Origin: Eudorina sp. 2006-703-Eu-15
Taxonomy: Eukaryota > Chlorophyta > Chlorophyceae > Chlamydomonadales > Volvocaceae
Direction: 5' to 3'
Assembly (NCBI GenBank): GCA_003117195.1
Contig: BDSI01000237.1
Location: forward strand, 1 to 64,000
Length of the DNA stretch: 64,000 nt
Shown piece by piece: positions 1 through 64,000 of this stretch; position 1 is the first letter of the stretch; the number at the start of each line of letters is the position of its first letter. The position numbers were made by a program, and so were the translations under genes. The notes below the pieces were generated by a model. That model saw only the letters and a program-made list of their open reading frames with translations, was not told the DNA's origin and did not search any database.

Positions 1-3000
1 GGGTGGGCGGCGCAGGCGACGGCGGCTGCGGGCTGGGCGGCGCAGGCGACGCGGGCTGCGGGGCGGCGCAGGCGACGGGGGCTGCGGGCTGGCGGCGCAG
101 GCGACGGCGGCTGCGGCTGGGCGGCGCAGGCGACGGCGGCTGCGGGCTGGGCGGCGCAGGCGAGGCGGCTGCGGCTGGGCGGCGCAGGCGACGGCGGCTG
201 CGGGCTGGGCGGCGCGGCGACGGCGGCTGCGGGCTGGGCGGCGCAGGCGACGGCGGCTGCGGGCTGGGCGGCAGGCGACGGCGGCTGCGGCTGGGCGGCG
301 CAGGCGACGGCGGCTGCGGGCTGGGGGCGCAGGCGACGGCGGCTGCGGGCTGGGCGGCGCAGGCGACGGCGGCTGCGGGCTGGGCGGCGCAGGCGACGGC
401 GGCTGCGGGCTGGGCGGCGCAGGCGACGGCGGCTCGGGCTGGGCGGCGCAGGCGACGGCGCTGCGGGTGGGCGGGCGCAGGCGACGGCGGCTGCGGCTGG
501 GCGGTCGGCGGGCAGGCGACCTGGCGGGGGGCGGCGCAGGCGACGGCTGGGCTGGGCGGTGCGGGCTGGGCGGCGCAGGCGACGGCGCGGCTCTGCGGGC
601 TGGCGGCGCTGAGCTGCGGCTGGCTGAGCGCACGGCGGCTGCGGGCTGGGCGCGCGCGACGGCGGCTGCGGGCTGGGCGCGCAGGCGACGGCGGGCTGGG
701 CGGCGCAGGCGACGCGGCTGGCTGCGGGCTGGGGCGGCGGCAGGCGACGGGCTGCGGCTGCGGCGCAGGCGACGGCGGCTCGGGCTGGGCGCGCAGGCGA
801 CGGCGGCTGCGGGCTGGGCGGCGCAGGCGACGGCGGCTGCGGCTGGGCGGCGCAGGCGACGGCGGCTGCGGCGGCGCAGGCGACGGCTGCGGCTGGCGGC
901 GCAGGCGACGGCGGCTGCGGGCTGGGCGGCGCAGGCGACGGCGGCTGCGGGCTGGGCGGCGCAGGCGACGGCGGCTGCGGGCTGGGCGGCGCAGGCGACG
1001 GCGGCGGGCTGGGCGGCGCAGGCGACGGCGGCTGCGGGCTGGCGGCGGCAGGCGACGGCGGCTGCGGGCTGGGCGGCGCAGGCGACGGCGGCTGCGGGCT
1101 GGCGGCGCAGGCGACGGCGGCTGCGGCTGGGCGGCGCAGGCGAGGCGGCTGCGGTGGGCGCGCAGGCGACGGCGGCTGCGGCTGGCGGCGCAGGCGACGG
1201 CGGCTGCGGGCTGGGCGGCGCAGGCGACGGCGGCTGCGGGCTGGGCGGCGCAGGCGACGGCGGCTGCGGCTGGGCGCGGCAGGCGACGGCGGCTGCGGCT
1301 GGCGGCGCGGCGACGGCGGCTGCGGGCGGCGCAGGCGACGGCGGCTGCGGGCTGGGCGGCGCAGGCGACGGGCTGCGGGCTGGCGCGCAGGCGACGGCGG
1401 CTGCGGGCTGGGCGGCGCAGGCGACGCGGCTGCGCTGGGCGCGCAGGCGACGGCGGCTGCGGGTGGGCGGCGCAGGCGACGGCGGCTGGGCGGGCTGGGC
1501 GGCGCAGGCGACGGCGGCTGCGGGCTGGGCGGCGCAGGCGACGGCGGCTGGGGCTGGGCGGCGCAGGCGACGGCGGCTGCGGGCTGGCGGCGCAGGCGAC
1601 GGCGGCTGCGGGCTGGGCCGGCGCAGGCGACGGCGGCTGCGGCTGGGCGGCGCAGGCGACGGCGGAGGCGGCGGCGCTGCGGCGGCGGCGCAGGCGACGG
1701 CGGCTGCGGGCTGGGCGGCGCAGGCGACGGCGGCTCGGGCGGCGGCAGGCGACGGCGGCTGCGGCTGGGCGGGCAGGCGGGCGGCTGCGGCTGGGCGGCG
1801 CAGGCGACGGCGGCTGCGGGCTGGGCGGCGCAGGCGACGGCGGGCGGGCTGGGCGGCGGGGCTGCACGGCGGCTGCGGGCTGGGGGCGCAGGCGACGGCG
1901 GCTGGGCTGGGCGGCGGCAGGCGACGGCGGCTGCGGCTGGGCGGCGCAGGCGACGGCGGCTGCGGGTGGGCGGCGGCAGGCGACGGCGGCTGCGGGCTGG
2001 GCGGCGCAGGCGACGGCGGCTGCGGGCTGGGCGGCGCAGGCGACGGCGGCTGCGGGCTGGGCGGCGCAGGCGGGCGGCTGCGGGCTGGGCGGCGCAGGCG
2101 ACGGCGGCTGGCGGGCTGGGCGGCGCAGGCGACGGCGGCTGCGGGCTGGGCGCGCAGGCGACGGCGGCTGCGGGCTGGGGCGCAGGCGCGACGGCGGCTG
2201 CGGGGCTGGCGGCGCAGGCGGGCGGCTGCGGGCTGGGCGGCGCAGGCGACGGCGGCTGGCGGTGGGCGGCGCAGGCGACGGCGGCTGCGGCTGGGCGGCG
2301 GGCGCGGGCGGCTGCGGGCTGGGCGGCGCAGGCGACGGCGGCTGCGGCTGGGCGCGCAGGCGACGGCGGCTGGCGGCTGGGCGGCGCGACGGCGAGGCGG
2401 CGCAGGCGACGGCGGCTGCGGGTGGGCGGCGCAGGCGACGGCGGCTGCGGGCTGGGCGGCGCAGGCGACGGGGCTGCGGGCTGGGCGGCGCAGGCGACGG
2501 CGGCTGCGGGCTGGGCGCGCAGGCGACGGGCTGCGGCTGGCGGCGCAGCGCGGGGCTGCGGGCTGGGCTGCGGGCTGGGCGGCGCAGGCGGCGGCTGGGG
2601 CTGGGCGGCGCAGGCGACGGCGGCTGCGGGCTGGGCGGCGCAGGCGACGGCGCTGCGGGCTGGGCGGCGCGGCGACGGCGGCTGCGGGCTGGGCGGCGCA
2701 GGCGACGGCTGCGGGCTGGGCGGCTGGGGCTGGGCTGGGCGGCGCAGGCGACGGCGGGCGGCGCAGGCGAGGCGGCTGAGGCGACGGCGGCTGCGGGCTG
2801 GGCGGCGCAGGCGGCGGCAGGCGACGGCGGGCGGGCTGGGCGCGCAGGCGACGGCGGCTGCGGCTGGGCGGCGCAGGCGACGGCGGCTGCGGGCTGGGCG
2901 GCGCAGGGCGACGGCGCTGGCGGGCTGGGCGGCGCAGGCGACGGCGGCTGCGGGCTGGGCGCGCAGGCGACGGCGGTGCGGCTGGGCGGCGCAGGCGACG

Positions 3001-5768
3001 GCGGCTGCGGGCTGGGCGGCTGCGGCTGGGCGGCGCAGGCGACGGCGGCTGCGGGCTGGGCGGGCGCAGGCGACGGCGGCTGGGGCTGGGCGGCGGCAGG
3101 CGACGGCGGCTGCGGGCTGGGCGGGCGCAGGCGACGGCGGCTGCGGGCTGGGCGGCGCAGGCGACGGCGGCTGCGGGCTGGCGGCGCAGGCGACGCGGCT
3201 GCGGGCTGGGCGGCGGGCGGCTGGGGCGGGCGGCGCAGGCGACGGCGGCTGCGGGCTGGGCGCGCAGGCGACGGCGCTGCGGCGCAGCGCGACGGCAGGC
3301 GACGGCGCTGCGGGCTGGCGCAGGCGACGGCTGCGGGCTGGGCGCGCAGGCGACGGCGGCTGCGGGCTGGGCGGCGCAGCGACGGCGGCTGCGGCTGGGG
3401 GCGCAGGCGGGCGGCTGCGGGCTGGGCGGCGCGGCGACGGCGGCTGCGGCTGGGCGGCGCAGGCGACGGCGGCTGCGGGCTGGGCGGCGCAGGCGACGGC
3501 GGCTGCGGGCTGGGCGGCGCAGGCGCGGCTGGGTGGGCGGCGCAGGCGACGGCGGCTGCGGGCTGGGCGGCGCAGGCGACGGCGGCGGGCTGGGCGGCGC
3601 AGGCGACGGCGGCGGGCTGGGCGGGCTGCGGGCTGGGCGGCGCAGGCGACGGCGGCTGCGGCTGGGCGGCGCAGGCGACGGCGGCTGGCGGGCTGGGCGG
3701 CGCAGGCGACGGCGGCTGCGGGCTGGGCGGCGCAGGCGAGGCGGCTGCGCGGCGACGGCGGCTGGGCTGGGCGGCGCAGGCGACGGCGGCTGCGGGCTGG
3801 GCGGCGCAGGCGACGGCGGCTGCGGGCTGGGCGGCGCAGGCGACGGCGGCTGAGGCGACGGCGGCTGCGGGCTGGGCGGCGCAGGCGAGGCGACGGCGGC
3901 TGCGGGCTGGCGGCTGCGGCTGCGGCGCGGCGCAGGCGACGGCGCTGCGGCTGGCGGCGCAGGCGACGGCGCTGGGCTGGCGCGCAGGCGACGGCGGCTG
4001 CGGGCTGGCGGCGCAGGCGACGGCGGCTGCGGCTGGGGCGCAGGCGACGGCGGTGCGGGCGCGCACGCGCGCTGGGCGGCGCAGGCGACGGCGGCTGCGG
4101 GCTGGGCGGCGCAGGCGACGGCGGCTGCGGGCTGGGCGGCGCAGGCGACGGCGGCTGCGGCTGGCGGCGCAGGCGACGGCGGCTCGGGTGGCGCGGCGGG
4201 GCGGCTGCGGGGGCGGCGCGGCGACGGCGGCTCTGGGCTGGCGCGCAGCGCAGGCGACGGCGGCTGCGGGCTGGGCGGCGCAGGCGACGGCGGCTGGTGG
4301 GCGGCGCAGGCGACGGCGCTGCGGCGCGGCGCAGCGCGCGGCGCGCATGCGCGGCGGCTGCGGGCGGCGCCAGGCGACGGCTCGGCTGCGGCACGAGGGG
4401 TGCGGGCTGGCGCGCAGGCGACGGGGGGGCTGGGGGGGGGGGCTGGGCGGCGCGGGGCGGTGCGGCGGCGGGCGGGCGAGGCGGCGCGGTGCGGGCTGGG
4501 CGGGCTGCGGGCTGGGCGGCGCAGGCGACGGCGGCTGCGGGCTGGGCGGCGCAGGCGACGCGGCTGCGGGCTGGGCGGCGCAGGCGACGGCGGCTGCGGG
4601 CTGGGCGGCGGCGACGGCGGCTGCGGGCTGGGGCGCAGGCGACGGGGGGGGGGGGGGGGGGGTGGGCGGGCGCAGGCGACGGCGGCTGCGGGCTGGCGGC
4701 GCAGCGACGGCGGCTGCGGGCTGGGCGGCGCAGGCGACGGCGGCTGCGGCTGGGCGGCCGCGCCGGCGACGGCGGCTGCGGGCTGGGCGGCGCAGGCGAC
4801 GCGGCTGCGGGCTGGGCGGCGCAGGCGACGGCGGCTGCGGGCTGGGCGGCGCAGGCGACGGCGGGCTGCGGGCTGGGCGGGCGCAGGCGACGGCGGCTGC
4901 GGGCTGGGCGGCGCAGGCGACGGCGCTGCGGCTGGGCGGCGCAGGCGACGGCGGCTGCGGGCTGGGCGCGCAGGCGACGGCGGCTGCGGGCTGGCGGCGC
5001 AGGCGACGGCGGCTGCGGGCTGGGCGGCGCAGGCGACGGCGGCTGCGGGCTGGGCGGCGCAGGCGACGGCGGCTGCGGGCTGGGCGGCGCAGGCGACGGC
5101 GGCTGCGGGCTGGGCGGCGCAGGCGACGGCGGCTGCGGGCTGGGCGGCGCAGGCGACGGCGGCTGCGGGCTGGGCGCGCGCAGGCGACGGCGGCTGGGGC
5201 TGGGCGGCGCAGGCGACGGCGGCTGCGGGCTGGGCGGCGCAGGCGACGGCGGCTGCGGGCTGGGCGGCGCAGGCGACGGCGGCTGCGGGCTGGGCGGCGC
5301 AGGCGACGGCGGCTGCGGGCTGGGCGGCGCAGGCGACGGCGGCTGCGGGCTGGGCGGCGCAGGCGACGGCGGCTGCGGGCTGGGCGGCGCAGGCGACGGC
5401 GGCTGCGGGCGGGGGGGGGGGGCTGGGCGGCGCAGGCGACGGCGGCTGCGGGCTGGGCGGCGCAGGCGACGGCGGCTGCGGGCTGGGCGGCGCAGGCGAC
5501 GGCGGCTGCGGGCTGGGCGGCGCAGGCGACGGCGGCTGCGGGCTGGGCGGCGCAGGTGACGGCGGCTCAGGGCTGGGCGGCACAGGCGACGGCGGCTGCG
5601 GGCTGGGCGGCGCAGGCGACGGCGGCTGCGGGCTGGGCGGCGCAGGCGACGGCGGCTGCGGGCTGGGCGGCGCAGGCGACGGCGGCTGCGGGCTGGGCGG
5701 CGCAGGCGACGGCGGCTGCGGGCTGGGCGGCGCAGGCGACGGCGGCTGCGGGCTGGGCGGCGCAGGCC
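1..5768 (-). repeat. Giant 30-bp tandem array encoding a pherophorin proline-rich hinge
   Basis: This is about 190 copies of a 30-bp unit. On the minus strand a perfect unit reads [10 protein letters not shown]. The last ~750 bp (about 5,010-5,768) are almost perfect, while the left 5 kb contain very many 1-3 base insertions and deletions. Poly-G runs sit near 4,424, 4,645 and 5,410. The same unit is found in frame in the hinge at 11,645-12,137, and the array joins directly onto a pherophorin domain end at 5,776, so it is the hinge of the gene described below. No single frame survives across it. Long stop-free frames on both strands are a by-product of the GC-rich unit. I infer that many indels are unpolished assembly error, but true degeneration is not excluded. 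Confidence 0.9.
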
Positions 5769-8700
5769 CAGTACTGCAAATGAAATCAGGTGTGCCCGGA
5801 CGAGGCACCGAAAAACTCCAAAGGCATGTGTTGGAGTCATCATCTGTTCCGCATCCTAAGAGGCGACTTTCTGAAGTTCTTGGATTTGAACATGTCGAGT
5901 TGACCCCTTGTAGACTGACATTGATAGGAGTTGCTTCTGCAATGGTATCGAACCCAAAGGTTTACGCAAGATTAATGCACATCGGTTTGGCTGTTCGGTA
6001 TGTTTCGCAGCCATGACATCGTATGCGGCAGGGCGGTGGCAGGCGGTTGGCCGCTGTGGCCCCACCCATGCATCCCCCCGTATACACACACGACGATTTG
6101 CTTGCAGGTGCGATAACAACGTTGTACGTTACTGACGCTAGTTATTTGCGACACTAATTATTTGCGAGGCCCGAATTAATTAATTTTTCATATTTGCGAC
6201 GCTAATTATTTGCGAGGCATCGGTCGGAGGCTTTCAGAAACGTTTAAAGTTTGCGACCTCGAGCGCCTTAACCAAAAGTTTGCGAGCCCGCATCGTTCAG
6301 TCCTGCGTCAATGAAGCGCGCCAGCCTTCCTCCGTTCCTCGCCCCGTGCAGCAGGGTGGCTATCTTAAGATATAAATATCTATTCGGCCGAAAAACTTCT
6401 GAAATTTTAGATACTTTTGGCCTGTCAAAACATGGAGTTTAAGATACTTTGACCCCTCGAGTTCGACATGATATCTTCCCGTTGACATATACTCGGACGA
6501 GTGATGGGGTCCCCGATATCTCCCACCCGGGGTCGGCTCTCGCCGTCTGCAGTCATCTATGGCTAGGTGTTGCACGTATGGGTTCGGTTACTGGAAGTTC
6601 TCCACCAATGTTGCGCCCTATCCGCTTCCCTCTGTAGATACTTCGGGCCGTTCCCAGTTGGAATTATGTCCCCATAGACAGATACTTTCAGCATTTCGAA
6701 GCCAGGTGTATCTCTAGCCGTAGATACTCCCAAAAATAAGATAGCCACCCTGCCGTGCAGTAGTCCGCGCGCCCTCCCACCCTCTGCCTGTGCCGCCCTT
6801 CCTGCCCGCCTGCCGCGGCCCCGTGCCGGCTGAGACGGGCCGTCCCCCATCGGCGCACCGGCGGCCGTCGCCGCCTCTCTTCGCCGACTACCCCGACCTG
6901 TCACATCCTCCATAGCCCCGGTCCCCATTCCGCGACGGCCACCATGCAACGACTGATATATTTTTTTAAGATTTGCGAGAAACGTTTGCGAGGCTTAGGG
7001 AGGACATTTTGGGGAACTGCAATTATTTTGTGCCCTTACGAGTTTTGTTTCGCACTTTGCGAGGTCCCCATTAATCAACTATTTTATTCGCAAATAATTG
7101 GCATCAGTACGGTATCGATGTGTGGCCAAGGCAGCCGACCCGCACCAGCTGGTAGTTTTCCGCAGCGATACCAGCCAAAAGCTCGCCAAAACGACAGCGT
7201 TCCTCCAACACCGCAGCCTTATTTACTCTATGGGTCGGGCAATGGGTATATTATATACGCATACGGGCAAGTTATGGGCGCTAATCGGCCCCTCACATGT
7301 CACGCACTCCTGCTCTGCCTGCCCGAGAACACACAAAGGCACGCAATGCCGACATTGCAAATAAAAAATAAAATAATAATAATAATAAATATAATAAAAT
7401 AATAATAATAATAACTATTAATACCGTAACGATATACTCTGGTCATGAGTAAGGGGGCAGGGGCGGTTATCAAGAGTAATAATAACAAGAAAACATAATA
7501 CGTGCGTACGCTAGGCAAACCCTAGCTGGGCAAACCCTAGCGTTGATTAAGGGGGCAGGGGCGGTGAGGCTTGCTGAGCCTACCGTGTACACCGTTCACA
7601 CCTGGGAGTCACCTCATCATTGTTATTGTTATTTGATATTGTGCACACACATAGTCACATACACAAACACACACTGTACCTTGGCGGCAGGGGCCACTGG
7701 TGTCCTTGACCGAGAAGTGCACCAGCTGAGCGCCCTGGTTGCTGCTGTTCCAGCGGGTCCATTGGCAGTAGCGGTCTGCGGGGGCACGGCCCAGCCGGGG
7801 GCTTCCCTGATATGCTGAACAACTGGCCACCTGCTGAACTCGGGCAGCTATTTGACAGCAAGCATACAATCAACCTATCTATCGTGTATGTAGTGTATGT
7901 AGCCAGCCATCTGATGGAGCCCCGGATGCGTGCAGCCATCTGACTACTGGGCCTGGCACTGGATGGCCGATAGATGGCTGCGAACCCAGCCCTAACGGTG
8001 TGCAGAAGTACATGCGGGAGCGAGTACGTGAGCCCCGGGAGGCCTTCCTAGCAACAACAGGAATCCGACTCGTCCGGAGCGAGCTCTCCACGCTCTCTTA
8101 GGCGTGCAGAGGCCCCGCCCCGCCCCGCCGCCCCGCCTAATGACCAGCACCATTGCGTGGGACATACACTCACTCGAGACACCGTCGCCCCACTGGTTCA
8201 ACAGTGACGTGTTTCCGGCGCTGGGCCTCGAGCCAGCCCGGGGCATCACACGGTACCCCAAGTCGCCCATGCACACGCTCTCCATGACGTCACTGCCGGG
8301 CTGCTTGGCACAGCCACTCCTCTGAGTGGTCCAATACACGCACACTTGGCAGTACAGCCACAAAGTCCGGCTAGTCCGGCTGCCGCCGATGTCCTCGTCG
8401 TCGTCTTCAGAGTCCTCGTACATCAATATGCAAGTACTGCTGTCCACAAACAGGTCCAGGCAGTTCGCCTGATGCGAGCACGCGTCCGTGCCGTTCTACA
8501 GCAGGAGACGAGGGCGAGGCAGGGTCGTGATAAAGGGACTTCCGCCTCACGAGGTGCGATGCGGAACTCAAGGTGGTCGCGGGGGAGCACGGGGCAAGGG
8601 CGGTGACTATTGAGGCAAAGGGAGCGAGCGAGGCGGGCGGGGATTGGCAGCGGGGAGCATGCATGAGGTAGGGTGAATTGCGCATGCTAGGCCGCGGGGC

Positions 8701-11700
8701 CCTAGATAGAGGTCCCGCATCATATATGCCCCCAGCAAGCAAGTACATGCAGTGGTACTTAAAGCTCTCCAATAAGTAAGCAGGAAACGTATATGCCACT
8801 ACTTCTCGTTAAAGCCCTCCCTGGAAATCAAGCCCCGACGCCCGCTATCTACGTACGTGCGTGTTCCATCAGCGCCAATGGTCGCTTGCTTATTGTAGCG
8901 ATCGAGCAGCGACCAATGGCGGTGACTGGATCAGCGCGCTCGGATGTCTGCCTCGATCGTCCAGGCTGCACTGTACCTTAATCTGACCGTGTACGTAAGA
9001 CGCAAAAGCTTGCTTACCAGCAGATGCTTGGGAACCCATTCGGGCTCCTTATGTTAAGAGCGTCGACGGTGCTACGACCTTACTTCGCTTCAGCAGCTGG
9101 TCGGCGCTGCAGCACCTCCCAGCAGACCCCCCTCCCCCTCCCCTTACTTGTGTGCCGCTGGTGTAGCCGTTGAGCACGCAGGGTGGCAGCGGCGGTGGCC
9201 TCGGAGGAACTGGAGGAACACGAGGCGGGCGGGGACTCGGAGGACCTGGGGAAGGAGGCCGAGTCTTTGGTGGAGATGGCACATACCGGAGCCGCGGGCT
9301 AGGCGGCGTCGGGGCAGGAGGCCGTCGTGTCGGGAAGGGCGGTCGGGGCGTCGGCGGAGACGGCGACGGAGGCTTGGGACTGGGCGGGGGTAAGGGGCTT
9401 GGAGGTCGCGAGGCTGGACGGCGGGGTCGTGGCGCTTGGGGGTAAGGGCTTGGCGGCTTGATCGGTGGCGATAGCCGCCGCTTACCAGGCGAGGGTGAGG
9501 AGGGCGCGGAGGGTCGGAGGGGGCTTGCGGGCTTACCAGGAGGGGGCGGACTCGGGGCAAGCGTCGGGGGCGGCCCCGTACATTGGAACTCGGGGGTCCC
9601 AGGCCTCGGCACGTTCAACGTCCAGAGGCACGCTCCAGGCAGGGCGCCATCATCGCAGCCCGCCAGAGACTCGTTTACCGTACGGGGTTCATCGCAGCTC
9701 GCCGTGATGCCCTGAAGGGTGACGTTGAAGGTACCCGATCCTGCGAGCGGTGGCATGGGGTGGCGTGGCATGTGGTGGCATGTATCACTAAGAAACAAAC
9801 CATGCATGCATGATGATTTGGCTTTTTTCGGGCAACATTGGTTCAGGCCCCACCACCACCCGCTTCGTTCCGGGGTTCGCACGCACTGGCATGCCATGAT
9901 ACATTCCATCCATGGGAATAACTACAGTGCGTGCGTTTCATGGTGAGCAGTGTTGCCCACTTGCCCGTGGCCCGAAGGAAGGTGCTCGATGGTGACAGAT
10001 GGCCGTTGGAACAGCGACGGCCGTGGATGCATGGCGAAACCCATCATACACGGGTTGCTTGCGTGTGCGTGTGAGAGCATCCTGCCTGGGCGGGATGTAA
10101 CAGAGATGAGAACATGTCTGCCAACTCCATCACACACATCTGCGACCCGCCCTCCAGAGACAGAAGCGCACACGTCGTACACCGTACCTTCACGACAGGT
10201 CCCGCTGCCGTCTTGGATGGTGAAGCGCACCACCTCCGTGCCGTAGTTACTGCTGTTCCAGCGGACCCACTGGCAGTAGCGATCTGCAAGTCGACGGGCG
10301 CGGAGGGCAGTACCATAGCTTGTTGCGGACGTGTAAGCAATGTATGCACGTACGCGCATATCGTCTCCACGGTTTTCGCTGTCCCTGCGGCCGTTCTCCG
10401 CCCTACCGCGACCTTATCCGCGCCGGATGCCCACCCCTCTTCCAGACTCTGTGCCCTCGTGTATGTTCCCCCGAACGCCGTTGCGCGGGGCGGGGCCTCC
10501 TCCGGTCACGCAATCGGTTTCGCGGTTTGGAGCAGAGGGTGCGAGATTTGAGTGGGCCCTGCGTGGCTGGGGCGCCCGGTCAGGGGGCAGCTGCGTGGGA
10601 TGGGCATTTTCACAGCGCATTTATTGTTACAGCGCATCAGTAGTGCAAGTGGCTGGGGGCTCCTCGGTCCGGCACCTCCGTTAAAAGGGTTAAATACACC
10701 CTAAAGCCTCAGCGGGCCGCCGGGCCCCCACCGACAAGGCGGCAAGCAAGGTACACCCACATACACCTCGCTCAACCCTACGTGTTATGGCAGGCCCGAG
10801 GTGCCCGATGCCCGATGTCACTCACTCTCCCTGCCCGTACTCCAGGAGCTCTCCGCGCTGGTGTTGCCCACGGTCGGCCGCCTGCCTCCATCCTCAATGA
10901 CCGGGAAGAAACGATCGCCGCTGCACACCCGGCTGTACGCCTCGTCCTCGGCCCTGTTGCAGCTCCCGTCGGCGGCGTCCCAGAAGACACAGACCTTGCA
11001 GTACAGCCACACCTGGCCGTACTCGCCATCCTGACTCTCATCGTCGCCGTACCCCTGTTCGTACATGTACTTGCAGGTGCCACTGTCAAAGTAAAGCTGA
11101 AGGCATTGCGCCTGGCTAAGGCAGCTGTCCAGAGGGCCCTGTATGTGTGTGGCGTGGATGGTATGGGGTTAGATTGAAAAAGGAATAAACCCGAAAGACA
11201 GGCCCAGGCACACCCAGAAAGAAATACCATGCTGGGGGGTATGGGGGGTCAGGAAGCCTTGCCAGCTGGAGAGATGATCAAGCTGGACAAAGCATGCGCT
11301 TCAACGTCGCCAACAGAGCTGGGCGCTGCTAGCTAGCGTACAGAGCGGACTTGCACCAGCACTGCAGAGTTGGGGGGAATCCTACGTGTGCCCTATATAA
11401 CGTATATGTGCAGTGGCGGTCAAGCTGGTGGCGATCAAAGCAGGCATAGCCACTTACATCTGGTACCACGACCCGGCCTTGACCAGAGTACAAGCATGAC
11501 GGAAGGGCCGGAGACAGGGGCCCGAGTGGAGGTGATGGAGGTGCCCTTGGGGGCTTTGGCTGGGGGCTGGGAGGCCTTGGTGAGGGTGGAAACGGTCTGG
11601 GAGGGGGCGGGCTCGGTGGCATCGGTGAGGGAGGGACTGGTGCAGGCGGCGCAGGCGACGGCGGCTGCGGGCTGGGCGGCGCAGGCGACGGCGGCTGCGG

Positions 11701-14700
11701 GCTGGGCGGCGCAGGCGACGGCGGCTGCGGGCTGGGCGGCGCAGGCGACGGCGGCTGCGGCCTGGGCGGCGCAGGCGACGGCGGCTGCGGCTGGGCGGCG
11801 CAGGCGACGGCGGCTGCGGGCTGGGCGGCGCAGGCGACGGCGGCTGCGGGCTGGGCGGCGCAGGCGACGGCGGCTGCGGGCTGGGCGGCGCAGGCGACGG
11901 CGGCTGCGGGCTGGGCGGCGCAGGCGACGGCGGCTGTGGGCTGGGCGGCGCAGGCGACGGCGGCTGCGGGCTGGGCGGCGCAGGCGACGGCGGCTGCGGG
12001 CTGGGCGGCGCAGGCGACGGCGGCTGCGGGCTGGGCGGTGCCGGATATGGCGGCTGCGGGCTGGGCGGCGCAGGCGACGGCGGCTGCGGGCTGGGCGGCG
12101 CAGGCGACCGCGGCTGCGGGCTGGGCGGAACAGGTAACGCGGAGAAGGGCACCGCGCTTTGCGGTGGTTGCAATGGAGGCGACGGAGAAGGTGGTGCCGG
12201 GCTCGGCGGTGGCGGTGATGGCGGTGATGGAGATGGCGGCGCAGGGCTCGGCGGCGGCGGCGACGGTGGGGACGGAGATGGTGGCGCAGGACTCGGCGGC
12301 GGCGGCGACGGAGGGGACGGAGATGGTGGCGCAGGGCTCGGCGGCGGCGGCGACGGCGGTGATGGAGATGGCGGCGCCGGGCTCGGCGGCGGCGGCGACG
12401 GCGGTAACGGAGATGGCGGCGTAGGGCTCGGCGGCGGCGGCGACGGTGGGGACGGAGATGGTGGCGCAGGGCTCGGCGGCGGCGGCGACGGAGGGGACGG
12501 AGATGGTGGCGCAGGGCTCGGCGGCGGCGGCGACGGCGGTGATGGAGATGGCGGCGCCGGGCTCGGCGGCGGCGGCGACGGCGGTAACGGAGATGGCGGC
12601 GCCGGGCTCGGCGGCGGCGGCGACGGTGGGGACGGAGATGGCGGCGCCGGGCTCGGCGGCGGCGGCGACGGCGGGGACGGAGATGGTGGCGCAGGACTCG
12701 GCGGCGGCGGCGACGGAGGGGACGGAGATGGCGGCGCCGGGCTCGGCGGCGGCGGCGACGGCGGTGATGGAGATGGCGGCACCGGGCTCGGCGGCGGCGG
12801 CGACGGTGGGGACGGTGATGGCGGCGCCGGGCTCGGCGGCGGCGGCGACGGCGGGGACGGAGATGGCGGAGCCGGGCTCGGCGGCGGCGGCGACGGCGGG
12901 GACGGAGATGGCGGCGCCGGGCTCGGCGGCGGCGTTGATGGCGGCGGTGGTGCTGATGAGCAGAGGCTGGGGCGCGGCACGTTGAAGCTCCACAGGCACT
13001 CGTTTGACTGGGATCCGGTGTCGCAGCCGGCCAGTGTGCCGTTGACAGTACGCGGATTCTCGCAGGTCCCCGAAATGCCCTGGAAGACGACGCCCAACGT
13101 ATCGTTACCTGCATCAGGAAGGACATGGTCGAGGCGTGCAAGGGTGTCAGCTCCGCAGTGGCTCCGTCGCAACGACAGATGCTAACGTGTGAGTTGATAA
13201 CAGACATCAGGACGACAGTGCTGAAAATACTGACGTTGGAGCCCTGACAAATGCCAGCGCAACCAAGCGGATAATAATTTTGAAAGGAGAGATGCATGGA
13301 TTCAAACAGCATAAAAATAACTACAGCATTTTCCTCAGCAGCAATTAAATATGCTGCTTTGAATGAATGAACGTTACAGCGGACCCCTGAAGGATCACCT
13401 GCTTTGTTCGGAAGCGAACCCTAGCCCATCCCCTGGATAGCTGGCCACCCACCAGGCCGGCAGGAACCACTGCCGTCCTTGACGGTGAAGCGCGCCACCT
13501 CCGTGCCGTAGTTACTGCTGTTCCAGCGGACCCACTGGCAGTAGCGGTCTGCGGGTGGCCAAAAAACAGCGAACGAAAGATCGCATGTATACCCAGGACA
13601 CCGACCTCCGACACCGACACCACCGACACCGGCACGAGCGCGCGCGTTCTGCAGCAGCCGCCGGCCGGCCATGGCGGCACGGCGCAAATGTGCGTGCTCG
13701 CTCAAGGCATGCCTGCCTGCATGCCTGCATTATTCCCGGCTCGTGGATCAATTCGATGCAGCAGGGCATTGCTTGCTTCCCAACCGACCCATCCCGAACG
13801 ACTCATTCCATAAAAGTTGCAGCGGACTGTATGTACGTTATATCTTTCCACACCCGTACGTTACATATTTCCACACCCTGTGCGTCATGTAATTCCACGC
13901 CCTGTCCGTTACATATATATTTCCACTTACTGTTGATGCCCTCGCCCCAACCCGAGCGCTTGTACGTGTTGCCCACTACCGGGTCGCCGCCCGAGCTGGC
14001 GATGACCGGGAAGAACTCGTCCGCCATGCACACGTGGCTCAGCGTGTCCGGCGCAGACTTGAGGCACGTGCCGCGCGCGTTGTTCCAGTACAAGCAGACC
14101 TGGCAGTACAACCATGTCGTACTGGCGCCCGCCACGTACGAGCACATCCGGCCGTCCATGTACAGGTCCAGACAGCCCGACTGGTCCACGCAGGTCTCCA
14201 GACCAAACTGCGGAAGACGGGGAGGTTGGGAGATAGGTGAGCGAAGGAAATTCATCGGGGCCCAGAAGGGGCCCGGCCCGGGCAGCTGCTGAGTAGGCGC
14301 ATTGTGTGTGTGTGTGTGTGTGTTACATGGTTGGGGGTGCGTAACCCCATACCTGCACATACCCATACGAGCCGGAGGCCCAAGGGCAAACAAAACGCCC
14401 AAAAGCACTGGTTTGCAATACCGCATTAACAGGAGTCGACGAGACTAGCGCCCAAAGGGCACGATAGAATTACGGTGAGCCCACATGCGCTCCAACATCT
14501 TTGCCAAACGAGCCGGATCCCAGGCAATCGCCTCCCTCATCGTATTAGGGCGGTGAAACCCTTCCTCAGCGCGTATTGCATCGTAAGCCGGGCAGGCGCA
14601 TTGATTCGGACGAAAGCAAGTTAATCTTATTATTAGCTTGATAATATTGATGATAATAATCATGAATATGATTATGATGATAATATGCTGTCACCGGTGG

Positions 14701-17503
14701 CCCACCGTTCGGGCAAACCGGAAAGCCGGCTGCGGGTGACATCACTGCCCCCAGCTCGCTCCCTTGACCATCTCAATTAATTTTACTTGATTTAAATCTC
14801 AATTCATTTATATTTATTTATTATAAAAAGAGTTAGAATAATGCTGAATGAATGAACGTTATAAAATAATGTTGTTGTAACGATAATGTTAATTATTTAT
14901 GAAAAGAGTAATTTTGAAACAGTTGTTACGTAGACGTACTACGATAACGGGCAGCATATTGATCTGCAATTGGGTATGGAGCTGTGCACCCCACCTTAGG
15001 GTTCCCGGTGTCATTCTGGCTGTAGTTGGCCGGGTTACTGTACGCACAGAGCGCGTTCGGTTGGGGGAAGGGGCTCGGTGGAAGGGGGGACTGGCCGACA
15101 GGTTGAGGTGACGGGGGTGTCAGATTTGGCGGAGGTGGCGGTGGGGGCGGAGTCGGAGGTGGTGGCGACGGTGGACTTGGGCTGGGAGGTTTTGGCGATG
15201 GCGGAGGCGGTGGGCTTGGCGGCGGACTGGGGGGCGGGGGAGGGGGCGGAGATGGAGATGGCGGAAGGGGAGACGGTGGCAAAGGCGGGGGCGGCGGCGG
15301 GCTGGGGGGTGCCGGTGGTGGCGGAGGCGGTGGAGATGGCGGAGGCGGAGGCGGTGGCGGGGAAGGTGGCGGTGGGCTTGGCGGCTTGGGTGGAGGCGAC
15401 GGAGGCGCAGGGGGAGGCGGCTTCGGGCTTGGGGGCGGTGGAGGTGGCGATGGAGGCGGAGATGGCGGGAGGGGCGGCGGTGGCGAAGGTGGCGGCGACG
15501 GGGGCGAAGGCGGGGGCGGCTTCGGGCTTGGGGGCGGGGGAGGTGGCGAAGGGGGCGGCGGGGGCGGCGGGGGCGGAGATGGCGGGGGCGGCGGAAACGG
15601 CGGCGGTGGGCTCGGCGGCTTGGGCGGAGGCGAAGGGGGTGACGGCGGGGGGGCCTGGACGGCGGTGGGGGTGGTCGAGGCGGTGGAGACGGCGGCAAGG
15701 GAGGCGGTGGAGGAGGCCGAGGCGGTGGGCTCGGCGGTTTGGGTGGCGGTGACGGCGGCGGTGGCCGAGGCGGCGGAGATGGAGGCGTGGGAGGCGGGGG
15801 CTTGGTCGGGGGGCTTGGGCTCGGCGGCTTTGATGGAGGTGGAGGTGGCGGAGGCGCGGGTGGCGACGGCCCACATTTGAAGTCGGGGGTCCCGGGGCGC
15901 GGCACGTTCAAGGTCCACAGGCACTCGTTGACCTGATCCCCAGTTCCGCAGCCCGCCAGCGTCCCGTTCACCACTCGCGGGTTCTGGCAGGTGGCTGAGA
16001 TGCCTTGCAGCGTGACCGACAGCGCGTCCGAGGCTGTACGGCAAAACACGTAGAGCGGCGGCGGCGGCGGTGATGCGTTATACAATGGCAAGGGCGCAAC
16101 TGCGCGGCCTGAGATCTGTGCGGCACACATGTTCGCTAGCACGGCGTACGATGAATTACCTAAGCGATGACACTATTAATATTTCACAACAATATAACAA
16201 TAGTAATATGTTGCTACGCAAGATAAACCCTGCCGTGGATGAAGGGGGCAGGGACGCAGCTGCCACCAAGGTACGACAGTATGCGAGTACGACATCCGTA
16301 GCGCACGCCACGTAGACATTCCCGTCCCCGACCAACTACTTGTTGCCTCGCATTTTGGCCCCACCTACCCTCCCTGCACCAGCCGCTGCCGTCCTTGACG
16401 GTGAAGCGCACCACCTCCGTGCCGTAGTTGCTGCTGTTCCAGCGGACCCACTGGCAGTAGCGGTCTGCGGGTGGGGAGGAGAATGGACGTCAGCAAGGGC
16501 CCAAAGACTAAGGGAGAAGCACGTGCCTCGAATACCGGAATACCCAGTCCCCAGGAGCTGGCCGCGTGGCCGGTCGACACAGTCCGCAACACCGAAATAT
16601 CCAAGCCAGTAAGGCTGCAGCATGGCAAACCCGGGGCAGAGCCTTTACCCTCGCGGTTGCTTCTCGACCGCCTGACAGTACAAATATTTTCACTGATACC
16701 ATAGTAACATATTTTATCTATCATTATCATTGGCTCTCTGTATTTTTTGTTCGCGGCGTTGCATGCTGGGGCTTGCCTTGGTATACGGGGTCCGCTGTAA
16801 CGTTTATAAATTCATTCATTATCATCATTAAATTATTATTTATTTTATATTTAATTGTATCAACGTCCCGCGAGGGGGCACTTACTGCTGACGCCGTCGT
16901 TCCAGCGCCCAAGCTTCTGTGTGTCACCGACAACCGGCGGGTACCCCGCGCCGCCGATGAGCGGGTAGAACTCATCGCCGCTGCACACGTGGCTGATGGA
17001 GTCAGTCAGCGCCTTGGCGCATGTGCCCCGGTCGTTGCTCCAGTACAGGCAGACCTGGCAGTAGAGCCAGGTGGTGGCGTTGCCTGCCGCGGTCAAGCAG
17101 GTGGAGCTGTCCATAAACACGTCCAAGCAGCCCGCCTGGTCCGAGCACGACTCGATGCCGTTCTGCGCCACGTCATCAGAGTGCGGCAGCGGGTTTGTTT
17201 AGGATGAGGCCATGAGGATTCCAGATCAGGGATGCGGCATGAAGGGTTGGATCCGGGATGGAGGCGCGGTTGGATCCGGGATGAGCGGTTGGAACAAGAA
17301 CTTCAAATCAGGACCTGAGATGCGAACCGATCCCCTGTACCGCATCTTCCTGTGCCAGACCTCCCACCTTGGGACTGCCCAGTGTCATGTTGGTGTAGTT
17401 CCCAGGGTTGGAATACACGCAGTTTCCGCCCGGCGGCGCCGGAGGGGGTGCCAGCTGCTGCGGGCTGGGTGGCGCAGGTGACGGCGGATTGGGGCTGGGC
17501 GAG

Positions 17504-17540
<37 letters not shown>

Positions 17541-20189
17541 GCCGGGGCGCGGGAGGCGGGATCATGCTCGCCGGCATCGGTGGATTGGAGGTCGGCGGCG
17601 ACGGCCCACATTTGAAGTCGGGGGTCCCGGGGCGCGGCACGTTCAAGGTCCACAGGCACTCGTTGACCTGATCCCCGGTGTCGCAGCCTGCCAGCGTACC
17701 GTTGATCACCCGGGGGTTCTGGCAGGTGGCTGAGATGCCTTGCAGCGTGACCGACAGCGCGTCCGTTTCTGCGGGGATCACATGTGTTCGCGGCATTGAG
17801 CTGTGGAGGTGTCTTGCCGCCTTGTCGGTGGGGCCTGCTGGGGCTTGCCCTGGTATGCACCGTTGATCCTTTTTGGGGCCCGCTGTAACGTTCGTCCATT
17901 CATATGCATGCACACCGAGTCAATGATTTGCGGCGGCAAGGACAGATCATCATGGGCCCACTGTAAAATAGTCATTAATGAAATCATTCAGTCCAAAAAG
18001 CAAGCAACCGGCGCTACGGCAGCGCATGGTATCCGTACTCACGGGACACGCCGGGAACCGACCCCTCCAAGCTCGGCACGCTGCGCGGCGCTGCGTCCCG
18101 TGTGTACGTACGAGAACGGCGCCGCTGTCTGGGTGCGAAGCATGGAGCTGCGTCGGGAACGCCGCTCCGTCCGCCCACCCTTACTTGGTACACACGCACG
18201 GACTTCTGGTCCGAGGATCGATGGCGCGCTGTAACTTTCACTTTTCATCCATTCACACAATGCATTAGCTAGGTAGCCCTGCGTGCCTGGCGAGCCACCG
18301 CTTCTTCACGCCGCGGCGGAGGCCCCAAAAGATGACCTCCCTGCGCGTTCCGCGCCCGTTACGGCGCGACCCTCGTCGTACCTGTAAGGCAGGCTCCGGA
18401 GCCGTCCTTGACTGAGAACCGCACGGGCTCAGGGTCGAAGTTGCTGCTGTTCCAGCGGACCAGCTGGCAGTAGCGGTCTGCGGGCAGGGGGATCGGAGGT
18501 CAATGGCGCCACTACTTACCTAGGCCAAAGGACAAGGTTCATCACCACGCGTACATGGGCGCGTGCCGTGACGCCAAGTAGTGGGAGCCGGTACCTGCCA
18601 AGAAGCCAACGGCCCAGTACACGGCTCCACGGCCGTGACGCAGCATCCCGTCTGACTGGCGAATCGTGGCCATAGCACACCCTTTCGCCCCTAATCAGTT
18701 TTCATATACACAAATTGCATGCCTGCTGATACGCAATGGTTTTTTTTGCACTTTCGCGCGACTGCATACCCATCAGGGTCTTTCTGGACTGCGTCCGCAC
18801 ACTTTGAACTCTCACACTCCGCAGGGCAGTATCTAGAACCTCCGGCAGCTGTCTGGCCGAGCATTCAGCACATCCGGCTTGCATCTGGCACATCCGGCTT
18901 GCATGCGCCTATCGCATACGATGACCCCGGCCCCCCGCTTACTGGCCACGCCGTCGTTCCAGCCGGACTGTTTGTAGGTGCTGCCTAGCTGTGGTGCGGT
19001 GCCCGGGTCCGCGGGGATCACCGGGTAGAACTCGTCACCCATACACACGTGGCTGACGGTGTCCGTGGTGGCCTTTGCGCAGTTGCCCCGGTCGTTGCTC
19101 CAGAAGATGCAAACCTGGCAGTAGAGCCAGGTGGTGTCCACTCCAACCAACGTCTCGCACGTCCCGGAATCTAGAAAGATGTCCAGGCAGTTGGATTGGT
19201 CTTCACAGGATTCCATCCCGTTCTGCCGTACCGGGGGTCACGTGGGGTTGCGCAGTATTTGAATGGGCAAGTGGCAGGGCGGGGCGGGGCGGGGCGGGGC
19301 GGGGCGATTTAAACGCCACATAAATGCCGCCTCGCACTTCCGACGGATTACGGTTAGTTGCGAAACGAATGGCACACGATCGATGCAGTACGGCACAGTA
19401 CGGGATGGGCCTTGAGAACGGGTGGCAGAAGACATGTGGCTCATAGGCGGCCCATGCGGATTCATTTATGATTGTGCGTTTGTGCAGTTTGGGTAATCTA
19501 ATTGGGTATGTGCAACAGTGGAGCTGATTCGCCCTGAATACAGCGAGCCGTAGAAGTTGGGACATTCAACACCCACAGCACGCGAGCAGCATCGCAAGTC
19601 GCTCGTGAAACGCACTCCAGCAACCATTCAAAGATTATACCTGCGGACTGCTAGGAAGGGGCGCGCTATAATTCGCCGGATCCGAGTACACGCAATTCGG
19701 AATGACCGGCGTGTAGTTGGGGTCCGGGGATGGTGGCGGCGGTGGCCTAGGGGGCGACAGCGTCGTCGGCGGTGGAGACAGAGCTGGTGGTGGTGGAGAC
19801 GTCGCAGTAGTCAACGAAAAGATGTCACCGACGAGGCCACCGAGGAGGCCCGTGAGACGGCGACGACTCGCATCGGCATGGCTCCCTGCGGTTGGTTGGA
19901 AATACCCCGAAATCTGTTGAGCCCCGTTTCATAGATAAAATGATAATTCATGCGGTTCTCTTCCTTTCTTGAATAAAGAGCCGCGTGGGCATGTCCGTGG
20001 AAGCAAGCGCGCCGACGCAACATCCCGTCTGGTTTCTCCTCCCTCACCGGGATCGCTCTCCGAAGCAATTCCGTCAGCATTTTCTTTGATTGCTGCATAT
20101 CCATTTTGTAGAAGTGCCAAAGCTAAGACCAGGCCGAGCCGAACAGGCCGGCCGGTCGTCGTGAAGGCGCGACGACCGGCAGAGCCCAT
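1..20189 (-). CDS. Multi-domain pherophorin (secreted extracellular-matrix glycoprotein), partial at its 3' end
   Basis: Pherophorins are secreted, hydroxyproline-rich matrix proteins of volvocine algae, usually two globular domains joined by one proline-rich rod. I read 17 exons on the minus strand: 20189-20048, 19885-19641, 19222-18943, 18477-18382, 17768-17368, 17162-16886, 16464-16369, 16033-14995, 14207-13931, 13548-13453, 13108-11458, 11138-10826, 10283-10188, 9740-9148, 8495-8174, 7775-7680 and 5936 to beyond base 1. Every junction has GT/AG ends and a matching phase, once two 1-base indels (15,647-15,653 and about 11,789) are allowed. The result is a signal peptide followed by at least five pherophorin domains with hinges between them. 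No stop codon, start exon or signal peptide interrupts the series, so one gene is the simplest reading. The alternative is a tandem array of separate two-domain genes whose ends I failed to see. The C-terminus lies outside the window. Confidence 0.75.
6132..7107. mobile_element. Non-autonomous DNA transposon (MITE) with TA target duplication and TTTGCGA subterminal repeats
   Basis: The left end reads CTGACGCTAGTTATTTGCGA. The reverse complement of the right end reads CTGATGCCAATTATTTGCGA (17 of 20 identical). Both ends are flanked by TA. The motif TTTGCGA recurs several times just inside both ends, for example near 6,145-6,290 and 6,970-7,060. No transposase is present. A TA duplication fits a Tc1/mariner-like origin, which is inference. 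The element is interrupted by a second MITE and sits in intron 16 of the pherophorin gene. Confidence 0.6.
6352..6752. mobile_element. hAT-type MITE (401 bp) with perfect 8-bp target-site duplication
   Basis: The terminal inverted repeats are CAGGGTGGCTATCTTA at the left and its reverse complement TAAGATAGCCACCCTG at the right. Both ends are flanked by CCGTGCAG (6,344-6,351 and 6,753-6,760). An 8-bp duplication and a CAGGG terminus are hallmarks of the hAT superfamily. It has no coding capacity. It is inserted inside the larger MITE, so it is the younger insertion. A truncated relative lies at about 27,165-27,257. Confidence 0.85.
7363..7432. repeat. AT-rich AAT microsatellite in pherophorin intron 16
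   Basis: A run of AAT/AATA repeats, strikingly AT-rich against the GC-rich surroundings. A doubled GCAAACCCTAGC motif follows near 7,516-7,542. Confidence 0.8.
9580..11496 (-). other. Pherophorin domain 4 (exons 11-14)
   Basis: This starts at [13 protein letters not shown]. Exon 12 (11138-10826, 313 nt) encodes [17 protein letters not shown], an acidic insert ([13 protein letters not shown]) absent from domains 1-3, then [11 protein letters not shown]. Exon 13 (10283-10188) encodes [18 protein letters not shown]. Exon 14 ends the domain at [17 protein letters not shown]. The following hinge is of mixed basic composition ([18 protein letters not shown]), less regular than the others. Confidence 0.82.
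11645..12137 (-). repeat. 30-bp hinge repeat ([10 protein letters not shown]) within pherophorin exon 11
   Basis: About 16 copies of the same 30-bp unit that makes up the array at the left edge. At about 11,789 one unit has lost a G (GCGGCTGGGC for GCGGGCTGGGC), which shifts the reading frame of everything downstream. Confidence 0.9.
12150..12945 (-). repeat. 45-bp hinge repeat (15-residue [15 protein letters not shown] type) within pherophorin exon 11
   Basis: About 17 copies of a 45-bp unit on the minus strand, differing by scattered synonymous or single-base changes. The frame stays open throughout. This is a different hinge design from the adjacent 30-bp repeat in the same exon. Confidence 0.85.
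12960..15048 (-). other. Pherophorin domain 3 (exons 8-11)
   Basis: The domain begins at [11 protein letters not shown] in exon 8. Exon 9 (14207-13931) encodes [17 protein letters not shown] and [10 protein letters not shown]. Exon 10 (13548-13453) encodes [18 protein letters not shown]. Exon 11 opens with [12 protein letters not shown] and ends the domain at [14 protein letters not shown], replacing the usual PGTPDFKC. The intron between exons 8 and 9 carries a reverse-oriented LINE fragment and AT-rich sequence. The downstream hinge is long, with about seventeen 15-residue repeats ([15 protein letters not shown] type) and then about sixteen [10 protein letters not shown] repeats. Confidence 0.85.
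14330..14595 (-). mobile_element. 5'-truncated LINE copy (3' end only), in a pherophorin intron
   Basis: In reverse orientation this 266-bp piece matches the last ~265 bp of the LINE at 23,767-24,030 with no difference that I can see by eye. It covers the last ~48 codons (ending RNSIVPFGR) and the 3' untranslated region down to GGGGTTACGCACCCCCAAC. Severe 5' truncation is the normal outcome of LINE insertion. The near-identity argues for recent activity. It lies between exons 8 and 9 and does not touch coding sequence. Confidence 0.85.
15873..17421 (-). other. Pherophorin domain 2 (exons 5-8)
   Basis: This starts with [11 protein letters not shown] at the end of exon 5, continues through exon 6 ([29 protein letters not shown]) and exon 7 ([18 protein letters not shown]), and finishes in exon 8 ([20 protein letters not shown]). 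Exons 6 and 7 are 277 and 96 nt, nearly the same as in domains 1 and 3. The downstream hinge, about 275 residues of PPSP and PPPP repeats, carries the frameshift at 15,647-15,653. Confidence 0.85.
17806..17895. repeat. Dispersed short repeat (GTTACAGCGGACCCC family), copy in a pherophorin intron
   Basis: Minus-strand copy, just downstream of the acceptor side of exon 5's intron: GGCGGCAAGACACCTCC at one side and GCCCGCTGTAACGTTCGTCC at the other. It may be a SINE or MITE. No terminal inverted repeats or poly-A are evident. Confidence 0.65.
19277..19306. repeat. GGGGC tandem repeat in pherophorin intron 2
   Basis: Five to six consecutive GGGGC units, a potential G-quadruplex, located between exons 2 and 3. 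Confidence 0.75.
19641..20189 (-). other. Pherophorin exons 1-2: signal peptide, Arg-rich pro-segment, first short hinge
   Basis: Exon 1 (20189-20048) begins with ATG and encodes a basic N-terminus followed by a hydrophobic core ([10 protein letters not shown]), a typical secretory signal. It ends at a GTGAGG donor in phase 1. The acceptor GCAG before 19885 restores the frame exactly. Exon 2 then reads [15 protein letters not shown], a run of proline-rich sequence (PPPPPSPDP), and [11 protein letters not shown], the start of pherophorin domain 1. The RRRL stretch resembles processing sites common after algal signal peptides, which is inference. The donor is CAG|GTATAA at 19640. The start choice rests on the signal peptide and the phase match. 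Confidence 0.7.
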
Positions 20190-21669
20190 ACTGTTGTAAT
20201 GGTTCAGCCTATTGGTACTCAGAACCTGTAAAGTAGTTGGTTCTGCCGTTGAAAATTCTTTTTGGTGGCTCTAGCTGAAAAGCAGATAGGCTGCCTTCAC
20301 GCAACTTGTATGTACAAGGGCCAGCCTAACACATCATCCTCACTACCTGGCCATGGTACTATCATCGTATGTATCTAACATGCTCCAAAAAACCGCGCCA
20401 TTGACTCCGGTGTCGTACGAGAAACCGTTACAACGGGTTTTATGTGGGGAATTTTATGGGCCAGTTACTTTTAATGGGGGGTATCAGCCACGTTACTGTA
20501 ATATCGTGTGCATATGTGAGCAACATCGGAGGACGTCACGTTGTGTTTCCGATGGAAACCTTTTCGCTGTTGAAGTTTCTCCAACAAACGTTATGTCAAC
20601 ATATCGCTAAGATGCAAACATTTTAATCGGAGTACAGACGCCGGAACAAATGCATCGGACAAAGCTTGCACACTCAAAAAGGTACTTCCACTTGTTAATC
20701 AATCAAATTTGAGTTCAGGCTTCATGCTTTCACGTTACTTGACTTTGCATCTATTCCTGAGGCATAAGGGACCAGTCAGGTTCGTCGGTGCCGGCCCGCA
20801 AACTCCAGTATAATAGCATGCGAACGAACGATACCAGTGGTGCACAGTAACAAGAATTGAAGGCACTGTTTGCATAAGTTCCGTCTGGCTACACTGGGCT
20901 TCACCATTACGCGCCACGGCCGCCATCCTTGCAATCGGGAGAATACCAACGAGTCACCTGCACAGCGCACACCCGAAAGACGCGCAATGCAAGGAAGATA
21001 CGTATATCAAATCAGAACAAGTTCCTATTGCAGACAACCTTGGCAACTGCAAGGTGCCAAGATGAGAATAGTGCGAGCGACGAACAAATCTCTGAGTGTC
21101 AGGATAGGTTGACATGGCGAGTTTTTGTCCAGCTTACCAGAGCGTACAGACGGATCCTCACCGTACAACGTCAGTCGCCCCAGTCATTCTAGTCCGGTGG
21201 GAGAAAACTCGGTGTTGCTGATCGTAGCAAAATGCAGCCCAAGTGCAGCCTGCTGCTTCAAAGCAAATTGGCATCCTGGTGCTCAATGCAGCATTGCGTC
21301 ATGTCAGGTTTAAAATATCGATCATGGCTGCTGCACATTGCTCCTCACTGGGCGCGAACGAACACGAACGAACCCGCGGCAGACCGCTCCAGGGCGCGAA
21401 CGAACCCGCATTCGGTCCGAACCATTACAGCATGATTCAAACAATTTAGACACCCACCTTGCTAGTTAAGGCTCGGGTGGCAGAGCCAAGAAAATTAGGG
21501 ACAGTGGGAGCTGCGGGAAACCAGCCGGCTGGGCGAACTGGGCAAATGGTTGTTGCCTTCAAAATGGGTCTATCATTCGCAGCTGACAAACGCGTGTGTT
21601 ATAATATTTTTTACCTGTAAAACCATTAGGCAAAGAAGTATTTATACAGAAAGCATGTCAGCGCACTAA
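20190..21669. other. Gene-poor region upstream of the pherophorin gene
   Basis: I find no convincing gene in this 1.5 kb stretch. Its GC content is clearly lower than in the flanking genes and only short, unconserved open frames occur. It should include the promoter and 5' untranslated region of the minus-strand pherophorin gene. I could not identify a TATA box with confidence. Confidence 0.5.
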
Positions 21670-21848
21670 TCAATTTTGAAAGCCCGGCAGTACGGCCGGT
21701 TCCATAACCGTCCTTTTGGACTGTTGCCCGATTACTGCATCACGGGTTCAATACGTAGCAACTAGGGGCGGTTAAGGAAATACGCTTGTTAAATCTATCG
21801 GTTTGACATGACCAGCTGCTGGCTTGCAGCGGACTTGAGGGCACCTCC

Positions 21849-23919
21849 ATGGCACCCAAACAGCAAGCTACAATAATCGTAAACTGCATTGTCCCGGCAC
21901 TACACGTGTTGCTTGAGCATATCAGAGCTACGGGGAATTTTCCTCGACAGTTCACCACCACTGTCATGACACCATTACTGAAAAAAGGTGATCCTAAGGT
22001 GGTTGGGAACTATCGAGGCATTGCAGTGGGTGGAGCGCTTGCAAAGTGCTACGCGTCACTGCTTCTCCATCGGCTGATGGTAGCCGCGGAGCAGTTGGCT
22101 CTGCGCCACCCATGTCAGGCAGGTTTTCGGCGGGGCTTCGGGACCGCCCACCACCTTTTCGTGAAGCAACATCTCACCATGCGTCACCGGCGTGCAGGGC
22201 AACCCCCGCTAATCATTGTGCAAATCGATTTTGAGAAGGCGTTCGATAGGGTGCCGCGCGAGCACATGTGGCTTCGTTTGCAAGAGCGAGGTGTTGCTGG
22301 ACCCATGTTGGAGGCCCTAAAAAGAGCGTATGAGAAGGTGTGCATGGTCATGAAGGTTAATGGGAAGGTCGGCGGGGATTTTGAGTCGAAGCAGGGAGTG
22401 AAACAAGGTTGCCCTCTGTCGACAGAACTGTTCGGCCTTGTCATTGAGACGCTGGCGGACTTGATTGACGTGCACGACCTGGTGGTCGCCAGAGCGCGGA
22501 AGCACGAGGTACCCCTGGTGGGTGGCAAGCGCGTTTCCATCCTGCTTTACGCAGATGATGTGAGTCTATTGGCGACGTCCGTGGAACGTATGGCGGAACT
22601 GCTGGGCCTTGTGGACCAATTTTGTGAGGCTTTTGGAATGCGGCCTAATGTAGCGAAATGTGAGCGTTTAGTTTTTGCATGCGATGAGTCCCGGCGTACA
22701 GAGGTTAGTTCAGCCTGCGAGCAGCTACGGCTTTCCGGGCAAGTAGTACCAGCCAAGGACAGCGCGCGTTATCTCGGCCTGGTGTATGGGCCCTCGCGGC
22801 CTTTCAGTGCCTGCCGACAGCAGTTGAACGATACCGGCCGGGCCGCTATGTTCTCTTTGAGCTCCAAATTGGATAAGCTGAAGCTTTTCGCCCCCGACGT
22901 GCGAATGAGGTGTTTTGCCACTCAAGTTCGAGCGATTTTGCTGTATGGTTGTCAGGCTTGGGGCCCTTTTGCGTTGACAGAGGTTTTGAACAGGGTGGGG
23001 AGACGACGCGATGCGAACAACCTGGCAGAAGGACTTTTTATTTGAAGCATGCCTACACGATGATGCAGTCCAGCTGCAGATTGCGTTCATGCGACAAATT
23101 GTGGGGGCTGCTCGCCCAGCCCACCGCCTTCTCTTCGCAGAATTGGCCGAGCTTCCCCTGCATTACTATTTGGTGAAGCAAGTGGTTCGCTTTTGGAACC
23201 GCCTGCAGACGCAGAAGGGCACGGTCGCACACGCAGTCCTATGTCAGGAGGTTATCGATGCACTCACCGATCCTGAACGGGGCGGTTGGGGAGCCTCGTT
23301 CTTGCGTTTAATGTCGTACTTAGAGTGTGATATTTGGAGCGGGCTACCTCACGATGCAGAAGGTGTTGAACAGCGAGTTGAGTGGTTGCTGTCCAAACCT
23401 CTTCCCGAGGCTCAGATTGTGACGGCGATGAGGAAATTACTAATGAGCGGTTGGGAACATGTGCGCCTCGATGTCGAGCCAGACAATTACCCATCAGACG
23501 GGAAACAGCCGGGGATCCATATGTCGAAGTACAAGCATTGGATGGGCCTGTCGTTTATGGGTGCGGCGGCCGTTATGTGGCAACCGCACGCTACAGTTTT
23601 TATCCCCCGTTCTGCGCACCGGAAGCTAATGCAATTCAGGCTTTGTTGTTGGGCACTTGAGTCTAACAGGGCGCGGAGGGGTAGGCACCATGTCCCTAGA
23701 GGACAACGGGTCTGCCGTTGCTGCCGCTCTGAAGACCAGATTGAAGATGAGAAGCATGTTCTACTCGACTGCCCGGCTTACGATGCAATACGCGCTGAGG
23801 AAGGGTTTCACCGCCCTAATACGATGAGGGAGGCGATTGCCTGGGATCCGGCTCGTTTGGCAAAGATGTTGGAGCGCATGTGGGCTCACCGTAATTCTAT
23901 CGTGCCCTTTGGGCGCTAG
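21849..23919 (+). pseudogene. LINE reverse transcriptase, truncated and frameshifted
   Basis: Reverse-transcriptase motifs are clear in order: NYRGIAV, AGFRRGFGTAHHL, IDFEKAFDRVPR, QGVKQGCPLS and the catalytic YADD. The protein continues in a second frame from about 23,000 (GWGDDAMRTTWQK...) to a stop at 23,917-23,919, with a Cys-rich C-terminal segment (CRCCRSEDQ...HVLLDCPAY) typical of non-LTR proteins. The two halves are in different frames, so one indel lies near 22,990-23,010. The apparent ATG at 21,849 lies in the target sequence and is fused by chance. No intact protein can be made from this copy as it stands. Confidence 0.85.
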
Positions 23920-24047
23920 TCTCGTCGACTCCTGTTAATGCGGTATTGCAAACCAGTGCTTTTGGGCGTTTTGTTTGCCCTTGGGCCTCCGGCTCGTATG
24001 GGTATGTGCAGGTATGGGGTTACGCACCCCCAACACAACAACAACAA
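21887..24047 (+). mobile_element. Non-LTR retrotransposon (LINE), 5'-truncated, with target-site duplication
   Basis: The element is bounded by ACAATAATCGT on the left (about 21,878-21,888) and again after its CAA-repeat tail on the right (about 24,040-24,050). The corresponding place in the duplicate block at about 29,590 has no insert. It therefore arose by target-primed insertion after the duplication, or was absent from the ancestor of copy B. It carries most of a reverse transcriptase and the C-terminal region, but lacks the upstream part of a full LINE (endonuclease, first half of the protein). Its 3' end matches the fragment at 14,330-14,595. Confidence 0.85.
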
Positions 24048-25090
24048 TAATCGTCAGATGCGCTGGGCTACCCAGCGCCGTGCCGCACACAATTCTTGTT
24101 AGTCAGGTGCGCCAGCACAAGGGTTGCCGTACGACTGCACAGCACGTGCATGTACAGAACACGCCCCAGAGTTAGAATCCAGTCCACCAACCCTGTCCCC
24201 CCCGGCCTTCTTGCCACAAACGGCCTCGTCCATGCCCGCCTTGGTCGTTTGCTATGCCCGAAGAACCTCCCGATCTTGTCGTGCCTGTACCAGCTATCCG
24301 GGTACAGACGAGCCTCCACCCAGCTCACCCGCGCTGCCCATCCGTGCCGCGCTCGTCCCCGCCGCCATGCGCCGCCGTACTGCATGGATGAAGTGTTGCA
24401 GCGGACCCCAAAGAGGGATCATCGGCCGTGCATGGAGTACGACATACCGATTTGGTGCATTGTAACGCCTGCAATCTTCGATGAAACCCAGATGCGAGAG
24501 TTCCCTCGCATTCAAACCTCTCCCTACAAATCTGCCCGCGCCGACGGCAGCCACGCCATGCCACGCCACGCAAAAAGCAGCCTGGGCTCCTGGGGATGCC
24601 GAGCGGCGCATTCCGACGCGGCGGTAGTTCTGCATGTTCCAACAGCCAGGCACGCGAGCTGAAGGCCATATGCTTTGTGTCCCCACTCGGGTTCTGGATC
24701 GCTCTCCACCTCCGTACCGGCACAACCCGCTCACAAACCGCACCAAACGCACCAAGCCCTTGCCCCCTGAGTCAATGTCAGAGCCGGGCCTCCATGCCTC
24801 ACCACCAACGAAACAACCCGCCAACCACCAACTGCCCATGCCCAACAGTGGTTCGCCTGCGCGCAGCTGGCTCCGCCGCAATCAACCCGCGTTCCGCGGG
24901 CCGCATCCCGCGCGGCTCCCCGCGCCAACCTCAACCCTCACAGTTGTCAACGCGCACGCACGTGAACAGGCCCGCCTACCCGACTGCGTTACCTGCCTCG
25001 CGCGGATCCTCCGTGCTCGTTGAACACTGCCGCAGCACGGCGAGGAGTGCTTCTTGGCACTATTTACATCCGCCCCGTCCGGACCGGCAT

Positions 25091-28000
25091 TCACGGGCCC
25101 ATCCTAAGCCCCTCCCGCCCCTCCCTAGATCTGTACCCGATCAGCTGCTGCGGACCCGTGGCCTCCGCCACCAGGACCGAGCCGGCGGGGAGCCGCTGAG
25201 CCCCGCCGGGTACGGTACCCTCCACGCCCTGCGCCCGCCCCCGATCTCCGGCGTCCCGCAACTCCTCCAACATAGGGCCCAGCCAGCAGTCTAATACGTC
25301 GTCACTGCCATACCACACCACCCCTGCATCACGGCGCAGATCGGGGAGCGAGAAGAACGACGGCGACAGCAAAGGCAGACGGGCAGGAACGGAATAGATC
25401 AGGACGCGATTCGGAGGCGGGTATAGGAAATTGAGAGGCTTGAGGGATGTTAGCGCACATCAGGGGGTTTGCGTTACGCCACGTCATGTGGTGTTGTCCG
25501 ATGTGATACCGTATGGTGGTGCGGTGTGATGTGGTGCGGTGTGGTGTGGTGTGCTACAGTGTCATGTTGCGGCATGCGGACTGGCACGGAGAAACAGCAA
25601 CGACTCCAACCCACCCACTCACCTATCCACCCGCCCAGTCACAAACCAGCACTGTTGGGATGCGCTCTCCGGGGCCGGCGCCGCGACCACCTCCCCCCGG
25701 GTTTATTTATTTTTTTCAATTTATCCCCCCGCACAACCGGCCCCTCCCTGTCTCCGCCGCCCAACCCCCATTCCTAAAGCCTCCCTTTCTTCGCCGTCCA
25801 ATTCATATCAAGCCTTCCCTTCATACCGCAGCGGCGCCGACTGTGACCCAATGCTGCACCAGGACCGCACCAAGACCTGATTTCAACTCCGGTCAAGCCG
25901 TCCCGTTCCAACCGACCGTCGCCACATGCGCCCTCCCCTCCCACCTGACTCCTCGTCGAAGGTGCCTATTCTGGACATGTAGTGGAAGATGTAGTGGAAG
26001 ACCCCGTCCAGCACCAGCTGGCGAGCCCCCGGCAGCATGGCGCTGCGGAGGGGGACCACACAGTCCCCGGCGAGGCCCTCGCCCTCGCCACACACCTGCA
26101 TGGATCAGGAGGCGCACATCGGGAGGTAGCTAGGGAGAGAGACAGCTGGGAACGGAGAGATACCGTAGCTGGGAGAGGAGAGGAAAAGAGGGGTGCACAG
26201 AGGTAGTGAGAACGGAATATTCCCTTCTGCATGATGTCCATCCTGGCCATTTCACCCGCAAATGAGAGAAGGGCGGGTTCTTGCCGGGGCGGGGACGAGG
26301 GGAGGGGAAGACCACAGCAATGGCGTGGCACCGTCACCTGATGACACGACCGCACCGCACGTGTGCACGCGCGCACCTCCTGGTAACTGCCGTACGCGCA
26401 CTCCTCCGCGACCCATGGGCCCTTCAGTTGGCCGGGGTTCTCACGGTGGACGCGGACCGTACGGCCGCACACAGTCAGGTAGCTCACACCCGCGGGCGCA
26501 AAGAAGGCCCCCGGGTAGCTGCGGTCCACCCAGCCCTGGGCGCCGCCTGGGGGGAGAGGGGAGAGAAGATGGAGCCGATGCCCAGGTGCCCAATCGGGAA
26601 GGACAGGTCAGGATATGGGCTCGGCCACTGGCAGCGATCTGGTGGTGACTGCCCTGCCTCACTCTACCAGAGCGGACCGCACGGCACCGTTCTTTCAGTG
26701 CACAGTACCAACGGCGGCGCGCGCGCGCACCCGTCATGTCCCGCTTCTTCTCGGGTGGCGGCGGCCGCTGCGGAGTGCCCAGTGTCACCAGCATCCGCAC
26801 GCGCGGGTGCGGCGCGGCGCCGGAGGTGCCGGGGGGCGGCAGCGGCTGGCCAGCAGCGGCAGTGCCAGCAGGGGCAGCTGCATCCACGGCGGCCGAGTCC
26901 GCCGCCATCGCCGACTGGTAGCGGGGGTCCGCCAGGAACGCCCGGCCCAGCCAGCCGCCCGCGGAGTGCCCCACCAAGATCACCTGGAGGCAGGACGGCG
27001 GCGTGGTCGGGGTCGGGATCAGGGTCGAGGTCAGGGTCAGGGTCGGGGTCAACCCCAAGAAGGCAGGGGATCACAGGTTGTGTGTTAAGCAGCCATGAGC
27101 CGCGAGACATGGTGCCGGTGACAGCGTTGCCAGGAAGCAACAAACTGCGTGGAGTTGTTTCCATCCGGGAGTATTTCCACAGAAAGACACTTTCGGCGTT
27201 CCTAAGCCAGGTGTATCTCAGGTCGAAGACTCTTCAAAAAATAAGGTAGCCACCCTTATCCCCAAACCCAAAGGTAAGCGGCTCCCACCCAAGCCCCGGT
27301 ACCTTAGTGCCCAACCGGGCTGTCTACAGCCCCCCTCCCAGAGTCCCAACGCAAACCATCGCGAACCCCCCACTTACACCTTTTCGCGTAAACCCCCACT
27401 TGCACCAGCCCGCTTCCACCCCGCTTCCGCACCTGCGCCTCACCTGCTCTGACCCCGTCTCTTGCACCGCCCGCGCCACCGTCTCCCCCACCCGCTCCAA
27501 GTACCTAAGAGGGAGAGCGGGAGGGAGGGGATGAACGGAAGGCAAGACCAGCCAAAACGATCTCCACGAGAAGAAGAGGCGCGTAGGGCCTGAGACGAGG
27601 GCGGCCGTCACGAGGTAGGGCGATCTACAACCCTGTTGTAGACCCTAGCCGCTCGGGTCCCAGCTGCAATCCTTTGGACCAGGAAGCCTGCCCCGCACCC
27701 CTTCCCCTCCCGGCGCCTCCCCCGCCCCCACCAGGTGCCCGATCACCCAGGCACTTGAGGTTTGCTTCCGCTTCGACCGACCATCTTTACTGCCTGCCCC
27801 TCACCGCTCCCCCCCTTCAACCCCCTCACTCCCTTAACCACCCTCACCAGGTGTAACCCGGGTGTGTGGTGAGCTGCCCCCGCCAGAAGCCCCGGGTGAG
27901 TAGACCCCTGGCCACACGGAACCAATCCTTGCGCTCCACGGGGACCACGAAGGGCTGCCAGCCGCGGACCTGCGGGGAGGGGTGGGTGGGTCCGCAGGGC

Positions 28001-28894
28001 GGGCAGACACGGTGGGCGGGTGCGAGGGAGGGCAACGTGAAGTGCACTGCCACGGGAGGCTGGGAGGGAGAGGCAGGATGGCGAGGATGGGCGGCCGAAG
28101 ATCGGAGTAAAGGACACAGCACGCAGCAGGCTTCTGGGGATGAAGGCATGGCACGCGCCGTCGGTGGTCACGATAGATGAGCTATATGTGGCTTGCGGTT
28201 GACGGGGCCGGGTGTGCCGGCACCCGCTGCATCGATTCCCTCGGCCCACAGCCCCGGGGCTCAGCCGTACCGCAAGGGACGTGGCGATGGCCGCTTTCTT
28301 GTTGCCAAAGGGCTCCGTGTAGTCCGTGGTCGCGTTACCGAAGCCCGGCAGAATGACGATGGCTGGCGCGTCCGAAGGGGCGTTCACAGGCGCTACCCCG
28401 GACGGCCGCGACCAGCGGAGCTGGTTATCGCGCCACTGCGCCTCTATGACATTTGAAAGGGAGAAGGGATCGACAGCGGACAGGGCAGGATTGTGTGCGG
28501 CTAGGAATTCTGAACAACGAACATGCGTTTTGCACTGCGGGAGCACCGACAGGACGCAGTCCGCACTAGTGTACTTCAGCGCGGGCGACAGATTGTTGTA
28601 TGTTATGCGCATGTAGCGCATGGCACAACGCTCCAAGAGAACAAACCGAATGCCAGGGTTACTGCTGTGACCTGGTTAGTTGGTGAGATGTTCATCACCT
28701 GGCAAGCTTGCAACATCGCTGTGTACCGCATGCGTAATAATGCAACCCGCGCGTTCATCAAGGAGTATCATCCTCGAGGCCGCAACGCTTGTAGGACATG
28801 CCCGGAGGACCGGTACCACTGATTTCCGCCGTCTCACGCTAAGGCTCGCCGACCTTGAAGATAACCGACAATTGCTGTGTCCTAACAACATCAT
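25091..28894 (-). CDS. Alpha/beta-hydrolase (lipase-like), copy A, likely plastid-targeted
   Basis: Well-supported exons are about 28,590-28271, 27969-27848, 27504-27444, 26983-26731, 26546-26377, 26095-25945 and 25323-25091, all with GT/AG ends and matching phases. The protein shows APAIVILPGFGNATTDY (oxyanion region), PVERKDWFRVARGLL, the nucleophile motif GHSAGGWLGR, GDCVVPL (likely acid) and DGVFH (likely His), the order found in plant lipase-like hydrolases related to PGAP1. A Ser/Arg-rich ATG exon at 28894-28699 looks like a plastid transit peptide, but its splice to the next exon is unresolved. The C-terminus differs from copy B: a deletion replaced VGDLPESN with IGYRSREGREG and a later stop. 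The substrate is unknown. Confidence 0.75.
27006..27051. repeat. GGGTCA/GGTCGGG minisatellite, lipase copy A intron
   Basis: Degenerate 6-bp units (GGGTCA, GGGTCG, GAGGTC). The equivalent array in copy B (34,119-34,203) is about twice as long. Confidence 0.7.
27165..27257. mobile_element. Truncated hAT-MITE fragment in an intron of lipase copy A
   Basis: The stretch GCCAGGTGTATCTC...AAATAAGGTAGCCACCC matches the right-hand ~90 bp of the MITE at 6352-6752. The left end is missing. Copy B lacks this fragment at the matching place. Confidence 0.6.
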
Positions 28895-29323
28895 GCTTAT
28901 GTGTCAAACGAAAGCCCAGATGGAATGGACACGGATTTCCGTTAGTCTATGGCTACTGCGAGGACACAGTTAGATGCACCTAATAATGAAGTAATAGAGT
29001 ATGAAGTATGCAATGTAGTAACTCGTTTGCATACAACAGAGGATGCGACATGCAATGCTGATTTTCACAGTTTCTGCTGTCCAGCCCGTTCAGGCACGCT
29101 GGGGGGAAGCAACGAGTGACGTACATGGGCAATGAGTGAGAGATTTACCTTCATCAATTATGAAATGTTTTTCCTTTTAAACGAACCAGAAAAGAGCTGG
29201 CATTGAGCTGAGGACCTTGATGAAAAACGCTAATAAATTTTAAAAGCCCGGCAGTACGGCCGGTTCCATTTTCGACGGTTGCCCGATTAGAACATCACAG
29301 GTTAGATACGTAGCAACTAGTGC

Positions 29324-29503
29324 GTGGCGTTTGGAGAAATACGCTTGCTAAACCTATCCGTGGCGTTTGGAAAGATACGCTTGCTAGAGCTTTCCGTGGC
29401 GTTTGGAGAAATACGTTTGCTAAATCTATCCGTGGCGTTTAGAGAAATACACTTGCTAAATCTGTCCGTGGCGTTTGGAAAGATACGCTTGCTAAATCTA
29501 TCG
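29324..29503. repeat. Five tandem copies of a 36-bp unit at the start of copy B
   Basis: The units begin GTGGCGTTTGGAGAAATACG, each 36 bp and differing at a few positions. Copy A has a single unit at the matching place (about 21,766-21,803), so the expansion is private to B. Confidence 0.85.
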
Positions 29504-29914
29504 GTTTGACACGACCAGCTGCTGGCGTGCAGCGGACTTGTGGGCACCTCCATGGCATCCGAACATGGGCATAAACATGGCCAGCTACATTATTAATCGT
29601 CAGATGCGCTGGGCACTAGCAATGATTGCTACCCAGCGCCGTGCCGGACACAATCCTTGTTAGTCAGGCGCGCCCGCATAAGGGTTACGTGCATGTACAG
29701 AACGCGCCCCAGAGTTAGAATCCAGTCCATCCTCCCCGGCCTTCTTGCCACAAACGGCCTCGTCCATGCCCGCCTTAATAGTTTGCTATTCCCGAAGAAG
29801 CTCCCGATCCTGTCGTGCCTGTATCAGCCATCCGGGTACAGACGAGCCTCCACCCAGCTCGCCCGCGCTGCCCATCCGTGCCGCACTCGTCCTCGCCGCC
29901 ATGCGCCGCCATAC

Positions 29915-31295
29915 TCGCGCCATCCTTCCAGATCCATCCTCCCCATCCATTTCATTTCATAATCAGCAGGGAAGGACGTCACGGCGGGCCCTGAAAAGGG
30001 ATCAACGGGGCAAGCCCCAGCAGGCCCCACCGACAAGGCGGCAAGACACCTCCATACCTCAACGCCGCGAGTAAAAACATAGAGGGCCATAACCCCACCC
30101 AGACAGCCACCTGCGCAAGCAGAGGCGCACAGCGGGGCAACATTACCAACGGGATAGGCACAACAACGGGCGGGATCCCCAGAACTGGATAAAGCCGAGC
30201 ACGGGGGAGGTCGGGGGACGTCATGTAAGCTCGGAGAGCATTAGAAGTACCTTGACTTGTATGTAGGTAGGGGGTTAAATTGATTTGGGGGGGTGATCTT
30301 ACTTCCATATCTTGATAGCAAAGGGGGGTCCTTCCTCGCCAGGCCGTTTGAGCACTCACAAGCGGACAACAACGGGGACGGAAAGGACGCGGGCAAAGAA
30401 CTTGGGCAAAGGGAGACTCGGGAGACTTGGGAAAGGACGGCAGACAGCGCGCGGGTCGGCATTAACCAGAGAGCCAGCGGGATTGGTCTTGGAAGGTCTC
30501 ATGCCGCTGGTGTGCCACAGCGGCGGGCTTGGAGCTGCTTGGCGGATGCATGTGTACAATGGAGCATCCCCAGCGGGTCCCGCACCGCTCCCTGACTAAT
30601 CATATTCGGTACCCACCTGCTGTTCTGTTCGCATTTGGCCCGTCGGTGGTGGTGCCCCCCCGATGTACCTCTGCACGCTTTGACGGTGCTGGTCCCGCAT
30701 CGTTGTCCCCGGGCGCTGTGGTGCGGGGGTGCCTCGCTGCTGTGTCGGCGGAGGGGTCTCGCCCGGCGGGTACCAACGACTCTCCCTTCCGCGGTCCGCT
30801 GCATTGTTCAGCCAGGCAGGCAGGTATACACCGTTGATCCGTTTGGAGTCCGCTGTAACGTTCATTCATTCAGGCAGTACGTCTGGCGCAAGGAATACGG
30901 TACCGGCACAAGGATCCGACGCATTGAGAAACGGTATTTTCACATTCCCCAGACAAGGGCTCCCAGCAACGAGGCGCCCCAGCACCCACAGGTTATGCTG
31001 AGACAGGGAGGATCCGACTCCCTAAACCAACCGCCAACAAAGAACAACGCCCATTGGTGCCCTAGCCTGGGATTGCGTCCGGGCACGACAAGCGGGGTTC
31101 GGCAGCTATCCCGCGGGAAAGAACTTGCAAATCCGGGCGGTGCGGTGCGGTGAGGTGCGGTGCGCGGCTCTGAACGGGCGTGGTGCAACACATACACGCC
31201 GCAGCGCAGCGGGGCTTGACGCGGCGGGCGGGTATCTCCGTCGCCTCCGTCGTGAATGCTGCACCTGCGCCCGCAGTCCCGCACCCTCTGTGCCG
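29915..31295. other. Segment present only in duplication copy B; no gene recognised
   Basis: About 1.4 kb interrupts the alignment of the two blocks. It is flanked on the inner side by dispersed-repeat pieces (29,985-30,058 and 30,822-30,872). I see no conserved protein. It is probably a composite of repeat insertions. Confidence 0.5.
29985..30058. repeat. Dispersed short repeat (GTTACAGCGGACCCC family), copy
   Basis: GGGATCAACGG...GCAAGCCCCAGCAGGCCCC...GACAAGGCGGCAAGACACCTCC matches the reverse complement of 17,806-17,895 over about 75 bp. Other members or ends of the family lie at 10,714-10,760, 13,364-13,395, 16,753-16,806, 30,822-30,872, 31,300-31,345, 24,395-24,425 and 38,302-38,340. 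Confidence 0.7.
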
Positions 31296-32282
31296 TGCAT
31301 GAATGAATGAAGTGTTGCAGCGGACCCCACACAGGGGGATCATCGGCCGTGCATGGAGTACGACATACCGATTTGTTTGCATTGTAACGCCTGCAATCTT
31401 CGATGAAACCCAGATGCGAGAGCCGAATACAATGCCCTTGCATTCAAACCTCTCCCTACAAATCCGCCCGCGCCGAAAGCAGCCACGCCACGACACGCCA
31501 CGCCACGCAACAAGCAGCCTGGGCTCCTGGGGATGCCGAGCGGAGCCTTCCGACGCCGCGGCAGTCCTGCATGTTCCAACAGCCAGGCACGCGAGCTGAA
31601 GGCCATATGCTTGGGTGTCCCCACTCGGGTTCTGAATCGCTCTCCACCTCCGTACCGGCACAACCCGCTCACCAACTGCACCAAACGCACCAAGCCCTTG
31701 CCCCCTTCGTCAACGTCAGAGCCGGGCCTCCATGCCTCACCACCAACGAAACAACCCGCCAACCACCAACTGCCCATGCCCAACAGTGGTTCGCGTGCGC
31801 GCAGCTGGCTCCGCCGCAATCAACCCGCATCCCGCGAGCCGCATCCCGCGCGGCTCCCCGCGCCAACCTCAACCCTCACAGTTGTCAACGCGCACGCACG
31901 TGAACAGGCCCGCCTACCCGACTGCGTTACCTGCCTCGCGCGGATCCTCCGTGCTCGTTGAACACTGCCACAGCACGGCGAGGAGCTTCTTGGCACTATT
32001 TACATCCGCCCCGTCCGGACCGGCATTCACGGGCCCATCCTAAGCCCCTCCCGCCCCTCCCTAGATCTTTACAGGCCGGCAACGCAAGCTGACCCTAGCC
32101 AGCATTTCGATGACCCCTCCACCTTTAGCCCAAAAAGTAAACAGGGCATTGCGGTCAAACCCATCCATTCGACCCGATTTCAGCATGTATTTCACCTGCA
32201 CTTTCGCAATCCACCCCGGCCCGCCCCCGGTATTCTCTTCCTCCCCCGTCGCACCTACACCCCCGCAATCCGGCCCCCCTCC

Positions 32283-35200
32283 TCAGTTAGACTCCGGCAA
32301 GTCCCCGACCAGCTGCTGCGGACCCGTGGACTCCGCCACCAGGACCGAGCCGGCGGGGAGCCGCTGAGCGCCACCGGGTACGGCACCCTCCACGGCCTGC
32401 GCCCGACCACGGTCTCCGGCGTCCCGCAACTCCTCCAACATAGGGCCCAGCCAGCAGTCCATTACGTCGTCACTGCCGTACCACACCACCCCTGCGTCCC
32501 GGCGCAGGTCGAGGAGTGAGAAGAACGACGGCGCCAGCCAGGGTAGAGGAGCAGGAAGGGAGGAGATCAGGTCTGGTGCCGGAGGATGGTATAAGGAATT
32601 GAGGGGCTTGAGGGATGTTAGCGCACATCGGGGGGGTTGCGTTACGCCACGTCATGTGGTGTTGTCCAGTGTGATATTGTATGGTGGCGCGGTGTGATGT
32701 GATGCAGTGTCATATCGAGGCATGCGGATGGGCACGGAGAGACAGCAACGATTCCAACCCACCCACCCACCTATCCGCCCCCGCAGTCACAAACCAGCAC
32801 GGTTGGGATGGACCGTGCCGCGCCCACCTCCCCCCGCACAACCGGCCCCTCCTTGTCTCCAACTCCCATCTAAACCTCCTTTTCTTTGCCGTCCAACTCA
32901 TATCAAGCTTCCCTTCATACTGCAGCGGCGCCGACTGTGACCCAATCCCGCACCACGAGACCTGATTTCAACTCCGGTCAAGCCGTCCCGTTCCAATCAA
33001 CCGTCGCCACATACGCCCTCCCCTCCCCCCAGTCGCCCACCTGACTCCTCGTCGAAGGTGCCTATTCTGGACATGGAGTGGAAGACCCCGTCCAGCACCA
33101 GCTGGCGAGCCCCCGGCAGCATGGCGCTGCGGAGGGGGACCACACAGTCCCCGGCGAGGCCCTCGCCCTCGCCACACACCTGCAGGGATGAGGGGGCGCA
33201 CATCGGGAGGTAGCTGGGGGAGTTAGCTGGGAAAGGAGAGATACCGTAGTAGCTGGGAGAGGAGCGGAAAGGAGGGGTGCACAGAGGTAGTGAGAACGGA
33301 ATACCGTACTCCCTTCTGCATGATGTCCATCATGGCTTTTCACTCGCAAAGAACAGGCGGGTAGGTTGTCGCCGGGGCGGGGACGAGCAGGAGAGGGTTT
33401 CGCAACCTGATGACACGGCCGCACCGCACGTGTGCGCGCGCACCTCCTGGTAACTGTCGTACGCGTACTCCTCCGCGACCCGTGGGCCCTTCCGCTGGCG
33501 GGGGTTCTCGCGGTGGCCGCGGACCGTGCGGCCGCACACAGTCAGGTAGCTCACACCCGCGGGCGCAAAGAAGGCCCCCGGGTAGCTGCGGTCCACCCAG
33601 CCCTGGGCGCCGCCTGGGGGGAGAGGGGAGAAAAGAAGAGCGGGAGGCAGTGGCCAGGTGGTCCAATCGGGAAGGACAGGCAAAAAAGGATAGGGGGTCC
33701 GCCACTGGACAAATGTGGAATCTGCAACTTCCCAAAGGGGGGCCCAGCGATGTGGTGATGACTGCCCTGCCTCACTACCAGAACGGACCGTACGGCACCG
33801 TACTTTCAGTGCACAGTACCAACGGCGGCGCGCGCGCACCCGTCATGTCCCGCTTCTTCTCGGGTGGCGGCGGCCGCTGCGGAGTGCCCAGCGTCACCAG
33901 CATCCGCACGCGCGGGTGCGGCGCGGCGCCGGAGGTGCCGGGGGGCGGCAGCGGCTGGCCAGCAGCGGCAGCACCAGAGGGGGCAGCTGCATCCACGGCG
34001 GCCGAGTCCGCCGCCATCGCCGATTGGTAGCGGGGGTCCGCCAGGAACGCCCGGCCCAGCCAGCCGCCCGCGGAGTGCCCCACCAAGATCACCTGGAGGC
34101 AGGACGGCGGCGTGGACGGGGTCGGGGTCAGGGTCGAGGTCAGGGTCAGGGTCAGGGTCGGGGTCGGGGTCAGGATCGGGGTCGGGGACGGGGTCGGGTC
34201 GGGGGCAACACACAACCTATGATGCCTTGCCTTCTTGGGGTCGGGGGCAACCCCAAGAAGGCAGGGCATCATAGGTTGTGTGTTAAACTGCCATGAGCCG
34301 TGAGACAAGGTGCCGGTGACAGTGTTGCCAGGAACCAACAAACTGCCGCGGCCAGCGGTCTCGGGGTCGAACCGAGGATGACGTGCCGCGGCGCGTTGCC
34401 GCCCGCACACAAAGCAGCACCAGACAAGGAGGCGGTCGGATGGGGTGGTCAGCTCCGGCGCTGTCGGCAGCAGCACGTGCACTAGGCGGTCCCGCGGAGC
34501 CTGCTGGCTGCCCGGTGAAGCAGCGGACCTCGTAGCCCCCCCCTTTGTCGTCCCAAAGGCCGCCCCCGTTCCCTGCCGCATTCCCTCACGGGCTTGTTCT
34601 TTCGTTTCATTCCCCAAGGGAAGCCACGTGCTCACTTGCTCCCTCCCAAACCCCAAAGATTAGCGGCTCCCATCCCAGCCACGGAAACCTAGAGCACAAA
34701 CGGGCTGTCTACAGCCCCCCTCCCAGAATCCCAACGCAAACCATCGCGAACCCCCCACTTACACCCTTTTCGCGTAATCCCCCACTTGCACCAGCCCGCT
34801 TCCACCCCGCTTCCACACCTGCGCCTCACCTGCTCTGACCCCGTCTCCCGCACCGCCCGCTCCACCGTCTCCGCCACCCGCTCCAAGTACCTGAGAGGGA
34901 GAGCGGGAGAAAGGGGATTAACGGAAGGCAAGTCCAGCCCAAAACGACCCCCACGAGATGAAGAGGCGCGTAGGGCCCGAGACGAGGGCGGGCGTCACGA
35001 GGTAGGGCGATCTATTATAGGACCCTAGCCGTTCATCTCTCCCACCCCCACCAGGTGCCCGGTCATCCAAGCATTTACGGTTTGCTTCCGCTTCGACCGA
35101 CCATCTTTACAGCCCTGGGACCGGCTTCCTTGCCCCTCACCGCTCCCCCCCTCAACCCCCTCACTCCCTTAACCACCCTCACCAGGTGTAACCCGGGTGT

Positions 35201-36178
35201 GTGGTGAGCTGCCCCCGCCAGAAGCCCCGGGTGAGTAGACCCCGGGCCACACGGAACCAATCCTTGCGCTCCACGGGGACCACGAAGGGCTGCCAGCCGC
35301 GGACCTGGGGGGAGGGGTGGGTGTGTCCGCAGGGCGGGCAGACACGGTGGGCGGGTGCGAGGGAGGGCAACGTGAAGTGCACTGCCACAGGAGGCTGGGA
35401 GGGAGAGGCAGGATGGCGAGGATGGGCGGCCGAAGATCGGCGTAAAGAACGCAGCACGCAGCAGGCTTCTGGGGATGAAGGCATGGCACGCGCCGTCGGT
35501 GGGCACGATAGATGAGCTATATGTGGCTTGCGGTTGACGGGGCCGGATGTGCCGGCACCCGCTGCATCGATTCCCTCGGCCCACAGCCCCGGGGCTCAGC
35601 CGTACCGCAAGGGACGTGGCGATGGCCGCTTTCTTGTTGCCAAAGGGCTCCGTGTAGTCCGTGGTCGCGTTACCGAAGCCCGGCAGAATGACGATGGCTG
35701 GCGCGTCCGAAGGGGCGTTCACAGGCGCTACCCCGGACGGCCGCGACCAGCGGAGCTGGTTATCGCGCCACTGCGCCTCTATGACATTTGAAAGGGGGAA
35801 GGGATCGACAGCGGACAGGGCAGGATCGTGTGCGGCTAGGAATTCGAACATACGTTTGCACTGCGGGAGCATGGACAGGAAGCAGCCCGCAATTCGACAG
35901 CTTGTTGTATGTCATGCGCATGGCACAACGCTCCAAGAGAACACACCGAATGCCAGGGTTACTGCTGTGACCTGGTTGCTAAGATGCTCACCCGGCAAGC
36001 TTGCAACGTCGCTATGTACAGCATGTGTAATGATGCAATCCGTGCGTTCATCAAGGAGTATCCTCGAGGCCGCAACGCTTGTAGGACATGCCCGGAGGAC
36101 CGGAGCCACTGATTTGCGTCTCACGCGAAGGCTCCCCGACCTTGAAGATAATCGACAATTGCTGTGTCCTAACAACAT
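32283..36178 (-). CDS. Alpha/beta-hydrolase (lipase-like), copy B, likely plastid-targeted
   Basis: This is the tandem paralogue of the gene at 25,091-28,894. Exons are about 35,880-35606, 35304-35183, 34890-34830, 34092-33840, 33613-33444, 33179-33041 and 32491-32283, with lengths identical to copy A except exon 6 (139 versus 151 nt, in frame; DGVFHSMSRIG versus DGVFHYIFHYMSRIG) and the last. GHSAGG, GDCVVPL and DGVFH are retained. A candidate transit-peptide exon runs 36178-35992 (MLLGHSNCRLSSRSGSLRVR) and ends at a good GTGAGC donor. Its joining to the next exon is not resolved. The stop follows VGDLPESN, probably the ancestral C-terminus. Both copies look translatable, suggesting a recent duplication. 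Confidence 0.75.
34119..34203. repeat. GGGTCA/GGTCGGG minisatellite, lipase copy B intron
   Basis: Same unit as at 27,006-27,051 but expanded. It is followed at once by a long inverted repeat. Confidence 0.7.
34207..34284. repeat. 34-bp inverted repeat (hairpin) in lipase copy B intron
   Basis: The left arm (34,207-34,240, starting AACACACAACCTATGATG) and right arm (34,251-34,284) pair with one mismatch around a 10-base loop. Copy A keeps only a sequence like the right arm (about 27,052-27,090), so the palindrome formed in copy B after duplication or was lost from A. Confidence 0.8.
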
Positions 36179-36837
36179 GATGCTAATGTGTCAAACGAAA
36201 GTCCAGATGGAATGGACACGGATTTCCCTTAGTCTATGGCTACTGCGAGGGCGAAGTCAGATGCACCTATCAATGAAATAAAAAATATGAAGTATGCTAT
36301 GTAGTAACTCGTTTGAGTACAACAGAGGGTGCGACATGCAATGCTGATTTCACATTTTCTGCTGTCCAGCCGTACCCCCGTGCTGCGGTGTTGCCGTGCT
36401 GTGGTGCCACGGTCAGCGACAGCGTCACAAAACTTTGCCGAATGAAGTCACTGCCTGTACAATGACATCAGGTGCATGAGTTTTCCTTACCAAGACTGAC
36501 ATGTCTGAAAATTACTTACGGCCAGGCCAATAATGTTCACTGTTACCACAACAAAAACCGCAGCTGCTGGTGGAAGTGGTAAGCGTTTTCAAAAATATGT
36601 AACATGCGCGGCAGAAGCTCATCGCCGAGCGGAAGATGAGGCGGGAAGGCGCGAGCCCGTCCGCAATCCTGGAAACCTGGAACTCTTCTACTTTTTGCGG
36701 TGAGGCATGCTGCTCTGAGAATCTTAAAATAGCGGTGTGCATTGGGGTCTGTGCCCGGGAAGTGCGAGCGGTTCGACAACATGCCCAGAATGCGCAGTCG
36801 AAGTCCGGCAACTGAACGCACTCCTACGCTCCTCCCA

Positions 36838-39800
36838 CCAGATGTGTAAAGCATTTGGAGGATTCAAGCGAGGCTGGCCGTTCCGGCTGGGCATACGGCC
36901 TTTCCAGAGCAACACAGAGCATCGGCCAGCATCCTACGCGCATCCGAACTGCGCAGCAGCTGAAAGCGGTCCACGGCGTGGGCGAGTTTACCACAAAGGT
37001 GGGTGCACCAAACGGATTTGCTGAGGTCCTGAGCCACCTGCACACCTCCGGTGGTGCGGCAGGCTGCACGTGCTCGTCCTTCGCGGCACGCGGCGTTTCC
37101 CCGCCACAGACTATGAGAGCATGTTCTTACGGGCAGGGTCGTGCCAACTGGGAGAAACGGCTTGCTCGAAGGCGGTCGCGTCTTTTGTTGATAGTGCGAG
37201 AACGTCATTTTGCAGCGAAGTTCGGGTTAGGACTCGCTCCCGGACCAGCATCTTGATTCCTCCCAAGTGAATGATCGCTTCCAGCTACCATCACAACCTT
37301 CCACGCAGTCGCAAACGACCCCGCCCCCCACCACCTCTAGAGCAACTCACACAACCTTGCCCATTCCCAAGTTCCAGTCTTTGACTTGCTCAATCTCTGC
37401 TGCGTCAATGTCTTGCCAGCAAGGAAATCCGCAACCATCTCGATCCCTAGCCGGCATTCACAACAACCGCGACGTTACGCCCTTCCCCACTGTCACGCCG
37501 GTCGTAGCTGGTCGTCGAGGTGCTGTGGAAAGAGTACCCTCCCCCCGAACCCGACTCGGATGAGGAGCAGCTGGAGGAGGAGTTGCAGCAGGCGGCGGCG
37601 CTGCCAGCGGCGGCGGCAGCTGGCGGCGGCCGCGGCCGGGGTCGCGGCCGTGGCGCCGCTGCCACCGCCGCCGCAAGGGCAACCGTAGTAGGTCCGCACG
37701 ACATTCCATTCGGTGACACAATGGTGGTCAACATGGGTGGTGAGGGCGGGGATGCGGATTTGGGAACAGCCACCGGAGCCAGAGGCCGGGGCCGGGGGCG
37801 CGGCCGGGGAGCCGGTCGCGGCCGCGGTCGCTTGAAGCGCGGAGCCCAGCAACCTAACAGCGGCGGCGACGACAGTGACGGCGGCGGTGCTGGCGGCGGC
37901 GGAGGAGGCTTGACGGCGTTAGCAGCTGTGAACCTCAACGGCGGCGCCTACGGTGCCTTTGGTGGTGACGCGGCTGCGGGTGGTGCTGCCGCGGTGTACG
38001 GCGGCGGTCTCGGGGCGTACGGCTCAGGTGGATTGAGCCAGGGGATGGACGGCGCCGCGGTTGGTGGCGGGGTACAGGGAGTGGTGGCGGCCCCGCCCCG
38101 CAAACGTGCGCGGCGGAACAGCGACGAGGGGGCCGGCAATGGCGGGCCCCGCAGCTACGCGCCCGACCCGGGAACGTCCAACTACGCCTTCATGGTCGTG
38201 ATGTACATGGTGAGTGAGCTTGGGACGGAGGGACGGACACAGGAGGGAGGGAGGAACAGGGACGGACAAGGATGCCGGATGGCATTTGTTTTGCGAAATA
38301 TGAATGAACGAACGTTACAGCGGACCCCGAAAAGGCATCAAATATGTCAGACCTCGATCTGACTGGACCTGCGCGCCGCATTTCACACGGAAGAAGGAGG
38401 GTTAGGGAAGGAAGCCTTGGCCGGCATACGGACGAGGGGCCTTGAACCGCTCCCTTGCCGTCCACGGGGTTCAAACGAAGCACAACTCCAAAGCGAACCC
38501 GGGCCAACCTCGGGTTGAGTCCCTTCGAGGGTTTGCGCACTTGGGTTTTGAGCGGTCAGCAACATTGCTGTTTTACGGAATGGTTTCGGCGTGTGCGCGA
38601 GAAAGTGCCGTACAACGGTGTCGCCGCGCGGTGACCCACATGAGCGGTCAAGCCATGAGGCGCCGCAAACCCGTCCGCGCCAGTGGGGTGCTTGGAAGCG
38701 TTACGCGCGGCGTTGGCAGCTTTGGGATTCCCATGACCGATCTGGGTCACATCCATCTGGGTCGGATTCCTTAGGGTCGCATCCATTTGGGTCACAGTCA
38801 TCCGTCACCGAGAGAATCCCTCCGTTTCGCGGTTACGCGGAACTCAGCCCCCACAGATACACCGTGGTCAGGATTCGGTCCGAGCGCCGGCAGTGCGTTC
38901 GAATGTTCGAGTGATGCCCTGATCCTTGCATGACCCGGCTCCTGGCTTCCCTCCTGCGCTTCCTGTTTGCCACGTCACCATAGTGATCAGAGGGTATCCA
39001 AAGGGTTCCAAATCCTGAAATGATTCGGAATGGGACCTCCCGACGATGATAATGACGCAGACGAGTGCCGACAGCAGAGGCCACTCACGGCGGCCCCAGC
39101 CAGCCGGCCTGCCGGGCCCGATGCCCCCGCTGGTCCCTGACAGTCAGCGTCAGCGAAACAAACGGCACCGCCCGCCACATCCATCGCTCAACAACGCCCA
39201 CCGCTCCCTGTCCGCCGTCTTTCCCCGCTGTGACGTGGGCGTCGCCGTGGCATGGACGCCTCCAGGCCTGGAAGCGCGATCGTCGGCGGCACTGGGACAA
39301 GGACGAGTTGATGGCGGCGGCCCAGGCCAGCGGCCTAGCCCACAAGGACATACACGGCGAGAAGGACCTCTCGGCGCCCGGCAAGGCGTCCAACTTTTAC
39401 GACGGCTGGTCTTGCTTCAGGGTGTGTGCATGTGCGGGCGGTGGTGGCGTGGGCTTCCGGGGTTGTGATGTTTGTGGGCGATCCGCGTCCGGGGCGCGTA
39501 ATGTAGCCACATACCATTGTTTCTAAACCCTGTCCCCGCCCGGCCTCCGGGCGCCTTGCTCAGCCCGCCCCGGCCCCCTTGCCTCCCGGCTCCCACGGCA
39601 CTGCTCCGCCCGGCCCCCCGATTGCCCTGCCTCCACTGCATTGCTCCGCCCGGGCCTCCCCCTCCGGGCTCCCCGGCCTTGCGCCTCAGAGCCTGATCAA
39701 GCGGGACCCCCCGATGGCCAGCGAGCGCACCAAGGCCAAGGGCTCCCGCGGCAAGGAGTTCACACTGACCAACCTGGGCTGGGCGCTGGCGGGCCGCCTC

Positions 39801-42800
39801 TACAAGTCGGCGGTCAGGTGGGTCGGCGCAGGGGAGGGGAGCAGCCGGAGTCACCGTCCGTCGCCCCGACCATCCATTCCCGTGTGTGTGTTATATATCT
39901 GACCGAGCCTGGCGCTGGCCAAGGGCAGTCAACCCAGCCCTAACGGAAAGACCACCGAAGCGCTCTCCTCCGTCTGTGTCTGTGTCTGTCCGCGAGCACT
40001 ACAGCTGTAATGACGCAGCGTCGCCCCTGCCGCCGCGCTGACTGGGCCGGCCCCCCAGTGAGATGGAGTCCGAATGGCCGATGAGACGCATCAGATCCAT
40101 AAGGCAGGGCTTGTGCGCGTGGAGTGGCGACATGGGGAAATGCAGGACACTTAGATGCCCCTGAAGCATTTTTTCCTACACATGTTGTGCGCTGTCCCAC
40201 CCTTCTGCTCCCATCTTATCACCAGCCTGAGACCCAGTCCGATTACAGCACACGTTTTTGCTCGGATTATATAATTACGAACCAGTCACGAACTGAGCAA
40301 CGTTAAGCCCGGGGCGCGTCGTCCCTTTCGTCGCCCACCCGTCACCGCCCGCGCGCCCTGCCGTGCCGCCGCAGGTACCGTGAGGTGCAGCCGCTGCCGG
40401 ACCTGACTGAGGAGCAGGTGGATGAGGAGATCCGCCGCTACTGCGAGGTGGAGGAGGTGGAGCCCGTGCTGCAGGCGTACCCGGGGGGCACACCAACGAA
40501 GCCGCGAGGTGCGAGTCGGGGTGCGGGTAGGGGCGCCGCTGGGTCACGGGTCCGCCAGGGTCAGGCTCCTGGGGCCAGGTACCAAGACAGTGGAGAGCTT
40601 GGGGAAAAGCTGCACACTTCCAAAATCATCTTCCAAATCAAAACGATGAACCCCATGGGAAGCTAGGGATGAGCGGATGGGGGTCAAGCGGGTGAGACAG
40701 ACAGCGGCGGGAGGCGATGTGGCCTCTTCGGGGGAGGATGTTCGGATCAGGCTAGCGCCCGTGCGGGAGGTCCCAGGGGATGGTGCTTTGGGAATGTCAA
40801 GGAGGTCCAGGGAAGGTGTCCCCAGCAAGACGATGCCACCTCACTGACGCCGTCGAGTTTCCACCTGTGGACCTCGGAAACCGTGTCGCAGTCCTGAACC
40901 TCAAATCTTCGAGGTGAAGTCCACGGGCCAGATGGCCCGCTGGTCGGCGGTGCCGCCACCCGGACCCCAAGTCTGCGCTCTCACTGGCGCCCTGACGTGT
41001 TCTGTGAACCCCCATCTGCATGCCCCTCCCACCCCACCCCACCCCCTCAGGCCGTGCCTATAAAGGCTTTGAGCCGGGGCCCCGCCTGGAGCGCGGCGGC
41101 AGCGGGGGCGCCGCTGCCGCGGCAGGGACAACAGCGGCTGCGGGTGCCGCCGGGCCCCCGGCCGGCCCCGCCGCGGCGGCGGCCGCGGCGGCTCCCCTCC
41201 GCGACCACGCTCCGCAGAGGGCACGACGCCAGCGGCGGACCAGCGGCGCCAGCGGCCTCAGTGCGGGCGACCTGAACACGGGCGGCTACGATCCGGACGA
41301 CCTGGCCATGGGGCTCGGTGGCAGCCAGGGCTTGGGGGGCAGCCAGGGCTTGGGGGGCAGCCAGGGCTTGGGGGGCAGCCAGGGCTTGGGGGGCAGCCAG
41401 GCGCGGATGGGAAGCCAGGGGGCCCTCGGGCGGGCGGGCAGCGGGCACTGTATGCCGGGGTTCGAGCCCGGGGGGTCGCAGGGCGCGTTCGCGGGTGTGC
41501 CCGCGGCCCTGGCGGGCTTCGCCCTCCCTGGCGCCAACATGGCGGACATCTTCACAAGCGCGGGGCAGGCCTTCGACAGTGGCCTGCGCGCCGGCGGCAC
41601 AGCGGCGGCGGCGGCGGTCCCGGCGGGTCGCCCACGTGCTGCGAGTGGCCGGGTCCAGGCGGCGGGGCTGGGGGCCGCGCCGGCGGCGCAGCCGCCGCAG
41701 CCGCAACCGCAGCCGCCGCAGGTGGATCGGAGGCAGCAGGCGGCGGCTGCCGCTGCGGCGGCGGAGGCTCGAGCTGCAATGGCTGGGCCCGCGGCGCCGC
41801 GACCCCCGCCTGCACCTGCTCGACGTACCGTGGACGTCGTAGAGCTTCTGGACAGCAGCGACGAAGACGGCGACGACGGTGGCAGCCGCGGCGGCGGCAG
41901 CGGCGGCGGCGGCGGTGCCGCCGCAGGTGCCGGCGGCGGGAACCTGTGCGGCGGTATCGCCGCCGGTGGCGGCGGTGCAGGTGGTTACGGCCGTGTCCCT
42001 CCGCCAGTAGGAACTGGCAGCCAGCCCTCGTCCGGACCGGGCAGCCAGCCCTCGTTCGGATTCATCCTGAACGGCCCCGACCCGGTCTCCACTGACAACT
42101 TCGCCCGACGCCACCAGCCCCAACAACAGCAGGCGCAGCAGCTTCAGCAGCCCCAGGACTTGGAGCGGGCGGGCAGCAGGACGGTCCCGCAGGCTGCGCT
42201 GCACGGCGTTGCCGGGCTGGGCCTCGCGACGGCTACCGGGCCAGGGCCGTCGACGGGAGCAGCGGCGGCAGCTGGAGGCGAGGCGGCGGGAGCGGCGGCG
42301 GCACGGCCGCCGGTGCGGCCGCGGCGGCCACAGCCGCGACCTCGCGTGCACATCCCCGAAACGGATGTGGACCAGCTTGTGGCGATGGGCTTCGACCGGC
42401 AATTGGCCCGGAAGGTGGGGGTGGGTGGGCTGTGCGGAAGTACGCGGAGGGTCTGACACAGCAGGCGGCGACCCGCATGCGCGGCGCAGGCCGTCGTGTG
42501 ACTGTCGCCGCCTGCCCCGCAACGTGCCGCCGCCCCTGCCGCCCGGCCGTGTGCCCTCAGGGTCCGCACGCCACCCGCAACTCTCCCCCGCAGCTCTCCC
42601 CAAACTTCCCTGCGGCCCGCTGGCTGCGGGCTGCGGGCTGGGGAGTGGGGGCTGAGCCGGCAGGAGATCAACCTGTCTCACCATGCGCGCATGCTGCGCT
42701 GCAATGTTTACCAGGTCGTTGGACAGGTCATGAGGACCGGTCCGGTGTTTCCACTGGTTGGCGGCCACATGCGGCTGCGCACCTGTGCTCCACCACCTCC

Positions 42801-43104
42801 CCTCCACACCCGTCCGCCTCCCTCACATTCGCCCTCCACGCGGACTAACTTCCCATAACATCTGTTATTCCTATACCCTACATTCTCTATACCTTTGGAT
42901 AATTTCAATGCCAATCGCTACACTCACCTGGGCGTGTTCGCTTGCGCCTCCTTGAAAGGCCCTCCCCGCCCTGCTGCCCCAGGCGCTGCAGCGGGTGGGC
43001 GGCGACCTCTGCCAGGCGATCGACCTGCTGGACCTGGTGGACGCGGGCGACCTCAGCCTGGGCGGCCACAGCGACACCTCCGAAGCGGAGGACGGGGCGG
43101 GCCC

Positions 43105-43137
<33 letters not shown>

Positions 43138-46100
43138 CAGATCGCCGGAAGCGGAAGCCCCCCGGCCGCCTCGCGCCGTCGCCGGGGCCCGGGCAGGGGA
43201 CCGGGGCGGAGCACCCGGGTTGGCCAAGTATGGATCCGGGACCGGGCTCGGCGCACTGGAGGAGGAGGATGAGCTGTTCAGAGGGGTAGGAGGCGAGCCG
43301 GGCGCCGGTGGCCTTCGAGGGCCGGTGGGAGGGCTGGGCCTGCCGAAGTTTATGGGCGTAGTGGCCCCCGGGGCAGCGGCGGCTGCAGGGGCCGTGGGGG
43401 TCATGGGGGCGGCGGCCGCGAGCGCGGGCGCGGGCGAGACGGCGGATGTGTTCGCTGGGCTGGGCGCGGCGGCGTCCGGGGCGGGGGTAGCGGCGCCGCC
43501 TGCCGGCGGGGTCCCGAAACGCGCCCGGGCCACGAAGAAGGCCGCCGCGCCGGCCGGTCCCGAGGTGGCGGAGGCGGCGGCTGAGCCCCCGGCGGCGCCC
43601 TTGGCCCGCAAGGGGTCGGCCACCGGATCCATTGGCTCTCAGCAGCAGCAGGGGCTGGGGCAGGGCCTGGCGTCGCAGCAGCAGTACGGGATGGGATCAC
43701 AACAGCAGTACGGGATCGGGTCACAGCAGCAGCAGTACGGGATCGGGTCACAGCAGCAACAACAGTACGGCATCGAATCGCAGCAGCAACGGCTGTACGG
43801 CATCGGATCACAGCAGCAACAGCTGTACGGCATCGGATCACAGCAGCAACAGCAGCAGTACGGCATCGGATCGCAGCAGCAGCAGTACGGACTGGGGTCT
43901 CAGGGGCCTTCCCGGTTGGGGTCCGGCTCGCAGCAGCAGCCGCTGGACGGTCTGGTGGACAGCCAACAGGCGGCTGCGGGAGGCAGCGGCAGCCAGGCCC
44001 TGGATCCGGAGGCCAGTGATGGATCCGAAGACCGGACGTAAGTGGGTGCGGGTGTACGGAAGGACAGGTACCAACGGACCCAAACGGGCCCTGTGGGCGT
44101 CTGGGTATCAACATCAAGCTGCTGTTGTAGATGGGGTGGGGAAGCGACGCCGCAGAATACATGCGGCGGAATGGCCAGCGGCCGCGATGACGGGTTGGGC
44201 GGCTGTTGTCCCTTGAGAGCAACTCGTGCTCTGCCGCAGGCGGGGCCCCGTCTGGTCTGCCAGCAAAGCAACCCAGTACACACCCACACCTGGCAAGCAG
44301 GCGCTGCTGCCTCGGTGGTGATTTAGAGGTTCGTCGTTTGCCGTGCCCGAGCGTTGCCACCCAGGGCTCTGAATGCCGCAAATCCACCTCATCCCCCCCC
44401 TTTACTTCCCCTCGTTCCCCCCACATTCCCACAGGATCTGTTCCTACGAGTGGATGCTGCCGCGGGTGTCCGAGGTGCCCTCCAACCACCGCTCGCTGCC
44501 CATCAGGTTGCCGCCGCTGCCCCCCGGCAAGCGCTTCGAGGAGGTGTACGACGTGAGAACTGTGTCTGGCGGGGGAGATGGTCAGATCGATGGTTGCGCA
44601 CACAGCTGTTCATTCGAGCGCTAATGCCTTCCATTTGGTCGTACCTGTTTATCCGTACCTCAATTGGCTTTTCGGAACACCTTGGGCGACTCCACCTTGG
44701 CCTGAGGGGTGCCCCAACCTCAGGGATGCCTCAACCAGTTACTACATCAACCGGCGACCTTCACCAGAAAAGCCTTCCTTTAAGTGGCTCAGCATACCCC
44801 CGCCTCATCCGGGTCCCTCCCACACCCCGGTCGCAGGTGGTGCTGCTGGCTGACAACCGGGAGCCTCAGGGCCTGCTGGACTGCCTGCGGGCGCAAGCAG
44901 CGGCCCAGGGCGTCAAGATGGTGGCGGGGGTGTCGCTCACGGTGGGCGACTTCCTGTGGGTGGCGGCCCGGAAGGGCGCGCCGCTCAGCCAGGCGTCAAG
45001 AGAGCAGTGGTGGGTCGGTGCCGGGCTGGGAGTTGGGGACGGCGCCTCGGTGCGGGTGCAGGATGGGAAACTGGAGGCACCGAAACGCGGCGGGGACCGC
45101 AACACGGCCGTCCTCGGGGTCCGCTCCCTGGAGGACAGGTCGCGGAGTGTGTCGTGGGTGCCCGTTTGCCTTTTGAAGGGCCGTGCAGCTGCTGGGGCAG
45201 GTGCCTCGCACTGTATTTGAGGTGTAGGGCCGACCATTGTAAGACGCCTACTACAGGCCGCCACACGCATCCAAGGCGGGGCCCCCGTGGTTGGGTGGTA
45301 GGACCACATGCGCCGTAGGACCACACACGCCGTAGGACCACACGCGCCGTAGGACCACACGCGCCGTAGGACCACACGCGCCGTAGGACCACACCGACGC
45401 TCGTTGTTTTTCGAGTGAGTCCACGGCGGACATACGGTAGTCAGCACCTGATCCAACCCTAGAGCTTTCCCTGTGTGCGGTATCGGTACCGTATCCCGCC
45501 GCGTTTGAACGGTATCTCCGCCACGTCATTTGGGTCTTGCCACTGGGCGCCGCGCCCCCTACCGTAGGTTCGTGCTGGACGCGGTTTTGGAGCGCAAGCG
45601 CACCGAGGACCTGCTGTCATCGGTGCGGGACGGCCGCTACGCGCAGCAGAAGTTCCGACTGCGGCGGTCGGGCATCCGGCGGCTGTACTACCTAGTGGAG
45701 GAGAGCATCGAGTCGTACCAGGGTGAGGCGGGGCCGGGCTGCGGGCGCCATGGAGCAAACCCATTGCTTGCACTGTGCAAAGAGACGCCCAGAGAAATGT
45801 CATTCGTCCTCCTCGTTCTGTGGCTCGGAAATGGAGGTGGCAGCCGGTGGTGCGGGACGCTGAAGGCTGGAGGCGCCCGTGCTTGCTGCCGGGCGCTTCG
45901 GTGGGTCTGGAAGTACGAGAGCAAAAAGGAGGTAGCGTGCTTGCCGTTGCTGGGCCGAAACGTTACACACGCGATGGAGGACATTGGTTTGGGTTGCCGG
46001 TGCGGCTTGGTTGCTGGATGCGCAGGTGCACGTCAGCATGCTGCTTGCGGTACTTCTGCGGTACCTCTGCGGTACCTCTGCGGTACAGAGGTACCTCTGC

Positions 46101-47400
46101 GGTACAGAGGTACCTCTGCGGTACCTCTGCGGTACCGGGGCACACGAGCATGGCTGGATGTCTTGCGTCCGTCAGTATTCTGGGTCCTGCGTCCCTGCTT
46201 GCGCGCCCGTGTCGCCCCTGCCGCCACGTCTGCCGCTGCCGGCCTGCTGCCCGGCATGTATGTGTATGTGTATGCATCTGTAGGTATCGACCAGAAGGTG
46301 CTCAGGACGGCGGTGCAGTCGGGGCTGCTGGAGGGCTTCACCGTCCTACGCACCCTCAGCCTGGACGACACCGCCCGGCAGCTGTGCATGCTGACGCGGG
46401 CCATCGAGCGCCAGTGCCGTGGCCGGGCGGCGGAGGCCGGCGCAGCCGGCGGTGCGGGCGGTGCCACCGGTTCGCAGGAGGACGACGACCCGCTGTTGTC
46501 GTACACCGCCTGGGACGCGGGCCTGAAGACCCTGAAGCAGAGCATGAAGGTGCAGGCCATGTTTGGCCTCATGCTGTGCTCGGTGCAAGGTACGGACCCG
46601 GGGTGTGCGGTCGTCGCGTGGGGCCCGGGCCGGGGCAGGGGTGTCAAGTGGCAGGGGTGCCCAAGTGCCAGGGTATGCCCAACTGGGGAAGCATCCGCAT
46701 TCGGCAGAACGAAAGTCCGCTGACTGCCAGAGGATTGGTCCCGGAAAGCGGCGTTGTCAGGGTGCGGGGAAGGCCGGGAGCCCCCTGACGTCAATGAGCG
46801 TGTAACGGGGCTGGCGCGGCGGCGGCCCCACATATGCGCCAGACGCCAGGAGCTGCTACGGTAGGCCCCATCGGTGCCCCAACACCGATACCACCAGGTA
46901 CCGTACCCTTGGTGCGCCGGCGACGCGCCGTATCCGGGTTGTAAACCCTAGAACCCTGAACCCTAAACACCGCAACCCATCCATGCCTCGGTTCCTGTCC
47001 TCGGGTCCTGTACGGACCTCATGGCTGCCGCGTGCCCTTACAGCCCCTGATGCCTCCGATACCACCTCGGACACCTCCGCCCCTCTCTCCCGCCGCATGA
47101 CCAAACTACGCCACATTATTAAACTATGCCGCATGATCAAACCACGCCACATGATTAAAAATGGCAGGAATGGGCGAGGAGCGCGTGAACCGCATCCTTG
47201 CGCGCTACAGCACCCCGGCCTTCCTGTGGGAGAGCTACAAGGCGGCCATGCGCACCGCCGCCGCGGCGGGACGCGACCCCGCGGCGGCCGCCGAGCAGCT
47301 GCTGGCCGCCGAGGTGGGCGGCCAATGCAGCGCGCGGGTGTACCGGATGCTGTTCAGCAAGGGCGTCCCGCCCGAAGCGGTTGTGGGCATCGGCAGCTAA
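36838..47400 (+). CDS. MUS81: MUS81 crossover junction endonuclease, much enlarged
   Basis: MUS81 (with EME1) cuts branched DNA such as 3' flaps and nicked Holliday junctions in the nucleus. Exons are about 36838-36998 (start not fixed), 37520-38209, 39266-39421, 39690-39817, 40375-40508, 41051-42414, 42983-44037, 44435-44552, 44837-45009, 45568-45722, 46284-46589 and 47168-47400; all phases agree. The N-terminal helix-hairpin-helix region reads LSRATQSIGQHPTRIRT...VHGVGEF. The winged-helix region includes YAFMVVMYM, FYDGWSC and GWALAGRLYKSAVRYREVQ. The XPF-type nuclease reads VVLLADNREP, VGDFLW and ERKRTEDLLSSVRDGRY, retaining the ERKxxxD active site. A C-terminal helix-hairpin-helix ends at TAA. 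Family members are about 550-660 residues; this one is about 1,550 because of exons 2, 6 and 7. An upstream exon with the true start is possible. Confidence 0.9.
39886..39972. repeat. Dispersed repeat, copy 1 (MUS81 intron)
   Basis: TATATCTGACCGAGCCTGGC...AACCCAGCCCTAACGGAAAGACC matches 62,843-62,930 with a few differences. A shorter piece (AACCCAGCCCTAACGG) recurs near 7,986. Confidence 0.75.
41318..41402 (+). repeat. 18-bp coding repeat (GGSQGL) in MUS81 exon 6
   Basis: Five perfect or near-perfect units encoding GGSQGL, within the Gly/Ala-rich linker. Confidence 0.9.
42340..43055 (+). other. UBA-like motif split by an intron in MUS81
   Basis: Exon 6 ends ETDVDQLVAMGFDRQLARK and exon 7 begins ALQRVGGDLCQAIDLLDL. 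Joined at 42,414/42,983, they give the MGF...A...GD...A...LL pattern of a ubiquitin-associated three-helix domain. It lies between the winged helix and the nuclease. Confidence 0.65.
43660..43905 (+). repeat. Gln/Gly/Tyr-rich coding repeat (GSQQQQYGI) in MUS81 exon 7
   Basis: Around nine variable-length units of the form GSQ(n)YGI, built on CAG-rich codons. The composition resembles prion-like, phase-separating segments, which is inference. A separate nine-Gln run lies near 43,107-43,137. Confidence 0.85.
45297..45395. repeat. 17-bp tandem repeat in a MUS81 intron
   Basis: Six units of TAGGACCACACGCGCCG with small variations, in the intron between 45,009 and 45,568. Confidence 0.85.
46048..46137. 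repeat. Palindromic 11-bp repeat (GCGGTACCTCT) in a MUS81 intron
   Basis: Alternating direct and inverted copies of GCGGTACCTCT and its complement, each with a KpnI-like GGTACC, lie between 45,722 and 46,284. They can fold into several hairpins. Confidence 0.85.
46935..46975. repeat. Telomere-like short repeat in the last MUS81 intron
   Basis: Degenerate AACCCTA/AACCCTG units (GTAAACCCTAGAACCCTGAA then CCCTAAACACC). It may be an interstitial relic or chance. Confidence 0.45.
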
Positions 47401-48414
47401 GAAAGCGGGCGGCGTGCGCCGGGATGGGGTTAGGAGAGAGAGGTGTGTGGGCCGGAGCCCCGGGTCCCCGGGGCTATGTGTGTGTTGGGGGGGGGGCATC
47501 TATGTGTGTGCGGTTTCGCTGTCTTTATTGACAAAATGGGGCATCGAGGCCTTGCGGCTGAAAGGGGTCTCGGTTGGCGGGATGGCTGGGGAAGGGAATG
47601 GGGCCGTGCGCTTGGGCCCTAGGTGGTCCTAACGTTCGCCACTGGAGTGCGTACAAGTTACCTACCGTTAGGAGCAAGGGCGTTCGGTGGTGGGACGTTC
47701 GCATGTGTTGTTGGTTTGGCATCTGGTGACGTGAGGCGCAGTCCCTCGGAGCCGACGTTTGCGCAGGGGGTCAGACGAGAACCAAGCCCGGGGCGTGATG
47801 GAGGGGGATGTACAGGGGGGCGTAGTCGACGGAGCACGCGGGCGGAGCATGAAGCGGGCAATGACTGGGGGCCCAGGAAGGGTGGTAGGATTGAAGGTTG
47901 CGCGAGTTGCCATGGCCGAATGAGGCCGAACGGATGCCCCTGCCGTTGAATTCTAGGTGAGCACGCGATTCGTGTCTCGTGTCTCTCTAGGTGAGCACGC
48001 GCATCGTGTCTCTTGTGCGGTGCAATCTGCAGCAAGGGATGTGCCGGGGCCGGATGGGTGGATCCCGGGTCAGAAGCATGTAACCAGTCCAAGGGGTGCC
48101 ATCGAAAAGGAGGCATGCTTGTACGGTACTGCGGGGAGTTAGACTCCCCGCTCAGGAGAAAATACGACGCTGTCAAAAGGTAAGCCAGGGCTATACTTTA
48201 CAGTTATATGAGCGCTATGATTTGTAGGAGCTCGATTTCGGGGCATTCCGACCCAGAAAATTTATTTTACAGTTTGTCGTACTTGTGATGACGTACCACG
48301 TCTGCTTGCCTTGCCCAAGTATGTTCGTGTTCAAACTTGAGTGATCGAAGCCCCAGTCCGCCTCCATTCAGTGACTGGGGCGTAGTTTATGCCGTTGTAA
48401 CTTGCTTGAATACC
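47401..48414. other. MUS81 3' region and upstream region of the PDSW gene
   Basis: No gene is recognised. A TGTAA polyadenylation signal, as used in volvocine algae, lies at about 48,078-48,082 (GCATGTAACC) and could end the MUS81 transcript. Two near-copies of GTGAGCACGCG...CGTGTCTC lie at 47,957-48,012. Confidence 0.5.
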
Positions 48415-49175
48415 ATGGCAACCGTAGAGGAGCGTAAGGCTTTTCATGAAAAGGTTAATGATGTCTTCAAGAACCTGACGGGAGAGCCTGGCAAGCGCTG
48501 GGCGAGGCCGGATGAGCCCATTCTGCATACGCTGAATGATGAGAAGGAGGAGCCCCACATTTTCTTCCATAACACGAACTACCGCACGTCGCGGAAGTAC
48601 ATCAACGTGGAGAAGGTGAAGGTAAGGAAGGGCGGCTTTTTCGGAAGGCTAGCTTGAATGATTGCCGCAACATGGCTGCAGCGACATGGCCGTGCGATGC
48701 TCCTTGCGGATTGCAGATTCTACGTGAGCAAGCGCTGGAGTGCGTGCGCTCTGCCGGCACTGCGCGGTACCACAAGTGCACTGAGGTGCGAAACAATGCT
48801 AGCACTGTTGCTTTTTGTCAGGCGCGTGTAGATGCTTACTTAACTTCCTCGCTGGTGCAGGCCATCAAGCGCTTGCAGGCTGCAGTTCGGGTGAGTATCG
48901 GGATTATCGCGACCCTGGGGACGACACACACTCCGGGGTGATACCCTCCCGTATGCGGATGTACCGTCGTTCCCCTTTCCATCTCCATGACCCTGGGTTT
49001 TGTGCTGCATGTGTAGGTGTCGTCAAACGTGGACCGCGGCCCGCTGGCGCGCAAGCGCGATGTGGGTTTCATCTACCACAACAACAGGCTCAAGGAGCTG
49101 CAACAGCAGGCGGCGGAGCTGGAGATCGAGAACCCATACCCGCCCCCAGCCAAGCAGGCCAGCGGCGGCTATTGA
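48415..49175 (+). CDS. NDUFB10: Mitochondrial complex I accessory subunit PDSW/NDUFB10-like
   Basis: This is an accessory subunit of respiratory complex I, membrane arm. Exons are 48415-48621, 48717-48785, 48822-48890 and 49017-49175, all phase 0, giving about 167 residues. YINVEKVKILREQALECVRS and ARYHKC match the plant PDSW pattern (IEKxKILRExxxxC...HYxKC), including the paired cysteines. The ATG at 48415 (MATVEERKAF) is the first in frame with the conserved part. The C-terminal extension (LKELQQQAAELEIENPYPPP) is helical and charged. The family call rests on the central motif and is fairly secure. Its neighbour MUS81 is on the same strand. Confidence 0.75.
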
Positions 49176-49700
49176 GGATGACGCCTGCTTGGCGTGCTCT
49201 CACCAGAACGATGAGGTTGACTCTCGTGGCCCGGTAGTATCACGCGGCGGAGTCAAGTTGTCGCGGTGCTGACTGGCTTATCCGATGATAGTGTTACGGG
49301 GGGTGTTTGGGACGGCGAGTGGAGCCATGGGGTATTAAGCTGTTGGCAAAATGGTCGTCTCGACCCCGGGGGAATCCAAGGGAAATCGTAAATACAGGGG
49401 AGAACTTCAACCGCATCCGCGCGAGCTTGTCATCACATTGCGGCATACTGCACGGGTACTGCCGCTCAATCTGCGATGACGATGGGTGCGGACGAAATCC
49501 TTGTTAAGTGCGTGCGTGCTTGTCACCTTGACTGATTGACCGAAGAGGCGGGGACCGTACAGGAATTGTCCTAACCAGCTCATATCATGCTCAACCATAT
49601 GCACCCACCCATCGCTCGAATAGGAAGCGCCACCCACCCTGCCACCCGCACCGCACAACACATCACGATAAAACATCCATCCAGCCATCCATCCAGCCGC
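49176..49700. other. Convergent intergenic region (PDSW and TMEM209 3' ends)
   Basis: No gene is recognised. It should contain both 3' untranslated regions. A few ATCC repeats lie near 49,676-49,698. Confidence 0.5.
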
Positions 49701-52700
49701 TCACAAGAACCACGTCAGCCCTCCCAACATGCGGCCGCCGAGGGACACCACGGCGCCCACCGGCGGGGGCTGAACCACCGCATCGAGGGCGAGGTCGGGG
49801 TCCTGAATGTGCTGCCGGCCCATAGCGCCGTTGTACCGGACCTGCGAACGGGCCGCCGAGAAGCGTGGGAAGTCAAACATAAGGGTGAGCCCATTGAACC
49901 ATATCCCCGGTGTCATACCAGTTGCCCGTACGCAGTACCGTATGTTCACAGTGAACAAGCAGCCTCCTTCGCTACACACAGAGCTACCCCAGCGCACATA
50001 GCGCCGTACCGCCGCATATGTTGGCAGTCAGCTTCATGTGCATTTGCGGCTCCCCTTGCCGCACGACGTCACCGCTTCGCCTACCCTCCTACACCTACCC
50101 AGCAACAGACTCCAGAATCCTGACAGCAGCACGGCGCAGCGCCCAAACCCTCCGCAGCATCCTACCCGGCCGCGGCAGCTCAGCGTCCTCACCCACCTTG
50201 TGGTACTGCACGAAGAACAGGATGGCGTGGAAGACCCCGACGTACTGGTAGTTGGCGAGCACCATGAGGCGGCCGGCTGCCAGGTAACAAAAGAGCGGGG
50301 TGGCGCCCTGCAGCTGCAGCCCCAGCAGCGCGTCCATGTCCCGGCCGTGGCGCTCCGGCCGGTAGGTCAGGATGGCGCTGCACGCGGCGGTGCCACGGGT
50401 GCCCGAGGGCAGGGTGCCCAGGTAGAGCGGCTGCGTCCCCCTGCAGGACGGCAGGAAGGGAGTACAAGCCGGCGGGCACACCGCCGATGAAGATGGGCGT
50501 TGGCCTGCGGAACGAAGATATCTGGACCTGCGACAACCCCGCCCCCGCCCCACTAGCCATGCCAGCACTAACCTGGCCTCCGCCTGCCTTCAAGAACACG
50601 TGGGCGGGTGCGGAGCACGCAAGAGCGCGCGCACATGCTATATTGTTACCAGAGGGGCGCGCATTTCGAGCAGATGCATCGCAACGCGCCCGTAATGAAA
50701 TCAATGTTGCGGAAGATGACACACGCCAGAAGCCCTCCTACCCACAGGAAACGTGGAAGAGGAGATGGCCAACTCTCCGGCTGATGTATCCCCACTTACC
50801 CCTCCGCCTGTGTGTTCGGCGGCGACGTGAACTGCCAGCCGGGCGCGTCCAGGTACGCCGTGAAGAGGTAGAGGATCAGCGCACTGTCGCTGGGCAGCTG
50901 GTCCGCGGACCAGGGCCGACCGGCGTACGCGGAGCCGCCGTTCCAGGTGAACTCCTTTAGGCAGGACGACTCGGCCAGCTGCTGCACCCGCGTCCACACG
51001 TAGCCGGTGTTGGACGGCGGCAGGATGTCGGCGGGGCGCTTGCCGCGCATGACCGCCAGCAGGTCCGCATAACGATTGACGGCCTATCAGAAAGAGGTCG
51101 GTCGAAAGCGGGGCGCACCGGGCGAAAGTGTCAGCCGAGTCGAGTTAAATGCACACCCAGGTGAACAGCGCAAGTAGACCATACCTGTAGCCCTGACCCT
51201 TTTCACCGCCCCGCCGAGCACTCCCAAACAACAGCGGGAGGTGCCAAAGAAAACACTACAGCCTCCCTGCTGCTTCGTAAGGTCAGCGACAACCAGCAGC
51301 GACCCCGGCCTTGGACCCAGGCGCGTCTCACCGCCAGGAGCTCCTTGGCCTTGGGCGTGGTCGCGGCGTTGGGCTGGGCAGTCACGTGCTGCGTCAGCGA
51401 CATCTGGAGGGACCGCAGCACGACGTCCACGTCGCCCACGCCCGCGGAGCGCACGTCTGACAGTATGTCAGGCAGCGGCGGCAGACGAGGCGACTGGTTG
51501 AACTGTTGCAGCAGCTGCACGGGCACACCAAAAAGGGGGAGGAGTGAAAACGTCGGCGGGCTCCTCGTGGGGTGTGCACTGCATGAAGGGTCCGAAGAAG
51601 CAGTCCGACACACGGCACGGCAAGCGCGGCTTTTCGGGTTACTCCAGCTCAATGCAGCCAATGCAGCTCATCCTCTGGCACGGCTGAGACCAGCCGTGCA
51701 CAGCACGTTGCTGGCAGGGCTGACAGGGTGCGATAAGCTGTTCGCGTACCGTGTTCACGGGCTCGTGCGCGCTGACCACCGCCGCCACCAAGGGCTGCAG
51801 GACGCGCCCTGCCAGCCACTCCCGGAGCCGCTCTGTCCACAGCTCCAGCCAGTCCTGACGCGCCTTCAGAACTGTCACCATGAACTCCTCCACCTCTTCT
51901 GGCGCGCTGGGGGTTAGCGTCGGCGTGTCAGCGGCGGCCACGGCAGCCGCCTTCTTGGGCATCTGTGCGACAACGACAACGACAGGAAAGCGGGCTGAAC
52001 CGTCGGCCAAGCGAGTGGTCTTCCGTTTACGTGCCGTCCCGGTCCGTTTCGCCGATCCTGGTTTAGGAAAGATGAGAGACCCGGAGTCCCCGGCTACGTT
52101 CTTACCCAAGTCATGCGATAGAATGGCGCGTGTACACCGACTGGCAGAGTTCCGTTGGCGCCTTGGTCTGCGGGGATCGCCATTCGCAGCGCAGTACCGA
52201 TTCAGGACAAGGAGGGGCGGTGCGTATGGATCATGGGTATCATCGAGCACCTTTCAAGCATAACTACATTGGTACACGGTGTCCAAGAACAGGAAACCGA
52301 AATTTTGGCCTCGCGCAAAACTGATGCTGCAACCAAGCCCAGCGCACCGCTTCGCGCCTGTTCGCACTGCACCACCGCTACATAGTTGACCTTCCAACGC
52401 CCATACGAGTAAATCCACGGGCGAGTCGCGCTTTGCCGGACATACCTTGATCCGCGGCCACAGCGTGCGCCGCTGGGTGGTGCCCCGCGTGCCCGTAATG
52501 ACCTGGCGTAGCATCCGGCTGCAGCGGACCCCCCGTGGCGGCCGCCGCCGCGGCCCCTCCCAGGCTGTCAAAGTAGAACGAGAGCTGCTCGGGACTCGCC
52601 ACCACAGGACCCCCCGGAGAGAAGCCGGGCTGCTGCGGTGACCGCCTGCAGTCCAGAGTGAGAATCGCTCACATCTGTTAGGAACGAGCCCCCTCAGAAA

Positions 52701-54125
52701 ACCCACGGTAGAGCCAATAGTACCAGAGGGGCACTGATGTGACCGTCCGCGATTCTGACTTACCGGTATGGGTCCGACATCGGCGTTAGCATGAGGCCGC
52801 GGTCCAGGACGTCACCCATGCCGCCAGACGGTGTGCCCATCAGGCCACCGCCCATGGCCGACGTGCCTGTCGTGGCGCTGAAAGGGGTTCCGGGCAGACC
52901 ACCCGGTCCGGATGAACCCGCGTACCTCTGCAAAAGCCAGGTGTGCAATTGAGCAGAGGATCGTCAGTAAGACAGGTACGACATGCACGGGAAGAGGACC
53001 TAGGCAAGGGAAATGGCATATCAAAACCCAACCCATGCGAAACCCCAACCATGAACAAGTGGTTATGACACGCCGACGGGCCGACCATCAGGCTGCCACA
53101 TTCCGTTATCCCAAGCTGAACCGAGAGGGTCGCCCAAATTGCTCTCGGCCTCTGAGAAAGCGTCCCTTGCGCACCCACCTGAGGAGGTGTAATGGGGGTA
53201 AGCTGCTGCGCCCCGCCACCAGCACCAGCACGTAGAGGGGTCATGGAGAACGGCCTCCTCTGCCGCAACGGTTCTTGCCTATGAAGGCAAAGAATGGGGA
53301 TCCAGAGATACGTCACAGCATTCAACCAATTAAGCACGTAGGCGCATATGGGCCGCGGACGACCCCGCAACTCTCGCCCGTCGATCGGCTGCACACCAGC
53401 GGCCCCAGCCTAACAGGAATTCGTTTGCGGTAAGTACCAGCGGGTCCGTACCTGGGGGTCGGAGGGGGCAATCCGTACAGCTTCCTTTTGCTGCTTGGGA
53501 CGCTGTCTTGCCTGCGCATTGGCCATGACATCCAACGGCTGTCAGGCGGCCGGCAACAAGTCTGCACACGCCATTCCTCCGTACGACAGTACAGTGGAGG
53601 ACTCTGCATGAAGGCTGGACGCCCAAAGCCCGCGCCTTCCAAACACTCACGCCTTTGCCGCTTGCCGCGAGCTCCGCCATTTCGTCAGCGTATCGAGGGC
53701 CCTGCCACTGAGCACTATTGGCATCAGCCAGACCGCCGTCTCTGCGCATCAGACGATCGTGGTCCGCAAATGTGTTTCAAAGATAGTTCTAACACGTTAG
53801 AAGCGGTCTATCTTGGTCCAGAGTACTGTCCAAAGCCGCCAGGAGTGGTTTAACTTAAGTTTAAACTTACGGATGACAGTGCGAATCCACGACTGTGGTA
53901 AGGTGACTAGTAAAAGCGATCTGCAATGCATTCACGGCATGCCGTCGGCCAGCAAGTCTGCTGAATGAGATGGCGGGAACAAACATACCTATAGTTCAGA
54001 ATTAAAAGTGAAAATGCAATCCATGCGGCGTCCCATAGAAGGAATTTGATCGCTGTCGTAGTCCTGGTCACTGGCGCAACCACAGCTGCAGCGGAACTGG
54101 GGTCGGTATTCCATTTTGAAGGCAT
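49701..54125 (-). CDS. TMEM209: TMEM209-like nuclear-envelope/membrane protein (cytochrome b561 N-terminal family)
   Basis: Exons (minus): 54125-53989, 53701-53651, 53511-53452, 53257-53179, 52927-52764, 52645-52446, 51962-51750, 51514-51332, 51083-50800, 50440-50197 and 49841-49701. Exon 1 has an ATG and two hydrophobic stretches (IKFLLWDAAWIAFSLLIL). Later landmarks are KLYGLPPPTP, LREWLAGRVLQPLVAAV, SADQLPSDSALILYLFTAYL and FHAILFFVQYHK, in the order seen in animal and plant TMEM209 proteins. A low-complexity Gly/Thr/Pro segment (exons 4-6) separates the membrane part from the conserved domain. All phases agree except between 52446 (phase 1) and 51962 (phase 0), so a short exon or alternative site there was missed. 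Human TMEM209 is a nuclear-envelope protein; the role here is inferred. Confidence 0.78.
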
Positions 54126-54426
54126 TCTGAACCAATTTTAACTGCAGTTCTGTCACGATATGAGAGCGTTAGAATCAAAGCTGATCAAGCTAGGTTTACA
54201 GACACACAGGCAAACTCTCCGCACGACCGAATTCGCCGTATCATGCCGTACATGGCGACATGTTTCCCAAGGAAACTGTTGTAATCTGCGTTGGGACTAG
54301 TGGAAAACAGCCTTAGGGTGCACGTGTGCGGTGCTGGCAGCTGGAGTTTGGGCAGCACTGTTTCCGTGTCTGTCAACACAGAGATAGTCCAGGCCAGCTG
54401 CACCAAGACTGTAACATAACAGAAAG
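54126..54426. promoter_or_regulatory. Divergent promoter region between TMEM209 and NDUFA6
   Basis: Only 301 bp separate the two start codons on opposite strands, so both promoters and 5' untranslated regions must fit here or overlap. No specific element is identified. Confidence 0.6.
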
Positions 54427-55290
54427 ATGGCATCGCGCTTGGCCAAGCAGGTGGCTGCAGTGCAGCAAAAGGACAGGCTTTTCGGGGGCGCTGCACGGAG
54501 CTTCTACTTTGAGGTGCGATAGTGTGCTTGTTTGGTATTATGTACAGTTTCTGGTTTACATTATGGGATTAAGGTGTGAGGTCTCGCCTGCAGAACTGAT
54601 GTCGCTATCCGGTCCTCCCGCAGATTTGCCGTTGCTTGCCATTTATTCAGCGGTTACATAAGATGGAGGAGATGGTATCCGTGAGGGAGCTGCGGGCTAT
54701 CGTCAAGGACCGCTTTAACGAGTACAAGGACGTGAAGGACGGACGGGTGAGGATGCTGTACTTAGCTCCCGGGGGTTTCAGGATTTGCTGAGCCACCATT
54801 GTTCCCCGCAGGTTGTCGACCTCCTCATCTTCAAGGCGCGGGAGGAGATTGAGGTACGTGTTCGCGCATGAAAAACACAGTGCCTGTGGAATGGGCTGAT
54901 CGAGCACGGCGATAATGACACGACCTAATGTTGCGTCGCAGACGTACCTCCTCATGCACAAGCAGCGGCACCACGTGGTAAGCTATCGCGGGACACCTGG
55001 AAATTGCGGCGCTCTCTGACGCTCAAGTGTGCTGTACGTGCTTTGGGCAACCGCAGTTCGTATTGCGGCTGCTGCACCCATCTGCGCTTGGTGGCTGCCG
55101 TACAGCTGCTTGTCATCCTTGCCTAGCCTGGCTATTTAGATCGCTGGGTTTGTTTCGAACGTCGCAGTTGACGGAGGTCGTGGAGCCGTACTACAACAAG
55201 CAGCGGGCGGTGAAGAAGGTTTCCACCAACAGCCCGTTCCTGGACAGCTTCCTGAAATCGGCTTACCCGCAGCTGCCAGAGCGGCTCTGA
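54427..55290 (+). CDS. NDUFA6: Mitochondrial complex I accessory subunit B14/NDUFA6 (LYR family)
   Basis: Exons are 54427-54513, 54624-54746, 54812-54853, 54942-54977 and 55168-55290, all phase 0, giving 136 residues. VVDLLIFKAREEIETYLLMH followed by KQRHHV matches the most conserved part of plant and animal B14 (VIDLLIFKGxxEL...KQRHHI). The N-terminal helix AARSFYFEICRCLPFIQRLH is the degenerate LYR region that contacts acyl-carrier protein in complex I. The length is normal for the family. The first ATG (MASRLAKQ) opens the only matching frame. Confidence 0.85.
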
Positions 55291-55634
55291 GCACAGCTTG
55301 GTGTGCTATTGGTCAGCAACCCTTGGTGTAGGGGACAGCCTCCTGCGCTTAATTGGATCGAAATTTGAATCCTTGGCTTGGCAACCTAAGATGAATGTCG
55401 GGTAGAGTGACGCGTGGCGCTGTCTGGGGCGCCTCCCTGGCGGTTATGACCGAAGCAGTTCATGGCACGGTGGTGTTATTTGATAGATGTTACAATGGCT
55501 GCTCAGCCAGGGGCCGTGGCTAGTATTGCCAGACCGCCATATTGAGAAGAATACGGGCACAAACGTCCTTGCTACTGTTTTTCAGCAGCACTCGGTCGAG
55601 TATACAGACGATGATGCCAAGGCCTGCTCAAGGC
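55291..55634. other. Convergent intergenic region
   Basis: The 3' untranslated regions of NDUFA6 (+) and the coiled-coil gene (-). Nothing else recognised. Confidence 0.5.
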
Positions 55635-58600
55635 TCATCGCAGGTATTGGCCAGGTGCCAGTCTCTCGTATCCAGTTGCCGCGTATCCTGGACCGCCGTA
55701 TGTAACTGGGTGACCCGCGGCAAGGTTGGGTATCGTGGGCATGGACGTGCCGCCGAGCAAATCGCTGAACCCTGTAAAAGCCAGCCCGTGTGCACCGGGC
55801 CCGCCTATCGCCGCCATATTGCCAAAGGCCGGTTTGTCCGGGAAGGCAGCCATACTAGGGCGAAGCTCGTAAGGGTTGTAGCCTGTTGGCATGGCAGACG
55901 GTCCACCGGTGCTGCTCCTTTGGGTGCCGTTAGCCGGCGGCTGTACGTTGCTGTGCGTCGACGACGCCTGCCAAGTACTGTGCAACGCGCCCGTGGAGGC
56001 GGTGGCGCAGACCTCCGATGCAGTCGTGTCCTGCAGACTGTGATTTCCCAGAGAAGAGCACGGCGCCATGCACGACACGGCCGATGACGAGGCACCCTGC
56101 TCCGGTCTGTACAGCAGAGTGCTGTTGTCGTTCGCGCACCCAGCTGACCGGACGCCGCTGAAGGCGGGATTCGTGGGCATGCCGGGGGCTCCGTACAGAT
56201 GCGCCCACAGCTCCGAGCCGCCGAACGGAAAGCCACGGTGCATGTCCACGCCCGCTGCCTTGAAGTGGTCCGGCAGCTGGACGCCCACGGGTTTCGGCCC
56301 TAGCGCCTGCGCCGCCATGTTAGAGCTGTCTCCCGCTGTGAAGCTGTACGGGTGCAAGCCGGCGTGGCCAGCAGCGCCTGCGGGGCCCGCGGATGGCGCC
56401 AAGAAGCCTGACCCCATGTACGCAGCCGATGCCGACATGTAGGGCGGCTGTGGCATGCCCAACATGGCCGACGAATTTGGCGGGAAAGGAGCCCCGAAAC
56501 CGGCAGAGGGCGCTGACGCCATGGGCTGCTGCACGGATTGGTGCATGGCCGGCGGCGCAGCAGCTGTCAGGTACGTGCCACCGTTGGGGCCAACATGCCA
56601 TGCGGACATGCCGGGCGGCGGTGGACGGCTCGCGCCCGTTGAAACCCCGACCATGTCGGCAGTGTGGTGATGGACTCGCCGGCTCTTGCCCTCCGCGTCC
56701 GCCCGTGCTGTGTCGTGGGCATGGCCCGCGGTGCGGGGCGGCGTCTGCCGCCGGCTATCGCCGCGGTGCCGCGTCCCGCCCGCAGCCACACTCGGCCTGG
56801 CTGCGCTGCGACTCCGGCTGCCTCCTCGCCGCAAGCTGCCGCCGCTCCCGTCATCCTCCGCGTCCGTCGTTGAGAGCTCCTCATCCCAGGCATACCGCTG
56901 CGACGCCGAAGAGGTGGGCGACCCGTACCCGCCCTCGTCGGTGTCGTCTGTGCGGAAGCTGCCCGGTGCGTGTGAGACACGGCGCCGGCTGTGTGACGGG
57001 CGGTCCACGCTCTTCTCCGCGGGCCCTTCACTCTGCATGGGATCCGAGCGCCCACCCTTGCTGTGGCTGCGCGACCGGAGCGAGTCGTACGCGCTGGTAG
57101 ATGGATTCCCAGCGGACGAGTCTGAGGCCCCTGATGGCAGCTCGCCGGCCGGCCAGGCCAGGTTGATGCGCGAGAACAGCGCCTCCAGCGCAGCATCCAT
57201 GGCGGCGTTGAAGCGCTGCAGCGGGTACGAGCACACAAGACATTACCATCTAGAGCTTGAACCGTGGGTAACGGCACAGCAACCTCATTTCAGGCGTCCT
57301 TCCTTGCAGTCATCCATCCGCTTGCGACTGCCACCCTTCCGCGTGTTTGGTGACGCCCCATCACCCGATGAAGCGCGACCGGAATCCGTATCCGCAACAC
57401 GTATCTTCCCGTGCTTCATGGATTGCGCATCCCACATGCACGCACTACGACACCCCGTCGTTTGACGTTGGTACATTGATAACACACCCTTGCCCACGGG
57501 CCCAACCGCCACGAAGCCAGCATCCTCTGTTTTCGCGTACCTCCGTCGCTGCGCTTTCAATCAAGTTCCAGTTCTTGAGCTTCCGATTGACCCTGTCGAA
57601 TCTCTCCTGCAGGTCTCCCGCGAGGTGCGCCACGTTAGCGGTGAGCTGCCCTTGGCACTTCATTTCCGCTTTGAACCTGCAACGCCATGACCAGGATGGC
57701 GTAAACATGCCTTGTAACAGATGCGTCCGCAGCGACATACCGACCCTCATTCTTAAGGACCAGGTAGACTGATTACATCATCACGCCCCCTCGTTACGGA
57801 TATCATGAGTCGAAATGTTCCAAGTCACACCGTTACCCTATTTGGCGACTTACTTCACGACATCCTGTGGCTGGGCTATGTCCTTGCTCAGCAGGGCCTG
57901 CAGCTGCACCCTTCTGGGAACCTTCGCACTAGGAGCCGCCGCCGGCACGGCTTGTGAAGGCTTGCGAAGTGCGGAACGCGGCGAAGGTGCTGGCGAACCG
58001 AGCCTACTGGGGGACCGCATCCGTGTGGGGGGCTTCACGTCTATCGACGAAGCCAAACCTGAAGCAGGGCAGAGCAAAACACCAAAATTAGCATCCGGAA
58101 CTGCAGCGTTTCCACAGATGCCACCGCCGGGCACCTTCAAGACTGGCCATCTAAGATGCGAAATCGTACATTCTGCGTACCTCGTGCACCAACACCTCCA
58201 AATGGGCCCGTCGCAAAGCTTAGTCGGCTTCCTTGCGCGACGCCTGTACCCGCCACTGTTGACGTGGGTTGGTTAGCAGGGGCTGTGGACGTGTCAACCA
58301 TCGACACCATCTCCTGTAGGCCTCCGAAGCTATTGTAAGCCCGACCATCCTTGGAACCTCCTGGCAAACTCAAGTTGAGGGACGTCGGGCCGCTGTGGTC
58401 CAAGATCGTTTCCGTCGGCGCTATCGATGGTGGAGGTCGGCCCTGAGTGCAATAAGCGGGGGATGACCCATATGGCCATCAGTCAGATCTGCACGCCCTG
58501 ACCCAGATGGTTTTGCTGTGATGCACTGCCGTGATGCACAGACGTACTAGCCAGATTGGAGGAGCCATGCTCTGACTTCGGAGCTTGGGCCGTTATAACC

Positions 58601-58915
58601 TTGAACCAGGGTGCACGAGACGCATACTCCTACCATGTTTTCGATCAACCGCGGAGTGGCGGCTTCGCTGTCGGTGTCAGTTGCCCGCTGCACGGCCGTG
58701 GGTCTCTTGAAAATTGGCTGACGGCTTGCGCCATCCAAGGAGGTCCGTCCATAGGCTGCCGCCTCCAAATTTGGCTCACCGCCATCTGTTTCTGAGCTGC
58801 TGTGCACGGAGGAAATGCTGGCGCGGCCCCTGTTCTCCAGAGGGGTGTAAGGGACCGTGTCAATAGAGAGCGATGAGGTCGTCAGCTGCACAGTTGCCAT
58901 CGGGACACGGCGCAC
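55635..58915 (-). CDS. Unrecognised coiled-coil/low-complexity protein
   Basis: I do not recognise the family. Exons (minus) 58915-58634, 58442-58181, 58058-57854, 57676-57541 and 57215-55635 join in phase. From the ATG at 58900 (MATVQLTTSS) they give about 816 residues. An AG acceptor (TTTAGCAG) lies right before 58915, so the start could be in an upstream exon. The N-terminal third is Ser/Thr/Pro-rich and disordered. A helical stretch runs from VQLQALLSKDIAQPQDVVK through GQLTANVAHLAGDLQERF to NAAMDAALEALFSRINLAW and is likely a coiled coil. The remaining ~500 residues are Ser/Gly/Ala/Pro-rich with Arg/Ser clusters and end GYERLAPGQYLR. A scaffold or cytoskeletal role is possible but unproven. 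Confidence 0.6.
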
Positions 58916-60597
58916 CTGCTAAATATCGATGGTTTAATACTCTGCCTTTCTGAGCGGCCATTTTCTGACGGGGAGCGGTCTCCGCCTACCGAAGAACGGA
59001 GCAGTGTGTCTGTTCGCTGCAACAGCGCCTCGACTTCATTATTCAACTGCAAGGGAGCAATAAAGATACTTATAAGAGAGCAACGCCGTTGTTGCAGTTT
59101 GATGCGCGATGCTTACTGGGTTCGCCATATGAAGTTGAAAAGTTTGACCAGAGTAGATAGGATCCTAGCCGTCACAAAACTAAATTACCACATTGTGTGA
59201 TGCTTCACTTTTTTATGTCATGAAAGGCATTCATGACTCCTTTGGGTTTTCGTCTTGCCGCTCGTACGACGCAAAAAGTCCCACAACACGGTACGTAGTG
59301 CGGAGCGAGTGAGTATAACGTTCTTAACAAGACTAAGTGCCAAAACTCGGATGGGCTGTCACCAAACCTTTGCTTGCAGCTGCTGTACTATGGAGATTGC
59401 AACTTGAGGACTACTTGATGCAAATGTGTCACGAATCAAACGGCATTGGCCTTAAGGGATACCCAGGGTTGCGTTCCTGCCAACACGGCGACTGTTCATT
59501 GAACAAGTTGCCGTCTGTGGGGTGATCGGTGAAGACGGATGAAGATGGGGGCCGTACAGCATTAGTAATTCATAAATGGCACGAGGCCTTTCCCCCCGCC
59601 CGATATCGTTGCTGTGAACGACAGCTAATCTTCTCTGTCTTCTTATTCGAGGCACAGGTCAAGTGCGCAAGGGTGCGGTTGGTGACGTTATGAAAATTCA
59701 TTCAATCAGCAACCGAGCCCCTTGTACATGGGAAGGTTTGAAATTTACACATTGCGCGGGTTATAACATACGCGCACATGTTCTCCCAAATCGAACAGCC
59801 TTCGATTCTGCCGTCGCCCGTTCCGTCAGCCACGCAGGCTATTCCAGTCAGCGTGTATGGGACATGTTGGGACCATGCCCGTGCGTCCCTAACACTGGCA
59901 ACAAACAGCAAGGTATAACAATAAGCTATCTTCCAGAATACCCCCGCGAGGAAAAGCCCACGGCCGTGTCCTGGCACAGTCACCTGCCAGACAAGCTTAA
60001 TCATACTGGTTCCCGGTTTCCCGGCACAGGCGCACAACGCCGGCAAATTCCATCTGCCGCGTTGCCGCCTTGGGTGGGGCCCACGCCTCACATTTTGTCC
60101 GATCCCCCACAACCTCACCTGTCGGCGCTCGACGTGCGCTCAACAGGCTGCACTATGGTTCCATCCCCTGCACGTGTCCCAAGGCAGCTCCCGGTCTGTT
60201 GCCATCCAGTCAAGTCAGTTCTCATCCTTTCCGCCCACCAACCCGTTCTCCACTACATCAAACGAAAGGAAAATCTGCAGGATGAATCCATCCCATTGCC
60301 CCTAGCTGGTGCTATCTCAAGAGCTCCTGGAATACAGCAGACCTCCGCTATTTCGAGTCCTTCGCAACCGGTCCCTTGCCGTACTTCTGCAAAGCATAGG
60401 AGACGGCATTGGAAATCATTACGGCAGGTCCTGGCTCTATGTTCTGAAAGGCACAACAGCAGCGATGCGACAACGCAGCGCAAATAACAGGTAAGTGCGT
60501 ATCTTCGCATACAGTGCACGAGGAATCGCATCTTTGAAAGGTACACTTGTACCTTCACGCACGGCTCTGTCAGTCAGCCCTGACACTCGCGAGTGGC
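58916..60597. other. Region with no recognised gene
   Basis: It is less GC-rich than its surroundings. A 274-codon plus-strand open frame at 59,663-60,487 has no family-like motif and no clear partner exons. It may hold 5' exons of the minus-strand coiled-coil gene and the 3' end of RER1. Confidence 0.45.
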
Positions 60598-60662
60598 CCC
60601 TACAAACACTTAACGCGTTCTCAACCCTCGCACGGTTGAGAACGCGTTAAGTGTTTGTAGGG
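60598..60662. ncRNA. Perfect 29-bp-arm hairpin, possible small-RNA precursor
   Basis: The left arm (60,598-60,626, CCCTACAAACACTTAACGCG...) and right arm (60,634-60,662) are perfectly complementary around the 7-base loop CTCGCAC. A 29-bp perfect stem is far beyond chance. It could be a small-RNA hairpin, a tiny MITE, or part of the RER1 3' untranslated region. No transcription evidence is available. Confidence 0.45.
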
Positions 60663-60852
60663 CCATCCCAGCATACACCATTCTTTTACAACAGCACCCT
60701 TCCAACAACACCACGGTCGTGCCGATCGCGCTGCGATTGCCGATGCGCTCATGACGCCAGGCAGTACTGGCAGGGTCACGGAGCTGCGCATCGTTGATAG
60801 CCATTTAAACACGGGCGGCAGATTCTCCACCTTGCCTCTGCACGCTCCTTAC

Positions 60853-61536
60853 CTTTTTCCCAAAGGTGAACGGCAGGTAGCGGTGCTTGATCATGTGCCT
60901 AATCTGCCGCTTCATGGTGACGAAGAAGAGTACGAACCAGTACAGCAAGAGGATAGGCCAGAAGACAGGCACGTCGAATACGGCGAAGAACGTCATCAAC
61001 GTTCCCAGCAGAATCGACTTGATCGATGCGTACCTGCCATCCGGGGGCAGCCACACTTCGTAAGCATACACCGCACGCGTTCACGCCGGTAGCATACAGC
61101 AAAACTGGCCCTACCAGAACTTGAATTCAGGGAGTCTTCGCACGAAAGGCCTAAACTCCTCATCTGCTTTTGTCGGCAGCTCCGGGCCTTCGAGCTCGGG
61201 GTCAAATTGCGGAGTAATGAATCCCAGCAGCAGGTTTAGGTTGTATATCCCCAGTCCGTATGACACGATATAGAATCCTGGACGTTAGAAAGCAACGATT
61301 CACTTTAACAGTTGCACGTCGGTAGGCGTCGATTGCGCGGGGCAACTGATCAAAGCTGCCACAGCAAGCGTACCACGAAGGTACCACACGCGAGCAACGT
61401 AGCAGAGCAGCGCTAGTACGAGACATATCCAGCGTCCAACGATGTGCGGCGAGCTTTTGTCCAGGAGGTATTGAATGCGTTGGTTCACTCGTCGACCTAA
61501 CCGGCTAACAGCATTGTCCGAAGCAGAAGATTCCAT
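60853..61536 (-). CDS. RER1: RER1, Golgi-to-ER retrieval receptor (C-terminal exon not found)
   Basis: RER1 is a four-pass membrane protein of the early Golgi that returns escaped ER membrane proteins via COPI. Exons (minus) are 61536-61374, 61277-61115 and 61033-60853, in phase. They read [69 protein letters not shown], then [19 protein letters not shown] and [20 protein letters not shown]. These are the classic RER1 segments with hydrophobic helices in place. Exon 3 ends at AAG|GTAAGG, so a short final exon should follow between about 60,850 and 60,660; I could not fix it. The ATG at 61536 gives [10 protein letters not shown]. Confidence 0.92.
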
Positions 61537-61832
61537 TTATTTGATTTTATCAATTATGAAAGAGATACAATGCGAAGATGATCACAGACACATAGGATAG
61601 GTACTCCAAGCCAACGAGTTCGCTGGGCCGCGGTAGAGGCCGGAAGATGGAAACAAGGCGGCTGGCTTACATGGTCAAGTCGGAAACCTGCGAGGCATGT
61701 TTGGCTGCTTGGCAGGAAACGGCTAGTACGACGTGCATGTTTTCGACCGTGAGCGACCTTCCTAGTACATCGCCTGTCACTGGAATTCTAAAAACCTGTT
61801 ATAGTCAATAAAATAGCGCTGTCGTTTCTGCG
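61537..61832. promoter_or_regulatory. Divergent promoter region between RER1 and the Ycf49-like gene
   Basis: 296 bp separate the two start codons on opposite strands. It is AT-richer than the genes. No defined element was identified. Confidence 0.6.
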
Positions 61833-63676
61833 ATGAATTGCTTTGCGTGCAAACCGCAACAACAGCCCATTCGAGCGGGTGCAAACCATGCTTTTTCTCG
61901 CACACGCTGCTTAGTGCGGGCCCACGTATCGCCTTATGCTACCATTCGTCGACCTCGTGGGTTGAAATGCACCGCCTCGTCCGACGACACCGTGCCAGCG
62001 ACGTTGCGCGTGCGCCACCTCGCAGCAGGTGCTCTGATGCTCGCAGCTGCGTGCGACGGCCTACTGACGCCAGGGGCCGCACAAGCTCTAGCAGTGCACA
62101 TGGAGCCTAGTAACGCGCTGTCCCTGCCCACATGGGCCATCCAGTAAGCTGCGGTGTGGCGCTTTTTGTAAAGCACTTGGGCTGTTCGTGGGCTCTGCAG
62201 TTGGGCAAGTCCCCGGGTACCATCCCATGGGGCAGGCTGGGTCTTTGTGTGCGGGGAACGGCGCCATGCCAGGTATATGATGGCCCATGTGATGCCCACA
62301 ATCCGCATCCCCCAGGCTCGGCCGCCCCGCCCACCCTTGACCGATGCCGTGTGCACACCAGGAGGCACCGGCGTTTGACCTGTTTCACCATCCATCTGAC
62401 CCACACTAGGCTAAACATGCCCACTGCCTGTGTACATCTGGTCCACGCTAGAGCATACATGTCCATCGCCTGTGTGAGAGAGAGCGTGTAAGGGAATTGC
62501 ACGCCAGCGGGGACGTGGTGCCGGACCCCTGACCGGCCTCCGCTCCCCGCTCCCATGCCCTCGCCCCTCGACCACCCCTGACCCACCCTGACCTTCCCGG
62601 CCGACCGACCTCGCACCTCGCAGCGTCTCTTCGGTGCTGGAATGGGTCACGGCGATGGGGTTGATGTGGAAATTCGCCGAGGCGACGGACAACCCGCGGT
62701 GGAAGGGCATGGCCTGGGGCATGGTGCCCAGCCTGGGGTCGGCCATGGCGGCCTGCACCTGGCACTTCTTTTACAACTCGCCTGATCTCGAATTCCTGGT
62801 GGTGCTGCAGGTGTGTGTGTGTGTGTGTGTGTATGTGTGTATGTGTAGTTGTTACATATCTGACCGGGCGTGACGCTGGCCAAGGGCTGCTAACCCAGCC
62901 CTAACGGAAAGACCGCCGAAGCACTCTCCTCCCTTTGCGGGGGAGGGAAAGGGGTGTGTGTGTGTGTACGTGTGTGTTTAGCAAAGTAACCCACCTGACC
63001 CAACCCAGGGACCAACTAACCAGGAAACCTCAAAATGTGTGAGTGTGTGTGCGCGCGCGTATGTGTTTGTGCGTGTGTGGTTGTACTCGTGAATGCGTGT
63101 ATGTTCAAGTTAACGTGACTTGGGTGCGCCTGGTCTTGGACATGCAATTGGCCTTCATGCAGCAGGGGCGGTGCCTGGCGGGAATTGCATACCGGCAGCA
63201 TTTGCTTCAGGCGCACACGCTTCATGGGTCCGAAGGCAACAATTATCCCGAATGCTGCAAGCGGCGTGCAGCGAGTGTTGCTGGACATAATGAAGCCGTT
63301 ATCCGGTGGCCGTTGGCTGGGGCGTAGCGCGTCGGCATGGGGCCTGTCACGGCGTGGGTAATCCACTCGGTTGCGCCCCGCGCTGAAGTGCAGGTGGTGG
63401 GCCCGGCCATCCAGGGCTGACTCTTAACAGCAGCTCTGCACCGACAGCAAGCACCGACGGGGCGGAACCCTCCCCGTTGCTGCCGCTGTGTCTTGCTGCG
63501 GTCACCTCCCGCCAACTAACAGCTGACTGACCGGGTGTCTCTGTTCGTCCCCCCGGATGCTGCCCTGCCCTGTTGGTGCACCCCAGTCGGCGTTGACAGT
63601 GGTGGGCAATTGCACGTGCTGGTGGGCGGCCTACCGGATATACGAGGCGGCCGTTGCGGAGAAGTCCTCGGCGTGA
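61833..63676 (+). CDS. Ycf49-like plastid membrane protein (DUF2499)
   Basis: Exons are 61833-62143, 62624-62810 and 63587-63676, in phase, giving 195 residues. The first ~50 residues (MNCFACKPQQQPIRAGANHA..., Arg/Ser-rich) look like a chloroplast transit peptide. A hydrophobic segment (LAAGALMLAAACDGLL) follows. The conserved part reads EPSNALSLPTWAIH, VSSVLEWVTAMGLMWKFAE, MAACTWHFFYN and ALTVVGNCTCWWAAYRIYE, as in cyanobacterial and plastid Ycf49 proteins. Function is unknown; the protein is probably in a plastid membrane. The gene is nuclear here, with introns. The second intron is packed with GT-rich repeats. Confidence 0.88.
62811..63095 (+). repeat. GT-rich microsatellites in intron 2 of the Ycf49-like gene
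   Basis: GT-rich runs lie at about 62,812-62,848, 62,954-62,980 and 63,037-63,090. The first begins right at the splice donor. Confidence 0.8.
62843..62930. repeat. Dispersed repeat, copy 2 (Ycf49-like intron)
   Basis: Second copy of the ~87-bp element at 39,886-39,972, also just after a GT-rich run. In both places it lies in an intron. Confidence 0.75.
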
Positions 63677-64000
63677 GGGCGCGCGAGGACGCGCCGCGCC
63701 GCCCAACGCTGCCTCGACTTCCGAGCAGGATGACACAACTGGAGGAGACAGCAGCGGACGGACGGAGTAGTGGAGCGCAGAGCGCAGCGAGCCCGCGACG
63801 TGGCCCATGGGTGATCATGGCTCATGGCTGTCACAAGTCACACGATCGCAAATCAAATGAAATTGCGATGCGTAGGATTCATGGCACTGCCCTGGAGCGT
63901 TGCTTGGGTGTGCGCGCGTGCGGAGGACTTGTTCTGCGCTGCTGGGCAGCACAGCGCGGGTTTAGGAGGCTTGGGCTATGACCGTGTGATGATCCGAGGG
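63677..64000. other. 3' region of the Ycf49-like gene
   Basis: No gene recognised. It is likely the 3' untranslated region and flank, truncated by the window end. Confidence 0.45.

What the first reader, a model, noticed from the sequence alone, without database searches (positions are those of the whole stretch)
1..20189. A single pherophorin gene with at least five tandem pherophorin domains and a giant hinge
Seventeen minus-strand exons join in phase from a signal-peptide exon through five complete pherophorin domains, each followed by its own proline-rich hinge, with no stop, new start or signal peptide between them. Published pherophorins normally have two domains and one rod. A beads-on-a-string version would be a new architecture for algal extracellular matrix.
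Basis: partly seen in the sequence, partly recalled or inferred. Interest (0 to 1): 0.9.

Follow-up and report, generated by a model that had tools for sequence, protein, structure and literature searches.

The report
Giant membrane-anchored algal matrix protein gene
The window holds the first half of a very large green-algal gene whose repeated domains are not pherophorin domains but another, unnamed cysteine-rich kind; the second half, found on another contig, most likely ends in a membrane anchor, so the protein may tie the cell to its surrounding matrix.

Summary
The exon chain is real: 17 exons on the minus strand, 16 GT-AG introns, from a leader exon at 20189 to base 1, carrying five domains of 192-204 aa, each followed by a proline-rich hinge. 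Three claims fail. (1) The domains are not pherophorin (DUF3707) domains: no profile sees them as such, and six of 22 relatives carry both kinds side by side. (2) The frame is broken once in hinge 2, giving a stop near 15120, and once in hinge 3; a leader-like in-frame ATG lies at 14426. I read the breaks as assembly errors. (3) Base 1 is a contig end, and most of the giant hinge looks like unpolished repeat. All 109 exact copies of a 44-mer of that repeat lie on four contigs. One, C196, begins with the repeat and continues with two more domains, a 657-aa ectodomain, one transmembrane helix and a 430-aa tail. Relatives occur in Volvox, Pleodorina and Astrephomene. Best reading: one giant single-pass membrane protein linking cell and matrix; the contig join and the function are inferred.

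The parts
20048..20189 (-). exon E1: start codon and hydrophobic leader (putative signal peptide)
   Evidence: exon model; hydropathy peak (KD19 1.54)
19641..19885 (-). exon E2: short proline-rich stretch and first residues of domain 1
   Evidence: first 135 aa align with Volvox P0003 at 34% over 102 aa, E 6e-6
18943..19222 (-). exon A1 (domain 1)
18382..18477 (-). exon B1 (domain 1), 96 bp
17368..17768 (-). exon C1: end of domain 1, hinge 1 (62 aa), start of domain 2; frame intact
16886..17162 (-). exon A2 (domain 2)
16369..16464 (-). exon B2 (domain 2), 96 bp
14995..16033 (-). exon C2: end of domain 2, hinge 2 (about 270 aa in the joined model), start of domain 3; single frame break near 15650 beside a run of C, entry-frame stop near 15120
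13931..14207 (-). exon A3 (domain 3)
13453..13548 (-). exon B3 (domain 3), 96 bp
11458..13108 (-). exon C3: end of domain 3, hinge 3 (about 483 aa in the joined model), start of domain 4; single frame break near 11795
10826..11138 (-). exon A4 (domain 4)
10188..10283 (-). exon B4 (domain 4), 96 bp
9148..9740 (-). exon C4: end of domain 4, hinge 4 (133 aa), start of domain 5; frame intact
8174..8495 (-). exon A5 (domain 5)
7680..7775 (-). exon B5 (domain 5), 96 bp
1..5936 (-). exon C5: end of domain 5 and the 30-bp array ([10 protein letters not shown] in the coding frame) running off the contig; sequence largely unpolished
14208..14426 (-). rival feature: in-frame ATG with leader-like stretch, open into exon A3

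Best explanation
The locus is the 5' half of one gene of a volvocine green alga. The gene encodes a giant single-pass (type I) membrane protein: leader, five cysteine-rich domains on proline-rich hinges, a very long PPSPX rod, two more cysteine-rich domains, a 657-aa ectodomain ('X'), one transmembrane helix and a 430-aa cytoplasmic tail. The 3' half lies on contig C196; the repeat array between them broke the assembly. Inferred mechanism: the protein goes to the surface and is held there by the helix; the rod, presumably hydroxylated and glycosylated, spans part of the matrix; the 14-cysteine domains bind matrix partners at several points; the tail couples this to the inside. It would act as a cell-matrix tether and perhaps a tension sensor. 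Shown by sequence: exon chain, domain repeats, helix, tail shared with Pleodorina. Inferred: the contig join, secretion, hydroxylation, ligand binding, sensing.
For: Exon chain with consistent phases in each module. Neighbouring domains share hinge exons, so splitting the gene would cut domains. All 109 exact 44-mer matches in 181 Mb lie on C237 (41), C196 (9) and two all-array contigs, C1303 (16) and C2499 (43); by the listing, 33 of C237's are in the terminal array and 8 in hinge 3, 6 of C196's in its opening array and 3 in hinge 6, so both contigs use the unit in a second hinge too, and the two terminal arrays face each other in fitting orientation. C196 gives 1795 residues and a stop over 15 exons from domain 6 on, all introns GT-AG, no internal stop. 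The highest hydropathy is the helix (KD19 2.39); the leader has 1.54. X is 58% identical to Pleodorina P0001 and 42% to Astrephomene P0002; the tail is 42% identical to P0001 up to the last residue. The fifth Volvox P0003 domain groups with window D5 (96/90), the fourth with D4 (84/79, weaker). Volvox fragment P0013 shows a last domain leading to the start of X, and that domain groups with P0003's first three (95/99).
Against: No transcript or read was available. The join of C237 and C196 rests on a shared array, not on a spanning sequence, and no homologue found covers leader to helix; the one large hit is P0005, a different architecture (that query stretch was only the end of D4 and most of D5, so the miss is weak evidence). 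Two hinges have frame breaks and one entry-frame stop. An alternative in-frame start lies before domain 3. Two further hydropathy peaks (1.44, 1.56) lie in X. The tail is clearly shared only with P0001: P0002 gives 34 aa at E 0.011, P0005 and P0010 nothing below E 1. UniRef names for P0003, P0004 and P0012 say 'Pherophorin domain-containing'. The structure models are too weak to name a fold.
Confidence: 0.68

Rival explanations
1. Two or more neighbouring genes: D1-D2 ends at the stop in hinge 2 (near 15120), and a second gene starts at 14426 with its own leader; or C237 and C196 hold separate genes that share a hinge repeat.
For: Entry-frame stop in C2; ATG with leader-like stretch at 14426 open into A3, found in 30 of 2000 shuffles of that intron; a two-domain product would look like ordinary volvocine hydroxyproline-rich proteins; no spanning homologue.
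Against: After the break the exit frame of C2 stays 70-85% proline for about 500 bases and ends in the conserved start of domain 3 at a GT donor; a start at 14426 would lose the invariant first cysteine. Volvox P0003 predicts five domains in one protein. About 0.1 such leaders are expected by chance over the five introns. All exact 44-mers are on these four contigs.
Confidence: 0.2
2. A true pherophorin with at least five DUF3707 domains, as first read.
For: Proline-rich hinges of the same style; UniRef labels on some relatives. The Pfam scan is not a perfect negative: it missed truncated DUF3707 ends in P0014 and P0017 that my own profile finds.
Against: No Pfam match at E 0.1 in 7 of 7 domains; my own DUF3707 profile with all filters off finds its family in 6 of 22 relatives, truncated ones included, but scores the 7 window domains at -1.6 bits or less; hhalign probability 0.0 with both controls at 100%; the 6 relatives with DUF3707 (P0008, P0009, P0011, P0014, P0017, P0022) carry the window-type domain in a separate place.
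Confidence: 0.04
3. A decaying gene or an assembly artefact: frame breaks are real, the array is a collapse or chimaera.
For: Two broken hinges of eight resolved ones between domains (C1-C4, C6 and three in the C55 paralogue); noisy array.
Against: No stop in the A, B or X exons of the models; X shared with two species and the tail with one; the breaks sit in C-rich repeats, where long-read errors are expected (inference).
Confidence: 0.08

Closest known systems
Pherophorins (PF12499/DUF3707), e.g. Volvox SSG185, pherophorin II
   Same: Cysteine-rich globular domains, proline/hydroxyproline-rich hinge, volvocine algae
   Different: Different domain family; seven domains, not two; mean hydroxyproline-rich domain 89 aa in V. 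carteri and 181 aa in C. reinhardtii (PMC9818292, passages read) against a hinge 3 of about 483 aa and an array of kilobases; membrane anchor
Uncharacterised relatives: VOLCADRAFT_96399 (P0003), Pleodorina PLESTB_001352700 (P0001), Astrephomene Agub_g7 (P0002)
   Same: Same domain; P0001 and P0002 also share X and have a helix after it; P0001 shares the tail
   Different: The models are partial; none shows leader to tail in one protein. In P0003 the first three domains follow each other without a hinge
C. incerta P0010 and two loci on C58 of this genome
   Same: X ectodomain; P0010 and the first C58 locus also show a transmembrane helix
   Different: No cysteine-rich domain array was found with them
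Yeast Wsc1/Mid2 wall sensors
   Same: Works like: single-pass protein with a long glycosylated ectodomain, described as a nano-scale spring (PMC6704257, passages read)
   Different: No sequence relation tested or claimed; size and domains differ

Membership tests
Pherophorin (PF12499) | DUF3707 domain detected by profile | tested here: not met
   0 of 7 domains at E<=0.1 in Pfam; hhalign probability 0.0; own profile, filters off, -1.6 bits or less in 7 of 7
Pherophorin (PF12499) | Two globular domains separated by one hydroxyproline-rich rod | tested here: not met
   Five domains in the window, seven with C196
Pherophorin (PF12499) | Proline-rich, presumably hydroxylated hinge | tested here: met
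   Proline 0.4-0.85 per 20 codons in the open frame along most of hinges 2 and 3; hydroxylation not testable
CQWVRW cysteine-rich domain family (name mine) | Conserved cysteines and CQ..R motif over about 196 aa | tested here: met
   13 invariant and one nearly invariant cysteine in 15 of the 22 domain pieces I had; profile hits in 21 of 22 relatives
X-type single-pass membrane protein family (name mine) | X ectodomain followed by one transmembrane helix and a tail | tested here: met
   On C196, not in the window; membership of the window gene depends on the contig join
Plasma-membrane matrix receptor | Binds matrix outside and signals inside | not testable with these tools
   Needs experiments

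The most novel reading that the evidence does not exclude
A micrometre-scale membrane tether and tension sensor of volvocine algae: a single-pass protein with seven binding cysteine-rich domains and one PPSPX rod of more than 5,000 residues (if the 16,129-bp all-array contig C1303 is faithful, about 5,376 residues, about 1.7 micrometres as a polyproline II helix), reporting matrix state through its tail.
Probability: 0.25. Interest if true: 0.82.

Novelty: new variant of a known kind. Interest (0 to 1): 0.62.

Why it matters
How volvocine cells hold on to, and sense, their hydroxyproline-rich matrix is open: a 2019 paper on Chlamydomonas wall-integrity signalling lists only candidate sensors (PMC6704257, passages read). 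A single-pass protein with matrix-style hinges outside and a tail inside is a concrete candidate that can be tagged or removed in laboratory strains of volvocine algae. It also warns that 'proline-rich hinge plus cysteine-rich domain' is not enough to call a gene a pherophorin.

Tried and rejected
Rejected: pherophorin identity. Rejected: C196 as the 3' half of the C55 paralogue, because the C55 stretch I hold has none of the 44-mers and a different unit of about 90 bp, its domains lie elsewhere in the tree, and its hinge exons run into the next domain without the intron seen in C237 and C196. Led nowhere: PDB sequence searches (best E 1.5 for one domain; 0.18 for the profile; none at E 1 for a DUF3707 domain); NCBIfam (best E 0.065, far below cut-offs); structure of a Gonium domain protein P0012 (mean pLDDT 59, all-beta; Foldseek no match at E<=0.001, best 7e-3 with TM 0.14); structure of P0010 (pLDDT 39, not searched further); an internal duplication of X (hhalign E 0.02, probability 2%), left open. 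Below-cut-off Pfam hits: Big_9 (bacterial Ig) touches a stretch of about 25 residues in P0002, P0003, P0004 and P0005 (E 8.9, 7.6e-4, 0.046, 0.0081; cut-off 23.6 bits, best 20.8) and DNA_pol_B_exo2 in P0003 (E 3.3e-4, 20.8 of 24 bits); not followed up. Species not identified. One search scored only the 7988 candidates sharing most words of a proline-rich query and may have missed relatives.

Literature: searches at listing level (open-access library only); passages seen in PMC9818292, PMC4844696, PMC6313938, PMC6704257, PMC12377771. I saw no description of this protein there; that does not show that none exists.

Full report
WHAT IS THERE. The window is the first 64 kb of contig C237 of a 181.2-Mb, 3033-contig genome, so base 1 is a contig end. 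On the minus strand I could place 17 exons from an ATG at 20189 to base 1; all 16 introns are GT-AG, the phases counted in each module's own frame repeat as 0 (hinge to A), 1 (A to B), 1 (B to C), and all five B exons are 96 bp. Each C exon holds the last part of one domain, a proline-rich hinge, and the first residues of the next domain. The tandem order is therefore fixed inside exons, which is stronger than an argument from introns.

WHERE THE FINDING FAILS. Exons C2 and C3 are each one base off the module's phase. Proline content per frame shows a single switch near 15650 and one near 11795, and the entry frame of C2 ends at a stop near 15120. The intron before domain 3 has an ATG at 14426 with a leader-like stretch, open in frame for 73 codons into exon A3; shuffles of that intron give such a start 30 times in 2000, and over the five hinge-to-A introns about 0.1 would be expected. 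I still favour one gene: the exit frame of C2 stays 70-85% proline for about 500 bases and that of C3 about 60%, and both run into the conserved domain start with its invariant first cysteine. Of eight resolved hinges between domains, six are in frame: C1, C4, C6 and three of the C55 paralogue. The giant hinge is a 30-bp array whose unit has no stop in any of the six frames. It matches the unit at 0.96-0.98 over its first 1 kb, then at 0.83-0.95 per 500 bp, with 379 deletions against 99 insertions overall; hinge 3, in the same unit, is at 0.97 with no insertion and 2 deletions. I take most of it as unpolished read sequence.

THE DOMAIN IS NOT A PHEROPHORIN DOMAIN. hmmscan of the seven domains and the C-terminal part against Pfam: 0 families at E 0.1. 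That scan is not a perfect negative: it missed truncated DUF3707 ends in P0014 and P0017. I therefore used my own DUF3707 profile (12 domains) with all filters off: it finds its family in 6 of 22 returned proteins (P0008, P0009, P0011 in full length; P0014, P0017, P0022 truncated), and scores the 7 window domains at -1.6 bits or less; the profile of the window-type domain hits 21 of 22 proteins (all but P0010), including those six in a separate place, and scores the 12 DUF3707 domains at 1.1 bits or less. Pfam itself puts DUF3707 at 978-1131 of P0008 and 855-1009 of P0009; the window-type matches there are 468-924 and 363-803. hhalign of 21 window-type domains against the 12 DUF3707 domains: probability 0.0 over six columns; controls within each family 100%. 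In the own-genome search with PF12499 no listed match lies on C237 or C196 (166 matches, list cut, 150 of 335 candidates scored). Fifteen of my 22 domain pieces, aligned, show 13 invariant cysteines and one nearly invariant. Against this stands the UniRef wording 'Pherophorin domain-containing' for P0003, P0004 and P0012, whose basis I could not see. A shared fold is not excluded: the only domain model is weak.

THE OTHER HALF. A 44-mer of the array occurs 109 times in the genome: C237 41, C196 9, C1303 16, C2499 43, which accounts for all. C1303 (16,129 bp) and C2499 (11,696 bp) are array throughout by base composition (GC 0.85-0.87 per 500 bp). C196 starts with 5.4 kb of array on its plus strand, then carries domains 6 and 7 (with their introns a recent duplication, 94.5% over 1.3 kb), a short hinge, and nine further exons to a stop at C196:16028; from domain 6 to the stop there are 1795 residues and no internal stop. 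This part contains a 657-aa ectodomain X, a helix (KD19 2.39; weaker peaks of 1.44 and 1.56 within X) and a 430-aa tail. X is 58% identical to Pleodorina P0001 and 42% to Astrephomene P0002, and 28% to C. incerta P0010; the tail is 42% identical to P0001 to the very end, but matches P0002 only over 34 aa at E 0.011 and P0005 and P0010 not below E 1. RRx[ST] motifs occur 3, 4 and 4 times in the tails of C196, P0001 and P0002 (53, 9 and 20 of 5000 residue shuffles reach this) and 0 times in P0005 and P0010.

RELATIVES. One search gave 11 proteins, search 2 only P0005, search 3 another 11, all under 350 aa. P0003 (Volvox) has five domain matches, some partial; P0004 (Edaphochlamys) five matches making about four domains; P0002, P0005 and P0006 two each. 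In a tree of 30 domains the fifth Volvox domain joins window D5 (96/90) and the fourth joins D4 (84/79, below the strong mark). D6 and D7 pair, as do the two Astrephomene domains; the other three Volvox domains cluster with P0013, the Volvox fragment that leads into X; D1-D3 are unresolved. In the genome itself the domain was found on six contigs (38 exon matches with D2 as query). A second tandem gene on C55 has four domains, its own leader-like start and a different array to the contig end; another contig, C490 (24,778 bp), bears that array, and the 2600 bases of it that I read were array. X occurs again twice on C58; the first of these shows a helix.

MECHANISM. Shown by sequence: leader, repeats, hinges on C237; repeats, X, helix and tail on C196. 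Inferred: the join, secretion, hydroxylation and glycosylation of the rods, binding by the cysteine-rich domains, and coupling through the tail. The nearest functional analogy that I read is the yeast Wsc1/Mid2 nano-spring, discussed in PMC6704257 next to candidate algal wall sensors (passages). Rod length: 16,129 bp would be about 5,376 residues; at 0.31 nm a residue (recalled) about 1.7 micrometres. The array stretches could overlap, so the true length is not known.

VERDICT. Real and more than ordinary, but misnamed and only half seen. My odds: domain not DUF3707 about 0.95; one gene over D1-D5 about 0.8; join to C196 about 0.8; membrane-anchored protein as a whole 0.68.

Noticed in passing
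G000:C55:776892-796939 (L028-L030): A second tandem-domain gene with its own leader-like start, four domains and an array of about 11 kb to the contig end; its array unit differs, and the 24,778-bp contig C490 carries the same unit.
   Followed up: partly
G000:C58:102680-123000 (L035-L037): Two loci with the X ectodomain but no cysteine-rich domain hits; the first shows a transmembrane helix.
   Followed up: partly
G000:C226:76777-81574: A PF12499 match lies next to window-type domain matches, so both domain kinds may meet in one gene of this genome, as in C. incerta P0008.
   Followed up: no
L021:5000-8460 (C196): Domains 6 and 7 with their introns are a recent segmental duplication, 94.5% identical over 1.3 kb.
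   Followed up: partly
C196:14739-16028 (L022): Repeated RRVT-SG-like motifs in the cytoplasmic tail, similar ones in Pleodorina and Astrephomene; they resemble basophilic kinase sites (recalled), untested.
   Followed up: partly
window 21807-23045, plus: Reverse transcriptase ORF (PF00078, E 1.9e-22) upstream of the gene's start.
   Followed up: no
window 45512-46720, plus: ORF with an ERCC4 nuclease-domain match (PF02732, E 2.2e-12).
   Followed up: no
window 5937-7679, minus: The B5-C5 intron is 1743 bp, more than twice the next longest (787 bp), and holds short AT-rich repeats; its origin is unexplained.
   Followed up: no
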